Shown piece by piece: positions 1 to 43,939 of a DNA stretch of 43,939 nucleotides. This stretch comes from a virus. A program made the translations under genes and the position numbers. Each line of letters begins with the position of its first letter. The first letter of the stretch is position 1. The DNA is taken from the IMG/VR virus record IMGVR_UViG_3300027822_000021, positions 1 through 43,939 of that record. One strand, given 5' to 3'. Under the pieces are notes generated by a model, which searched no databases, was not told where the DNA came from, and saw nothing but the letters and a program-made list of their open reading frames with translations.

Positions 1-54
1 CCCTGCCCTGGTTGCAATCTATTTGAAACAAAATCTTATGCAACCAGGGCAGGG
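1..54. repeat. Perfect 16-bp inverted repeat at the window start
   Basis: Bases 1-16 (CCCTGCCCTGGTTGCA) are the exact reverse complement of bases 39-54, with a 22-base loop. The repeat lies in the open frame of the upstream gene and begins at the first base of the window. It could be a real hairpin, but a perfect fold-back at a contig edge is also what a chimeric amplification or assembly end looks like. Confidence 0.85.
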
Positions 55-133
55 CGTGGGCGGGTCGAAAGCTAAAAAAACTGATTCCCAAAAAGCTGCT
101 AAACATGGGACTCCAAAAGCACAGCAAGGATAG
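2..133 (+). CDS. 3' end of upstream gene, probably portal protein (partial)
   Basis: One frame is open from the first bases to a TAG at 131-133, giving the last 43 residues of a protein whose start lies outside the window. The visible part is rich in Gln, Lys, Gly and Ser, with no recognisable domain, like the disordered tails of many portal proteins. The portal assignment rests on order alone: in short-tailed phages the portal gene normally sits just before the scaffold and capsid genes, as here. The first residues overlap the 16-bp inverted repeat and may be artefactual. The next gene starts 3 bases after the stop. Confidence 0.45.
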   Translation, partial: PALVAIYLKQNLMQPGQGVGGSKAKKTDSQKAAKHGTPKAQQG

Positions 134-136
134 GAT

Positions 137-409
137 ATGCCATTATATAGTTTTGAGTGCAAAGCATGTGGAAAAATTTCAGATAAAACATTTAAAATAA
201 AAGTGTGCCCCAAACAGATACAATGCGTCTGTGGAGGTGAAGCAAGAAAAATTATCGTCAACGGGCATGGCGGGATACAAACAGATGGAGATGTAATATG
301 GTTATCATCGGCAGCGGCATCAGCGCAAAGGCAACATGAAAGGCCGGTTGAAACCAGGACAGAATATAAGCAATATTTGAAGGATAACGATTTAATCCAG
401 TGCGGATAA
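137..409 (+). CDS. Small FmdB-like zinc-ribbon protein
   Basis: This is a 90-residue protein opening with MPLYSFECKACG. It has Cys8-x2-Cys11 and Cys30-x-Cys32 in the first 35 residues, the zinc-ribbon pattern of the FmdB regulatory-protein family (typical start MPxYxxxCxxCG). The C-terminal half is charged and has no known domain. It lies between the presumed portal and the scaffold gene, where phages often carry a small zinc-ribbon gene. It could be a structural or assembly accessory rather than a regulator. The family call is fairly safe; the role is not known. Confidence 0.65.
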   Translation: MPLYSFECKACGKISDKTFKIKVCPKQIQCVCGGEARKIIVNGHGGIQTDGDVIWLSSAAASAQRQHERPVETRTEYKQYLKDNDLIQCG

Positions 410-430
410 ACGCATTTTAAATGTGCCGCA
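401..430 (+). other. Hairpin at the 3' end of the zinc-ribbon gene
   Basis: An outer TGCGG (401-405) pairs with CCGCA (426-430), and inside it the CGCATT/AATGTG arms can pair. A run of five T begins about eight bases after the stem, too far for a standard intrinsic terminator. It may cap or process the transcript before the scaffold-capsid genes. The 103-base gap to the scaffold gene also holds two AAGGATAAA copies, but no clear promoter was seen. Confidence 0.35.
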
Positions 431-512
431 CAATAAACTTTTTAACGCACAAGGATAAACATTAAGGATAAATCTCAATAGAGACCTGAATGAGCCTTGG
501 AAGGATGTAAAA

Positions 513-1283
513 ATGTCAGTCGAAGATGCAGCAAAAGAGATAGCTGAAACAAATCAGGCAGGGGATATCCCTTATCTTGGCACATGGGCAGACAGGGACG
601 CAGCAGAGCAAGGCGTTTCAAATATGCAGGGCAAGATGGATTCAATGGGGAATGAGGTAGGCACTCTGAGGAATCAAGTTGCAATGGCTAACCAAACGAT
701 TGCTGATTTGCAGTCCCAACAAAATGCGAACAAAATACCTGAGGCAGTAAAGGGTGAAGCGGAATTAGCTGCAATACAAGAAGAAATGCTGAAGTTGGAT
801 GATGAGGATCCTAACTATCATCAGCAGTTGATGGGTCTAATGGCGCAATCCAATAATGTTGTCGCCGATATTCAACACTCCAAAACACTCAAAGCTGCAA
901 AATCGATGTTCCAGGAAGAGTTGAATAAACGGGATACAAACGCTATACATGAAGCGTTTTATAAGGATAACCCCAGTTTTAATATGCCTGAGGTGCAAGA
1001 ACAGATACAAAACAAAATGTCACAAGATCAAACTGGAATGACTGACTCGCTTGTGGCTTTTCGAGAAATCGAAAGAGACAATGCTCTTGAACAAATGAAA
1101 GCCCTCGAAGCGGAGAATGCGGATTTAAAACGACTGCAAACTGTAAATGAAGGGGCAAAACAAACAGGAAAGGTTGTAGTGGGAGGAAATCAAACACCTA
1201 CTGCTGCAAGTTCGCCATCAAAATTAACAGGAGCTGCACTTGATGCTGAAATGCAAAAAGCATTAGATGCATTAAAAAAATAG
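513..1283 (+). CDS. Capsid scaffold protein
   Basis: The 256-residue protein is acidic and strongly helical, with long Gln/Glu/Lys stretches and predicted coiled coil around residues 30-110 and 185-215, and a basic C-terminal helix ending DALKK. Low complexity, helical content and position immediately before the major capsid gene are the usual marks of a scaffolding protein that guides procapsid assembly and then leaves or is cleaved. A basic helix at the C-terminus is where scaffolds such as that of P22 bind the coat protein. ATG at 513 follows an AAGGA at a good distance. There is no sequence motif that proves the role. Confidence 0.75.
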   Translation: MSVEDAAKEIAETNQAGDIPYLGTWADRDAAEQGVSNMQGKMDSMGNEVGTLRNQVAMANQTIADLQSQQNANKIPEAVKGEAELAAIQEEMLKLDDEDPNYHQQLMGLMAQSNNVVADIQHSKTLKAAKSMFQEELNKRDTNAIHEAFYKDNPSFNMPEVQEQIQNKMSQDQTGMTDSLVAFREIERDNALEQMKALEAENADLKRLQTVNEGAKQTGKVVVGGNQTPTAASSPSKLTGAALDAEMQKALDALKK

Positions 1284-1304
1284 TTCTATGAGAGGTACAA
1301 AAAT

Positions 1305-2285
1305 ATGTCTTTGATTAATCAGCTTAACGCAACCACACAAGTAAAATGGTTGCAAACAACCCCTGTGGATATACTTCATACTGCATCAGCATTAGTGTGG
1401 AGACTCATGGGGAACGCAGTCAAAAAGGATAACTGGACAGTACAGCCATCTGAAACAGTGGATGGTGGGAAAATGGTTATGTGCCCAATCGAATATGCTT
1501 CCAGTAATTCTGGAACATACGGTGCGTCTACTATAATTGACGTAGACAAAGTAGATATTATAGATGCCGCGAGGTTTGGTTGGAAAGGTGTCTATGGATC
1601 CAATACCAGAAACCTTGATGATATTACTGAAAACGCGGGAGATGCGGCTATAATAAGATTGTCGCATCAGTATGTGGAATCAATCAAAAAATCTGCAAGG
1701 TTAAAGATGGCGGCTGATGTTGTTGCTGCATCAGGATCTGACCCGTATCACATGAATGGTTTAGGTGACCTTTTCAACACCACAACATCAACGGAATATG
1801 GTAGCATAGCAGAAGATAATATGGCTACCTGGAAGGCCAATGTCATAACTGACGCTGAAGTAATTAGCTTCCAAACGATGCAAAAGATTTTTCGTCAGGT
1901 AGATATGGGCGATTATGCTGGTGCGCTTCCTAATTTTTGTGTTACCAGCAAAGAGCTTGTAGACGGTTTAGAACGGAGCCTGCAACCTCAGCAGTGGCAT
2001 AAAGATAAAAATATGGTAGAAGCTGGTTGGGATCATATATATCACAAAGGTGCGCCAGTTGTATCAGATAAAGCATATTCTGGGACAACTATTCTCGATG
2101 CTTTAAATCTGGAATATTTGTCTTTACGGGCGCATAGTCAGTATAATTTTACGACACCAGTTTGGAAAGCTATATCTGTACAACAGCCGGATACAATTAC
2201 AGCTAATAGCCGGTTTAGAGGTAATCTTTACTGTTATTCCAGACGGATGCATGTAAGACATGCAAACATTACTCCACCCACATAA
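1305..2285 (+). CDS. Major capsid protein (HK97-fold expected)
   Basis: This 326-residue protein directly follows the scaffold gene, with a 21-base gap and a GAGAGG ribosome site. Its size, order and mixed alpha/beta composition without signal or membrane segments match tailed-phage major capsid proteins. Recognisable stretches include the N-terminal arm, a central helix-rich part around residues 100-160, and a C-terminal part with QQPDTITANSRFRGN and RMHVRH that resembles coat proteins of other short-tailed phages. It would form the icosahedral head lattice. No protease gene is visible in the window. A hairpin follows the stop codon and may protect this abundant mRNA. Confidence 0.8.
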   Translation: MSLINQLNATTQVKWLQTTPVDILHTASALVWRLMGNAVKKDNWTVQPSETVDGGKMVMCPIEYASSNSGTYGASTIIDVDKVDIIDAARFGWKGVYGSNTRNLDDITENAGDAAIIRLSHQYVESIKKSARLKMAADVVAASGSDPYHMNGLGDLFNTTTSTEYGSIAEDNMATWKANVITDAEVISFQTMQKIFRQVDMGDYAGALPNFCVTSKELVDGLERSLQPQQWHKDKNMVEAGWDHIYHKGAPVVSDKAYSGTTILDALNLEYLSLRAHSQYNFTTPVWKAISVQQPDTITANSRFRGNLYCYSRRMHVRHANITPPT

Positions 2286-2295
2286 AACAATTTTT

Positions 2296-2319
2296 TTACA
2301 TCAACTATGGTTGGTGTAA
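2296..2319 (+). other. Intergenic hairpin after the major capsid gene
   Basis: TTACATCAAC (2296-2305) pairs with GTTGGTGTAA (2310-2319) over 10 bp with one G-U and a 4-base loop. A T run lies before, not after, the stem, so it is not a standard intrinsic terminator. It stands just upstream of a strong AAGGAGG for the next gene and is the first of three such hairpins between structural genes. Confidence 0.6.
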
Positions 2320-2339
2320 TCTCATAAGGAGGTTTTTTT

Positions 2340-2804
2340 ATGGGGATTAAACATCATTATACAGCACGGGTCAAAACACTGCAAACCAGTCACAATCGTT
2401 TATGCAGGGAGACTTTTTTAAACAAGCTTGAAAGCCAAGATTTGTTTATAGCCGATTTTACAGATGGGGCAAGTACTTCTGGGTATATTGATATAGATGT
2501 AGATTTACCGGCCAATGCTATAGTAGTTGGATGGAAAGCTGTAGTGTCCGGAGCTTTTGCTGGAGACACCACCGCTGTAATTTCAGTTGGGATATCCGGC
2601 GATACGGATAAATACTCAGGCGTTACTACGGCTTCATGTTTTACTGCCGCCACCGTTGGGGCAATGGGCAATACTGACTCTGCAATGGTTACGGCTGCGC
2701 AAACAGTAAGAGTCACCGTAACAGGTGGAGCGGATTTTACGTCAATTGTAACTGATGCCGGAGGGGCAATGAAAGTTTCACTTTATTATTTCATTGCGTG
2801 GTAA
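2340..2804 (+). CDS. Small beta-rich virion protein, possible capsid decoration protein
   Basis: The 154-residue product begins at ATG 2340 after a strong AAGGAGG. The first ~40 residues are charged. The rest is rich in Thr, Ala, Val, Gly and Asp in short beta-strand-like segments (for example IDIDVDLPANAIVVGW), ending in the aromatic stretch SLYYFIAW. No named family is recognised. Placement between the major capsid gene and the adaptors suggests a head decoration or head-completion protein, similar in style to the next gene product. Confidence is high that it is a gene, low for its exact role. Confidence 0.55.
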   Translation: MGIKHHYTARVKTLQTSHNRLCRETFLNKLESQDLFIADFTDGASTSGYIDIDVDLPANAIVVGWKAVVSGAFAGDTTAVISVGISGDTDKYSGVTTASCFTAATVGAMGNTDSAMVTAAQTVRVTVTGGADFTSIVTDAGGAMKVSLYYFIAW

Positions 2805-2820
2805 AAATATTAAACACATA

Positions 2821-2851
2821 CCGCAGAATGGTTATTAAAATCTTTCTGCGG
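2821..2851 (+). other. Intergenic hairpin before the second small virion gene
   Basis: CCGCAGAA (2821-2828) pairs perfectly with TTCTGCGG (2844-2851) around a 15-base loop. The ribosome site GAGAGG follows right after the stem, and no T run follows. It is probably an mRNA processing, stability or translation-control element. Confidence 0.6.
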
Positions 2852-2865
2852 CAGAGAGGAAAAAA

Positions 2866-3228
2866 ATGATTAGATTATTTGTGCAACTTGCCAGCAATGG
2901 CACAATGTATGTCCCAGCCCCTTGCCGAGGGACTGTTATGGGGGCGCAAGCGGTTTGGCAAACAGATGCTGTCGATGCTGCTGATACAATTATTCTCAGC
3001 CGAGGCACAACTGCAGTTAATACTATTACGGCAGTTGACGGGGACGGTTTGCAGACCGAAACCGGTGTACCGGATACAACCAATAAGGGTTTGATTTTTG
3101 ATCCTGATTCAAGCACAAAGGCCAACACCAACATTAAACTTGTGGCAAATGGTGCCGCCGGTATTTCTTTGGTGACTATTGAATTTGATGATTCGGCTTA
3201 TGTTAAGCAAACAGCAATAGAAGCATAA
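2866..3228 (+). CDS. Small beta-rich virion protein, possible decoration or head protein
   Basis: The 120-residue protein starts at ATG 2866 with GAGAGG upstream. It is composed almost wholly of beta-prone segments (MIRLFVQLAS, GTVMGAQAVW, TIILSRGTTAV) and small residues, with an acidic end. Composition and position resemble the preceding gene product and other small head proteins. The pair may be decoration proteins on the capsid surface. No family motif is recognised. Hairpins lie on both sides of the gene. Confidence 0.5.
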   Translation: MIRLFVQLASNGTMYVPAPCRGTVMGAQAVWQTDAVDAADTIILSRGTTAVNTITAVDGDGLQTETGVPDTTNKGLIFDPDSSTKANTNIKLVANGAAGISLVTIEFDDSAYVKQTAIEA

Positions 3229-3231
3229 TTA

Positions 3232-3265
3232 ACAATCCTTGTGGGCTACGGTTCGCAAGGATTGT
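3232..3265 (+). other. Intergenic hairpin upstream of the adaptor gene
   Basis: ACAATCCTTG (3232-3241) pairs with CAAGGATTGT (3256-3265), and the loop bases next to the stem can extend it with G-C and G-U pairs. It fills the gap after the stop at 3226-3228 and precedes AAGGAT and the ATG at 3283. A T7 run at 3273-3279 lies seven bases beyond the stem, so partial termination is possible. The GTG at 3241 lies in the stem, which argues against it as a start. Confidence 0.6.
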
Positions 3266-3282
3266 ATAAGGATTTTTTTCGT

Positions 3283-3987
3283 ATGACTTTTGCTGAGTTA
3301 CGATCAGAAATATTAAATATAATCATGTTAAAAGATCCTATATACTTGAATATGGTTCTCGATAACAGAATTAATGGTATTGTTTCAATGATTGCAGCCG
3401 GTATAAACATGCCAGATCGAAGTATCTCTCCTCCCCTCTCTGATTTATACTCTTTTGAGACTGTAGCGACCACAACTGAGGCTTATGCTTCTTTACCAGA
3501 TACTTACCAACGCAATGTGTTTTCTGTAATAGATTCAAGCTCTGACCAAATATTGCCGCCACATGGCGGGAATTATTATTCTTTCCAGTTGTTTTTAAGG
3601 AATGCGCTTAAAAAGGATTTGACCCAAATAGGAGAAATTCTAAACGTAGCTATAAAAGGCAGCCGTCTGTATTACCAGGGGATACCTGCTGCGGCTTCTG
3701 ATTTGACAGTACATTTTTATCGGAAACCAGTTGATATGTCGGATGATGCTGATACACCAGATGGGATACCTGAACATCTACAAAGCAGATTGATCCGGAA
3801 CTATGTCGCAAAAGATTTATTGGGTGAAGCCAAAGAAAAAACAGACCAAACAATTTCACAAATTTCATATCACGAAACAGAATTTTACAACGCCATGCAA
3901 GATTTGATAGACTATATAGGCACAGATTCAGAGCCTATATATTACGGAAGATCATACATTAATGAAGATTATGGAATTTGTGATTAA
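3283..3987 (+). CDS. Head-tail adaptor/connector-like protein
   Basis: I chose ATG 3283 because it follows AAGGAT at a normal distance. A longer reading from GTG 3241 would start in a hairpin and has no ribosome site. The product is about 234 residues, mostly helical in the N-terminal and C-terminal thirds with a beta-rich middle (LYYQGIPAAASDLTVHFYRKP). This layout, and the place after the capsid genes and before the DUF6682-like protein, fits an adaptor ring protein that joins portal to tail, like gp4 of P22 or gp11 of T7. The family assignment is by layout, not by a signature motif. Confidence 0.6.
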   Translation: MTFAELRSEILNIIMLKDPIYLNMVLDNRINGIVSMIAAGINMPDRSISPPLSDLYSFETVATTTEAYASLPDTYQRNVFSVIDSSSDQILPPHGGNYYSFQLFLRNALKKDLTQIGEILNVAIKGSRLYYQGIPAAASDLTVHFYRKPVDMSDDADTPDGIPEHLQSRLIRNYVAKDLLGEAKEKTDQTISQISYHETEFYNAMQDLIDYIGTDSEPIYYGRSYINEDYGICD

Positions 3988-3996
3988 GGAAGATTC

Positions 3997-4671
3997 ATGA
4001 GTACAATATATGTATCAACAATATTTAACAGGGTTGCCAGAGTCACAGGAGATCCTGCATTCGTGGAACCTACCAGGGCACAGTTGCTCGATTGGTTTAA
4101 TGAAGGTGAGAAAGTTTTGGTTAAGCGGAAGCCCGATGCTTACGTAAAAGCTGCCAATCAATTATTGGTAGAAGGAACTGAACAAACACTCGCTGCCGAT
4201 GGAATAATATTTATTGAACCTATTTGCAATATGGGGACAGATGGTTCTACTCCAGGGAGGGTTGTTTATAGTGTAGACCGAAGGACAATCAATAGATCGA
4301 CTCCTGATTGGCATTCAGCAACAGCTAATACACAGGTCAATGCAGTTATTTTTGACGAAAGAAATCCGAAAATTTTTTATACATCGCCTCCTCAACCAAC
4401 AGCGACTCAAGGGTATTTGAAATATGAATACTCTGCATTGCCTCCGGAAATAACTGTTATGGATGAAAACTATGATGTGGTCTTTACTGTCGGCGATGAA
4501 TATGCAGCCGAAATGCTGAATTATCTATTATTTAGGATTTACAGTGAAGACAAAGGCCAAATATCAGATGCCGTTGAGCGCGCTCAAATGTATTGGGCAT
4601 TGTTTACCGGAGATATTGTTGACAAAGAAGCCGTTGAAAACAGAGACAGCCCGAATGTTCCAAGGAGATAA
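3997..4671 (+). CDS. DUF6682-like phage adaptor protein
   Basis: The 224-residue protein shows the conserved run of the DUF6682 family. An N-terminal helix pair is followed by a Leu-x2-Trp-Phe-Asn-Glu-Gly segment and VLVKRKPDAYVKA, then EQTLAADGI, then a Met-Gly-x-Asp-Gly-x-Thr-Pro-Gly-Arg segment, VDRRTINRSTPDWHSA, and a FYTSPPQP turn. Members sit with head-tail connector genes of short-tailed phages and are thought to be tail-tube-like or adaptor components. ATG 3997 is 9 bases after the previous stop. The C-terminal helices around residues 165-205 resemble adaptor packing helices. The family recognition is from memory of the pattern. Confidence 0.65.
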   Translation: MSTIYVSTIFNRVARVTGDPAFVEPTRAQLLDWFNEGEKVLVKRKPDAYVKAANQLLVEGTEQTLAADGIIFIEPICNMGTDGSTPGRVVYSVDRRTINRSTPDWHSATANTQVNAVIFDERNPKIFYTSPPQPTATQGYLKYEYSALPPEITVMDENYDVVFTVGDEYAAEMLNYLLFRIYSEDKGQISDAVERAQMYWALFTGDIVDKEAVENRDSPNVPRR

Positions 4672-4674
4672 TGA

Positions 4675-5622
4675 ATGGGACAAATATTCCGAAATGACTT
4701 TAGTACCACACTTACCGCCACAATAACATCTTTAAGCACTGAGCTTGCGCTGGCCGCTGCGCCATCCCCTGCAATAACCCTAACCGAAAGCGATGATTTC
4801 TTTAAGTTTACAATTGTTGATGAAAATGGTAATCGTGAAATTGTCAAATGTGTTGGAATAACTGGAAATAATGTTACAATCGGCGTTACATTAGGAGTGC
4901 CATCTGTAGACGGCAGAGCGCAAGAAAACACCACAGCAAGAGCGATAACCCATACAGATGAACATATAATTAGTATGCGGACAACCGCAGGCTTATTTGA
5001 AACGATAATTGCCGCAATCGCTACGTTGCAAGCTAATACATCAATTGCGACAGTAACTATGGCCGAGGAGGGGACAGATGATGCTCATCCTTTGTCCCCT
5101 CTAAAAGGCCGCATTATGGTTGATGGGTATGCTCCGTTATCTACGTTGGTGCAAGCACAAGGCGGGACTAACAATGTATCAAGAATGAGTCCTCTACGTT
5201 CACGTCAAGCTGCGCAAGCTTTTTTTGGGACTATATTTGAATCCGGAACGACTTGTATATTTCCACAAAACACTGTTCCAACCGGCTGGATATTTGTAGC
5301 CGAGGGTAATGACCGAGTTTTTATCGGGACAAACAGCTATACGACTGGCGGTGATATGGGTGGAAGTTGGACATTAGCCGGGATTACAGTTGATGGTCAT
5401 GCGCTAAGTATAGAAGAAATGCCAATACATGAGCATGGTATAAACGTCAGAAACCATGATACGAACAGTCCGGGAACCGTCAGAAACGCCGATTGGGGCG
5501 GAGGGAATCAAGATACTGAGACGAAATCTGCCGGCGGTGGCCTTGAGCATACTCATGGGGTGACTTTAGGAAATACCTGGAGACCGGCTTATGTGAAAGC
5601 TATTACAGCACGGAGGGCTTAA
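4675..5622 (+). CDS. Tail fibre/collar-like protein with metal-binding His motif
   Basis: The 315-residue protein has an N-terminal beta-rich module (about 1-110), a middle helical linker that ends in SPLKGRIMVDGYAPLS, and a C-terminal tip domain (about 205-315). The tip contains GTTCIFPQNTVPTGW, GGSWTLAG, the motif HEHG near residue 260 and HTHG near residue 298. His-x-His pairs of this sort coordinate metal in the tips of phage receptor-binding fibres such as T4 gp37. ATG 4675 follows AAGGAG at 4662-4667. The protein is a clear paralogue of the first ~310 residues of the product of 5931-7670, pointing to an internal duplication. Confidence 0.65.
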   Translation: MGQIFRNDFSTTLTATITSLSTELALAAAPSPAITLTESDDFFKFTIVDENGNREIVKCVGITGNNVTIGVTLGVPSVDGRAQENTTARAITHTDEHIISMRTTAGLFETIIAAIATLQANTSIATVTMAEEGTDDAHPLSPLKGRIMVDGYAPLSTLVQAQGGTNNVSRMSPLRSRQAAQAFFGTIFESGTTCIFPQNTVPTGWIFVAEGNDRVFIGTNSYTTGGDMGGSWTLAGITVDGHALSIEEMPIHEHGINVRNHDTNSPGTVRNADWGGGNQDTETKSAGGGLEHTHGVTLGNTWRPAYVKAITARRA

Positions 5623-5925
5623 ATGAATTACGAAAACGCTTTTAATTGCAAGGATTGTCCACAGTGCAACACATCAAAAGGCTGCCCGGACTGGTTAGAA
5701 TTAATCGAAGAAGACGATAGTGGAAAAGTACGCATCAAGAAAATGTGTGGCAGAGTATATGAAAAGTATTTTTGGATCAATGTAACAAAAGCCCTTGCAA
5801 TATTAACTGAAAATGTGTCCAAAACAAACAATATCCATACTGACGGGATTTTAGCAATAGGGCATGCAATACAACAGCATCAAAATCAGCAGATACAGCA
5901 AAGTAACATAAAAATGGTTCAATAA
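5623..5925 (+). CDS. Small cysteine-rich protein between two fibre paralogues
   Basis: The 100-residue protein begins directly after the previous stop, with GGAGGG upstream. Its N-terminal part has FNCKDCPQC, KGCPDW and a further Cys in KMCGRVY, a likely metal-binding knuckle. The C-terminal half is helical and ends in a Gln/Asn-rich stretch. Similar small Cys-rich proteins with a GCPxW segment occur beside tail genes of other phages, but no function is established. Being wedged between two fibre paralogues, it may be a fibre assembly partner or small virion part. This is inference. Confidence 0.5.
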   Translation: MNYENAFNCKDCPQCNTSKGCPDWLELIEEDDSGKVRIKKMCGRVYEKYFWINVTKALAILTENVSKTNNIHTDGILAIGHAIQQHQNQQIQQSNIKMVQ

Positions 5926-5930
5926 AATAG

Positions 5931-7670
5931 ATGCTTAAAGTAAGAAACAATTATAAAACAAAGCTGACAAAAAGCATTACAGCATCAGCTACAGAATTGC
6001 AGATTGATAGGGCGCCATCCCCTATCATGACGCTTTCAAACAGTGATGACCATTTCTTATTAGTGTTAACTAATGAGGAAACCGGTGACTATGAAGTAAT
6101 CAAATGTGTAGGCATAATAGGCCGGATTATTACCGTTGGTATAACTCTGAATACTCCGAATATAAACGGGCGTGGATACGATAATACGACTGCGCTCGTA
6201 ATTGACAAAGATGCAGATCATACCTTGCGTATGGTTGTAACCTCAAGTGCGCTTGATGAGTTTTTAGATAATTTAACGGCTATTGATGCATCATTTACTA
6301 TTGCTTCTACGGCTGAGGCTGAAGCCGGAGAAAACGATGAGCATGTTTTATCATCTTTGAAGGGTGTTGAAATGTTTGAGGCTTATGCTCCGTTAGCATC
6401 CCAGATCCAAGCCGAAACCGGGACTGACAATATTACCCGAATGACACCTTTACGAGAAAAACAAGGTCTGGATTATTATTTTGAAGAAAATCTACCATTC
6501 GGTACGTTAATGTTTTTCAGGCAAAATGTTGTCCCAACAAATTGGGTGTTTGATTCTGCCCACAGCGACAGATTGATACTGAATACATCAACACAGAGTG
6601 AAGGCGGAGAAACCGGTGGAAGCTGGACGTTTTCAGGCATAAGCGTCAACGGCCATGCAGTAACGCTTACGGAGTTCCCAATACATAAACATGGTATCAA
6701 CGTCAGAAATCATGAGTCGAATAACCCTGGTACGATTAGAAATGCCGATTGGGGTGGAACAAACCAGGATACTGAAACAAAGCCCGCAGGCGGTGGACTT
6801 GAGCATTCACATGGCATCACGTCAGAGGATACTTGGAGACCGGCTTACACAAAGCTTATTTCTTGTAGTTATGCGGAAAGGGTCACAACAGATACGGTTT
6901 TACTTATTCAAAGCGATACGACAAACGGTAGCCAGGTTTTTGTTGATCATGGAGTCCATGCACATGAACTTAACTATACAAGTGTTACTTATGATGGTTT
7001 GATACATCCAAGGCATACAGATCAGTTTTTTTATTACTTAGATAGCACTACGCCGATGATAGCTCCAACTACTCCAAAATTTGGTAAAACTTCGTTTGCT
7101 TTAAGCCGGAGTTCAAGTGCTGAAAGAGGTTCAAAACTAATAATATCAGATAATTTAGAAGATTTCGACATCATTAGAGGTTCCTTCACAATAGATTTCT
7201 GGATTATTTTTGAAAGTGTAAATGAAGATACTTTTTATCCTATAGCAGCTATGTGGGATGAGGCAGGAATCAAAAACTGGTATCTTATGGTTCGCTTAAA
7301 CAATGCTACGTCTGGTTATTTTAATTTTTGTGCATATGATACTCCAAATGCACAAAATGCTTATTCAAAACAAACATCTTTTTGGGAAAGCGGAGATAAG
7401 TGGACTCATGTTGCGATAACTTGTGACGGGTCTATTCTATATTTTTTTATTGATGGTGTTTTAACAGACAGCCATGATATTTCAACATTAATACCTACGT
7501 CAACTGTTGTGTCTGATTTACACATAGGAGGGTGGGAAGATCACCCTCCAGTTCCTTGGTGGTATGCTGCCGAGCGAACCCCATTTTATTTTGATGAATT
7601 TAGGATCAGGAAAGGCACAGCCGTATGGACAACAGATTTTACGCCTCCAACAGCACCTGTTTCTCCATAA
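5931..7670 (+). CDS. Tail fibre/collar paralogue with C-terminal LamG-like lectin domain
   Basis: The 579-residue product repeats the architecture of the 4675-5622 product over its first ~310 residues: the same N-terminal beta module, the SSLKG...YAPLAS linker and a tip region with HKHG and HSHG. It then adds a new C-terminal domain (about 365-575). That domain has a FTIDFWI strand, DKWTHVAITCDG, LYFFIDGVL and DEFRIRKGTAVWTTDF, a typical LamG/concanavalin-like jelly roll. Such domains bind carbohydrates. The gene looks like a duplicated fibre that gained a lectin head. The ribosome site before ATG 5931 is weak, so translation may be coupled to the previous gene. Confidence 0.7.
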   Translation: MLKVRNNYKTKLTKSITASATELQIDRAPSPIMTLSNSDDHFLLVLTNEETGDYEVIKCVGIIGRIITVGITLNTPNINGRGYDNTTALVIDKDADHTLRMVVTSSALDEFLDNLTAIDASFTIASTAEAEAGENDEHVLSSLKGVEMFEAYAPLASQIQAETGTDNITRMTPLREKQGLDYYFEENLPFGTLMFFRQNVVPTNWVFDSAHSDRLILNTSTQSEGGETGGSWTFSGISVNGHAVTLTEFPIHKHGINVRNHESNNPGTIRNADWGGTNQDTETKPAGGGLEHSHGITSEDTWRPAYTKLISCSYAERVTTDTVLLIQSDTTNGSQVFVDHGVHAHELNYTSVTYDGLIHPRHTDQFFYYLDSTTPMIAPTTPKFGKTSFALSRSSSAERGSKLIISDNLEDFDIIRGSFTIDFWIIFESVNEDTFYPIAAMWDEAGIKNWYLMVRLNNATSGYFNFCAYDTPNAQNAYSKQTSFWESGDKWTHVAITCDGSILYFFIDGVLTDSHDISTLIPTSTVVSDLHIGGWEDHPPVPWWYAAERTPFYFDEFRIRKGTAVWTTDFTPPTAPVSP

Positions 7671-7687
7671 ATAGTTAGAGGAGTCGC

Positions 7688-9640
7688 ATGAAAATAAAAA
7701 TATCAGAATTCGGTGGCATGGCTCCAGGAACTGCCGGGCATCTTTTACCGGCCAATGGGGCGCAGGACGCTGAAAACATAAACTTCGACAAAGGCGATCT
7801 TAGAGCATGGAAGTTGCCTTTATTGACGACATCAATAATCAGCACGTATGACGCAACGGCTCAATATCTATCTGCTGATGCAAAGAGAGTTGTTTATTCT
7901 GGACGGCTTTACTATTGCACAACCGACACGCCTAATCCTTCCGGAGCATGGGACAATACAAGATGGACATTAATTCCCATACAAAGCTTGTTTCGATTTG
8001 AAGAAAACTCAAATTCTCACTGGATTATTTCAGATAAAACACGAGATTACGTCAGGTCATTGGAGCCTTCGGATGAATATGAGCGTGTATATGTTTCAGG
8101 CGAAAATGAATTGTGGACGTATTGCAATGATCTTGTTTCATCTCCGTTTGACCCTTGGGGCGATTATTACAAATTAGGAGTGCCAGCACCTACAGCACCA
8201 TGCGTTGTTGATACATATACAAATGGTGGGTCTGATTATATTGCCTGGTATTATACCTATGTAAATAAATATGGAGAGGAAGGCTCTCCAAGCGATACAG
8301 TTGAAGTCACTGATTACCTCTCTGGAAACATAACCCTTGATACTTTCACGGAACCGCCTACAGGTAGGGCATTAGAAGGTGGTCAGATCCGTTTGTACCG
8401 CACAAATTCATCAACTGCCGGCATAGCAGAGTTTCAAAAAGTAAAAGATACGAATATTAATGGTTTTACATTTGCGACTGATTCTATAACGGATGATGTC
8501 GCAGCAGATGATCTGGGTAGTGTTTGCCCTTCCGAAAATTGGGGCGTACCTCCTGATGACCTTCAGGGCTTGGCTCTTTTTTCATCTAATATAATGATTG
8601 CGTTTAAGGACAATATCCTTTACATGAGCGCACCAGGATTCCCGCATGCATGGCCTACCGAAAACCAATATTCGATTGCATCAACCATTAGAGGTATAAA
8701 GGTTTATGGCGCAATAATCTATGTCGTAACAGATGATCTGTATTATTTTTTCTACGGTGATGATCCTGAAAATATGAGTAAGGACAATTCTGAAACGATG
8801 TATCCTTGTTCAGCCAAGGCCAGTATGGCAACGTGTAACGCAGGCGTGTTGTTTGCAGGGAATGAAGGGTTGATGCTTCTAAACGCAAGTGGTTGTGTCA
8901 ATATAACCCAAAACAGTGTTTATGGGATCCAGGACTGGATTGATATGAATCCAAGCACCATGAATGGAACCTTTTACAATGGGAAGTATTTCTTTTTTTA
9001 TACAGACACAGACGGTTTGAGACATGGGGCGTTACTTGACATGGGGAGCGGAAACAAGCTGACCAAGCTGTCATTGTTTGCTTATGCTGGATATCCCAAC
9101 TATGGAGACGGTGAATTCTATATGGTGTTAACCGGAAACAACCGATATGCTGCCGATGCAACGATGTATATTAAGCAGTGGAATGCGGATCCGTATAATT
9201 ATTTGCGGCGGTTTTGGAAGTCTAAAAAACACTTATTGCCAAACGAGATGATCTTTCCTGTAGGACGTGTTTTTATAGATAGAGAGTATCATCAAAACGT
9301 TTTAGACACTGCCGAGGATGAAAATTATATTAAAGATTTAAATGCTCCCATTTTCGCTGCCGGCAATGTTTTTGGTGAAATAAACAGCGATAACATTACT
9401 ATTTTTGAAATAAATGGGGACAACTTGTATTCTCCATCTTCAATCCAGATAAACGCCAATGCTGATTTAGAAGTATACATAGATTGTAAACTTGTTCACT
9501 CTCAACCTATATTGAATAATAATATTTTTAGAATATCGAAGAGTCTAAAAGGAAGTGAATTGGAAACAGTAATATCCGGATATGTCCCTGCCTACACAAT
9601 AGAGCTTGCAGGTTCAGCACAGGAGATGATAACATCATAA
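7688..9640 (+). CDS. Tail nozzle/stabilisation-like protein (P22 gp10-like role)
   Basis: The 650-residue protein starts MKIKISEFGGMAPGTAGHLLP and carries repeated beta segments such as LFRFEENSNSHWI, IAWYYTYVNKYGEEGSPS, GGQIRLYRTNS and VLFAGNEGLMLLNASG. The order of short beta modules with Trp/Tyr and Gly turns is the pattern of large beta-propeller tail-hub or nozzle proteins of short-tailed phages, which close the tail tube below the adaptors. Position after the fibres and before the internal virion genes agrees. ATG 7688 follows GAGGAG. A specific family match would need a profile search; a tail tubular B-type protein is the main alternative. Confidence 0.65.
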   Translation: MKIKISEFGGMAPGTAGHLLPANGAQDAENINFDKGDLRAWKLPLLTTSIISTYDATAQYLSADAKRVVYSGRLYYCTTDTPNPSGAWDNTRWTLIPIQSLFRFEENSNSHWIISDKTRDYVRSLEPSDEYERVYVSGENELWTYCNDLVSSPFDPWGDYYKLGVPAPTAPCVVDTYTNGGSDYIAWYYTYVNKYGEEGSPSDTVEVTDYLSGNITLDTFTEPPTGRALEGGQIRLYRTNSSTAGIAEFQKVKDTNINGFTFATDSITDDVAADDLGSVCPSENWGVPPDDLQGLALFSSNIMIAFKDNILYMSAPGFPHAWPTENQYSIASTIRGIKVYGAIIYVVTDDLYYFFYGDDPENMSKDNSETMYPCSAKASMATCNAGVLFAGNEGLMLLNASGCVNITQNSVYGIQDWIDMNPSTMNGTFYNGKYFFFYTDTDGLRHGALLDMGSGNKLTKLSLFAYAGYPNYGDGEFYMVLTGNNRYAADATMYIKQWNADPYNYLRRFWKSKKHLLPNEMIFPVGRVFIDREYHQNVLDTAEDENYIKDLNAPIFAAGNVFGEINSDNITIFEINGDNLYSPSSIQINANADLEVYIDCKLVHSQPILNNNIFRISKSLKGSELETVISGYVPAYTIELAGSAQEMITS

Positions 9641-9669
9641 TTATGACTAACAAAAGGGGGTAGTGAATT

Positions 9670-9822
9670 ATGGAACATCTTAAAGAATTCCCAGTTGCCA
9701 CTCAAAACGATGCTTTAAAGGGAACATATTCATCTAAGAGCATCTCAACAATAAAAGTAAATAAAATTAAATATTTAAAACTATTCAGAAAGGCTATTCA
9801 TGGTTCCCCAAAAAACACTTGA
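9670..9822 (+). CDS. Small hypothetical protein (50 residues)
   Basis: ATG 9670 follows AGGGGG (9655-9660). The frame runs to TGA at 9820-9822 and encodes a basic peptide starting MEHLKEFPVATQ and ending HGSPKNT. It overlaps the next small frame by 23 bases, which suggests translational coupling. There is no recognised domain. It is supported mainly by its ribosome site and its fit between tail genes. Confidence 0.4.
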   Translation: MEHLKEFPVATQNDALKGTYSSKSISTIKVNKIKYLKLFRKAIHGSPKNT

Positions 9823-9988
9823 AGAGTATACAACAATTTTATTAGCAGAAAACAGTCGAGTTCCAGAGGGGTTTCATATAGTAGAAACACCTATTCGCCA
9901 TTCTCATGAAATTCCTTTAGATAAGAATGGCAACTTCCGATACAGATGGGGCGCAGGTTGTGATCCACAAAAAAAAAAGCTTTTTTAA
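9800..9988 (+). CDS. Small hypothetical protein (62 residues)
   Basis: ATG 9800 follows AGAAAGG at a good distance, within the end of the preceding small gene. The product is polar, with HIVETPIRHSHEIPLDKNG, and ends at an A10 run (9969-9978) followed by TTTTTTAAAAAA tracts. The run could allow slippage, but neither other frame extends more than about 20 codons, so a useful frameshift product is not evident. No family is recognised. Confidence 0.45.
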   Translation: MVPQKTLEEYTTILLAENSRVPEGFHIVETPIRHSHEIPLDKNGNFRYRWGAGCDPQKKKLF

Positions 9989-10024
9989 AAAATCTTTTTT
10001 TAATTTTTTTGGAGCGTAGTTGCT

Positions 10025-10168
10025 ATGACAATGCCTAAAATTAAAGAGCCGACCATGGCGGCAGATAACGTTGATATAAGAAAGATCTATGATATATTAA
10101 GGAGCATCAAGAGGGCAGTAGAATGGCTGGATGCGGAAGTAAAAAGAGTGGAATTGTTGATTCCATAA
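10025..10168 (+). CDS. Small hypothetical helical protein (47 residues)
   Basis: ATG 10025 follows GGAG at 10010-10013 and the frame ends with TAA at 10166-10168. The peptide starts MTMPKIKEPTM and is helical and amphipathic in its second half (IYDILRSIKRAVEWLDAEV). It overlaps the next gene by 46 bases. Short helical proteins of this type are common in the tail-to-internal-protein interval of short-tailed phages. No function can be assigned. Confidence 0.4.
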   Translation: MTMPKIKEPTMAADNVDIRKIYDILRSIKRAVEWLDAEVKRVELLIP

Positions 10169-10689
10169 AGATTGTTCCATATCTTAAAAAAGATGGTGTT
10201 CCTACATTTTTAGATTCTGAAATATTTTTTTTGTGGGAAAAGGCAGTATCAGAAAAAGCTATGGATTATATGTTTCTTGATAGAAAAACCGTTTCTCCAC
10301 AGTTTTTCTTAGAATACATCCAAGGGTTTGATATTAATTTTTTCGTTGTGTTTGCAGATAAAGAAATGGTTGCCTTTATTTTAATGACGAACATTTTATA
10401 CGGAAAAGCAGAATTGCATTTTTTTTCATATAACAATTGCCAAAGAGAAAAAGCTCTTGAAGTGAGTAGGTACTGTTTGAAATATTTGATCAACATCAAA
10501 TTAACAGAAAGTACATATTTATATGATGTTATTATAGGGATAACACCAGTAAAGAATGTGTTTGCCTGCATACTTTCAAAAAAGGCTGGAATGAAAGTAG
10601 TTGGTAGAATACCTAAGTATCTGTATAATATTAAAACAAAACAACAAGAAGATGTAATGTATCAATATTACAGTAGAGGTTTATTATGA
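10123..10689 (+). CDS. GNAT-type acetyltransferase-like protein in the virion cluster
   Basis: The 188-residue protein has the secondary-structure pattern of a GNAT fold: a beta-strand FFVVFADKEMVAFILM, a helix ALEVSRYCLKYLI, then IIGITPVKNVFACILSKKAGMKVVGRIP, which matches the late GNAT pattern of Asn, helix and (A/G)GF-like turn. Phages of several short-tailed groups carry a GNAT-like gene of this size among their tail and internal-protein genes. The classical acetyl-CoA loop Q/R-x2-G-x-G/A is not clear, so activity is uncertain. It overlaps the next gene by 4 bases (ATGA). Confidence 0.55.
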   Translation: MAGCGSKKSGIVDSIKIVPYLKKDGVPTFLDSEIFFLWEKAVSEKAMDYMFLDRKTVSPQFFLEYIQGFDINFFVVFADKEMVAFILMTNILYGKAELHFFSYNNCQREKALEVSRYCLKYLINIKLTESTYLYDVIIGITPVKNVFACILSKKAGMKVVGRIPKYLYNIKTKQQEDVMYQYYSRGLL

Positions 10690-11477
10690 GTGGAGGCTTC
10701 GGTGCATCAAAAACAGGTAGCAGCAGATCAAAACAATATGCTATGGATCCAGAAGCCATTAAGCGCATGGAGACGGCAGAACGGTGGCTTAATGAAATGC
10801 GGGATAAAGAATATGCTTATGGCGATGAGTTCTTTAGACCGTATGAGCGTGAGATGGTAGCGTCCAACAGTAGGCTGCTACCTCAAAATGAAAGTCTTAT
10901 GAGTGAACGTCTGGGCCAAGGCATTACAGATATTCGAGAAAGCGCACCTATTCGCCAAGAATTACGTACACAGCAGATGGAAGGTCTAAAATTATCCAGG
11001 CCCGCTATGATTAATTTCTTTGAGCAAGCAATTAATGGGATTGATGTTGGCAAGCGTAAAGGTGAAGCAGTTGCAGACGTTGAACACGCATTTAGCAAAA
11101 TGTTGCCACAGTTTGAACAAAATCTTTCCCGTAGAGGATTGACAGCAAAAAGCAGTGATTTTAGAAAAATAGGAATTGATAAGGCTAGAACAAAAGCAGG
11201 AGCGTCTAATTTTGCTGGTACACAAGCAGAGGCAGAGAAATTTGGTCGGTTAGGGCAAGCATTAAATACAAGGCAACTATTCACGCAGCCTTCTCTAGAC
11301 AATACTGCATACGCTCAAGGTGAATTACAGACAGGTGGATATTCTTTGGCTAATCCAGCAGATAGAGCATTGAATGCCGCAGGGTTAGGTGTGCAAGCTA
11401 ATGCCGCAGGTATGACACCATTGACAAGGAGTGTAAAGGACGCAGGATATAGTTGGAGTACTTCAGGGGGTAGATAA
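10686..11477 (+). CDS. Internal virion (ejection) protein, small
   Basis: This 263-residue protein begins MSGGFGASKTGSSRSKQYA. It has a helical middle (about 25-190) with many charged residues and a low-complexity C-terminal part rich in Ala, Gly, Asn and Gln. Size, composition and position as first of a three-gene set ending in a giant protein resemble internal virion proteins ejected through short tails (gp14 of T7 and gp7 of P22 as functional parallels). It starts in a 4-base overlap with the GNAT gene. The assignment is from context and composition. Confidence 0.6.
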   Translation: MSGGFGASKTGSSRSKQYAMDPEAIKRMETAERWLNEMRDKEYAYGDEFFRPYEREMVASNSRLLPQNESLMSERLGQGITDIRESAPIRQELRTQQMEGLKLSRPAMINFFEQAINGIDVGKRKGEAVADVEHAFSKMLPQFEQNLSRRGLTAKSSDFRKIGIDKARTKAGASNFAGTQAEAEKFGRLGQALNTRQLFTQPSLDNTAYAQGELQTGGYSLANPADRALNAAGLGVQANAAGMTPLTRSVKDAGYSWSTSGGR

Positions 11478-11479
11478 TT

Positions 11480-11698
11480 ATGGCTTTTTGGGCTTTTTTA
11501 GGTGGCGCGTTGAGCAGTAAGGCAGGTGGCATGGCTGTTAGCCAAGTTGCTAAGGGATTATCGAATAAAGGTGGAGATAGCGGTATGCTCGCGCAGCAAG
11601 GGCAGCAAATGCCGCAAGAACAACCTATGCAGGATAATACAATTGTAAGGAACAAAGTAACCCTCCCGGTGAATAGAGGGTTAGGGGGTAGGCGATAA
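11480..11698 (+). CDS. Small protein with hydrophobic N-terminus, internal virion cluster
   Basis: The 72-residue product starts MAFWAFLGGALSSKAGGMA, a glycine-rich hydrophobic segment, followed by a Gln-rich stretch and a basic end. It is packed tightly: it starts 2 bases after the previous stop, and its TAA shares a base with the ATG of the next gene. The hydrophobic Gly/Ala segment could insert in a membrane, as expected of an ejection-apparatus part. Function is not known. Confidence 0.5.
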   Translation: MAFWAFLGGALSSKAGGMAVSQVAKGLSNKGGDSGMLAQQGQQMPQEQPMQDNTIVRNKVTLPVNRGLGGRR

Positions 11699-13359
11699 TG
11701 CCATTAGGGTTAAAACAGAAACCATGGACTGGCGGTGCTGAACGCTTTCAAGATATGATGGAAAGCGATAGAGTGCAAGACAAGATCGGTCTTACCCGCA
11801 AGGCACAGAATAAAGATGCGCCAATCGCTTGGGGTATTGCATACGATAAACCAAAAGCTCCAGTAAATGAATACGGCCTAAAAGAATCTGTTTATTCAGC
11901 TAAAAAAAAAGTTTTAGAAGCGACAGAAGAGAACAGCCCTGAATACAATATTGCTGAACAAATTGTTGATTCCATGGCCAGTAATTTCTTAGGCGTGCGA
12001 CCGTATAAATATGGTATGACACAACATGAAAAAGATATCCAGAAACAAAGAGAGGGTGTAAATCTTGAATTACAAAAAGCTCATAAGGCACTTATGCCAG
12101 CATTGCGAGCAGCGGCTAATGTTGAGTCTGAAAATTATGCAGACTTAGAAGAATTTGCCAAGCACATGAACAGGAATCAACCAATTTTTGGAGCGATCAC
12201 AAATATAAAAAGAAGTGATGAAGTCGAACCAAAGTTTAACCCTAATACCGGTAAGGAAAGTGATTTTGCCGGTGTTCCTCTTTACTCTTTTTCCTACACA
12301 GACCCAAACACTGGCAAGACAGACCAATTTGAAAAGATGTCACTGCCAGAATTGGTTGAAACATACAGGGACAATCTTCCTGAAAGCGATGCTATGCAGT
12401 TGACAAGACTTGCCGCAAGGGGTCAAGTAGAGGACGATTTAAAAAGAGATTTCGCAGCGACGGGAATTACAAGTATTACACCAGTAGGTACAGAAAAAGG
12501 AACTGGTCGTAAAATGTACAGGTTTAAGACAAAAGGCGGAGAAGTTTATCACGGTCCAGGCATGAAAAACGAAAATGGTGAGATGATCATAGTCCCGTCC
12601 GAAAATATTGAATTTACCGCGGATAATACAAAAGCTATATCACCATACCAAAAAGCTACTCTTGGAATAAAAAAGTTGGAGCTTGGGCTTAAACAAGATG
12701 CGGCAAGAAAAAAAGGCACTATTACCACACCTAAGGAAAAAGTTGATTACGATAAAATGATGTATGAGCTTACCATGCAGAATCTCCCATTAGGCAGTGA
12801 AATAACACAGGAAGCCATTTGGAAAACCATAATGATGAGTAATGGTGGAGAAAAAGTGGTTAAAGGCAAACCCGGGACTCCGCAGGCTGGAAAATCTTTT
12901 ATACAAAAAGGTGGAGAGCTATATGACAGGTATATGAATCCAGTGGCTACGAGAGAAGCGAAAGCAAGTACTAAACCAAATGTAGAGTTGAGGCAGCCGA
13001 AAAAGAGAGACTCCGGGTCCGCGAAATTATTAAGCAATATCAAAACAGGATTAACGAGATCAAAAAAGAAAAAAGAACCTAAACCAGATACCAGAAGTTT
13101 TGGAGAAAAAACTCAAGATACCTTGCTTAAACGCAAAAAAGATGGCAGTATATCCTTAGTGGATACAGATGATTTTAAGAAAGTTGGAAAGGCTATCTAT
13201 GATACAGTAGAAAAAACAGGCGACACTATAGGTGTTGCAATAAGCAAGTTTTTAAAGGCAAATAATATAGTTGGTACTGCTATAGTTAACGGCATTAAAA
13301 AAGCTGTAAAGGCCGCTGCTGAATCACAAAAACAAGCAAAAAAAGAATCAGGATTTTAA
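11698..13359 (+). CDS. Internal virion (ejection) protein, mid-size
   Basis: The 553-residue protein is mostly helical and charged, with a proline-containing N-terminus, a beta-containing middle (about 160-300), a Lys-rich low-complexity stretch around 420-470, and a C-terminal amphipathic Lys/Ala/Val helix (about 490-553). Its place between a small hydrophobic protein and a giant multidomain protein fits an internal core/ejection protein of a short-tailed phage (gp15 of T7 and gp20 of P22 as role parallels). No enzyme motif was found. The start overlaps the previous stop by one base. Confidence 0.6.
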   Translation: MPLGLKQKPWTGGAERFQDMMESDRVQDKIGLTRKAQNKDAPIAWGIAYDKPKAPVNEYGLKESVYSAKKKVLEATEENSPEYNIAEQIVDSMASNFLGVRPYKYGMTQHEKDIQKQREGVNLELQKAHKALMPALRAAANVESENYADLEEFAKHMNRNQPIFGAITNIKRSDEVEPKFNPNTGKESDFAGVPLYSFSYTDPNTGKTDQFEKMSLPELVETYRDNLPESDAMQLTRLAARGQVEDDLKRDFAATGITSITPVGTEKGTGRKMYRFKTKGGEVYHGPGMKNENGEMIIVPSENIEFTADNTKAISPYQKATLGIKKLELGLKQDAARKKGTITTPKEKVDYDKMMYELTMQNLPLGSEITQEAIWKTIMMSNGGEKVVKGKPGTPQAGKSFIQKGGELYDRYMNPVATREAKASTKPNVELRQPKKRDSGSAKLLSNIKTGLTRSKKKKEPKPDTRSFGEKTQDTLLKRKKDGSISLVDTDDFKKVGKAIYDTVEKTGDTIGVAISKFLKANNIVGTAIVNGIKKAVKAAAESQKQAKKESGF

Positions 13360-13362
13360 ACT

Positions 13363-16300
13363 ATGCTGTTCAATTCAAATGATTTTGAAGTTGTAGCAGA
13401 GAACAAAACAACTTTAGCAGATAGAAACAATAACCCCGGTAACTTGAGGTATGCCAACCAAAAAGATGCGTCTCAAGGAGTAGGTGGATTTGCTAAATTT
13501 GAAACAAGCGAAAAAGGTTCCGAGGCATTAAAAAACCAGATTAAACTTGATTCTTCAAGAGGGCATACTCTTGGAAGTTTTATCGAAAAGTATGCGCCAC
13601 CTTCCGAAAATGATACACCTGCGTATGTTTCATTTATGGAGAAAGAAGTCGGCGCAAACGCTAACAAACCTCTTTCTGCGATTGATGTCAATAAGGTTTC
13701 TAATGCTATTACAAAGTTTGAGGGTGGAAACAAAACCCAACAAAGGGCTACATTTAATCCGGATGATTTTGAAGTCATTATTGGTGGCCCGGCGATGGAA
13801 CCAAAGAAAGAACCTAAAAGCACAACCAGAGTTGCGGTAGAGGCATTAGGTAGGCTGCCTAAAAATATCCTTAATCAGGTTACAGGTTTAGTCCAAGGCC
13901 AAGAGGGAGCAAGTGTAGCTGACCCAGGGTGGTTTGATAGACGATATGCGAAAACAGAAGCAGAGAATTTAGCAGCAGCGCAGGAAGCAGAGGCAGGTGG
14001 TGGAAAATTTGTCCCTGGAATAAGCGATAAGGACGTATCTGAGACGATAAATCAAATCCCTTACACTGGCCTTGCCGTGGCTGGTGGACTCCTTGGCGGG
14101 TCAGTTACAGCTCCAATACCAGTGCCTGGCGCAAGGGCAGGCGGTGCATTAATCGGTTCACATCTTGCGACAAATAGACCTTCAGCCTATCAAGCCATGC
14201 ACAGAAATCTTCAACGCTTTAATGATTTAAACATTCAAGTTACAGGCAAGCCGATAACGTTAGAGGAAGAAAATAAATTTAAAGAAGTCTATGGTAAGCA
14301 GGTTGGCGAGATGGCCGATTGGGAATCAATTCCGGAAGCGGCTGGAACGCTGATTGATTTAGCCATTTACGGTATTGGTGCCAAACTCCCTGCGCCATTG
14401 CGGGCAAAAGCCGGTGAAGCTGTTAAAGCTTTACTCAAAAATAAGTTCTTGCAGGGCGGGTTCGTCAATTCAACAAAGCTGCTGGGTAATCTTATAACAG
14501 AATTATCAGAAGAAGTCGTTTCAGGTATAGGTGGTGGCAATGTTGAGAAAGAAATGTGGGGTGAAGAGAAGCAGGATTGGGATGTTAAGACAGCGGTAAA
14601 GACAGCTAAAGAAGTTGCGCCACAAGTTGCGTTAATGGTAGGTGGTACACATGCTGTTGGCACGGTTGCCGGTAAACTTTCCAAGGAGAAAAAGCCTACA
14701 CAAGCAAAAGATAAAAAAGTTTTCGCAGATCAATTGGATATCTTATCGGACGAATTAAAAAAATCAAATAATAAATTAGCCGACATAAGCACAGCAATTG
14801 ATCTGCATTCTCAACTTGCGAAGGATCCGGAAAAACAAGCTGCTGTTGCCGATGTTATTGCAAAGGCTGCCGATCAAGGTTTACAGGATGGCACAATAAC
14901 AGCAGATGCCTTGTCTGAAATAACTGATAAGCTTTCAGAAGACGATCCGTTAAAGACTGCTTTATTGCCAAAAACGGAACCTGCAACATCTGAGGTGAAG
15001 CCTTCCGCAAAACCTCCGGTAGAGACTAAGCCAGTGACAATCCCTGGTGCCGAGGCTGTTCTTAAAAGAATGCAAGAAGGTAAAAGCATCCCTGAAGAGA
15101 AGAAGCTTACTGATGCTGATCGTAGGCAAAAAAGAATAGACGCTGCCGGCGAGATTGAGCGACCATCTGATGTTATTGGCGAATATTTTCCTGCAGATCA
15201 AACAGCAACCGATAAAAAAACTACTCCATTGGTGGCTAAAGAAAAAGAACAGCGCACCCTTGAAGTCATAGAAAAAGAAATAACAGACCGTTGGAAACAA
15301 AGAAAAAGCTTGCCTCCTGGGAAAAAGAAATCACAAATAGCAAATGAAATTACCGCTCTTAATTCCGAAATGGAAAGAACCATGGATGCGGCTGATCTGG
15401 AAGACCGTGGTGGGCGTGTTGCTCAGGAGCGTGGGCGTGTTGAGAAGATTGCGGAGCTTGCAGAAATGGTTAAAGAGCCATGGAAGATGAGCAAGGAAGA
15501 ATTTGGAGGAAAAGGCACCAACTTCTTAGGGGGGAGAAAGTACGCAATAGATGCTTATACTGAAAAAATAGTTAACACAGGAAGAACAAAACAAATATTA
15601 AATGGCCCGAAGCATCTTTACAAAAAAATAAAAGAGGTGGATGGTGTTGTCGTTTTATCATCGAAGGATGGAGTTTACCTCGCAAAAGATTATAAAGAGG
15701 GCAATAGTAACGTAGAATTTGAAGTTGTCGGTAGATTGACTTTTACAAAAGAAGGCATTGACCATTTTGCGCTGTCTCCTGAATTAAGGGGTAAAGAATA
15801 CGGGCAACTCTTGCTTAAAGAGGCAGCTGTATCTGGGCGTGACATTGCAAAAGCGCCGATGAGATCAAGAGGGTACAATAAAGCACTCCATAAATTTTTC
15901 GTCAAAAAAGCTATCGAAGAAGGCAAAATAAAATCTCATCCTGATTATCCGGAATTAACGGTTAAGAAAGAGGCAAAAAAAAAACCTGTTGCGCCTAAGA
16001 AGGCTGCGAAGACTATCATAGATGGTATCCATGAACTTGAACCCGTAGAAAACGAAGAGAAGTTTTTAAAACATAATAATTCTTACTTGAAGATGGAGGT
16101 ATCGGATGAAGGTGAGATCCTTATGGGTGTTCCACTTGAAGAACTTAAAAATCCGAAAGCATTAAAATCACGACTTGATGATTTGTATTCAGACAGAGAG
16201 GGTATCATAGAGTTAGGGATGGATACTAAAGAAGAAGATGAGGCAATAGCCTTCTTAGAAGGAAAATTAAAACAGATTCCACCTAAATCCACTAAATCAG

Positions 16301-19300
16301 AAGCACCAAAACTTTACATCTTACCAAAACCCCTAAAAGAAAAAGTAACATATAACGGCATTCGGGAAGGCTCCGGTAAAGTTCCTGCACGGCATACCTT
16401 CACAGACAAAAACACTGGTTCGACTTTTCTGGTTGATATTGATGAAGCTGATATTAAAAGCAAGGTTAATATGCGGTTAAGTGAGCTTGATGCTGAAGTT
16501 AAGAAGAAAGAAACACCCAAAGTTATTGAGCCTAAAAAAGAAACGGCTGCGGTTCCTAAAGAAACACCAACGCCAGAGACCCACACATACACATTCAGGG
16601 GCAAAGCCCAAACAATCCCAAAAGCTGATATAGGCAAAGCTTTCATTAAAAACAAGCAGCGGCCTATTTTTTCGCAAAGATCTATAACTAAAGGCAAGAA
16701 TAAAGGCAAAATTCAAGTTCTATACCCATCAGGAAAAACCAACACCGAAGGGGCTAAGATAGCCAGGAGCGTTATCGTTGATGCTGATGCTATTGTTCAG
16801 GCTGTGGGTGGTGAATCTTATAGAGGAGATAAACAAAAATCAACAAAAAGGATCAAAGATGAAAAAAAACAAGTTGAAGAAGCCAAGAAAAGCTATTTAT
16901 CCGAGCCAACCGGAGGGGCTGGTCTCACCGAAAAGAAAACTGGTAAACCAAAATGGCCGAAAATCGTATCCAATAGAAGAAGAAGGTATCTTTCTCATAC
17001 AACCCATATAAAAAATAATGGCGATGCGGCAGCTTTTGCTGATTACAATCTATCTGGCTTTCCTCAAGAGAGGCTTGTTGCCTTGCTTCTGGGGAAAGGA
17101 GGAGAGGTGTTGGGCGCTCACAGATTTAGTGTTGGAACATCAAATCAAGCATCTGTTAGCCTGGGGATGTTGGCAGGGCAGGCTTTAAACACTGGTGGCG
17201 TTAAGGAAGTAATTCTTGTTCACAATCACCCAGGTGGCGAGGCAAGACTTTCTGATGCCGACATAAACACATCAAATGCTTTTTACAATCTCTTAGCGGA
17301 TACTAAGATTTTTGCAGGAACTATTATCGCTGTTGGGGAAGGTACTTACAGCGCGAACGATAGAATCATACATAAAACACCAACGATCAAGGAGGCTACG
17401 GTCAGAGTCCCAATGATGGTTAGGCGGTTTAAAACCCGTGGTGAAAATTTAGCTGTTGTTTCAAATTCTACAAGCGCAAAGAAGCATGGGGGAAAGCTTA
17501 TACCAAAGGGCGGGCTAATGTTTCTGAATGGCGCAAACGCTATTGTGGGAACGATGAGGATTGACAATTATTCAAAATTAAGAGGCAAAAACGCAACTAA
17601 AATTTTGGAGCAAATTGAAGAAACAAACGCTACAAGTATGATCGCCTTTAATCCTACCCAAAATAGCAAAGGAATAGGAGCCCAAAACTTAAAAAGATTT
17701 TCAAGCGCATCCGGATTAAATTTGCTCGATATCATTGCAAAAGAAGGCTCCCTCCAAGGAGAGGGTAGCTTACCTATGGCTGATGGTTCTATCTATTACG
17801 AAACCACCAAAACAAAAGGCAAAACCCTAACAACCGAAGATATTCAAAAAACTTTTGCCAAAATGAAAAACGTTACCACCGGCCAAGACGGTAATGATAA
17901 TTTCTGGTTCAGGTTTAAGGGCTTCCCAAGATTCTCTATTCTTGAATTAGATTCAATCAATAATAGAGTTGGCCTTACAGATGAACAGCAAAAAACTGGC
18001 GCTTTTTTACCGGAATCAAAACAAATTTGGTTTAAGACCGGAGGCGTTGGCGCAAAGGCTGATATAGGGAGCCTGCACCATGAAAACTTTCATTTATTCA
18101 AGAATATGGGTGTCGTTTCTAAGCCGGATATAAGAGCCATCAATCGAGCAATCAGGCGCAGTGGACATTCAGGTGCTATTACAGAAGAGACGCAAGCTTC
18201 ATGGATTGGTAACGCTGCAAAGAGTAGAGAATACACCAGAGATACCGTCATAGGACGCATACTTCAAAAAATAGGCGACTTTATTGATGCTATGATAAAC
18301 TTAGTTGGTGTTACCAGCAAAAACGTTGTTCGCAAGATGGAATCCGGAAGGATTGCGGATCAGGCGTTTGATGCTGGACGGGGTTCCACATCTCCGGTTA
18401 TGGCATTTGAACAAACTGCAAAACGTTTCTATAGCCAAGTTGTAAAGACAGTAGAAACAAAAATGCCTAAAAAAATGCAAGCTTCCGCGGTTATGAATTG
18501 GCTTAAAAAACAACCTGGCATTAAAGCTGCTGAACTCGAATGGATGAATATTAAAGAGTTGCTTGAGGGTAAAAAATCTGTTGAGCGAAATGAACTCGTT
18601 AAGGCTTTGGAAGAAAACCAGGTTGTTGTTGAGGAAGTTGAAAAGGGTCAGACAGGATACGAATATCATGTTACGGGGGTAAACCCTTTGTCAAAAACAT
18701 TTTCTTTCATGCCACTCAAGAAATTTGATACAAAAGAAAAAGCGGAAACTCATATAAAAAAAATTGAAACGGCAGCAAATCTTGATGATACATTAGACAA
18801 AAAAAGAATAAGACGCCCACTTACCATTTCAAAAGTAGCAACAGATAATACTAAATTTTCTGAATATCAACTCGAAGGCGAAAAAGAAAACTATCGTGAG
18901 CTTTTGTTTAAGTTGCCAGCAACGGATGGCAAATTTAAATCCCAACATTGGGATGAAACAAACGTATTCGCTCATGCTCGCATAAATGAAAGAACTGACG
19001 CTGATGATAACAAGGTTTTATTTGTAGAAGAAATTCAGTCTGATTGGGGAAAAGAGGGGAGAGAAAAAGGATATGCGCCAAAGGTTGATTTCTCAAAAAC
19101 TGAAGAAAAAAAACGCAAATATTTTAGACTAAAAAAACGATTAAAAGAAAAATATGGAACTGAATACAAAAAACTGGCTCAAGCAAAAGAAACAGACCAG
19201 CTGAAGAAGTTAAAGGAATATAAAAAAGAACATCGTATTTTACAAGGGTTAGAAGGTGTCCTTGATTTTCCATTCAAGAAAAACTGGCAAGAAGTAGTAT

Positions 19301-22300
19301 TAAAACGAATAGTAAGAATGGCGGCTGACCAAGGAATAAACAATATAGCTTGGGTAACGGGTGAACAAACTTCTGATCGGTATGATTTAAGTAAGCATGT
19401 TGACAAAATTGAATATAACGGTAAAAAAATATATGCATTTAAAAATGATAAAATAATCATCGAACAAACAGCTAAGACCCAAAAAGAACTTGAGGCTTTA
19501 GTAGGCAAAGATATTACAAAGAAATTATTAGAACAACAAGAAAAAAAACCAGATATACCGGCCTATGTAAAAGACAATGATTTAAAAGTAGGAGGTGAAT
19601 GGGCATACAATCTATACGATAAAATGATTCCACAATTTCTCAAGAAATTTGGCAAAAAATATAAGGCACAGATCGGCACAACAGAAATAAACGGCATTAG
19701 ACAACAATCTTTCACTATATCCCCACAACTAAGGCAAGCTGCTCTTTTTGAGGGTATACCGTTATTTGAAACCCAAGACGTGAACCTATCAGAAGAAATA
19801 GAAGAAGAGGACACAGCCTTCCAGCAAGCCATTGATTTAATTTCAGCGCATTGGGGCAAGCAAGGTAAATATACCAATGAACGTAAAAAGTTAAAATTCA
19901 TGGAGCATCATTTCGGAACCACCATGTACAATGCCAAGCGTATTGGTGGGTGGTACAACAGGTTTTATAATGTTATCCGAAATCTTGGCCAGTATAAGTT
20001 TGAGCAACAAAACCGGCTTAGAGGTGAAGGTGATTCTTCACTATTCACGCCATTAGAGACATTCTCCAAGAAAAACAAAACTGAATACCGAAAATTAAGA
20101 AAATATCTGGTCAATAAGGATATTTACGCAGAAGGGTATAAGGTCAGGCCTACCTTAGAAGAGGGCGCATTATACGAAGGTGCCTATGATATAATTAACG
20201 AAAAAGGAACGGTTATTGATACCCAAACAACCGAGGATAAAGCTTTCGATGAAGTATGGGAAATAGAAGCGGATGCAACCGACTTCACGGATGCAGGGAA
20301 AGAGGCCTTACTTAATTTCCGGAAAATGACACGTAACCTGTATAAACATTATGCTAAAGGTATGAACGAGATAATCGAAATGGCTCGTTTGTCCGGTCAA
20401 CCTCCACCGAAAGTAACAACTATATCAAATGGTAAGCCGGTTAAAATCAGCCTTAAACAAGCTATACAGGATATGGGTGATAGGCAGGGTTATTATTTTC
20501 CAAGAATCCGTGAATCAGGGGAATGGAAGATTGAAGGCAGAAAAGCCGGTGTTCCGAATCAAATGGATTTCTTTGCGTCAAAAGCATTATCAAAAGGGTA
20601 CGCTCAAAAATTAAGACGGCAAGGCTACAACGTAGAGTCTACTCATTCTGGGGCTTTCTCAGAAGACCTATTTCAAACGCTGGTGCCACTTCTTGCTCAA
20701 GAGCAGGTAGTTAATAGCGTAATAGATAGAGTGTCTAAGAATGAAGATTTTGACGCTGTATATGCCGATATGTTCGCCAAGCAGTATGCTGAGATGTTGA
20801 AGTCTCATGGTTCACGGGCAAGAATGATTGGACGATCTGATGCTATTGGAGTTGATGTAAAACGTGGATATGAAACTGATCCGGTTAAAGCTATTGCGAT
20901 TGCCACGGAAGCGGCGGCAGGTGGATACGCAAAACAACAGATTGCAATTAACGCCATGAAAGCAATCACAGGGCGCGATTTAACATGGGACAAATACCAG
21001 AACGATAACCCAGGGAAGAAACATGATGATTATTTAAAAGATGTCCGTAAGCGTGGTGCTGATGCTGCCAGGCAACAAACAGAATATAAAGAAGCGACTG
21101 GGACGCTGAAAGACATCTTGAAAAATCAGGAATTTGCTGACAGAATTGTCGGAACCTTAAAAGGAATGGCTGTAGTTTGGTATCTTGGTGGGAGGGTAAG
21201 TTCAGCGGCTGTTAATACTACCAATATGGTTATGGGTGTACCGGCTACTATTGTTGGCGAGTTATCGACTAAAGATAATAAAGTTTCTTTTGCCAGAGCG
21301 TTTGGAAGTATCGGCAAAGCAATGAAAGCGTATGGTCTTTTCAGAATTGGAAAAACAAAAAGAACCGGAGAGTCTGCTTTATTCCAGGAAATTGAGAAAC
21401 GAGGGTGGGATGCTCCGCAATTTAACATGGAGGCATTAAATGCAATCCAAAGCAAGTATGGGAAAGCATGGGGTAAGGTTATTGATTTGTCCATGTGGAT
21501 GTTCGGAGTAACTGAAAAAATAAATCGAGCAACTTCAGTGGCCGCAGGATATATGGCATTATGCAAAACGCATAATGTTAAGTTGCAGGATTCTTCTGGC
21601 AAGCTTCATGAAAAGTTTTTACTAAAAGCCCGGAACGCTTCCGATGTTGCTCATGGTGTTTATGGCAAAGAAAACAGACCATACCATATGAGAGGTGATC
21701 ACGTTGGAGCAAGAGTTTTGCAAATGACTTATGTTTTTCAGACGTTTACACATAATTATTTGCAAGAGATGGCACGTTTAGGGCTCGTTAAGAAACAATA
21801 TGGAGCTGCTGCATACATGGCCGTGTCTGGTGGAGTGCTTGGCGGGCTTGGTGCTACCGTCCCTATTGGTATTGCCAAAGCTATTGCAGCTTTATTTGAT
21901 ACTGATGATCCAGAAGAAGAAATGATTAAGTGGGCTGATGATGCTTTCGGCGGAGGGAAATTAGCAAGATATGGGCTGCCTGGGTTACTTGGCGTTTCAT
22001 TAAAGGGCAGTCTTGCAATGAGAGTCGGTATCCCGGGAACATTTGTTGACATTTTTGGTGCGCCGGGAAACGTCGTTGCTGATATATGGAGCGGTACAAA
22101 AAACATCACTAAGGGATTTTATAGAGAAGGATTAGAGCAGATTGCCCCGGTTGCGGTAAGCAATATTTCACGAGGCTTACGGGAATCAGGAGAAGGCGTA
22201 ACAACTCAGAAAGGTTCACCTGTCTTTTTTGGCGATGAACGGTTAAAGGGCAATACCTACGATATGATGCTGAGGTGGTTGTCATTTAACCCAACTGGCA

Positions 22301-22578
22301 TTTCAGAGAAGAGAGAAATCCAATGGAATGAATACAAGGTTATGAACAGGTACAAGGAAAGACGAAGCGAATTATATAAAAGATATAAGCGGTTCTATTT
22401 TAAGCCACCAGGGAAACGTAATGTAGAAGATATTATCAATATCACGGCTGATATAAGAGATTTCAATACAGAGGTTAAACGTAAGAAAATATCTCGCATT
22501 GTCCGGCCTATTACTAAACGGTCTATTAAACAAAGTATGCGCAGTTTAAAGCCAAGCAAGAGAGAGAGGGAAAGATAG
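13363..22578 (+). CDS. Giant 3071-residue polyvalent internal virion protein
   Basis: Domains in order: FNxxDFEV tags at 3-10 and 131-138 flanking a domain with the NNPGNLR motif (about 20-125), seen in phage structural peptidoglycan-processing proteins; a hydrophobic Gly/Ala stretch near 233-262; charged coiled coil near 440-530; a GNAT-like stretch near 745-870; a RadC/JAB domain with HNHPGG and metal ligands His1287, His1289 and Asp1300; a zincin-like domain with His1573-Glu1574-x2-His1577 and Glu1608; a large domain with EEIQSDW (1889-1895) known from phage and conjugative-element polyproteins (about 1695-2135); and a C-terminal LPD38-like region (about 2150-3010) with hydrophobic helices near 2597-2635 and 2818-2845. 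It starts 4 bases after the previous gene and is probably ejected into the host to open the envelope and act early. Confidence 0.8.
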   Translation: MLFNSNDFEVVAENKTTLADRNNNPGNLRYANQKDASQGVGGFAKFETSEKGSEALKNQIKLDSSRGHTLGSFIEKYAPPSENDTPAYVSFMEKEVGANANKPLSAIDVNKVSNAITKFEGGNKTQQRATFNPDDFEVIIGGPAMEPKKEPKSTTRVAVEALGRLPKNILNQVTGLVQGQEGASVADPGWFDRRYAKTEAENLAAAQEAEAGGGKFVPGISDKDVSETINQIPYTGLAVAGGLLGGSVTAPIPVPGARAGGALIGSHLATNRPSAYQAMHRNLQRFNDLNIQVTGKPITLEEENKFKEVYGKQVGEMADWESIPEAAGTLIDLAIYGIGAKLPAPLRAKAGEAVKALLKNKFLQGGFVNSTKLLGNLITELSEEVVSGIGGGNVEKEMWGEEKQDWDVKTAVKTAKEVAPQVALMVGGTHAVGTVAGKLSKEKKPTQAKDKKVFADQLDILSDELKKSNNKLADISTAIDLHSQLAKDPEKQAAVADVIAKAADQGLQDGTITADALSEITDKLSEDDPLKTALLPKTEPATSEVKPSAKPPVETKPVTIPGAEAVLKRMQEGKSIPEEKKLTDADRRQKRIDAAGEIERPSDVIGEYFPADQTATDKKTTPLVAKEKEQRTLEVIEKEITDRWKQRKSLPPGKKKSQIANEITALNSEMERTMDAADLEDRGGRVAQERGRVEKIAELAEMVKEPWKMSKEEFGGKGTNFLGGRKYAIDAYTEKIVNTGRTKQILNGPKHLYKKIKEVDGVVVLSSKDGVYLAKDYKEGNSNVEFEVVGRLTFTKEGIDHFALSPELRGKEYGQLLLKEAAVSGRDIAKAPMRSRGYNKALHKFFVKKAIEEGKIKSHPDYPELTVKKEAKKKPVAPKKAAKTIIDGIHELEPVENEEKFLKHNNSYLKMEVSDEGEILMGVPLEELKNPKALKSRLDDLYSDREGIIELGMDTKEEDEAIAFLEGKLKQIPPKSTKSEAPKLYILPKPLKEKVTYNGIREGSGKVPARHTFTDKNTGSTFLVDIDEADIKSKVNMRLSELDAEVKKKETPKVIEPKKETAAVPKETPTPETHTYTFRGKAQTIPKADIGKAFIKNKQRPIFSQRSITKGKNKGKIQVLYPSGKTNTEGAKIARSVIVDADAIVQAVGGESYRGDKQKSTKRIKDEKKQVEEAKKSYLSEPTGGAGLTEKKTGKPKWPKIVSNRRRRYLSHTTHIKNNGDAAAFADYNLSGFPQERLVALLLGKGGEVLGAHRFSVGTSNQASVSLGMLAGQALNTGGVKEVILVHNHPGGEARLSDADINTSNAFYNLLADTKIFAGTIIAVGEGTYSANDRIIHKTPTIKEATVRVPMMVRRFKTRGENLAVVSNSTSAKKHGGKLIPKGGLMFLNGANAIVGTMRIDNYSKLRGKNATKILEQIEETNATSMIAFNPTQNSKGIGAQNLKRFSSASGLNLLDIIAKEGSLQGEGSLPMADGSIYYETTKTKGKTLTTEDIQKTFAKMKNVTTGQDGNDNFWFRFKGFPRFSILELDSINNRVGLTDEQQKTGAFLPESKQIWFKTGGVGAKADIGSLHHENFHLFKNMGVVSKPDIRAINRAIRRSGHSGAITEETQASWIGNAAKSREYTRDTVIGRILQKIGDFIDAMINLVGVTSKNVVRKMESGRIADQAFDAGRGSTSPVMAFEQTAKRFYSQVVKTVETKMPKKMQASAVMNWLKKQPGIKAAELEWMNIKELLEGKKSVERNELVKALEENQVVVEEVEKGQTGYEYHVTGVNPLSKTFSFMPLKKFDTKEKAETHIKKIETAANLDDTLDKKRIRRPLTISKVATDNTKFSEYQLEGEKENYRELLFKLPATDGKFKSQHWDETNVFAHARINERTDADDNKVLFVEEIQSDWGKEGREKGYAPKVDFSKTEEKKRKYFRLKKRLKEKYGTEYKKLAQAKETDQLKKLKEYKKEHRILQGLEGVLDFPFKKNWQEVVLKRIVRMAADQGINNIAWVTGEQTSDRYDLSKHVDKIEYNGKKIYAFKNDKIIIEQTAKTQKELEALVGKDITKKLLEQQEKKPDIPAYVKDNDLKVGGEWAYNLYDKMIPQFLKKFGKKYKAQIGTTEINGIRQQSFTISPQLRQAALFEGIPLFETQDVNLSEEIEEEDTAFQQAIDLISAHWGKQGKYTNERKKLKFMEHHFGTTMYNAKRIGGWYNRFYNVIRNLGQYKFEQQNRLRGEGDSSLFTPLETFSKKNKTEYRKLRKYLVNKDIYAEGYKVRPTLEEGALYEGAYDIINEKGTVIDTQTTEDKAFDEVWEIEADATDFTDAGKEALLNFRKMTRNLYKHYAKGMNEIIEMARLSGQPPPKVTTISNGKPVKISLKQAIQDMGDRQGYYFPRIRESGEWKIEGRKAGVPNQMDFFASKALSKGYAQKLRRQGYNVESTHSGAFSEDLFQTLVPLLAQEQVVNSVIDRVSKNEDFDAVYADMFAKQYAEMLKSHGSRARMIGRSDAIGVDVKRGYETDPVKAIAIATEAAAGGYAKQQIAINAMKAITGRDLTWDKYQNDNPGKKHDDYLKDVRKRGADAARQQTEYKEATGTLKDILKNQEFADRIVGTLKGMAVVWYLGGRVSSAAVNTTNMVMGVPATIVGELSTKDNKVSFARAFGSIGKAMKAYGLFRIGKTKRTGESALFQEIEKRGWDAPQFNMEALNAIQSKYGKAWGKVIDLSMWMFGVTEKINRATSVAAGYMALCKTHNVKLQDSSGKLHEKFLLKARNASDVAHGVYGKENRPYHMRGDHVGARVLQMTYVFQTFTHNYLQEMARLGLVKKQYGAAAYMAVSGGVLGGLGATVPIGIAKAIAALFDTDDPEEEMIKWADDAFGGGKLARYGLPGLLGVSLKGSLAMRVGIPGTFVDIFGAPGNVVADIWSGTKNITKGFYREGLEQIAPVAVSNISRGLRESGEGVTTQKGSPVFFGDERLKGNTYDMMLRWLSFNPTGISEKREIQWNEYKVMNRYKERRSELYKRYKRFYFKPPGKRNVEDIINITADIRDFNTEVKRKKISRIVRPITKRSIKQSMRSLKPSKRERER

Positions 22579-22579
22579 G

Positions 22580-23041
22580 ATGAATATTGAACTCGAAGTT
22601 TTAGCAGATTTACTAATACATATTTCAGAAGTTAAAGAAAACATTGCAAGCATCAGGAATGATCTTGAAAAACGTGGAATTGCGCATGACAGATCTAAGT
22701 TCGAAACTTTTGAGTTTGACTCATTTGCCAAGACAAGGCAAAAGTTTAAAACTGTAGATTTTGGGACAAAAGAATATCAAGAATGTGTTGATGAAATAAA
22801 ACCAGCGATAGATCATCATTATGCTGCCAACAGGCATCATACAGCATATCATTTTAACGGTTTTAATGATATGAACCTAATTGATATCCTTGAAATGCTG
22901 GCAGACTGGAAAGCAGCTTCTCGGCGCAGTCCAGGATTAAGGTTTGTCGATTCATTACCAGGAGCATATAGAAAATACGATATTCCTGAAAACATGCAAA
23001 AACATATTGAATCAACATTAACATATTTAGGGTGGATATGA
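22580..23041 (+). CDS. DUF5662-like phage protein
   Basis: The 153-residue protein has the DUF5662 signature order: an N-terminal helix, HDRSKFE, then EYQECVDEIKPAIDHHYAAN, RHHTAYHFNGFNDMNLID and EMLADWKAA. These conserved His/Asp residues look like a metal-binding helical enzyme core, perhaps HD-like, but no reaction is established for the family. ATG 22580 comes right after the stop of the giant protein, so it is in the same transcript. The next gene overlaps by 4 bases (ATGA). Confidence 0.7.
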   Translation: MNIELEVLADLLIHISEVKENIASIRNDLEKRGIAHDRSKFETFEFDSFAKTRQKFKTVDFGTKEYQECVDEIKPAIDHHYAANRHHTAYHFNGFNDMNLIDILEMLADWKAASRRSPGLRFVDSLPGAYRKYDIPENMQKHIESTLTYLGWI

Positions 23042-23337
23042 AAATACCAGAAAAAATAAAAATAGGCGGTCACGAAATAAAAATCGAAAGAGTCAACACA
23101 AAGGATATTGATTCTGCTGGTGAATTTAATGGTTTTTATGATGTAATCCGGTTGCGTATTGACCATGATTCGGTAGAGTCTTGTGTCGCAGAATGTTTCT
23201 TGCATGAGATTATTGAGGCCATTAAGATGAAAAATAATTTAGCGATAGACCACACTCATTTAACTGTACTCTCCGAAGGTCTATTTCAGGTAATGAGAGA
23301 CAATAAACTTAACTTTTCCAGTGAAGAGGTAAAATGA
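23038..23337 (+). CDS. Small zincin-like phage protein with HEIIE motif
   Basis: I placed the start at ATG 23038, in an ATGA overlap with the previous stop, rather than at GTG 23032; AGGGTGG lies just upstream. The 99-residue product starts MKIPEKIKIGGHEIKIE and has a conserved ECFLHEIIEAI motif followed by a His in DHTHLTVLSEGLFQVMRDN. This is the pattern of a small phage protein family related to minimal metallopeptidases (HExxH), with Glu in place of the second His. It may bind metal or have lost peptidase activity. Its role is unknown. Confidence 0.55.
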   Translation: MKIPEKIKIGGHEIKIERVNTKDIDSAGEFNGFYDVIRLRIDHDSVESCVAECFLHEIIEAIKMKNNLAIDHTHLTVLSEGLFQVMRDNKLNFSSEEVK

Positions 23338-23651
23338 AAACATTACATAATTCAGATGTGTCAGGTGCAACAAAAAATGTTAAGGATATTCAATTCTACG
23401 GAAATGGGGATATGTTCCAACTGATTTGCAAAGCCAGCTCAAAAAAAGAAGGCTGGATGAAAAGCACTAAAGCTATGGAAATTGCAGGTGTAGGATGCAT
23501 AGTTCAATGCACTACTCAACAGGGGGATAACGTTGCTGAAGCTGTTTGCTTTGTGCCTAAAGTGAGAATCATAAAAGACGGTGATGGTAATAGGCAAATC
23601 GTAGAAGATACTTTGCATTACCACTGCACTCCTAACCATACCTTCTACTAA
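23334..23651 (+). CDS. Hypothetical small protein (105 residues)
   Basis: This frame starts in an ATGA overlap with the previous gene, showing an operon of coupled small genes. The product is beta-rich in its first 90 residues (IQFYGNGDMFQLICKASS, VRIIKDGDGNRQIVED) and ends HYHCTPNHTFY. I do not recognise a family. The recurring segment GWMKSTKAMEIAGVGCIVQ suggests a compact fold. It could be a small head or host-modulating protein; there is no evidence to choose. Confidence 0.5.
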   Translation: MKTLHNSDVSGATKNVKDIQFYGNGDMFQLICKASSKKEGWMKSTKAMEIAGVGCIVQCTTQQGDNVAEAVCFVPKVRIIKDGDGNRQIVEDTLHYHCTPNHTFY

Positions 23652-23672
23652 TATTTACAAAAGAGGTAATAA

Positions 23673-24020
23673 ATGATACCCAACGAGTATTACGACTGGA
23701 CAAGTAACGAAAGTGGAGCTGCAACCGTAGCGATCCCTTTTTTTAAAGGATACGTAATAAAAGCTGTTAGGTCTGTCCCGGGGGAATGTGGGGACTTAGC
23801 AACTGATCTACCAACAAACCTGTATAGTATAACGCTCATCAATGATTTGACTGGAGCCGACATTTTAGTAAGCCAAGGTGCAAACAGGAGTGGGAGCGTT
23901 GCAGATGATGCTTTATACCCGAACCCTTCAATTCCAGTCCCATGCACGATGACTTTGACAATTGCCTCTGCCGGCGTAGCGAAACAGGGACGAGTCTATA
24001 TCGATTTCCAGGACACTTAG
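23673..24020 (+). CDS. Small beta-rich protein, possible virion protein
   Basis: The 115-residue protein has an AGAGG ribosome site before ATG 23673. It has alternating beta segments (ATVAIPFFKGYVIKAV, NLYSITLINDL, MTLTIASAGVAKQGRVYID) and resembles in style the small beta-rich proteins near the capsid gene at 2340-3228. It may be a virion decoration or fibre-associated protein. It precedes the tailspike module. No family is recognised. Confidence 0.45.
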   Translation: MIPNEYYDWTSNESGAATVAIPFFKGYVIKAVRSVPGECGDLATDLPTNLYSITLINDLTGADILVSQGANRSGSVADDALYPNPSIPVPCTMTLTIASAGVAKQGRVYIDFQDT

Positions 24021-24038
24021 GGAGAGAGGCATACATCC

Positions 24039-24260
24039 ATGAGTAATTTTACAACTCAACCATGGACAACAAACCCATGGACAACAAATCCATGGGTAGC
24101 TGATGACGCAAGTGACGCAATACAAGATGAATTAGGCTTTGCGATTACAGATGAGACTGGAGAAGCAATAACTGATCTTTGTTTTGCGATTAGAAGTCCA
24201 ATAACAGATGAAAGTGAAGAAGTGATTACAGACGAAGTGGAAGAAGCGATAACAGAATGA
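24039..24260 (+). CDS. Short acidic repeat protein
   Basis: The 73-residue product has two kinds of internal repeat: QPWTTNPWTTNPW near the start, from a DNA repeat around 24058-24095 containing three CCATGG sites, and four or five copies of an ITDE-type unit (AITDETGEAITD, ITDESEEVITDE, EAITE). It is strongly acidic. ATG 24039 is preceded by GGGAGAGAGG. Phage proteins built of such ITDE/LTDE units are known from tail regions but have no agreed role. Repeat growth by slippage is likely. Confidence 0.5.
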   Translation: MSNFTTQPWTTNPWTTNPWVADDASDAIQDELGFAITDETGEAITDLCFAIRSPITDESEEVITDEVEEAITE

Positions 24261-24302
24261 TTAAATTAGCAAAAACTCAAAAAAAATAAGTGAGAAATTA
24301 AA

Positions 24303-26258
24303 ATGGCAAAATTTGGATCATATTATAATGCAGCAATAGTTCCAGCTAACAATGATGTTGTGTTAATTGGCGATGCATCCAATACGAATAAAGTTGAGGG
24401 TGTCCATGCAGAAGATTTGCCTATAGGGACTGCCGCTCAATCAGCATTGGATGGGAAAATTACAGTCAGCACAAAAGTAAAACGTGTAGGAGATGCAGAA
24501 ACTATTCAATCTGTTATTGATACTATCCCGGTTATGCAAGGCAGTTTAGTATCAGGTATAACAAATCCTTATATCGTTAACGTACCACCAGGGCATGAAA
24601 AGGAATATTATTCGCTTGTACAAGATGTTTCCGATAATGCAAGTGATAAGCGTAACATAAAGATTGTTTTTGAGAATAATCCGGATAATAAATTTATTGT
24701 AGATCAGTGGGACGCTTTAGATGAGATAGGTGATTGGACACTATACACAGGTGATACTCTAACTATAGATACAAGTAATAAGTTTGAAGGTGGCGGTTGT
24801 CTTAAAATTACCGGATCAGGTTTTATTCGCTGTACCAAAAATGGGAATTTTGATTTTAGTGCATATCAAGGAATGCTTATAGATATACAAATGGATATAA
24901 GCCAGATGAATTATATGGCCTTATATTTATATACAAATACAGCATTTATCGGAAGGTCTTGTGGGACAATAACCGGAACTGGAACGATTAATCGGACATT
25001 CTTTTTCCCTTTCGTTCAAACATCAACAGATATCTTGGATTATTCAAACATAACACGAGTTCGCATAGGTTTAGATAAGACTGGTTATCCAGGTGTGCAT
25101 GAAGGGTACATTGACAATATTCGGTTGGTTCGGACAACTCCTCATAGAACTGCCGTTTTACGATATGATGATGGTTATGCAAGTGACTTTTCAGTCGGGA
25201 CAAAGCGATTAGATGAGTATGGGTGGAAAGGCAACTTTGGAATAATAGCTTCTCATGTTGATTTTGACGCAGGGAAAATAGCATTATCCGAATGCAAAAA
25301 AATGGATAGCAGTGGGCATATATTATGTAATCATACATATGCACATCCAAGTTTCGCGTCTGACGGGTTTACAGAACAAGAAACATATCAAGACTATGTA
25401 TTAGGAGCTAATTTTTTGAGAATGAATGGTTTTGTATTAGGGGAACAACTTTTTGTTAATCCATATTCAGAATCAAATGCCTTTCTTGATAATTTTTTAG
25501 ATAAGGATGGTGTTGTCAGCACTTATGCAAAGCATGGGGTTATGCCTGCTATGGAATTTAGCGGAAATGAAACGCCTAGCGCTATTATAGAGGCTTTTAT
25601 TACACAGAAACAGGGCGGTATTATACAATTTATATTTCATAATCCAGGGACTGATGAGACTGCGTATCAAACAATGCTCGCATGGATCAATACTCGTTTT
25701 TCGGAGGTAATTACCTTTCCTGAAATTTTAAACAGAATGCCTGTAGAAATGCATTCAAAAAAGCATGAAAATATTAGCCATACAGAGATTGGTTTTAAAA
25801 AAACATTATCAGAAGATCTTGATATGCGAAATTATTTTGGGAAAGATTACTTCCTTGATCCTGGTGGAGCTAATAGGGATATTACTCCGACCGGAAAGTT
25901 TAAACCTTTTTCTGAAAAAAGAATTATCAACACAGCCGATGCCGCAGAAACGCTAACTTTTGACCCACTTTTTACATCTTCAGGAACAGCGGATAATACA
26001 AGCGATCTTTTGACTTTTTCAACTGGGGCATGGGTGACTAATCAATTAGTCGGTAGGACAATTAATAACACAACTGATGGCAGCTCAGGGGTCATACTTG
26101 AAAATGACGATACCACTATCACAGCAGTTCTATTCGGAGGAACAAATAATACATGGACAACAACAGATGCTTTTACGATAACACCAGTTGGCAGTAATCA
26201 AGATATCACGCAAGGGAGTATAGGCCTTTTTATCTACGATGGTGAAGGATGGCATTAA
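24303..26258 (+). CDS. Tailspike with polysaccharide deacetylase (NodB/CE4) domain
   Basis: The 651-residue protein opens with a ~50-residue attachment module (FGSYYNAA...ASNTNKVEG) shared with the 26677-28203 product. A beta-rich region near 130-275 resembles a carbohydrate-binding jelly roll. The enzyme part then shows NodB motif 1 as RYDDG (Asp289, Asp290) and motif 2 as HTYAHP (His344, His348), the metal ligands of carbohydrate esterase family 4. Further segments near 350-470 complete the barrel, and the C-terminal 150 residues are beta-rich and repetitive. It would remove acetyl groups from capsule, O-antigen or other surface glycans during adsorption. Confidence 0.8.
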   Translation: MAKFGSYYNAAIVPANNDVVLIGDASNTNKVEGVHAEDLPIGTAAQSALDGKITVSTKVKRVGDAETIQSVIDTIPVMQGSLVSGITNPYIVNVPPGHEKEYYSLVQDVSDNASDKRNIKIVFENNPDNKFIVDQWDALDEIGDWTLYTGDTLTIDTSNKFEGGGCLKITGSGFIRCTKNGNFDFSAYQGMLIDIQMDISQMNYMALYLYTNTAFIGRSCGTITGTGTINRTFFFPFVQTSTDILDYSNITRVRIGLDKTGYPGVHEGYIDNIRLVRTTPHRTAVLRYDDGYASDFSVGTKRLDEYGWKGNFGIIASHVDFDAGKIALSECKKMDSSGHILCNHTYAHPSFASDGFTEQETYQDYVLGANFLRMNGFVLGEQLFVNPYSESNAFLDNFLDKDGVVSTYAKHGVMPAMEFSGNETPSAIIEAFITQKQGGIIQFIFHNPGTDETAYQTMLAWINTRFSEVITFPEILNRMPVEMHSKKHENISHTEIGFKKTLSEDLDMRNYFGKDYFLDPGGANRDITPTGKFKPFSEKRIINTADAAETLTFDPLFTSSGTADNTSDLLTFSTGAWVTNQLVGRTINNTTDGSSGVILENDDTTITAVLFGGTNNTWTTTDAFTITPVGSNQDITQGSIGLFIYDGEGWH

Positions 26259-26274
26259 TCGGAGGAGGTGACAG

Positions 26275-26667
26275 GTGAAGTCAACCTTGATACGAGAAGA
26301 ACTTAAACCATTCTTTTCTTTCTGGAAACCGGCGAATATTATTATAACGGATCTTGAATATAATGATATCTCTGCTGACGAATTACGGGAAGAGATTATT
26401 AGTATTCCAGCAGATGGAGATTGCGATGATTACGCAAGGGAGCTATGGTGTTACCTCCGGCATAGGCATCCTCAATGGCCGATTGGTATGTGTTTGTTGA
26501 GTAAGGTTGCCGGCATAAAAACGAACCATTCTATGATAATAGGTTCTTGCACAGATGGTATTTATCTTATTGAACCGCAAGCCGTTTTTGATATTGGATT
26601 AGCCGGTCTGCAACGGATGTGGAAAGCTCATCCTACAGAAGATCGGTTTTATTTTACTTATATTTGA
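26275..26667 (+). CDS. Papain/transglutaminase-like small phage protein
   Basis: GTG 26275 follows a strong GGAGGAGG (26260-26268), and no ATG fits. The 130-residue protein has DGDCDDYA with Cys50, then NHSMIIG with His85 and LIEPQ with Glu100. The order Cys, His, acidic/Gln is that of papain-like or transglutaminase-like folds in a known group of short phage proteins (DCDDxA...H...EPQ). It could be a peptidase, amidase or inactive relative. It sits between the deacetylase spike and the lipoprotein-type fibre, so it may act on surface material or in fibre maturation. Confidence 0.55.
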   Translation: MKSTLIREELKPFFSFWKPANIIITDLEYNDISADELREEIISIPADGDCDDYARELWCYLRHRHPQWPIGMCLLSKVAGIKTNHSMIIGSCTDGIYLIEPQAVFDIGLAGLQRMWKAHPTEDRFYFTYI

Positions 26668-26676
26668 GAGGTATTC

Positions 26677-28203
26677 ATGAAAAAGTTTATGGTTTTATTT
26701 TTGGCAATCGGTCTGCTTTCCGGGTGTGCAGGTATGAAAAGAGCAGAGCAAGCTAAAGCACAATTCGGAACGTACTACAACGCAGCGATAACTCCGGCTG
26801 CTAATGATATCCTTCTGATTGCTGATGCGTCCAACACAAATAAGGTTGAGGGTATTCATGCAGAAGATTTGCCTATAGGGACTGCTACCCAGACGGCATT
26901 GGATGGGAAAGTCGGTGATACTGGCGATGAGACAATAGCGGGTGTTAAGACTTTTAGCTCCTTCCCTGTCAGCCCGTCATCTGCTCCTACAACTGATTAT
27001 CAGATGGCAAACAAAAAGTATGTTGATGATAATGGTGGCACAGGTGGGGATCAATTGGTTGATATTGTTACAACCACTCCTCTACTAATAAATGGTGGGG
27101 CTAATTTAGACGATGCTCTCCCTGGTGCTGATGGTGATATTACTTTTAGCTTGCCAGCCGCAACAAAAAGCACAGCCGGGCATATGACTGCGTTACAAGC
27201 GGCTCTATTAGAGGACGGATTAATAACGAACTTTAATGGTACAGCGTATAGAGTTTTTTATGTTAACGCCGGTGGTGATGTCACAGAGGTAGCATTAGGA
27301 GCTGACGGGACATATCTTCGGTCCAATGGGTCTGCTGCTGCACCTACGTTTACCACTCCATCTGGCGCAGGCGATATCCTTTCAGTCTTGGACGATACAA
27401 CAGGAGATGTACCTGAATTAATTCAGATAGCAACAGCATTTTCCGCTAATGACTCTACACCAGATGTTTCTGGGCACAGCTTTTTTATTACCGCAAATAC
27501 TTCGGCAACAACTATCACTAATTTTGATAACCCTGCTAACGGCAAGGTCTTTTGGTTGTTGGTTAACGATGAATATACCACTTTTGACTTTACTTCTTCC
27601 GGTCTGGTAGGAATCTCAGATGATTATCTTGCTCTAAACGGTGAATTAGTTTGTTTTTACTATTCTTCTGTAACTTCAAATTGGCATTTTTTAGGTTTTC
27701 CAAAAAACTTCAGTCTTAATATTGGGGGTTTTGCTGCGAATAGAGCAATCTATTCTGATGATGATGGGGTTCTTGAAGTTTCTGATGTCACTCAAGCTGA
27801 ACTTGAATTGTTAGATGGAGCATTAAACGTTCAATCTAAATCCATGGCTGTGGCAGACCTTGCAGATACTTCTACTCCTTCTGTTCTAACGGCAGCAGAA
27901 ACAGCGGATACCAAGATATCGAACTATAAATCAACAGGGGCAGATCATGTTTTTACAATGCCAGCACCGCATGTCTCAGGAGGTGTAATCTTCACAATTG
28001 GAGACGAGTTTCAAGTTGATATTGAACCGAATACGGATGATCTATTTTATCTGAATGGAACTGCAATGGCAGCAAACGAACATATACAAAACACAGCAGA
28101 TACTTTAGGGCAAAGAATAGTCGGATATTGTATGAATATAAACGGTACTTTGCGGTGGATGTTTTATTCTTCTGATACTGCATGGGTAGAGGAGACACCA
28201 TAA
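26677..28203 (+). CDS. Fibre-like protein with a lipoprotein signal peptide
   Basis: The 508-residue product starts MKKFMVLFLAIGLLSGCAG: Lys-Lys, a hydrophobic core and a perfect lipobox L14-S15-G16-C17, with Ala at +2 after Cys. Right after it, residues 30-78 match the attachment module of the deacetylase spike (FGTYYNAA, ASNTNKVEG, EDLPIGT). The rest is fibre-like: TIAGVKTFSS, MANKKYVDD and beta-rich repeats to the end. A fibre would normally stay in the cytoplasm for assembly, so an export and lipidation signal is odd. An internal ATG (26734, Met20) could give a signal-less form. The gene follows GAGAGG and is coupled to the next gene. Confidence 0.75.
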   Translation: MKKFMVLFLAIGLLSGCAGMKRAEQAKAQFGTYYNAAITPAANDILLIADASNTNKVEGIHAEDLPIGTATQTALDGKVGDTGDETIAGVKTFSSFPVSPSSAPTTDYQMANKKYVDDNGGTGGDQLVDIVTTTPLLINGGANLDDALPGADGDITFSLPAATKSTAGHMTALQAALLEDGLITNFNGTAYRVFYVNAGGDVTEVALGADGTYLRSNGSAAAPTFTTPSGAGDILSVLDDTTGDVPELIQIATAFSANDSTPDVSGHSFFITANTSATTITNFDNPANGKVFWLLVNDEYTTFDFTSSGLVGISDDYLALNGELVCFYYSSVTSNWHFLGFPKNFSLNIGGFAANRAIYSDDDGVLEVSDVTQAELELLDGALNVQSKSMAVADLADTSTPSVLTAAETADTKISNYKSTGADHVFTMPAPHVSGGVIFTIGDEFQVDIEPNTDDLFYLNGTAMAANEHIQNTADTLGQRIVGYCMNINGTLRWMFYSSDTAWVEETP

Positions 28204-28910
28204 TGAAAAAAATAATGTTTCTTTTGCTGTTGCTCTTTCTTCCTTCTGTATGTTTTTCTGGGGCGGCTCTTATGGGTGAGGAAAGCTTAACATATAGTTC
28301 TGTAGATTTCGCATGTTACTTTGAAGGCACTTGGTCAGACCCAACGTACACCATGGATGAAATACTGGATGTTGACGATGGCGATACCACTGGTACAAAA
28401 GAGAGTTCATCTACAATATCAACAACGCAAGCTTATTCAGGAACCCACTCATTATATATTCCATCTAATAATGATAGCCTGAATTTTGATTTCACAGATC
28501 GGCCATCAGAGTTTACAATTGATTTGTATGTATATCTTCCAGCTATTTCAGCAAACAATCAATTCTTTGAAATATATGTTAATGATCAGAACAGATATAG
28601 AGGGCATATTCAATCAGATGGAGCTGTAGGAGTCGAGTACGTAGCTAACGGTACATGGGTTACATTCATAACAACAGCAACAGTTTCAGCAGCAATATGG
28701 ACGCATATTGAAATAACAAATTCAGTTGCAAATGATAATCTTGGCGTTAGAATAGCTGATGGTTCTTGGGAAGATTACAGTGGAGCCAATACTGTTGGTT
28801 CTTTTTCGGTAGACCCTACTACTATAGGAATAGGCTCAAACTCTTTGAGCGTAGCTAATGGACTGTATATAGATGACTTTAAATATAAAAAGTCTTATGA
28901 GGTGCATTGA
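28203..28910 (+). CDS. Secreted LamG/jelly-roll lectin-like protein
   Basis: I chose ATG 28203, which overlaps the previous stop by one base and has GAGGAG upstream. An earlier in-frame ATG at 28182 would spoil the signal. The 235-residue product starts MKKIMFLLLLLFLPSVCFSG, a classical type I signal peptide, without a proper lipobox because Val precedes the Cys. The remainder is one jelly-roll domain: FACYFEGTW, THSLYIPS, FTIDLYVYLPA, WTHIEITNS and IDDFKYKK. It resembles the lectin end of the 5931-7670 product. It is probably exported to the periplasm or surface. Together with the preceding lipoprotein-type fibre it forms an exported pair. Confidence 0.7.
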   Translation: MKKIMFLLLLLFLPSVCFSGAALMGEESLTYSSVDFACYFEGTWSDPTYTMDEILDVDDGDTTGTKESSSTISTTQAYSGTHSLYIPSNNDSLNFDFTDRPSEFTIDLYVYLPAISANNQFFEIYVNDQNRYRGHIQSDGAVGVEYVANGTWVTFITTATVSAAIWTHIEITNSVANDNLGVRIADGSWEDYSGANTVGSFSVDPTTIGIGSNSLSVANGLYIDDFKYKKSYEVH

Positions 28911-28931
28911 TGAAAAAAACGGAACAAACAA

Positions 28932-29132
28932 TTGAAAAAAATATATAATCTATCACGAAACATAACAAGCAAGGCCGAATTTATTGAATATGAAATTAGT
29001 GGATATAATCCAGGGACGAGCAGAACACCGTTATCCGTACCAGACATTAAGAAAAAATATGTTTGTCTGAGTGGGATGATTGATGGTATGCTTGATAAAC
29101 TTGATGAAAGGAAAAAAGATGAAACATTTTAA
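28932..29132 (+). CDS. Small hypothetical protein, possible frameshifted start
   Basis: Read as given, the only start is TTG 28932 with a poor ribosome site, giving a basic helical protein of 66 residues (KKIYNLSRNITSKAEFIEYE...). An ATG at 28910, overlapping the previous TGA, opens a 12-codon frame (MKKTEQTIEKNI) with GAGG upstream, ending at 28948. Removing one A from the A7 run at 28935-28941 joins the two frames into a 73-residue protein. This points to an indel in assembly, a recent mutation, or slippage. The end overlaps the next gene start. Confidence 0.45.
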   Translation: MKKIYNLSRNITSKAEFIEYEISGYNPGTSRTPLSVPDIKKKYVCLSGMIDGMLDKLDERKKDETF

Positions 29133-29511
29133 AGAATCAGAGTTTGAATGTCCATGTGGTTGCGGTTTAAATTTTAAGGATATGGACAAAGACCTTATAA
29201 AAAAGCTTATCATCGCCAGACGACATGCCGGGACACCGTTTTTTATAACATCGTCTATCCGATGTAAAAACCATAACAAAAAGGTAGGTGGCAGCCCGAT
29301 GTCAAGCCATTTGGCAGGTCTTGCGGTAGATATTACCTGCGATTGCTCCAAGAAAAGATTTAGAATTGTTAAAGGTTTAATCCTTGCAGGGTTTACAAGA
29401 ATTGAAATAGCAAAAAGGCATATACATGCTGATGCTGACGAAAAAAAGGCGAAACGTGTGCTTTGGGTACAATATGGTGATGTTGGGGGAAAAAGCGTGG
29501 GTAAAAAATGA
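29119..29511 (+). CDS. Endolysin, M15-family peptidase
   Basis: ATG 29119 follows AAAGGA; an upstream in-frame ATG at 29080 lacks a ribosome site. The 130-residue product starts MKHFKESEFECPCGCG, a common start of phage M15_3 peptidases. It has the zinc motif SSHLAGLAVDI (His64, Asp71) and a late HIHAD with His103. These enzymes cleave D-Ala or L-Ala-D-Glu links in peptidoglycan stem peptides. It is followed immediately by a holin-like gene. No signal peptide is present, so release through the holin is expected. Confidence 0.8.
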   Translation: MKHFKESEFECPCGCGLNFKDMDKDLIKKLIIARRHAGTPFFITSSIRCKNHNKKVGGSPMSSHLAGLAVDITCDCSKKRFRIVKGLILAGFTRIEIAKRHIHADADEKKAKRVLWVQYGDVGGKSVGKK

Positions 29512-29690
29512 AAGATATAATCGAAATTATCAGAGCTGTTACAAGATCGCTTGCTTTTTTGTTTCCAACTGTTGCTCTATGCATTGGATTATTTAAAGGT
29601 CCTGAAACTGCTATTGATACGATCGTAGGCGCTATAATTGGGAGTGTGGCCACTGCCGGAGTTTTTTACTTTAAAAAGGATGAGGGTTGA
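29508..29690 (+). CDS. Holin-like two-segment membrane protein
   Basis: The 60-residue protein has two hydrophobic segments, near 14-30 (LAFLFPTVALCIGLF) and near 37-56 (TIVGAIIGSVATAGVFYF), separated by a short Lys/Glu-containing turn and ending in KKDEG. Size, two segments and the ATGA overlap with the endolysin gene are typical of class II phage holins, which control the timing of lysis by opening the inner membrane. The sequence itself has no family signature. Confidence 0.7.
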   Translation: MKDIIEIIRAVTRSLAFLFPTVALCIGLFKGPETAIDTIVGAIIGSVATAGVFYFKKDEG

Positions 29691-29977
29691 TGCTGCCTGA
29701 ATGGGAAAAACTTGCTGAATGGGGTGCTATCTTGATTACCGGGTTCGGAGTAGTTTTTGCTTCCGGTAAGAATAGACAAGCGCAGGTTGAGAACAGAAAA
29801 TGCATTGACGAACTCAAAAAAGCTGTGTTTCCAGAAGATCCTGGCCGTGAAATTATTAGGCAATCTGACCTTGATCGGCAATGCGCTCAAATCGAAAAAT
29901 TGTTTGCAGTGATGGAGAGAAACCTGATCCAAAGCATTGAGATTATTTTGAATAAGGAAAAAAATGATAATTCATGA
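29690..29977 (+). CDS. Membrane-anchored coiled-coil protein, possible spanin or holin partner
   Basis: ATG 29690 overlaps the previous stop. The 95-residue product has an N-terminal hydrophobic segment near residues 11-26 (WGAILITGFGVVFASG) followed by a charged helical region to the end. This layout, one membrane anchor with a soluble helical domain, fits an inner-membrane spanin subunit or a second holin/antiholin. No embedded outer-membrane lipoprotein partner frame was recognised, which leaves spanin uncertain. Confidence 0.5.
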   Translation: MLPEWEKLAEWGAILITGFGVVFASGKNRQAQVENRKCIDELKKAVFPEDPGREIIRQSDLDRQCAQIEKLFAVMERNLIQSIEIILNKEKNDNS

Positions 29978-30320
29978 TATGCCAGTTGGCAGATTTAAAG
30001 GGGAACGGTTATTTGTGCTAACTGAGCAGTTCCGGGTATATTCCGATGTTTTGCAAGTGTGGTTTACCATACCAGCAGGGTTTACTTGTGATCTTGAAAC
30101 CATGCTTTTTATTAGGGGGCTTTGCAGGGAGGGAGGATTAATTCATGATTATTTTAGCAGGATCGACTCAGAGCCTATCGTCACACAAAAAGTTGCGGCA
30201 AACGTTTACAGGGAAACACTCCAATATTTTGGCCATCCTGCTTGGAAAGTTAGTATCAAATATTGGGCTGTAAGGTTTGCCGCAGGTTATTTTCACAAAA
30301 AAAAAGTTTTAGACGCTTAA
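29964..30320 (+). CDS. DUF1353-like phage protein
   Basis: The 118-residue protein has the DUF1353 signature: FTIPAGFTCDLETMLF, then GGLIHDYFSRID, then a helix and the end WAVRFAAGYF. This family is common in phages near lysis and tail genes. Its function is unknown, although conserved Asp and His residues suggest metal or substrate binding. It overlaps the previous gene by 14 bases and is the last gene of the long rightward unit; its stop overlaps the stop of the convergent HD gene by 4 bases. No strong terminator separates the two. Confidence 0.75.
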   Translation: MIIHDMPVGRFKGERLFVLTEQFRVYSDVLQVWFTIPAGFTCDLETMLFIRGLCREGGLIHDYFSRIDSEPIVTQKVAANVYRETLQYFGHPAWKVSIKYWAVRFAAGYFHKKKVLDA

Positions 30321-30832
30321 TAATCTTGCTTTTGTAAAAAATATTCTTGTACTATGTTGTCCGCTATTTGAAATAAATGAGCATCACCTGTTTTTAATAC
30401 TTTCAAAAGAGCTTTTTTCTCAAGCATATAAACTGCCGCAAACTTAGGGTCATATTTGCATATACTTTTAGAGTTGTCGATCAAATCAGCCAGTTTAATC
30501 GTTTTGACTTTATCTGAAAATTGAGAGATGTGCATTCTGTCTATTTCTTTACGCACCTTTCTATTCCCATCAGAGAAGATAGAGACATCTGTTAATCCTT
30601 CAACGAGATAAGCTATTTTTCCCCCAAACTCTTTTCCTATATCATCCAAAGATATGTCTGTATCTTCTACAACATCATGAAGCAAGGCCGCAGCAATCAT
30701 GTCGCTATCAGAGGTTACCTTATGAACCAGTAGGGCCACTGCAACCGGGTGAGTAATATACGGTTCACCAGTGTACTTTCTTATTTGGCCTTCATGAGCT
30801 TTAGTAGCAAATGCTCTAGCTTCTTTTATCAT
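30317..30832 (-). CDS. MESH1/SpoT-like HD-domain (p)ppGpp hydrolase
   Basis: The 171-residue protein covers one HD domain, with the ligands and motifs of the SpoT/MESH1 hydrolase: GQIRKYTGEPYITHP (His28), LLHDVVEDTD (His52, Asp53, Glu56, Asp57) and KLADLIDNS with a late Asp. There is no synthetase domain, so it should only cleave the 3'-pyrophosphate of guanosine alarmones or act on related nucleotides. In the host it could switch off the stringent response during infection. It is last in the leftward operon, 1 base after the previous stop, with GGAG ahead of the ATG. The same operon carries a MazG-like gene. Confidence 0.8.
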   Translation of the reverse strand: MIKEARAFATKAHEGQIRKYTGEPYITHPVAVALLVHKVTSDSDMIAAALLHDVVEDTDISLDDIGKEFGGKIAYLVEGLTDVSIFSDGNRKVRKEIDRMHISQFSDKVKTIKLADLIDNSKSICKYDPKFAAVYMLEKKALLKVLKTGDAHLFQIADNIVQEYFLQKQDY

Positions 30833-30833
30833 A

Positions 30834-31247
30834 TTAGTATTCTCCCATTAATTGTGCGGCCTTTATATATTCAGCATTTAAATTAAGATTCCTATCAAAA
30901 TATTTATGTAGACTGTTAACTGCCGACAAACACCCTTCAACGGCTATCTTTCTTTTTGCAGACAAATGGCCTAAAGCGTCACCAAAGCCTAACAGGCACA
31001 TTGAGGTTACGCATGCTATATGGATACGCTTTGTATGCTGCAATCGGTAGACTTGTTTTCCGATTCGATTACAGTCCTTGGACCCGAGTATCAATTCAGG
31101 ATATAATCGCCGTGCCGAATGAAACCGGCTATCAATTTTTTTTAGCATTTTTTCAACTGTTTTTGATGGTTTGTTTACACGCATCAATTCGGGTATTATA
31201 GCCATTATTGCCAGGTACTTTAATATGTTCCTCTCTCCTTTGCTCAT
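30834..31247 (-). CDS. Hypothetical helical protein (137 residues)
   Basis: ATG at 31247 follows AAGGAA. The protein is basic and helical throughout (ILKYLAIMAIIPELMRVNKP, KIDSRFHSARRLYPELILGS, CVTSMCLLGFGDALGHLSAK). I recognise no family. It lies between the interrupted-frame gene and the HD hydrolase in the same tightly packed operon. Its ribosome site overlaps the TAA that ends the read-through extension of the gene upstream. Confidence 0.55.
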   Translation of the reverse strand: MSKGERNILKYLAIMAIIPELMRVNKPSKTVEKMLKKIDSRFHSARRLYPELILGSKDCNRIGKQVYRLQHTKRIHIACVTSMCLLGFGDALGHLSAKRKIAVEGCLSAVNSLHKYFDRNLNLNAEYIKAAQLMGEY

Positions 31248-31256
31248 TTTATTTCC

Positions 31257-31346
31257 TTAGTGACGTGCCATATTTTTTATGTTCAAACTGAGTTCTCGTA
31301 ATAAAACTGGAAGCTCCGCAAGTTCTGCCGGGAAAACTTGGTCTTC
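31257..31346 (-). pseudogene. In-frame coding extension beyond the UGA
   Basis: Beyond TGA 31347-31349 the frame stays open for 29 codons with protein-like composition (EDQVFPAELAELPVLLREL, SLNIKNMARH) to TAA at 31257-31259. Without it, there is a gap of about 100 bases in an operon where genes otherwise nearly touch. A perfect 6-bp hairpin (CAAGTT/AACTTG, 31319-31340, 10-base loop) starts six bases after the UGA, as in some recoding signals. Either a cut-off tail or a read-through product. Confidence 0.5.
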
Positions 31347-31592
31347 TCACCCTTCTGGAGGTGGCTCGGGCGCACTTGCGCAAGATGTATTTCCGGATGC
31401 AAAAAAACATTCGTCTTCTATCGTATCTCGGTATGCTTTTAACACCGCAGACTCAAACACAAAGGGTAATTGAAGCCCGGCTATATTCATCTTTCGTATT
31501 TCAACATGGTCATGTGTGCCGGTTTCTTTTTCGCCTCTGTGAACTTGATACTCAACCGTTACCGGTATGTCTACTTTACATTTTTCAATCAT
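31347..31592 (-). CDS. Small protein ending at an in-frame UGA
   Basis: The ATG at 31592 follows a good AAGGAGA. The 81 residues begin MIEKCKVDIPVTVEYQVHRG and include a His/Asp/Glu stretch (THDHVEIRK). They end CASAPEPPPEG at a TGA (31347-31349). The same frame then continues for 29 codons (EDQVFPAELAELPVLLREL...) to a TAA placed ideally before the next gene's ribosome site. PPPEGWEDQ would read as one natural protein if the stop were Trp. So the gene may carry a nonsense mutation, or be read through. No function is recognised. Confidence 0.6.
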   Translation of the reverse strand: MIEKCKVDIPVTVEYQVHRGEKETGTHDHVEIRKMNIAGLQLPFVFESAVLKAYRDTIEDECFFASGNTSCASAPEPPPEG

Positions 31593-31607
31593 TTTGTAAC
31601 GTCTCCT

Positions 31608-31865
31608 TTATTGATAGAAAACAGAATCAATGTATCTACTATTTATCCTTGTCGTAATTCTATCACCACGATAAACGGCGAACCAAAACTCACCGTTTAT
31701 TTCTTGATAAGGTTTTATTTTATCCTCAGAGTTGGTTGAAACATCACAATTTTCCATGGCTCCGCAAATCCTTTTTATATTCCTTGTATCGTCAATAATA
31801 CTTACAGTCTTATATATTGTAGCCTCTTCGCTGTTCGCCCACTCTGTATCCCTTTGACCGGTCAA
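31608..31865 (-). CDS. Hypothetical small protein (up to 85 residues)
   Basis: The frame can start at TTG 31865, which has no clear ribosome site, or at the ATG at residue 36 after GGAG, giving 50 residues. The second half (YQEINGEFWFAVYRGDRITTRINS) is like small beta-rich phage proteins with a FWxAVYxGD segment. The gene lies between the MazG-like gene and the interrupted-frame gene in the leftward operon. It is likely real in its C-terminal part; the start is unsettled. Confidence 0.5.
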   Translation of the reverse strand: MTGQRDTEWANSEEATIYKTVSIIDDTRNIKRICGAMENCDVSTNSEDKIKPYQEINGEFWFAVYRGDRITTRINSRYIDSVFYQ

Positions 31866-31879
31866 GATTAAATCATTAT

Positions 31880-32332
31880 TTATGAATTTTCTAATCTATG
31901 AATCATTCGTTCGCTCTTCCTCTCTATCCAGGCATTTACTTTTTCTTCCCCTATTTTAGCAGATAGCTCATTAAGTTTTTTGCGGAAAAAATAGAAACAT
32001 TCTTTTAATCGCTTTGTATCAAATTCTTCATGCATGAAGTCGGATAGCCAAGACTGAGTGTCACCGATTACAGACATGATACTTATTGAATCTTTAATAT
32101 TATCCAATAATCTTTCTTCTTTTTCCGTTATTTTCCCGAAAATAGTATCCATCTGATTTAAAACCAAGTAGCAATCGGCCATTTCTTCGGCTACGTGGTC
32201 TTGAACAAATTGGCCGATTTTTAGACGGCATAGCGCTGCTGTAAGTTCTGCGCCTTCCTCAATCATCTTATATGCTTGATTTTGCTCGCCGTATTTCTTT
32301 ATTACGGCTTTAGCTAATTCTGTTTTAGTCAC
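31880..32332 (-). CDS. MazG-like nucleotide pyrophosphohydrolase
   Basis: Start GTG 32332, one base after the Dam-gene stop, with AGGAG upstream inside that gene. The 150-residue all-helical protein has the MazG metal motif: Glu25-Glu26-x2-Glu29 in MIEEGAELTAAL and Glu50-x2-Asp53 in AEEMADC. MazG-type enzymes hydrolyse NTPs or dNTPs to monophosphates, and phage forms have been proposed to lower alarmone levels or clean nucleotide pools. The C-terminal 60 residues are an extra helical part. Being in one operon with an alarmone-type HD hydrolase supports a role in nucleotide or stress signalling. Confidence 0.75.
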   Translation of the reverse strand: MTKTELAKAVIKKYGEQNQAYKMIEEGAELTAALCRLKIGQFVQDHVAEEMADCYLVLNQMDTIFGKITEKEERLLDNIKDSISIMSVIGDTQSWLSDFMHEEFDTKRLKECFYFFRKKLNELSAKIGEEKVNAWIERKSERMIHRLENS

Positions 32333-32333
32333 T

Positions 32334-32840
32334 TTATCCCTGCTCCTTTGTGTTTACAAAAAATCCTAAGCTCCTTAAAGAATGGAGTTTCTTCGTGTTC
32401 TCTGCTCCCCATGCTACCAACATTGAACCAATACCAGCTCCAGATTTGCCAGTCTTGCCATATAAATCAACAAATTTTATCCTACCACGTAAAAAGAGGA
32501 TGCCACCTGCTTTTACGCAAATGTCCTGGAACCATTTGCAATCAGTTCTTGCAAATACAAGGGAAATTCCTTGCCCATGATTATTTAATTTCTCCAACCA
32601 TGCTTTTGTGTGGAGGCCATATGGTGGGTTCAGCCATACATTCCCAGTCCAAGTTTTTGACAATCCGTCATCTTCCTTAGTATATACCTTATGAGCTGGA
32701 ATCCATGAAAGTATATCTAATACTGGATGACAAGGGTCAAGATCAAAAACAAGATTCAAACTTTTAAAAATCCATGTTGGTGTGTACCATTCAATAGTTT
32801 TGTTTTTTGGGTTTTCGTGTGTAAAGCCTGCATGTGACAT
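32334..32840 (-). CDS. Phage Dam-type DNA N6-adenine methyltransferase
   Basis: The 168-residue protein shows the phage N-6-adenine methyltransferase family pattern: EWYTPTWIF at 17-25, FDLDPC at 32-37 (cofactor side), the catalytic NPPY at 71-74, and later FLRGRIKFVD and GSMLVAWG. It would methylate adenine in host or phage DNA, likely protecting phage DNA from restriction or marking it. The ATG at 32840 follows a strong AGGAGG. It is the first clear enzyme gene in this part of the leftward operon, with the MazG-like gene coupled behind it. Confidence 0.85.
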   Translation of the reverse strand: MSHAGFTHENPKNKTIEWYTPTWIFKSLNLVFDLDPCHPVLDILSWIPAHKVYTKEDDGLSKTWTGNVWLNPPYGLHTKAWLEKLNNHGQGISLVFARTDCKWFQDICVKAGGILFLRGRIKFVDLYGKTGKSGAGIGSMLVAWGAENTKKLHSLRSLGFFVNTKEQG

Positions 32841-32857
32841 GCTTTTTTCCTCCTATT

Positions 32858-33073
32858 TCACATTTTAGTCCAAAATTCCCACCATTTTTTACGTTTCCGG
32901 ATTTTTTTTATGTTCTCTTGGTAGGCAATCACTGCAACTGCTATTGTTAAATCAACCGGTTCTCCTTTTCGGATTTTATCGCTTTCGGCGTCAAGTATAT
33001 CGAAAATCTCTGGATTATAATTATACGGTTGTTGAGCCAATATCTCTCTTTCTGTTTCGTTTGTTTTATACAT
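32858..33073 (-). CDS. Small hypothetical helical protein (71 residues)
   Basis: ATG 33073 follows AGGAGA. The protein has a helical body (ILDAESDKIRKGEPVDLTIA, AVIAYQENIKKIRK) and a basic, Trp-rich end (KRKKWWEFWTKM). Such a tail may bind nucleic acid or membrane. No family is recognised. It stands downstream of a structured intergenic region. Confidence 0.5.
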   Translation of the reverse strand: MYKTNETEREILAQQPYNYNPEIFDILDAESDKIRKGEPVDLTIAVAVIAYQENIKKIRKRKKWWEFWTKM

Positions 33074-33097
33074 TATTTTCTCCTATAATTATTTTTA

Positions 33098-33188
33098 AAA
33101 AAGCCAGGTGCGGTAACCCCGATAAATAATAAAAAAGCCCTCCTGAAGGAGTTTTTACTCACGCTTGGGAAGCCGGACGCCTGGCGTC
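33098..33188 (-). terminator. Nested hairpins with T runs (GC-rich structured element)
   Basis: On the minus strand, GCCAGG (33185-33180) can pair with CCTGGC (33108-33103), followed by a T6 run. Inside lies a CTCC-TTCA-GGAG stem followed after three bases by another T6 run; the same stem with A/T flanks also works as a weak plus-strand terminator. A GACGCCTGGCGTC palindrome sits at 33176-33188. The patch is more GC-rich than its surroundings. It may attenuate transcription within the leftward operon or encode a small RNA. Confidence 0.5.
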
Positions 33189-33228
33189 GCCCATTTAAAG
33201 GAGTCAGGATGGCAGATGTTGTTTGGTC

Positions 33229-33405
33229 TTAGTTTACATTTATAGTAATTATTTTTTCTTCAATATGATGATGGATGCTGGTAATTTGGTATGTTTCTTC
33301 TTTTATCCACACGACATCATCTTCGTGCGGAATATATGGAGTAGCCATTTCAAACCTATGAAGGATCTCTCGTGGAAAATTTCTCATTATTTTGTGTTCA
33401 AACAT
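33229..33405 (-). CDS. Small hypothetical protein (58 residues)
   Basis: ATG 33405 follows a strong AAGGAGGA. The frame ends with TAA at 33229-33231. The product begins MFEHKIMRNFPREILHRFE and has a beta-like second half (DDVVWIKEETYQITSIHHHI, then EEKIITINVN). The His-rich turn and strand pattern recall small phage beta-barrel proteins, but no family is assigned. It is a convincing gene by ribosome site and spacing. Confidence 0.5.
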   Translation of the reverse strand: MFEHKIMRNFPREILHRFEMATPYIPHEDDVVWIKEETYQITSIHHHIEEKIITINVN

Positions 33406-33474
33406 TATTTTTATTCCTCCTTGATGCTTTTTAGATTTTGTTTGCCTAAAATATCCATCAAATATTACTGCTGT

Positions 33475-33678
33475 TTAATTTATACAAACCGCATTCAATT
33501 CAACCTCTTGCGTAAACTCTCGTTCACTGCTATCGTAAAAACCAACAGTAGGTGAATAGTGAACTAAATTAAATCCGTTACCCTCATCGTCTTTTGCCGA
33601 AACGACTTCAAGATATGCCGTTTCTGGCCTCTCTTTTAAGAGTTTATTTATATGTTCCGCAAATTTTATTAATTGCAT
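33475..33678 (-). CDS. Small conserved-type phage protein (67 residues)
   Basis: ATG 33678 follows AAAGGAGT. The product starts MQLIKFAEHINKLLKERPE and continues with DDEGNGFNLVHYSPTVGFYD. This order (helix, then a YxSPTxGFY-type beta turn) is seen in short phage early proteins with SxDDEGNxFxxVxYxP, whose function is unknown. It belongs to the leftward early-type operon. Confidence 0.55.
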   Translation of the reverse strand: MQLIKFAEHINKLLKERPETAYLEVVSAKDDEGNGFNLVHYSPTVGFYDSSEREFTQEVELNAVCIN

Positions 33679-33709
33679 AATTACTCCTTTGATTATTATA
33701 CTACCATTA

Positions 33710-33871
33710 TTAAGGTCGGCTGGATTTTACTTGAGAGTTTTTATTTAAAGATATTATTTCTTCTAATTTTTCATAAAACATACTAGGCCCATATAGTTTA
33801 AACATATGCCGCACTGTTTCATAATTTAGACCATAGTCTAAGGCCGTTTTTTTTATAAAAGAATCTTTCAT
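33710..33871 (-). CDS. Small hypothetical protein (53 residues)
   Basis: ATG 33871 follows AGGAGGA, a strong ribosome site. The basic, helical product starts MKDSFIKKTALDYGLNYETV, includes HMFKLYGPSMFYEKLEEII, and ends KSSRP at TAA 33710-33712. The first 30 residues could form a helix-turn-helix-like pair (ALDYGLNYETVRHMFKLYG), so a small DNA-binding role is possible but unproved. Confidence 0.45.
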   Translation of the reverse strand: MKDSFIKKTALDYGLNYETVRHMFKLYGPSMFYEKLEEIISLNKNSQVKSSRP

Positions 33872-33912
33872 TTTATTTTCCTCCTATTATATTAATTATT
33901 GGCACGTCCTTT

Positions 33913-33933
33913 TTTAAGCCCCGGTGCTTTTTT
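33913..33933 (+). terminator. Weak plus-strand terminator-like hairpin
   Basis: On the plus strand AAGC (33916-33919) pairs with GCTT (33926-33929) around a 6-base loop and a T6 run follows. It faces against the surrounding leftward genes, so it could stop antisense or rightward read-through. The stem is short. Confidence 0.3.
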
Positions 33934-33935
33934 GA

Positions 33936-34118
33936 TTATTCCTTTACAATTTCGTCAAGTGCTTCTTGCAATTTTACCTGAAGCAGAGCTTTTGCCTGGC
34001 ACTTGGCCTCTGTTAAATTGGTAGCGTCTAACTCCGTGCGGCAAAAAATGCTACAAGAAGCAAACCATTTTTTGCCGCCACCGTAATAATAATGGACTGA
34101 TAATTTAAAAACACCCAA
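33936..34118 (-). CDS. Small hypothetical protein with TTG start (60 residues)
   Basis: The only in-frame start is TTG 34118, overlapping the end of the upstream gene by 14 bases, without a clear ribosome site, so it depends on coupling. The product (GVFKLSVHYYYGGGKKWFAS, ELDATNLTEAKCQAKALLQ) looks protein-like, with a beta strand pair then a helix. No family is recognised. Confidence is reduced by the weak start. Confidence 0.4.
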   Translation of the reverse strand: MGVFKLSVHYYYGGGKKWFASCSIFCRTELDATNLTEAKCQAKALLQVKLQEALDEIVKE

Positions 34119-34320
34119 CCGGATATTTTTTTAATTCTTTTAGTTTTTCGTCCATGGGCAATGAAATTATGGTATATCCCTCGTCTGTAGCAATCTGAAA
34201 AAACCCAAAATCGAATCTATGCCCAACAATAAATTTTTCATGGTTTGATTCGATTACCCGCATTTCTTTTTCATAAATGAATCCTTTTTCAAGAACCCAT
34301 TTAACGATTATAGTTTTCAT
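34105..34320 (-). CDS. Small hypothetical protein (71 residues)
   Basis: I start it at ATG 34320, after AAAAGGAA, rather than at the upstream start codon at 34359 that would add 13 residues without a ribosome site. The product begins MKTIIVKWVLEKGFIYEKE and has further beta segments (HRFDFGFFQIATDEGYTII). No known family. It is one of the early-type leftward genes. Confidence 0.5.
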   Translation of the reverse strand: MKTIIVKWVLEKGFIYEKEMRVIESNHEKFIVGHRFDFGFFQIATDEGYTIISLPMDEKLKELKKYPVGCF

Positions 34321-34383
34321 GTTTTTTCCTTTTAGTGACTGTGTAACATTATCAACCAACCGCCGAGCTTTTGGTAGGCTATA

Positions 34384-34518
34384 TTACGCCACCCAAATTA
34401 ATAACAAGCCCAAACAAGCCCACCCTATACCAGTGCTGCCATCAGACCAATATATAGAAGCAGCACCCAAAGCACAAATCCCTATTGAAGCCAACCCTTG
34501 ACCTATATTGTTATCCAT
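34384..34518 (-). CDS. Very small membrane protein (44 residues)
   Basis: ATG 34518 follows GAGGTGG. The frame ends at TAA 34384-34386. The peptide has two hydrophobic, Gly/Ala-rich stretches: residues 8-23 (GLASIGICALGAASIY) and 30-44 (TGIGWACLGLLLIWV). It probably crosses the inner membrane twice. Early phage operons often hold such tiny membrane proteins; some affect host or superinfecting phage. No function can be read from it. Confidence 0.5.
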   Translation of the reverse strand: MDNNIGQGLASIGICALGAASIYWSDGSTGIGWACLGLLLIWVA

Positions 34519-34520
34519 AA

Positions 34521-34772
34521 TTACCACCTCATTAAATAATCTTGATATTGTTTCTGGGACATAGCCATTTTGCGAACTTTGCCAATGCCAAGATATTCAA
34601 CCTCGCTAGTCGGGTGAGCGTTGCGAATGACCACTGGCTTATCTGAGTCAAAGTTGACCCCGATATAATGCCCACGATCTTCAGCGATAATCCCAGGCTT
34701 GTTATCAACAACGACACGCCTACCGATACATGCTGGAACTCCGTAATATTTTCTGACATACTCGCGACTCAT
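34521..34772 (-). CDS. Small SH3-like conserved phage protein (83 residues)
   Basis: First gene of the leftward operon; its ATG at 34772 follows GGAGGTG. The product starts MSREYVRKYYGVPACIGRRV and has a clear beta-barrel-like pattern: VVVDNKPGIIAEDRGHYIGV, then NFDSDKPVV and HPTSEVEYLG. Very similar short proteins (IGxRVxVDGxxGxIxxDRGxYIGVxFD) occur in many phages. They resemble KOW/SH3 folds that bind RNA or protein, but no role is established. Confidence 0.6.
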   Translation of the reverse strand: MSREYVRKYYGVPACIGRRVVVDNKPGIIAEDRGHYIGVNFDSDKPVVIRNAHPTSEVEYLGIGKVRKMAMSQKQYQDYLMRW

Positions 34773-34835
34773 TTTTCACCTCCAAGTGCATAACAGTAAT
34801 AAAAGATATATAAAAATTATTCAAATAAAAACTTA

Positions 34836-34886
34836 TACCGACTTACAAGAGAATCATCTCTCTGCTCAAGTTTTGAAGCCATTATA
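34836..34886 (-). repeat. Conserved promoter/leader block, copy 1
   Basis: This 51-bp block matches 41121-41171 without gaps at 42 of 51 positions, including 16 identical bases CTGCTCAAGTTTTGAA (plus-strand sense). Read on the minus strand it begins with the -10 TATAAT, covers the expected start site with the dyad TCAA-AAC-TTGA, and goes ~40 bases into the leader RNA, where AGAGA/TCTCT can pair. It may be an operator, a leader-RNA signal, or both. Confidence 0.8.
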
Positions 34887-34909
34887 AACCAAGAAAAAAA
34901 AGGAGTCAA
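34881..34909 (-). promoter_or_regulatory. Leftward sigma70-type promoter of the early-type operon
   Basis: On the minus strand, TTGACT (34909-34904), a 17-base spacer and TATAAT (34886-34881). Transcription would start near 34874 and run into the leader and the gene at 34772. A-rich DNA lies upstream, as an UP-like element. Confidence 0.8.
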
Positions 34910-34932
34910 GAAAATAATAAAATAAAAATTAT

Positions 34933-34961
34933 TTGACATTTGGATATCCTTATTATAGAAT
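34933..34961 (+). promoter_or_regulatory. Rightward promoter of the XRE regulator operon
   Basis: TTGACA (34933-34938), a 17-base spacer containing the palindrome GGATATCC, and TAGAAT (34956-34961). Start would be near 34968, 33 bases before the XRE-type gene. The palindrome in the spacer is a candidate operator. Confidence 0.75.
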
Positions 34962-35000
34962 ACCAAAAATTCAACAAAAACGAAAACGAAAGGGAAAACT

Positions 35001-35213
35001 ATGGGAAAAGAAGCACCAGTTTACAACCAAAGATTGAAAGGAATGATCCAGGATAGTGGGCTTAAAAATGCTTGGTTGGCTAATCAAATTGGAGTCGATC
35101 AGACTATTATCACCAAGTGGATCAACGGGCAGCGTGAGCCTACGGTCACGCAAAAAAACAACTTAGCTACCTTGTTAAATTGCAAGGTAGCTGACATTTT
35201 TAACGTTATATAA
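35001..35213 (+). CDS. XRE/Cro-type helix-turn-helix regulator
   Basis: The 70-residue protein is a single HTH domain. Its helices run LKGMIQDSG, NAWLANQIGV (helix 2), DQTIITKWING (recognition helix) and KNNLATLLNCKVADIFNVI. The WLANQIGVDQTIITKWINGQ run is the Cro/C1 pattern. It probably binds the divergent control region just upstream, where palindromes and a TCAA-N3-TTGA dyad lie, and represses or times one or both promoters. ATG 35001 follows AAGGGA. Confidence 0.85.
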   Translation: MGKEAPVYNQRLKGMIQDSGLKNAWLANQIGVDQTIITKWINGQREPTVTQKNNLATLLNCKVADIFNVI

Positions 35214-35226
35214 GGAGAAATATAAG

Positions 35227-35895
35227 ATGGAACAAACAAAAGATGGATATGATAGTAAGATAAATGAATATTACTATCTCAGCAATGGCGAATACGTGTT
35301 TCTGAATGACTATGCTGTAACACATGATGGCAGAAAAGTATTCCTTGTAACGCCTATATTTGAAGGCGAGGCAATTGAAATTAGTGGAGATGGTGATTCT
35401 CATCGTGAAATATTAATGACCTATAAGCATAAAGGCGAAGAGAGATTAGTAGGGGATATTTTTAAAAACCCTCCCTTAGAGAAACTTTCCGAGATTTATA
35501 GAAAAAAACTTTTGCAAATTGAGGGCTTATCACTTACCTTAAGTTTACTAATGGTTGAGGAACAAGCTTTATTAACAAAACATAAAAAAATAAAAGCTGC
35601 CATAGAACGTGATAGGTTATCCCTTAATTCTATGGACAAGGAAACGACAACAGCGAATGAAGAGTTAAAAGATTTGAGTGACAAGGTAAAAGATATGCGG
35701 GCAAATCTTAGTACTTTAGAGGATTCAACGGCGTTATTCACTAATCTTTCAGATTCTGTTTTAATTTCTAAAGAAGAAATTACAAGCCTAAACAAAGATT
35801 CTTTCAAGTTACAATGCCTTGAAGCTGGTGGTGTTGATAATTGGAGTTGGTATTCAGAATCATTAACAGATTTTTTTGAAAGATACCCAAAATAA
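35227..35895 (+). CDS. Hypothetical protein with beta N-terminus and long coiled coil
   Basis: The 222-residue product starts after AAGGAGAA, 13 bases beyond the XRE gene. Residues 1-75 are beta-rich (EYYYLSNGEYVFLNDYAV, KVFLVTPIFEGEAIEIS). Residues 85-185 are a long coiled coil (KLSEIYRKKLLQIEG, ELKDLSDKVKDMRANLSTL). It ends in VDNWSWYSESLTDFFERYP, reminiscent of an interaction tail. No family is recognised. Its place before a DUF1351-like gene and an MBL gene suggests DNA metabolism. Confidence 0.5.
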   Translation: MEQTKDGYDSKINEYYYLSNGEYVFLNDYAVTHDGRKVFLVTPIFEGEAIEISGDGDSHREILMTYKHKGEERLVGDIFKNPPLEKLSEIYRKKLLQIEGLSLTLSLLMVEEQALLTKHKKIKAAIERDRLSLNSMDKETTTANEELKDLSDKVKDMRANLSTLEDSTALFTNLSDSVLISKEEITSLNKDSFKLQCLEAGGVDNWSWYSESLTDFFERYPK

Positions 35896-35909
35896 AATTG
35901 GAGAAAATA

Positions 35910-37049
35910 ATGGAAATTAAAGAGGCATCAGAAATATTAGATATTTCACCGGTAAAAGAAGACTATAATGTAGAAAAAATAAAATATGATACTGAAGAAG
36001 AAATACAAGTAGTTGAAGAACTTTACAGAAATATTCCAACCGACATGACCGTAAAAAAAAATTACGACTTTGTGAAGGATGGTGCAAAAAAAGTAAAAAA
36101 ACTCATTTCCGCAACGGAGAAGCGGAGAAAGGAATTAAAGGCCGACGCATTAGATTACGGCCGCAAGGTAGACAGTATAGCAAAAAAGATTTCAGGTAGG
36201 TTCAAAGTTATCTATGATCCTATGAAAAAAATAATAGTTGATCATGAAACTAAAGAGGAGATAAAAAAAAGAGAAACTGAACGTATTGAAAAAGAACGAC
36301 AAGAAAAAATAGAACTTAGAATAAATAAAATCTCAGGGCTGGCCTCTGAACTAATGCTATCTACAGCGGATGTAATTAAGTCACAAATGGAACTATTGGA
36401 GTTAGATGATGCAAATATATGGGCTGAAGAGTATTCCGATAAGGTAGTTGAGTTAAAAAAAAATACGATGATTCAACTTGACGAACTTTTTAGAATGAAA
36501 TCACAAACAGAGAATGCTAAAAAAAGAGAAGAGGAGCGAAAAGAAAAAGAAAAAAAGGAACGTGAAGAAGAGCAAAAAGCGATCATGGTGGAAAATGCCA
36601 GGCTTGCTGCTGAGAATAAAAAGAATGCAGATGCACTGGAAGCGGCGAATAAAATCATTGCAGAACAGGCAGCAAGGGTTGAATCGGAAAAAATTGCAAA
36701 AGAACAAGCTAAAGAGGAAGCTGAGAAAATTGCAAAAGAAAAAATTGAGGCTGAGAAGTTTGCAATTGCGGAAGCAGAAGCTGAAAAAGAAAGGATCGCA
36801 ATTGCGAAGGCAGAAGTTGAACGATTGATAATAAAAAAACAAGCTTTCCGTGAAGCTGAAACGGCAGCCTGGACTGAAAACGATAGGTTGAAAGCAGGGA
36901 GAAAAAAAGCGATTGATTTAACTATAACACAAGTTGTTGCGGAATTTAGTGAAGCTGCAAAACTTGGAGAAGAAGAGGAAGCTTTTGCGTTTGGTTTAAT
37001 CCAAGCTGTTATAAGCAATAATTTTAAACATTTAAAATGGATTGATTGA
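35910..37049 (+). CDS. Coiled-coil DNA-metabolism protein (DUF1351-like)
   Basis: I choose ATG 35910 after GGAG; an upstream TTG 35898 lies in the ribosome site. The ~379-residue protein has an N-terminal part (about 30-110) with KKNYDFVKDGAKKVKKLISA and KADALDYGRKVDSI. This resembles DUF1351-type proteins that go with phage recombination genes. A very long Lys/Glu/Ala coiled coil follows (about 195-320), and a C-terminal helical domain (about 325-379). It likely acts as a structural or accessory factor for recombination. The DUF1351 link is tentative. Confidence 0.55.
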   Translation: MEIKEASEILDISPVKEDYNVEKIKYDTEEEIQVVEELYRNIPTDMTVKKNYDFVKDGAKKVKKLISATEKRRKELKADALDYGRKVDSIAKKISGRFKVIYDPMKKIIVDHETKEEIKKRETERIEKERQEKIELRINKISGLASELMLSTADVIKSQMELLELDDANIWAEEYSDKVVELKKNTMIQLDELFRMKSQTENAKKREEERKEKEKKEREEEQKAIMVENARLAAENKKNADALEAANKIIAEQAARVESEKIAKEQAKEEAEKIAKEKIEAEKFAIAEAEAEKERIAIAKAEVERLIIKKQAFREAETAAWTENDRLKAGRKKAIDLTITQVVAEFSEAAKLGEEEEAFAFGLIQAVISNNFKHLKWID

Positions 37050-37059
37050 GGGAGGAAAT

Positions 37060-37248
37060 ATGAAAATTATTAAAGTTGATAATTTTGGTTGCGAATCTGT
37101 GTCAGATATACTGATTGCTGAAAATGTTCACAAGGCGTATGCAAAAGATATTGAATTAGCATTGAACGCTAATTTTAGCGGAAGTTGTTCACCAGATTAT
37201 TTCAGATCTGTGGATGATGATTATACACTTTTTATACCAGATTTTTAG
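37060..37248 (+). CDS. Small hypothetical protein (62 residues)
   Basis: Starts at ATG 37060 after GGGAGG, 10 bases past the previous stop. The product starts MKIIKVDNFGCESVSDILIA and ends SVDDDYTLFIPDF, an acidic, aromatic tail. No family known. A good intrinsic terminator follows. Confidence 0.55.
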   Translation: MKIIKVDNFGCESVSDILIAENVHKAYAKDIELALNANFSGSCSPDYFRSVDDDYTLFIPDF

Positions 37249-37263
37249 ATATTTTTTTCATTC

Positions 37264-37291
37264 AAAGCCGGGCATTTTGTTCGGCTTTTTT
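37264..37291 (+). terminator. Rho-independent terminator before the MBL gene
   Basis: AAAGCCG (37264-37270) pairs with CGGCTTT (37282-37288) over an 11-base loop, and the T run goes to 37291. It lies between the small gene and the GTG of the next gene, so the MBL gene is expressed by read-through, antitermination or its own promoter. Confidence 0.75.
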
Positions 37292-37304
37292 ATTGGAGGA
37301 TAAA

Positions 37305-38030
37305 GTGATTAAATTATGCAACTTAGGTTCAGGGTCCAGCGGGAATGCTACATATGCTAAGTTTGATGGATACAGCATTCTGATAGATGCTGGGTTTTCA
37401 TTCAAAGAATTAAAACGGCGATTAAACTTGATTGGTGAATACATTATTGATGTTCGGGCTATTTATATATCACATGATCATAAAGACCATACGCAAGCTA
37501 TACCACAAATAAAAAAACATACTGATATAGAGATTCATCAGAATGTTTTTCCTTCATCAACAATTCTAAGCAAAGACCCTTTGCAGATAAAATCGTTTCT
37601 TCTTCCACATGATTCCCCATGTTATGGTTTTGATTTTAAATATAAAGATTTCAAATTGACTTATATCCCTGATACCGGTTGCATTACTGAAGATGCTGTA
37701 AAAGCATTGTTGGACATTAACGGTATTGAAAACCATGTTGTCATTATTGAATGTAATTATGACCTAAAAATGTTGGCTATGGGGAGGTATAATCATGAAT
37801 TGAAAGAACGAATAGTGGGGTGTGATGGGCACATGGACAATGTTGAAACCGGAAGAATTTTAAAAGAAATTTATCACGACAAGCTAAGATTAGTACTTCC
37901 GTTCCATCTATCCACGGAAAACAATAATATAGAGTTGGTTCAGTACGAAGTGAAAAAAGTAGTTGGAGACAAAGTTCATATAGTATGTTGCGAACAAAAT
38001 AAACCCACTGCTGTATTTTATTACTTCTAA
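37305..38030 (+). CDS. Metallo-beta-lactamase-fold hydrolase (WalJ/YycJ-like)
   Basis: GTG 37305 is chosen: GGAGG stands 7 bases upstream. The ~241-residue protein starts MIKLCNLGSGSSGNATY and has the metal motif His57-Asp-His59-x-Asp61-His62 in ISHDHKDHTQ, a later HDSPCYGF, TYIPDTG, and LPFHLS. This is the MBL fold close to YycJ/WalJ exonuclease-like enzymes. Phages often carry such genes beside recombinase genes, where they may act as exonucleases. Here the DUF1351-like gene is upstream and the Sak4/DUF669/helicase set lies convergent downstream. Confidence 0.75.
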   Translation: MIKLCNLGSGSSGNATYAKFDGYSILIDAGFSFKELKRRLNLIGEYIIDVRAIYISHDHKDHTQAIPQIKKHTDIEIHQNVFPSSTILSKDPLQIKSFLLPHDSPCYGFDFKYKDFKLTYIPDTGCITEDAVKALLDINGIENHVVIIECNYDLKMLAMGRYNHELKERIVGCDGHMDNVETGRILKEIYHDKLRLVLPFHLSTENNNIELVQYEVKKVVGDKVHIVCCEQNKPTAVFYYF

Positions 38031-38036
38031 TTACAA

Positions 38037-39770
38037 TCAAAATGGTACATCATCGTCATACTTACCATCATCAATTATGGTGGTGGTAATCTTTTCTACA
38101 AACTTCATATCTACTAACTCAGGCCATTTACCGTTCTGGTCAAGTTGTACTTCTGTTGGACAGTCTATTACATTAGCATTGTAGGCTTCTTGAAATTCCT
38201 CAACTGACTGTGGGAAAGGTGCAGTAGAAAACTTTTCCCAGGTCTCCATTGCTTTTGTCACGGCATATCCGCTATAAAAATCAGGCATACAGATGAACAT
38301 ATTAATGAATCCGCTATTATATTCAGTTATTGCATATTGTAGTGTTATTTTTCCAAGAAGATTCCCGTTCTCTTTAGATTCATGTATATTGATTTTCATA
38401 TCAATTACATAATACCATGTATGAGGTATTTCAGGAAACAACGGTGCTATTTTTTTAGGCTTAAAAATTATTTTCTGAAGCTCTGGCATTTGCTGGGCTA
38501 TTATTTTTTCGTTCTCTTCTATTGTCCATTCATAGCCACACTTAGGACAAGTACGGATAACAATATGAACCTTCTCATCGCACTCAGGGCAATATTTCTC
38601 ATTTTTTTTTTTACCCTGCTCCAGTACAAGTTTTGGAATGACTACTTTCATATTGTCAAGATCTGTCCCAAACTTTTGGGTATTAGTGGTAAGGTCCACA
38701 AGTAAGGCTTTTTCTTTGCCTTTAGCTGTTCTAAGAATACGTCCAATTGCTTGTAAAAAAAAACCAGTTGATTCCGTTGGACGTGCATTTATAAGACAGT
38801 CAAGAGGTGGGAAGTCGAATCCCTCAGCAAGAATATTAATATTTACCATAATCCATTTTTTACCGGATTCCCAGGCGAACATATTTCCTGCTCGTTCAAG
38901 TGCTGTTAATTTAGAATGAATTATTGCTACTTGATCTGGATATATAATCTCAATAGCAGTTTTTAGTTTTTCAGCATGATCTATGGTGCAAGCAAATACA
39001 CAAACATGCTTATAGCCGCCAGCGTATTCCTGTATTGCAGCCGCAGCCGTATTTATATGAATCGTTTTTGTCATCACCTGACCAAGCTGATCAAGAACGT
39101 AATCGCCTGATTTGTCGACAGCTTGTAAATCTATTGTAAGTTGATCATCATAGACCACCTGCCCTTCCAATTTCATGAGATAGCCAAGGTTCCTAAGTTC
39201 CTCATAGGTTATTTTGTGGTTCACTTTTGGGAATAAATTTATGGTTCCTGGTTTACATCTGTTGCCGTAAATGTAACCAGAACTTAAACGATAAGGAGTC
39301 GATGTGCATCCAAAAATTCGCATATTTGGTGTTTTAGCCCTAAGTGTATCAATCACCTGGTCATATTGGGAACCCGTGCCTATTTGAACCTTGTGAGCCT
39401 CATCTATAATCAGGAGATCACAACCTGGATATTCATCTATATTGTTGATAAATGTTTGGATACTGCCAATAGTTACACGCTTGTCTACTTGTTTTTTATT
39501 CAATCCTGCACAACAAACTCCTACATCATGCGGGAGTATATCTGTTTGTTTTATAAAAGTTTCATAGGTTTGCTGAACCAATTCCTGCTTATGCATTAGT
39601 AATAAAAAATATTTATCAGATGTTTTATAATATCTTTCGATTAATCTACAAAACATTAATGTTTTTCCACAACCTACTATACCGTTAAGTAATACATTTT
39701 TTTGGTATCTTAGATCGTTGCTGATAACAGTTAATGCTTTTTTTTGATAATCTCTCGCTACATGCCTCAT
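38037..39770 (-). CDS. SF2 DEAD/DEAH-box helicase with zinc ribbon and SSB-like tail
   Basis: The 577-residue protein has Walker A GIVGCGKT (30-37), DEAH in LLIIDEAHK, a TSTPYRL motif III, and motif VI QAIGRILRT. A four-Cys zinc ribbon follows near 390-420 (CPECDEK, CPKCGYEW). The C-terminal third is an extra beta/helical domain. The last residues are DDDVPF, nearly the SSB C-terminal peptide DDDIPF. It could act as a DNA helicase in replication or recombination. The ribosome site is weak, and a hairpin separates it from the DUF669 gene. Confidence 0.8.
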   Translation of the reverse strand: MRHVARDYQKKALTVISNDLRYQKNVLLNGIVGCGKTLMFCRLIERYYKTSDKYFLLLMHKQELVQQTYETFIKQTDILPHDVGVCCAGLNKKQVDKRVTIGSIQTFINNIDEYPGCDLLIIDEAHKVQIGTGSQYDQVIDTLRAKTPNMRIFGCTSTPYRLSSGYIYGNRCKPGTINLFPKVNHKITYEELRNLGYLMKLEGQVVYDDQLTIDLQAVDKSGDYVLDQLGQVMTKTIHINTAAAAIQEYAGGYKHVCVFACTIDHAEKLKTAIEIIYPDQVAIIHSKLTALERAGNMFAWESGKKWIMVNINILAEGFDFPPLDCLINARPTESTGFFLQAIGRILRTAKGKEKALLVDLTTNTQKFGTDLDNMKVVIPKLVLEQGKKKNEKYCPECDEKVHIVIRTCPKCGYEWTIEENEKIIAQQMPELQKIIFKPKKIAPLFPEIPHTWYYVIDMKINIHESKENGNLLGKITLQYAITEYNSGFINMFICMPDFYSGYAVTKAMETWEKFSTAPFPQSVEEFQEAYNANVIDCPTEVQLDQNGKWPELVDMKFVEKITTTIIDDGKYDDDVPF

Positions 39771-39797
39771 TTATTTTCCAACATTTTTAAATTATTT

Positions 39798-39820
39798 GAG
39801 CGGTCAATTCTTGGCCGCTC
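39798..39820 (-). other. Hairpin between DUF669 and helicase genes
   Basis: GAGCGGTCAA (39798-39807) pairs with TTGGCCGCTC (39811-39820) over ten pairs with one G-U and a 3-base loop. No T run follows on the minus strand. It lies after the ssDNA-binding gene stop, so it may stabilise that mRNA or reduce helicase expression. Confidence 0.6.
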
Positions 39821-39832
39821 GGGGGTTAGTTG

Positions 39833-40324
39833 TTACCAGGGGACGTCATCTGTCGCAGCAGTTTCGGAGGCGGGTGCAGATGTTACAGCCTCTGTCGCTG
39901 GTACAAAATCAGCAGGGGCAGGGTTATATGCTGTGATTTCGTTTTGGAATTTTGTGCTATCCTTCCAGTCTGGCTTGACGTTGACCGTTAACAAGCATGT
40001 CTTTCCGTACATTTGCGATTCGTCAGGAGGAGGAAATGGGACACCGGTCAACCGGCAAATTCGTTTTAAAACACCCTGTCCGATGTCTTGACACATCTTG
40101 GTAGTATGTTGCACATTCAGCCAATCGCGCAGGATTGTATCTGAATGGGCACCCTCAACTATCTGCCACTGTGCCTCGAAAACCTTCCCATTTTTGGCGT
40201 TATTATCTTTTAATTCACTATTAATCATAACAGCTTTATACTTACCCTTTGGCACTAATTGTCTGCCGCCTGTGCCGTCCGACTCTTTTACATCTGCATC
40301 AATACCTATATCCATCAAACTCAT
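39833..40324 (-). CDS. DUF669-type ssDNA-binding protein
   Basis: The 163-residue protein shows the DUF669 order: PKGKYKAVMINSEL, NGKVFEAQWQIVEGAHSDT, a LRDWLNV segment, then GQGVLKRICRLTG and YGKTCLLTVNVK. It ends in a linker and the acidic tip TDDVPW, the SSB-type peptide that recruits replication partners. DUF669 proteins serve as single-strand binding proteins with phage recombinases. The ATG at 40324 follows AGGAGG and the gene sits between the Sak4-like ATPase and the helicase, forming a recombination/repair set. Confidence 0.8.
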   Translation of the reverse strand: MSLMDIGIDADVKESDGTGGRQLVPKGKYKAVMINSELKDNNAKNGKVFEAQWQIVEGAHSDTILRDWLNVQHTTKMCQDIGQGVLKRICRLTGVPFPPPDESQMYGKTCLLTVNVKPDWKDSTKFQNEITAYNPAPADFVPATEAVTSAPASETAATDDVPW

Positions 40325-40340
40325 GTTGTTGCCTCCTGTT

Positions 40341-41078
40341 TTATTTTATTAATTTTAAAAAATCTTTAAATCCAGTTCCCTTTAAGACAGGAATTTCAAA
40401 AGGAACATCATATCTGCATTTCGCTGTAAAGGCGGGTCTTGGCTGCGTAAAGATAGACCGCTCTCCGCTTCCAGTAACTTTAGCCTTTAAGGCACCGTCC
40501 TTTTTGGTTATATAAGCCTTATGATTTAAAAATAAAATTGCATCGCAAAATTCCTCGAATTTTTTTGCAGCCTTTTTATGCAATTTAATAACAAATTGAT
40601 CGTAATTTTCACCTTCTGGATTATTATATGGCTTTATTTCGTTATGGGCTAATAATATAACTGCCATTCCTTTTTCGCTCCAAAGCTTTGTCAGCCCGCT
40701 TAATAATTTTACATGACGATTGATAGCATAATCATACCCTTTTTGATATCCAATATCTGAAATACTTTCTACTCCCTTTTCTATAGCGATCTCTTGATGT
40801 ACGATAGCTTCCCACCAGTCTATTGTATCGACAACAACTGTTTTAAAATCATGATCTTCATTTATCAGCAGACCTATATTTTTATATACATCTGCCACTG
40901 TTTCAGACAATGGGAATCGTTTTGGTTTAATCTCACCTAATCCAGACTCTGTTTGAATAAAAATCGGATTAGGTGCTATAGAAGCCCACGTCGATTTACC
41001 TAACCCGTGAGATCCATGCAATAAAATACGCGGCGGCTCCCGTTTTTCATTAGTTTCTAAAAAATCTTCAAAACTCAT
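40341..41078 (-). CDS. Sak4-like RecA-fold ATPase (single-strand annealing type)
   Basis: The 245-residue protein is a compact RecA-fold ATPase with Walker A GSHGLGKST (22-30), Walker B-like VVVDTIDWW and a sensor-type strand AVILLAHNE near 150. Such phage proteins, annotated as AAA_24 ATP-binding proteins, include Sak4, which works with an SSB-like partner; here that is the DUF669 protein just downstream. It is the first gene of the second leftward operon, with the promoter at 41166-41194 and a ~90-base leader. No separate annealing protein (RecT, Erf) is seen. Confidence 0.75.
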   Translation of the reverse strand: MSFEDFLETNEKREPPRILLHGSHGLGKSTWASIAPNPIFIQTESGLGEIKPKRFPLSETVADVYKNIGLLINEDHDFKTVVVDTIDWWEAIVHQEIAIEKGVESISDIGYQKGYDYAINRHVKLLSGLTKLWSEKGMAVILLAHNEIKPYNNPEGENYDQFVIKLHKKAAKKFEEFCDAILFLNHKAYITKKDGALKAKVTGSGERSIFTQPRPAFTAKCRYDVPFEIPVLKGTGFKDFLKLIK

Positions 41079-41120
41079 TATTTCACCCCTTTAATTAAAA
41101 AACGATATTTTTTAAAACCC

Positions 41121-41171
41121 TACCGGCTTACACGGAAATCAATTCGCTGCTCAAGTTTTGAAATCATTATA
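41121..41171 (-). repeat. Conserved promoter/leader block, copy 2
   Basis: The partner of 34836-34886 (42 of 51 identical, no gaps). It again begins with TATAAT on the minus strand, then carries TTCAAAACTTGAGCAG across the start site and a less regular hairpin in the leader. It lies upstream of the Sak4-like gene, so both leftward operons share the same element. Confidence 0.8.
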
Positions 41172-41194
41172 GACGAAAGATTTATCAATGTCAA
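41166..41194 (-). promoter_or_regulatory. Consensus leftward sigma70 promoter of the recombination operon
   Basis: On the minus strand, TTGACA (41194-41189), 17 bases, TATAAT (41171-41166): both hexamers are perfect. Start would be near 41159, about 80 bases before the ATG at 41078. A-rich DNA lies upstream. Confidence 0.85.
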
Positions 41195-41226
41195 ACAAAA
41201 TTAATAAAAAAAAATAAAAATCTTAT

Positions 41227-41255
41227 TTGACAGCTATAAACAAATTTGTTATTGT
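41227..41255 (+). promoter_or_regulatory. Rightward promoter with operator-like palindrome
   Basis: TTGACA (41227-41232), 17 bases and TATTGT (41250-41255). The spacer contains the 12-bp palindrome AACAAATTTGTT (41239-41250), which overlaps the -10. It serves the HTH gene at 41298 and the primase-helicase. Confidence 0.6.
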
Positions 41256-41297
41256 TTTATTTAGAATAAACATAAAAATTAAAAATGGAGGTATAAG

Positions 41298-41507
41298 TTG
41301 AATAATAACAATCATGATGAATATTTATCAGTTGAAGAATTTACGGAATTTTTAGGAGTTACAAAGCCTACAGTTTATAAATGGTTAAAATTAGGTATGC
41401 CGCATATACAGGTTGAAGGCCGCGGAGTCATTAAAATATTGAAATTCAGATCATTAAATTGGTTAGAAAATTCAACACCTAAAAATGTAAAGAGGATGGG
41501 TAGTTAG
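41298..41507 (+). CDS. Excisionase/MerR-type small HTH protein
   Basis: TTG 41298 is the only fitting start, with GGAGG at 41287-41291. The 69-residue product shows the DNA-binding pattern of excisionase-type proteins: YLSVEEFTEFLGVTKPTVYK, then WLKLGMPHIQVEGRGVIKI and a short C-terminal tail. It probably binds DNA near its own promoter or at the origin, as a replication or transcription accessory; no integrase is present for an excisionase role. Its stop meets the ATG of the primase-helicase directly. Confidence 0.75.
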   Translation: MNNNNHDEYLSVEEFTEFLGVTKPTVYKWLKLGMPHIQVEGRGVIKILKFRSLNWLENSTPKNVKRMGS

Positions 41508-43682
41508 ATGCTTGATACAGCATTAGAATTACTTGAATTAGGTCTATCCGTAGTCCCGCTTCAAAAAAATAAAAAGACCCCTCCTTCCGGCTGCACATGG
41601 AAAGAGCAGCAAGTTACGTTACCTACTCATGCGACTATAGAGGAACGCTTTCAAAGCTATCCTGATAGCGATTTAGGCATTATAACAGGTAATGTATCTG
41701 GTATTATTGTTGTCGATGGTGATAGCGCAGAAGCATGCACCTGGATTGAGAAAAACTTTCCGCATACATGGTTGACTGTAAGTAATGCAGGGCGAGGTAA
41801 GCATTATTATTATAGGACGCCTGGTGATGGGCGCATTGTTAAAACTTCAGCAGGTATAGTGTATGATGCGGTTGATATACGAGGTGAAAAAGGTCTGGTA
41901 GTCATACCACCTTCTGAACATAAATCTGGGAACCTATATCAATGGAATGTTGCTGAAGGTTTTTCGTTAGAAGACTTGAGCGAATTACCTGAATTTCCTG
42001 ATAAGTATATAGATAATACCAAGACATATGAAACATATGCAACAAAAAATAATAATTATACACCAGGCGAGCTTAAAAATATAGCTGATCAATGCGCCTG
42101 GCTGCGACATTGCAGAGAAGATGCCACAATTCTCGGTTATAATGAGTGGGTATGGATGTTATCAATAGTCAGCAAGTGTGTCGACGGTAGAAAAAAATGT
42201 CATTGGTTGTCAAAGATGAGTACAAAATATGACTATAATCAATGCGATAAAAAAATAGACGAAGTTATAAATAGTATGGGTGCAGTGTCATGCCGAACTA
42301 TTGCAAGTAAATTTAACGGCTGTTTTGATTGCAAAGTTGAAGGTAAGGGCAATCTGAATTTCTCACCTGTCATTTTAGGTGCTGAGGCAATATTTAAAGA
42401 AGAGACACAGAGGGTATCAATAGATGATATAGAAAAAGAACAAATTAACAATACAACGTTACAATTATCCGAAAAAATTATTAATCCTGGTGGGTTGCTT
42501 TCGTTGGGAATGGCTGCTCTTAGGGATTCTGACGCTCCAGATATCCCACAATACTCTTTTCCTATAGTTATCTCTATTATTTCAAGGGCGTTGATGGGAA
42601 AAATAGAATATAGAGGTGTGTGGCCAAACTTCTATACAGTGAAAGTTGGTGGTACGTCCACAGGAAAGACTGACTCGGATAAGATAATGCGGAGAGCAAT
42701 CAATAATGATGTTGATTTAGATGGCTTTTATGGCCCGGATGATTTCTCATCTGGGCCTGGTTTGCTTCGTGGGTTAGTGGACGACCCGCAAACTTTAATC
42801 AATCTAGATGAAATTTCGTATTTATTCAAGAGATTTGATCGACATGACCCAGTAACATCTGGGAAGATTGAAATATTGTTACAACTGTTTACCAACTGCG
42901 GATTGACCTATAAAAAACCTTATGGAGATGCAAAGAAAACGATTACCCTTGAAAAGCCTTGCGTCTCTCTTATAGGAAATGCTACGACAAGTATTTTTGA
43001 TAATATTAGACCTGAAGATTTTGTGACAGGTCTGATACAGCGATTTACTTTCTGGTGTTATGACGGGAAAATTCCAAAAAGAAAACCCTATGTTGGCAGG
43101 AAAAATACTAATATGGATCTATTTTTGAAAAAAATAAAAGAAATCTATCAATCTAAAATAAAAACAAAAAATGACAAGCTTATTGATGTTATAGGTGGAA
43201 CTGTTACAATGTCGATAGAACGGGCAGCATTTGACCGACTTAACCAATTCTCTGAACATAATATAGATGCAGCCAATATCGAAGATGATCAGGGAAAAAT
43301 TGGTATCATTAGCAGAAGATTTCATGAGGCTATAAAGTATGCTATGATCTTCTTAGCCGGGACTTATGAGATAACATTGCAGTCTATTGATTATGGTATT
43401 GCGTTGGCTGAATTGTTGTGTGACTGGAAATTGAACGTACTGTCTAATAGGGTAAGAGAAGGGCAGTTCCATCAAGATTGTGAAATATTCAAAGAAGGTA
43501 TTGTTGCAACGATTAAAACCGGGAAAAAACCAACTGGAAAAATGATTGCAAATAGAAGACCTCGCATAAAAGAGTTAAAACCACACGAATTCAATAACGT
43601 TGTTGTAGCGTTGGCAGCGAGAAAAGAAATCGAAATTGATGATAGCAAAGGTAGTACAAAATATTTTTTGTTGAAAGATTAA
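41508..43682 (+). CDS. Bifunctional prim-pol primase and DUF3987-like helicase
   Basis: The 724-residue protein has an N-terminal prim-pol domain (about 1-170) with SVVPLQKNKKTP, DLGIITG, IIVVDGD (metal Asp residues), KHYYYRTP and VDIRGEKGLVVIPPS. A middle linker has several Cys residues. The C-terminal part is a DUF3987-like helicase with Walker A GGTSTGKT (381-388), LINLDEIS as Walker B, and a QRFTFW motif. It would prime and unwind DNA at the phage fork. The gene is the largest of the rightward replication operon. A hairpin and an inverted-repeat region follow. Confidence 0.85.
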   Translation: MLDTALELLELGLSVVPLQKNKKTPPSGCTWKEQQVTLPTHATIEERFQSYPDSDLGIITGNVSGIIVVDGDSAEACTWIEKNFPHTWLTVSNAGRGKHYYYRTPGDGRIVKTSAGIVYDAVDIRGEKGLVVIPPSEHKSGNLYQWNVAEGFSLEDLSELPEFPDKYIDNTKTYETYATKNNNYTPGELKNIADQCAWLRHCREDATILGYNEWVWMLSIVSKCVDGRKKCHWLSKMSTKYDYNQCDKKIDEVINSMGAVSCRTIASKFNGCFDCKVEGKGNLNFSPVILGAEAIFKEETQRVSIDDIEKEQINNTTLQLSEKIINPGGLLSLGMAALRDSDAPDIPQYSFPIVISIISRALMGKIEYRGVWPNFYTVKVGGTSTGKTDSDKIMRRAINNDVDLDGFYGPDDFSSGPGLLRGLVDDPQTLINLDEISYLFKRFDRHDPVTSGKIEILLQLFTNCGLTYKKPYGDAKKTITLEKPCVSLIGNATTSIFDNIRPEDFVTGLIQRFTFWCYDGKIPKRKPYVGRKNTNMDLFLKKIKEIYQSKIKTKNDKLIDVIGGTVTMSIERAAFDRLNQFSEHNIDAANIEDDQGKIGIISRRFHEAIKYAMIFLAGTYEITLQSIDYGIALAELLCDWKLNVLSNRVREGQFHQDCEIFKEGIVATIKTGKKPTGKMIANRRPRIKELKPHEFNNVVVALAARKEIEIDDSKGSTKYFLLKD

Positions 43683-43693
43683 AAAAAAAGGTT

Positions 43694-43719
43694 GCATTCT
43701 TTTTTAAAAAAAGGGATGC
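43694..43719 (-). terminator. Hairpin after the primase gene, T run on the minus strand
   Basis: GCATTCTTTTTT (43694-43705) can pair with the following A-run plus GGGATGC (to 43719) with G-U pairs. A T9 run follows on the minus strand (complement of 43681-43689), four bases past the stem, so it may stop leftward transcripts entering the primase gene. On the plus strand the T run is poor. Confidence 0.45.
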
Positions 43720-43848
43720 TTTATTCACTATGTTAAAAATTCTTGTAACACATAAATCACCCCATATCACACCTCAAAAAATACAAAGGTACAAAAATGG
43801 AACAGCCCCCACTGTACCAACAAACATACTGAATTCACGGCACGGATG

Positions 43849-43928
43849 AAATAGAACAGTAGAACAGAGGCCACAGAGAAAATTAAATATATATAGTGTT
43901 GTAACTGGGCTGTACTACTGTTCTATTT
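43849..43928. repeat. Inverted repeat with TAGAACAG iterons near the window end
   Basis: AAATAGAACAGTAGAACAG (43849-43867) matches the reverse complement of 43910-43928 at 18 of 19 bases, the outer 14 perfectly, with a ~42-base AT-rich inner part. Each arm holds two TAGAACAG-like units, and a further ACAGCCC/GGGCTGT pair (43802-43808, 43907-43913) nests around. A T16 run starts at 43924. It may be an origin, a strong terminator, or an assembly fold-back. The rest of 43720-43848 holds no convincing gene. Confidence 0.7.
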
Positions 43929-43939
43929 TTTTTTTTTTT

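Follow-up and report, generated by a model that had tools for sequence, protein, structure and literature searches.

A fibre-type protein with a lipoprotein signal and its signal-bearing partner: a candidate exported adhesin pair among the late genes of tailed phages

In the T4 gp37/gp38-like arrangement of tailed phages, a tail fibre is combined with a tip adhesin and, to our knowledge, the known fibres of these phages are cytoplasmic. The T5 lipoprotein Llp excludes superinfection; phage lipoproteins of this sort are considered to keep virions from adsorbing to the fragments left by lysis, and the Llp gene adjoins that of the receptor-binding protein (PMC9586334). A phage gp38 that inhibits adsorption is explicitly described as being without a signal peptide (PMC12946066), and exported adhesin-like target proteins have been reported for cellular DGRs (PMC8144416). 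A search confined to an open-access library yielded no report of signal peptides on the fibres of tailed phages.

The window analysed here is an entire IMG/VR virus record (43,939 nucleotides). Its gene A (26677..28203, plus strand) resembles Llp, and Cor of T1-like phages, in being phage-encoded and in carrying a lipoprotein signal with its lipobox (called by rule, not by SignalP) and a predicted lipid anchor. Unlike A, Llp is small and periplasmic (61 residues in the structure paper) and is not derived from a fibre; the product of A is not a mature protein of some tens of residues: it has 508 of them, a fibre shaft and a partner adhesin, encoded by gene B. The A-B pair is like gp37/gp38 in its fibre repeats, its connector-like domain and its late position, and in its overlapping neighbour gene, B, which encodes a variable glycan-binding or tail-protein-like partner. 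It departs from gp37/gp38-like fibres, and from the absence of export signals expected of virion tail fibres, by the Sec signals present on both A and B in eight of the ten members of the family. The outcome that we propose for the pair would be that of Llp, namely a blocked receptor and a spared progeny (PMC9586334).

Gene A is a full-length ORF whose start, ATG 26677, follows the Shine-Dalgarno sequence GAGAGG. Its N-terminus reads MKKFMVLFLAIGLLSG and then CAG, with the lipobox LSGC at residues 14-17 and Ala at +2, corresponding to a lipoprotein signal peptide of residues 1-16 and a predicted lipidated Cys17 (26677..26727, plus strand); beyond the cleavage site, MKKFMVLFLAIGLLSG is continued by CAGMKRAEQAKAQ, upstream of the module FGTYYNAA...ALDGKV. 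The sequence-only reading had described this signal, and its coordinates, frame and sequence are all correct. It had also suggested that an internal ATG at 26734 could give a second, signal-less form, one gene serving two jobs. This start was rejected as the origin of such a form: it has no Shine-Dalgarno sequence at the normal working distance (the anti-SD duplex reaches -4.0 kcal/mol there versus -7.1 at ATG 26677), and no matching Met comes right after the signal in those N-termini of relatives that are visible. A lipobox in the neighbourhood of lysis genes, the first of which downstream of A-B encodes an endolysin (phrog_894, 29119..29511, plus strand), could also designate a spanin or another envelope lysis lipoprotein. 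Such a function is barely credible for a β-rich fibre of 508 aa without any transmembrane segment past residue 40 (best 19-mer mean hydropathy 0.94): a u-spanin needs such a segment at its C-terminus, and the lack of one contradicts the spanin reading.

As the sequence-only reading had recognised, the signal of A is followed by the same module of about 50 residues that opens the deacetylase protein, then by fibre-type repeats. This generic fibre module (26764..26913, plus strand; residues 30-79) shares about 77% identity with residues 4-53 (24312-24461) of the deacetylase protein (24303..26258, plus strand), a probable virion spike that has no signal peptide. The variable shaft (26914..27825, plus strand) contains the repeats TIAGVKTFSSFP...ANKKYVDD and NGTAYRVFY...LGADGTYLRSNG, which are common to L001. 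The fibre-type character of A is further indicated by PHROG, in which parts of the protein match tail-fibre and virion structural families, and by a weak BppL_N match; no PDB sequence matched either gene A or the profile of its C-terminal domain. The module was considered as a virion anchor, a reading not supported by its distribution, as it is N-terminal in some fibre proteins (L011-L014) and lies in the middle of others (L002, L009). Pfam revealed no known N-terminal virion-anchor domain in the A protein of the window. The signal-less A of L017 begins with an Mtd_N-like region where the signal would be, its match falling just below the Mtd_N cut-off. Between the deacetylase gene and A, the window encodes a 130-aa protein (26275-26667) that has the motifs DGDCDDYA and NHSMI and may be a cysteine peptidase of the transglutaminase-like kind; Pfam gave no match for it.

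The C-terminal domain of A (residues 384-508; 27826..28200, plus strand) is the conserved part of the protein, the corresponding sequences in nine other loci being 61-79% identical to that of the window. When its AlphaFold model (mean pLDDT 71.7) was compared with known structures by VIA-align, the nine best rows were all phage virion proteins, with Z values of 5.0-7.0: the Pa223 spike, KP1-variant baseplate proteins, T4 gp10 and gp9, CBA120 TSP4 and an Acinetobacter tailspike, gp9, gp10 and TSP4 scoring 5.6-6.3. StcE and CpaA (6o38) came next in the list; non-phage matches at Z < 5 were set aside, with the exception of these two, as both are members of the XD1 group already described. Indeed, the described relatives of the TSP4 XD1 domain are gp9, gp10, StcE and CpaA, and XD1 itself may act as a spacer (PMC8825819). 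The coincidence of our matches with that list makes the XD1 assignment more credible than the Z values alone, and is the reason why we read the C-domain, whose model is similar, at a Z of 5-7, to the gp9/gp10/TSP4 XD1 connector fold, as a probable connector for which the conserved N-terminal motif of B would be the likely docking peptide. The predicted fold would be that of CBA120 TSP4 and gp9-gp10 XD1; unlike in those proteins, the domain of A is C-terminal and stands within a protein that mostly carries an export signal.

When viral contigs were scanned with the complete A protein, the matches fell chiefly in its last 125 residues, and the C-domain used as query identified the nine other loci, L001-L005 and L016-L018 on viral contigs and L019 on a Nitrospirae MAG contig. 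Two more exact-pattern scans added no C-domain relatives, so that the family remains at ten distinct members, and among 396 Nitrospirota genomes the sole match was the genome holding L019. The scanned proteins of these loci include those of terminase, portal, tape-measure, ejection and integrase genes; the loci therefore belong to tailed phages, some of them temperate. In seven loci, the nucleotide identity is 0.66 in the C-domain and 0.46 in the B signal region, and falls to 0.26 in the shafts and 0.27 in the B bodies, an unrelated control giving 0.245. A signal peptide is present on the A proteins of the window, L001, L002, L003, L005, L016, L018 and L019, and is missing from those of L004 and L017; the homologues thus do not consistently lack the first 20 residues. 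The lipobox occurs in the window and in L016, as LSGC followed by Ala in both, L016 being a second lipoprotein case joined to a different shaft, and the signals of L001, L002, L003, L005, L018 and L019 are of the SPI type. The start of the L018 protein was set by hand (MKNKKLAGFFLLLFGLVALLYA followed by AD); the automatic count is 7/10 because the picker took an internal GTG in that locus.

All signal calls were made with a hand-made rule and not with SignalP; this rule fires on 4.2% of all genes in the sampled viral loci and on 1.0% of internal Met pseudo-N-termini, the lipobox form on 0.04% of the latter. In a comparison set of 73 fibre ORFs, picked solely by the common motif ANKKYVDD[KN] and regardless of signals, five carry one (7%), and allowing any start codon within the first 50 codons revealed no extra signals. 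The excess among C-domain A proteins (8/10 versus 5/73; Fisher test, p about 1e-6) concerns proteins that are not fully independent, being related through the C-domain, yet the shafts that follow their signals are dissimilar.

Gene B (28203..28910, plus strand; 235 aa) has a signal peptide (MKKIMFLLLLLFLPSVCFS; 28203..28259, plus strand), an element absent from the sequence-only reading and central to our interpretation, and a weak LamG-like body; the AlphaFold model of the protein (mean pLDDT 42) was left out of the analysis. Its start codon and the stop codon of A overlap (TAATG), and such an overlap is found in all ten loci, mostly as TAATG and otherwise as ATGA, GTGA, TTGA or GTG-start forms, the B gene of L016 being read in L026, at the opposite end of a record that looks circular. 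The export signal of B follows that of A: the eight exported A proteins have signal-bearing partners and the two signal-less ones do not (p 0.022), a co-variation that depends on the two signal-less loci, L004 and L017. Furthermore, the exported B proteins, with a deviation in L018, have in common a short motif directly after the predicted cleavage site (GAALMGEES in the window, 28260..28286, plus strand; consensus [DG]A[GA][FLI][MIS]G). A similar motif is found at or near the start of the signal-less B proteins of L004 and L017 (NVGLTGGLA, LLGLSGGVS), and of 743 background N-termini 0.7% and 0.9% score as high. Could the N-terminus of A be only signal-like, a hydrophobic start without export? 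The crudeness of the rule would allow it; the false-positive rates of 1.0% and 0.04%, the presence of the signal in 8/10 homologues and in their partners, and the position of the B signal exactly before the conserved motif make it very improbable. Of the sequence-only reading, the export of a fibre-type protein has therefore gained in weight from the eight homologues, the L016 lipoprotein and the A/B co-variation, and the double start has found no support.

The bodies of the B proteins are diverse: a weak LamG in the window, of which the L019 protein is a homologue, CBM_4_9 in L016, an RCC1 propeller in L017. As they vary between phages, one common target is not implied. In L005 (8366-9685), the body of the signal-bearing B is homologous to crAss-like phage tail proteins and to a signal-less protein of the Methanosarcina virus MetMV. 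In the crAss-like phage cr50_1, a gene with the annotation of a retron-type reverse transcriptase is found near the homologue. The signal-bearing adhesins recall the targets of bacterial DGRs, as does the resemblance of the L005 body to a crAss-like tail protein; unlike in DGR systems, we noticed no reverse transcriptase when reading the loci.

In the window, A and B belong to a plus-strand block that extends to about 30320 and comprises the genes of the major head protein, a fibre-like protein, an internal virion protein, the deacetylase protein, A, B and the endolysin. A 3071-aa ORF of the same genome (13363-22578) presumably encodes a multidomain internal virion protein, and the C-terminal part of a 222-aa protein (35227-35895) matches the T7 gp5.9 RecBCD-inhibitor family (PF25708, E 2e-16). 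The late position of the pair points to a function late in infection or near virion release. It is also typical of tail fibres, immediately before the lysis genes and, in L005, after the tail-tip genes, and one may suppose that A and B are virion fibres parked via Sec in the periplasm or envelope and joining the tails at lysis, the signal peptide merely determining where they mature. The module common to A and to the unsignalled deacetylase protein, the presence of the C-domain in the A proteins of L004 and L017, which appear to be of the virion type, and the homology of the L005 B body to annotated tail proteins are all compatible with this explanation. We regard it as unlikely, albeit a serious competitor: the lipid anchor of the window and L016 proteins would hold the fibre to a membrane and not to a free tail, and a recognisable virion-anchor domain is found solely in a signal-less member. 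Moreover, signals are absent from other fibre-like proteins that the window phage encodes (4675-5622, 5931-7670 and 24303-26258), and a virion function is therefore not required of A-B.

Extra signal-peptide genes, some of them β-helix-like, adjoin B in several loci. In L004, four such genes in a row (9244-12755) lie downstream of the signal-less A-B pair. In the Methanomicrobiales virus BK063671 (L020), to which an archaeal host is assigned, an unbroken run of five genes, each called as signal-bearing (3085-8728), includes one for a fibre-like and one for a β-helix-like protein. In L044, two signal-peptide proteins (4360-5439, minus strand), possibly exported, stand in an apparent capsid/head-tail block near a signal-bearing fibre gene. 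The multi-gene signal-peptide runs with β-helix proteins in several relatives and in BK063671, together with the temperate nature of some members (integrases in L002 and L016/L026), would suit a set of adhesins for lysogenic or infection conversion, altering the sticking of the host or its matrix processing, the B and C proteins (LamG, CBM, β-helix) being directed at outside glycans and not at the phage receptor. We consider this improbable to a similar degree as fibres destined for the virion: the genes lie inside the late structural block and not in a separately transcribed island, and no integrase was recognised among the scanned genes of the window. A promoter of its own, which would befit A as a moron-like gene, was rejected, the promoter-like sites around A being at chance (23 found versus 21.2 expected).

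The model we favour is that of an exported, envelope-acting A-B pair, which we judge likely from the sequences of the ten loci. The product of gene A would be a fibre-type adhesin exported via Sec, lipidated on Cys17 and retained in the host envelope. The partner adhesin encoded by B would be exported separately, and its short mature N-terminal motif would probably dock on the connector-like C-domain of A. Produced together with the late genes, the pair would bind a surface glycan or receptor of the host from the host's own envelope, thereby preventing the loss of further phages, and of the progeny once released, on that cell or on its debris, and would thus carry out the task of T5 Llp with fibre parts. 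Export and lipidation themselves, the binding of A to B and the masking of a receptor by the pair are steps that we infer. Receptor masking, with superinfection exclusion and progeny protection as its effects, appears to be the most plausible role of A-B; we assign it tentatively, at rather less than even odds, and it would need the fibre to stand on the correct face of the outer membrane. To the complete proposal, which combines the lipidated and exported A, the docked B, the late production and the masking from the host envelope, we attach a probability of about 0.42. A more doubtful extension is that, in a class of tailed phages, a virion adhesin unit, a fibre with its connector and tip adhesin, has been turned into an exported and sometimes lipid-anchored device of the host envelope; the Sec signal would replace the virion-anchor start on both genes together, and a viral system of receptor interference would arise from receptor-binding parts of the kind that the phage itself uses.

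Tail fibres are taken as components of the virion that the cytoplasm produces, and annotation pipelines label every gene of this type as a virion receptor-binding protein. Could a two-gene fibre/adhesin unit be routinely exported instead? If it is, some of the predicted receptor-binding proteins of uncultivated phages are envelope proteins, and host-range predictions built on exported fibre genes would be off. Superinfection exclusion would then have a fibre-based form, testable by the expression of the two genes.

Follow-up and report, generated by a model that had tools for sequence, protein, structure and literature searches.

Lambda-type nut sites (boxA/boxB, with N protein) place a promoter-proximal RNA hairpin at two early operons alike. 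In phage HK022, putL lies just downstream of its promoter, the two put copies sit on early operons, and the structured RNA acts without the help of a phage protein (PMC9378689). In the LoaP system two operons carry a small hairpin (dfn) in their 5′ leaders, which recruits the antiterminator (PMC12691694). RNA antiterminators near the operon starts of mobile elements include conAn of pLS20 and canT of Tn916, and RNA-only antiterminators appear to be few, with put, EAR and canT named and conAn2 acting together with a protein (PMC8955417, PMC11658703).

The stretch of DNA analysed here (the window) is an IMG/VR virus record of 43,939 bases from an uncultured phage. It carries a tailed-phage capsid gene, and its early region is divergent. 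Two of its early operons, and operons of two related phages (A and B), begin with similar leaders. Like HK022 put, the leader is promoter-proximal (relative to an inferred start), lies on early operons and occurs twice per genome in the window and in phage B, with one copy found in phage A. However, put is ~70 nt long and has two stem-loops, whereas the leader has ~46 nt and one interrupted hairpin. The put RNA binds the zinc-binding domain of polymerase β′ and suppresses termination in cis; for the leader, an action on polymerase is a proposal. Compared by sequence and predicted fold, the leader is no homologue of put, and the HK022 genome gave no match to our leader model (9.8 bits, E 2.7). 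Unlike nut/N, no conserved boxA was seen by eye in five leaders, and no N-like protein was present among the identified families, although the small unknown proteins could include one. With dfn the leader has in common that two operons each carry a hairpin at the 5′ end, but LoaP uses a UNCG-type hairpin and a NusG paralogue; the NusG family (PF02357) was found in 0/4 phage records (three phages, records possibly incomplete; a control search detected it in 11/14 genomes), and a host paralogue is possible. The conAn and canT systems belong to Gram-positive elements; the canT fragment tested was 452 bp, and conAn operates on many internal terminators, a feature that the leader operons lack. A search of the open-access literature, with subscription journals outside it, found no paper on this leader. 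We regard it as a genuine leader RNA, without an Rfam match, that belongs to a small group of phages and is of the promoter-proximal phage leader RNA type; its function is a prediction.

The repeated block, its promoters and its operons

The early region contains leftward operons from 34772 and 41078, each paired with a divergent rightward operon whose first gene codes for a small HTH protein. A preliminary description had aligned 34836-34886 with 41121-41171 (minus strand) at 42/51 without gaps, and realignment reproduced this identity, with both blocks beginning in TATAAT. An independent repeat finder joined the same two blocks and extended the match to 57 nt at 81%. No third copy was found in the window (next best 27/51), and 200 windows simulated with a first-order Markov model gave best matches to the second block of 28.2/51 on average and 32/51 at most, so chance similarity of the two blocks was rejected.

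The blocks had also been described as starting at the −10 of two near-perfect sigma70 promoters. This was confirmed by a consensus scan of 29900-43939, in which the top two minus-strand sites were the promoter of leftward operon 1 (34881..34909, −; TTGACT-17-TATAAT, 11/12) and that of leftward operon 2 (41166..41194, −; TTGACA-17-TATAAT, a perfect 12/12). Taken together, promoter-like sites showed no enrichment in the same scan (44 found vs 51.0 expected). Based on the −10 spacing and a CA initiator, TATAAT-NNN-TTCA puts the likely starts at A 34874 and A 41159. The element extends 7–8 nt further 3′ than described, since the 3′ arm of a closing stem (P1) lies just outside the block. Compared position by position, the leaders are no more alike than background outside about −20 to +50, and the flanking DNA is not conserved; conservation sets in at the likely initiator and stops where the closing stem does.

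Leftward operon 1 (30317..34772, −), downstream of leader 1 and delimited by orientation and spacing, was characterized from ORFs and family matches. It encodes small unknown proteins together with a Dam-like DNA methylase (32334-32840), a MazG-like protein (31880-32332) and an HD phosphohydrolase (30317-30832), all on the minus strand. The earlier label of a host-takeover operon suits this content only in part; the T7 gp5.9-like RecBCD inhibitor domain sits outside leftward operon 1, in the rightward XRE operon, as the C-terminus of a larger protein (35227-35895, +). In phage A, a T7 gp5.9-like RecBCD inhibitor domain (L004 768-1172, +) lies within the leader-bearing operon. The divergent XRE gene adjoining leader 1 (35001..35213, +; Cro/C1-type HTH, Pfam HTH_26/HTH_3) has homologues that, by alignment, adjoin a leader in phages A and B too.

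Leftward operon 2 (38037..41078, −), downstream of leader 2, carries genes for a Sak4-like AAA_24 protein (40341-41078), a DUF669 SSB-like protein (39833-40324) and a helicase (38037-39770) by Pfam and PHROGs, all on the minus strand. The small HTH gene divergent from it (41298..41507, +) is HTH_17-like, with a Pfam HTH_17 score of 25.0 bits that falls below the gathering cut-off of 27. Elsewhere in the window, one frame of 3071 codons (13363-22578, +) has an N-terminus resembling, by eye, a peptidoglycan-cleaving domain, and a 51-base direct repeat (46/51) at 24378 and 26830 (+) joins the starts of two adjacent tail-region genes.

Leaders in related phages

A pattern of the conserved ends matched three IMG/VR contigs (L004, L005 and L006). 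L004 and L005 are 100% identical over their overlap and represent phage A, in which one leader was found, divergent from the XRE homologue. On L006 (phage B) the leader precedes a Sak4/DUF669/helicase operon, and protein searches identified L013 as the other end of this phage, with a leader that adjoins the XRE gene; phage B is joined by inference from these two contigs, which overlap by 3,724 bases at 100%. Five distinct leaders were thus obtained in three phages (W1 and W2 in the window, A1, B1 and B2), at matching operon starts. A fourth phage, C (L017), has the Sak4 operon and its promoter, and the leader is absent from this second locus.

A covariance model seeded on W2, B1 and B2 recovered two leaders kept out of the seed, W1 at 60.8 bits and A1 at 59.3 bits, W2 itself scoring 73.2 bits as a seed member, and the next-best score in the window was 11.2 bits. 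The leaders of the relatives also bear on whether the block encodes a short leader peptide or is a recent duplication without function. In both window blocks an ATG that overlaps the −10 opens the frame MxSKLEQR...; however, this ATG lies within the −10, 5′ of the inferred start, and is missing in A1, B1 and B2, which rules out a coding leader peptide. The leader is conserved between phages whose flanking DNA has diverged, against a recent duplication, and we consider both explanations extremely improbable.

Searches further afield were negative. Rfam gave no match at gathering score in the whole window and sub-gathering listings alone around the leaders; a SNORD107 match (21.5 bits vs a gathering score of 50) was taken as chance. 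When the W2 leader was compared by blastn with 50,697 phage records, no match exceeded 21 bases (E about 6). In bacterial genome contigs the strict pattern had no match, and the model found no credible leader in 793 bacterial genomes (395 + 398), where 15 candidates per genome were scored among the matches listed, so weak members may be missed. One match in each genome set, at 24.9 and 27.1 bits, overlapped long ORFs on unrelated contigs and was taken as chance. In viral contigs a loosened pattern yielded 18 stretches, 4 being the known contigs and the other 14 lacking such a promoter by eye and scoring at most 21.9 bits. Two further loci (L007 and L008) from a promoter-plus-core scan were dismissed as chance matches without a leader.

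The capsid protein of the window (1305-2285, +) has Methanosarcina virus MetMV as its best annotated match (51% identity), and by the model MetMV is without the leader. Better capsid matches (62% and 58%) occur in bacterial MAG contigs, from MAGs labelled Pseudomonadota and Syntrophaceae; since the capsid is closer to these than to MetMV, the recorded archaeal host of MetMV is worth checking.

Secondary structure of the leader RNA

The element spans the inferred +1 to +46/47 in the window and 46-48 nt over the five leaders, and by covariation folds into one interrupted hairpin. The segments TTCAAA[A/G]CTTGAGCAG and TAAG-N-C-[G/T]-GTA are fixed in all five; the bases between and after them vary, and the variable parts pair, in two helices, P1 and P2. 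In W1 (34828..34874, −; inferred +1 at 34874) the P1 arms are 34874-34868 and 34834-34828 and the P2 arms 34862-34857 and 34852-34847, whereas in W2 (41114..41159, −; inferred +1 at 41159) they are 41159-41153 and 41120-41114, and 41147-41143 and 41136-41132, respectively; these assignments come from the model matches and pair counts. The helices flank an asymmetric internal loop, GAGCA / GUAAGNCNGUA, that is nearly invariant across leaders, its conserved strands reading GAGCA and GUAAGUCGGUA in W1 and GAGCA and GUAAGCCGGUA in W2. The closing stem P1 pairs +1..+7 (AAA[A/G]CUU) with [A/G][A/G]G[U/C]UU[U/G] and is supported by one compensatory change, A-U to G-C in B1, and by two pairs varying on one side. 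P2 is a sequence-variable hairpin with a UGAU-containing loop. It closes on a G plus four pairs, and three of its pairs have changed on both sides.

In a structure alignment of the five leaders, 57/60 cells are paired and 4 pairs have both-side changes, slid registers of the same alignment pair at no more than 69.6%, and the covariation score is 0.467 vs 0.278 when shuffled (reached in 0/500 shuffles); the alignment was fitted to the model's structure, so its pair counts favour that structure. For P2 alone, unaligned, 22 fixed-register pairs were counted over four distinct inserts vs a shuffle mean of 11.8 (0/20,000 shuffles). Shuffled individually, the W2 insert was not significant (0.26) and that of phage B weakly so (0.07); five sequences are few, and B1 and B2 have one P2 in common. 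The phage A insert is 2 nt longer, and the covariance model adds one base per arm. Folding energies were ordinary (MFE z-scores −0.81, 0.29, −0.96, −1.19 and −0.66), and the predicted MFE fold of W2 and B2 differs from the P1/P2 structure. A competing ACUU/AAGU pairing, which excludes P1, is 90% kept without compensation, and of three pairs counted for an inner GCAG/CNGU pairing, two are invariant and one is paired in 1/5 leaders. The segment AGUCGGUAGAGC may resemble a tRNA D-arm; ARAGORN found no tRNA.

On these alignments the P1 and P2 helices are supported, and the earlier observation that both leaders can form a hairpin with differing bases is extended by the P2 covariation and by the closing stem. 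The recurrence in two relatives, the covariation, the 2-nt change absorbed by the hairpin and the conservation bounds at initiator and stem argue for a structured 5′ leader RNA, common to both operons and to the relatives and more than an operator, which we hold to be very likely.

The preliminary description had also offered an operator for the XRE or an excisionase-like HTH protein. In such a scheme a phage HTH protein, the XRE of locus 1, would bind TCAA-NNN-TTGA over the start site and switch both operons. The dyad does lie over the predicted start site as described, is present in 5/5 leaders and occurs in the window nowhere else; in addition, an XRE homologue adjoins leader 1 in all three phages, and the TTC just 5′ of the inferred start is invariant though untranscribed. 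However, the promoter of the XRE gene itself lacks the dyad, and the regulator adjoining leader 2 changes between phages (Cro/C1 type in phage B, HTH_17-like in the window). The conserved positions show no symmetry, and their spacing shifts by 2 bp in phage A. An operator would furthermore leave the conserved GUAAGNCNGUA, the P2 covariation and the 2-nt length change unexplained. As the whole explanation it is disfavoured by these points and appears improbable, but since the dyad does not vary and, within the window, marks the leaders alone, there may still be a DNA-level role at initiation.

Possible roles of the leader

Variable stems around fixed loops indicate that something recognises the RNA, and the leader is probably a control tag for RNA polymerase or for the message. 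Going by its position and copy number, we prefer a cis-acting signal of the put/nut kind that alters RNA polymerase. Each block would make up the 5′-terminal ~46 nt of an early mRNA, folding into a structured 5′ leader with P1 closing from the first transcribed base, the conserved internal loop and the variable P2. The nascent leader would bind the transcribing polymerase, either directly as HK022 put does or via a host factor, both of which fit the absence of a NusG-family protein from the four phage records searched, and the leader-bound polymerase would be resistant to pausing or termination throughout the remaining genes. With two leader copies per genome, both operons would come under the same cis-acting RNA signal. 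Taken as a whole, from start site through polymerase binding to antitermination, this chain is a tentative proposal that may well hold, although we stop short of calling it probable.

In the put/nut-type reading that had been suggested earlier, the cis-acting RNA part is strengthened by the recurrence, the covariation, the length change and the conservation bounds; the antitermination part would be a prediction, and terminator scans do not favour it. Intrinsic terminators in the leader operons were mildly above shuffle means with no clear enrichment (six shuffles per region). Operon 1 of the window has one weak candidate near 33136, and operon 2 of phage B has a strong intergenic terminator (−20.4 kcal/mol) between the DUF669 and helicase genes; the leaderless XRE operons carry terminators as well. 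Inside the leaderless XRE operon of all three phages, the scans placed a clean intrinsic terminator before an MBL-fold hydrolase gene (window 37264-37292, +; L012 9982; L044 11170).

Alternatively, the leader could protect the 5′ end, with P1 burying the end of the mRNA and the loop perhaps binding a host protein, so that both early mRNAs would live longer. Consistent with this, the 5′ arm of P1 is made up of the first transcribed bases (for the inferred start site), and the start codons lie 35-55 nt downstream, which leaves the ribosome site outside the element. A plain stabiliser, however, would not need a nearly invariant internal loop, and P1 is short, A/U-rich and weak in folding energy; we therefore consider such a stability element rather unlikely.

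Variable stems with nearly invariant loops are also the usual mark of specific RNA recognition, and the leader might be the binding site of an RNA-acting regulator (a phage or host protein, a small RNA or a ligand) that controls the first genes through translation or premature termination, in the manner of an autoregulated leader or small riboswitch. The mutually exclusive ACUU pairings could act as its switch. Against such a site, neither P1 nor P2 overlaps the ribosome site, no conserved terminator was seen directly 3′ of the leader, and the operon-1 copies begin with unrelated first genes, and we judge it, too, to be unlikely. Both mRNA protection and regulator binding rank close behind antitermination or polymerase modification.

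Within polymerase modification, a more specific form would make the leader a new, short, protein-independent RNA class that acts on polymerase from the first bases in non-lambdoid phages, with the exclusive ACUU pairings (to AAGU, then to the 3′ arm of P1) serving as a folding switch; we regard this form as doubtful. In a bolder form, UUGAGCAG of the leader may pair with downstream GAGCRG hairpins or have a common factor with them. A compact, covarying leader with a fixed internal loop and two copies per genome in uncultured phages would be a small new model for nascent-RNA reprogramming of transcription or for message protection, and a leader cassette of ~50 bp that can be moved between promoters and reporters would be a ready test case.

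Apart from the leaders, a GAGCRG / CYGCUC hairpin containing the leader's GAGCAG core occurs once in the available stretches of each of the four phages. In its phage B copy, 14/16 bases agree with the 16-base core of the leader (chance expectation 0.01 matches); the hairpin pattern was defined after seeing the cases. The hairpins lie at 39798-39820 (−) in the window, 2229-2268 (−) on L006, 5159-5184 (+) on L017 and 7674-7701 (+) on L004, and in the window, phage B and phage C they are placed after the DUF669 gene.
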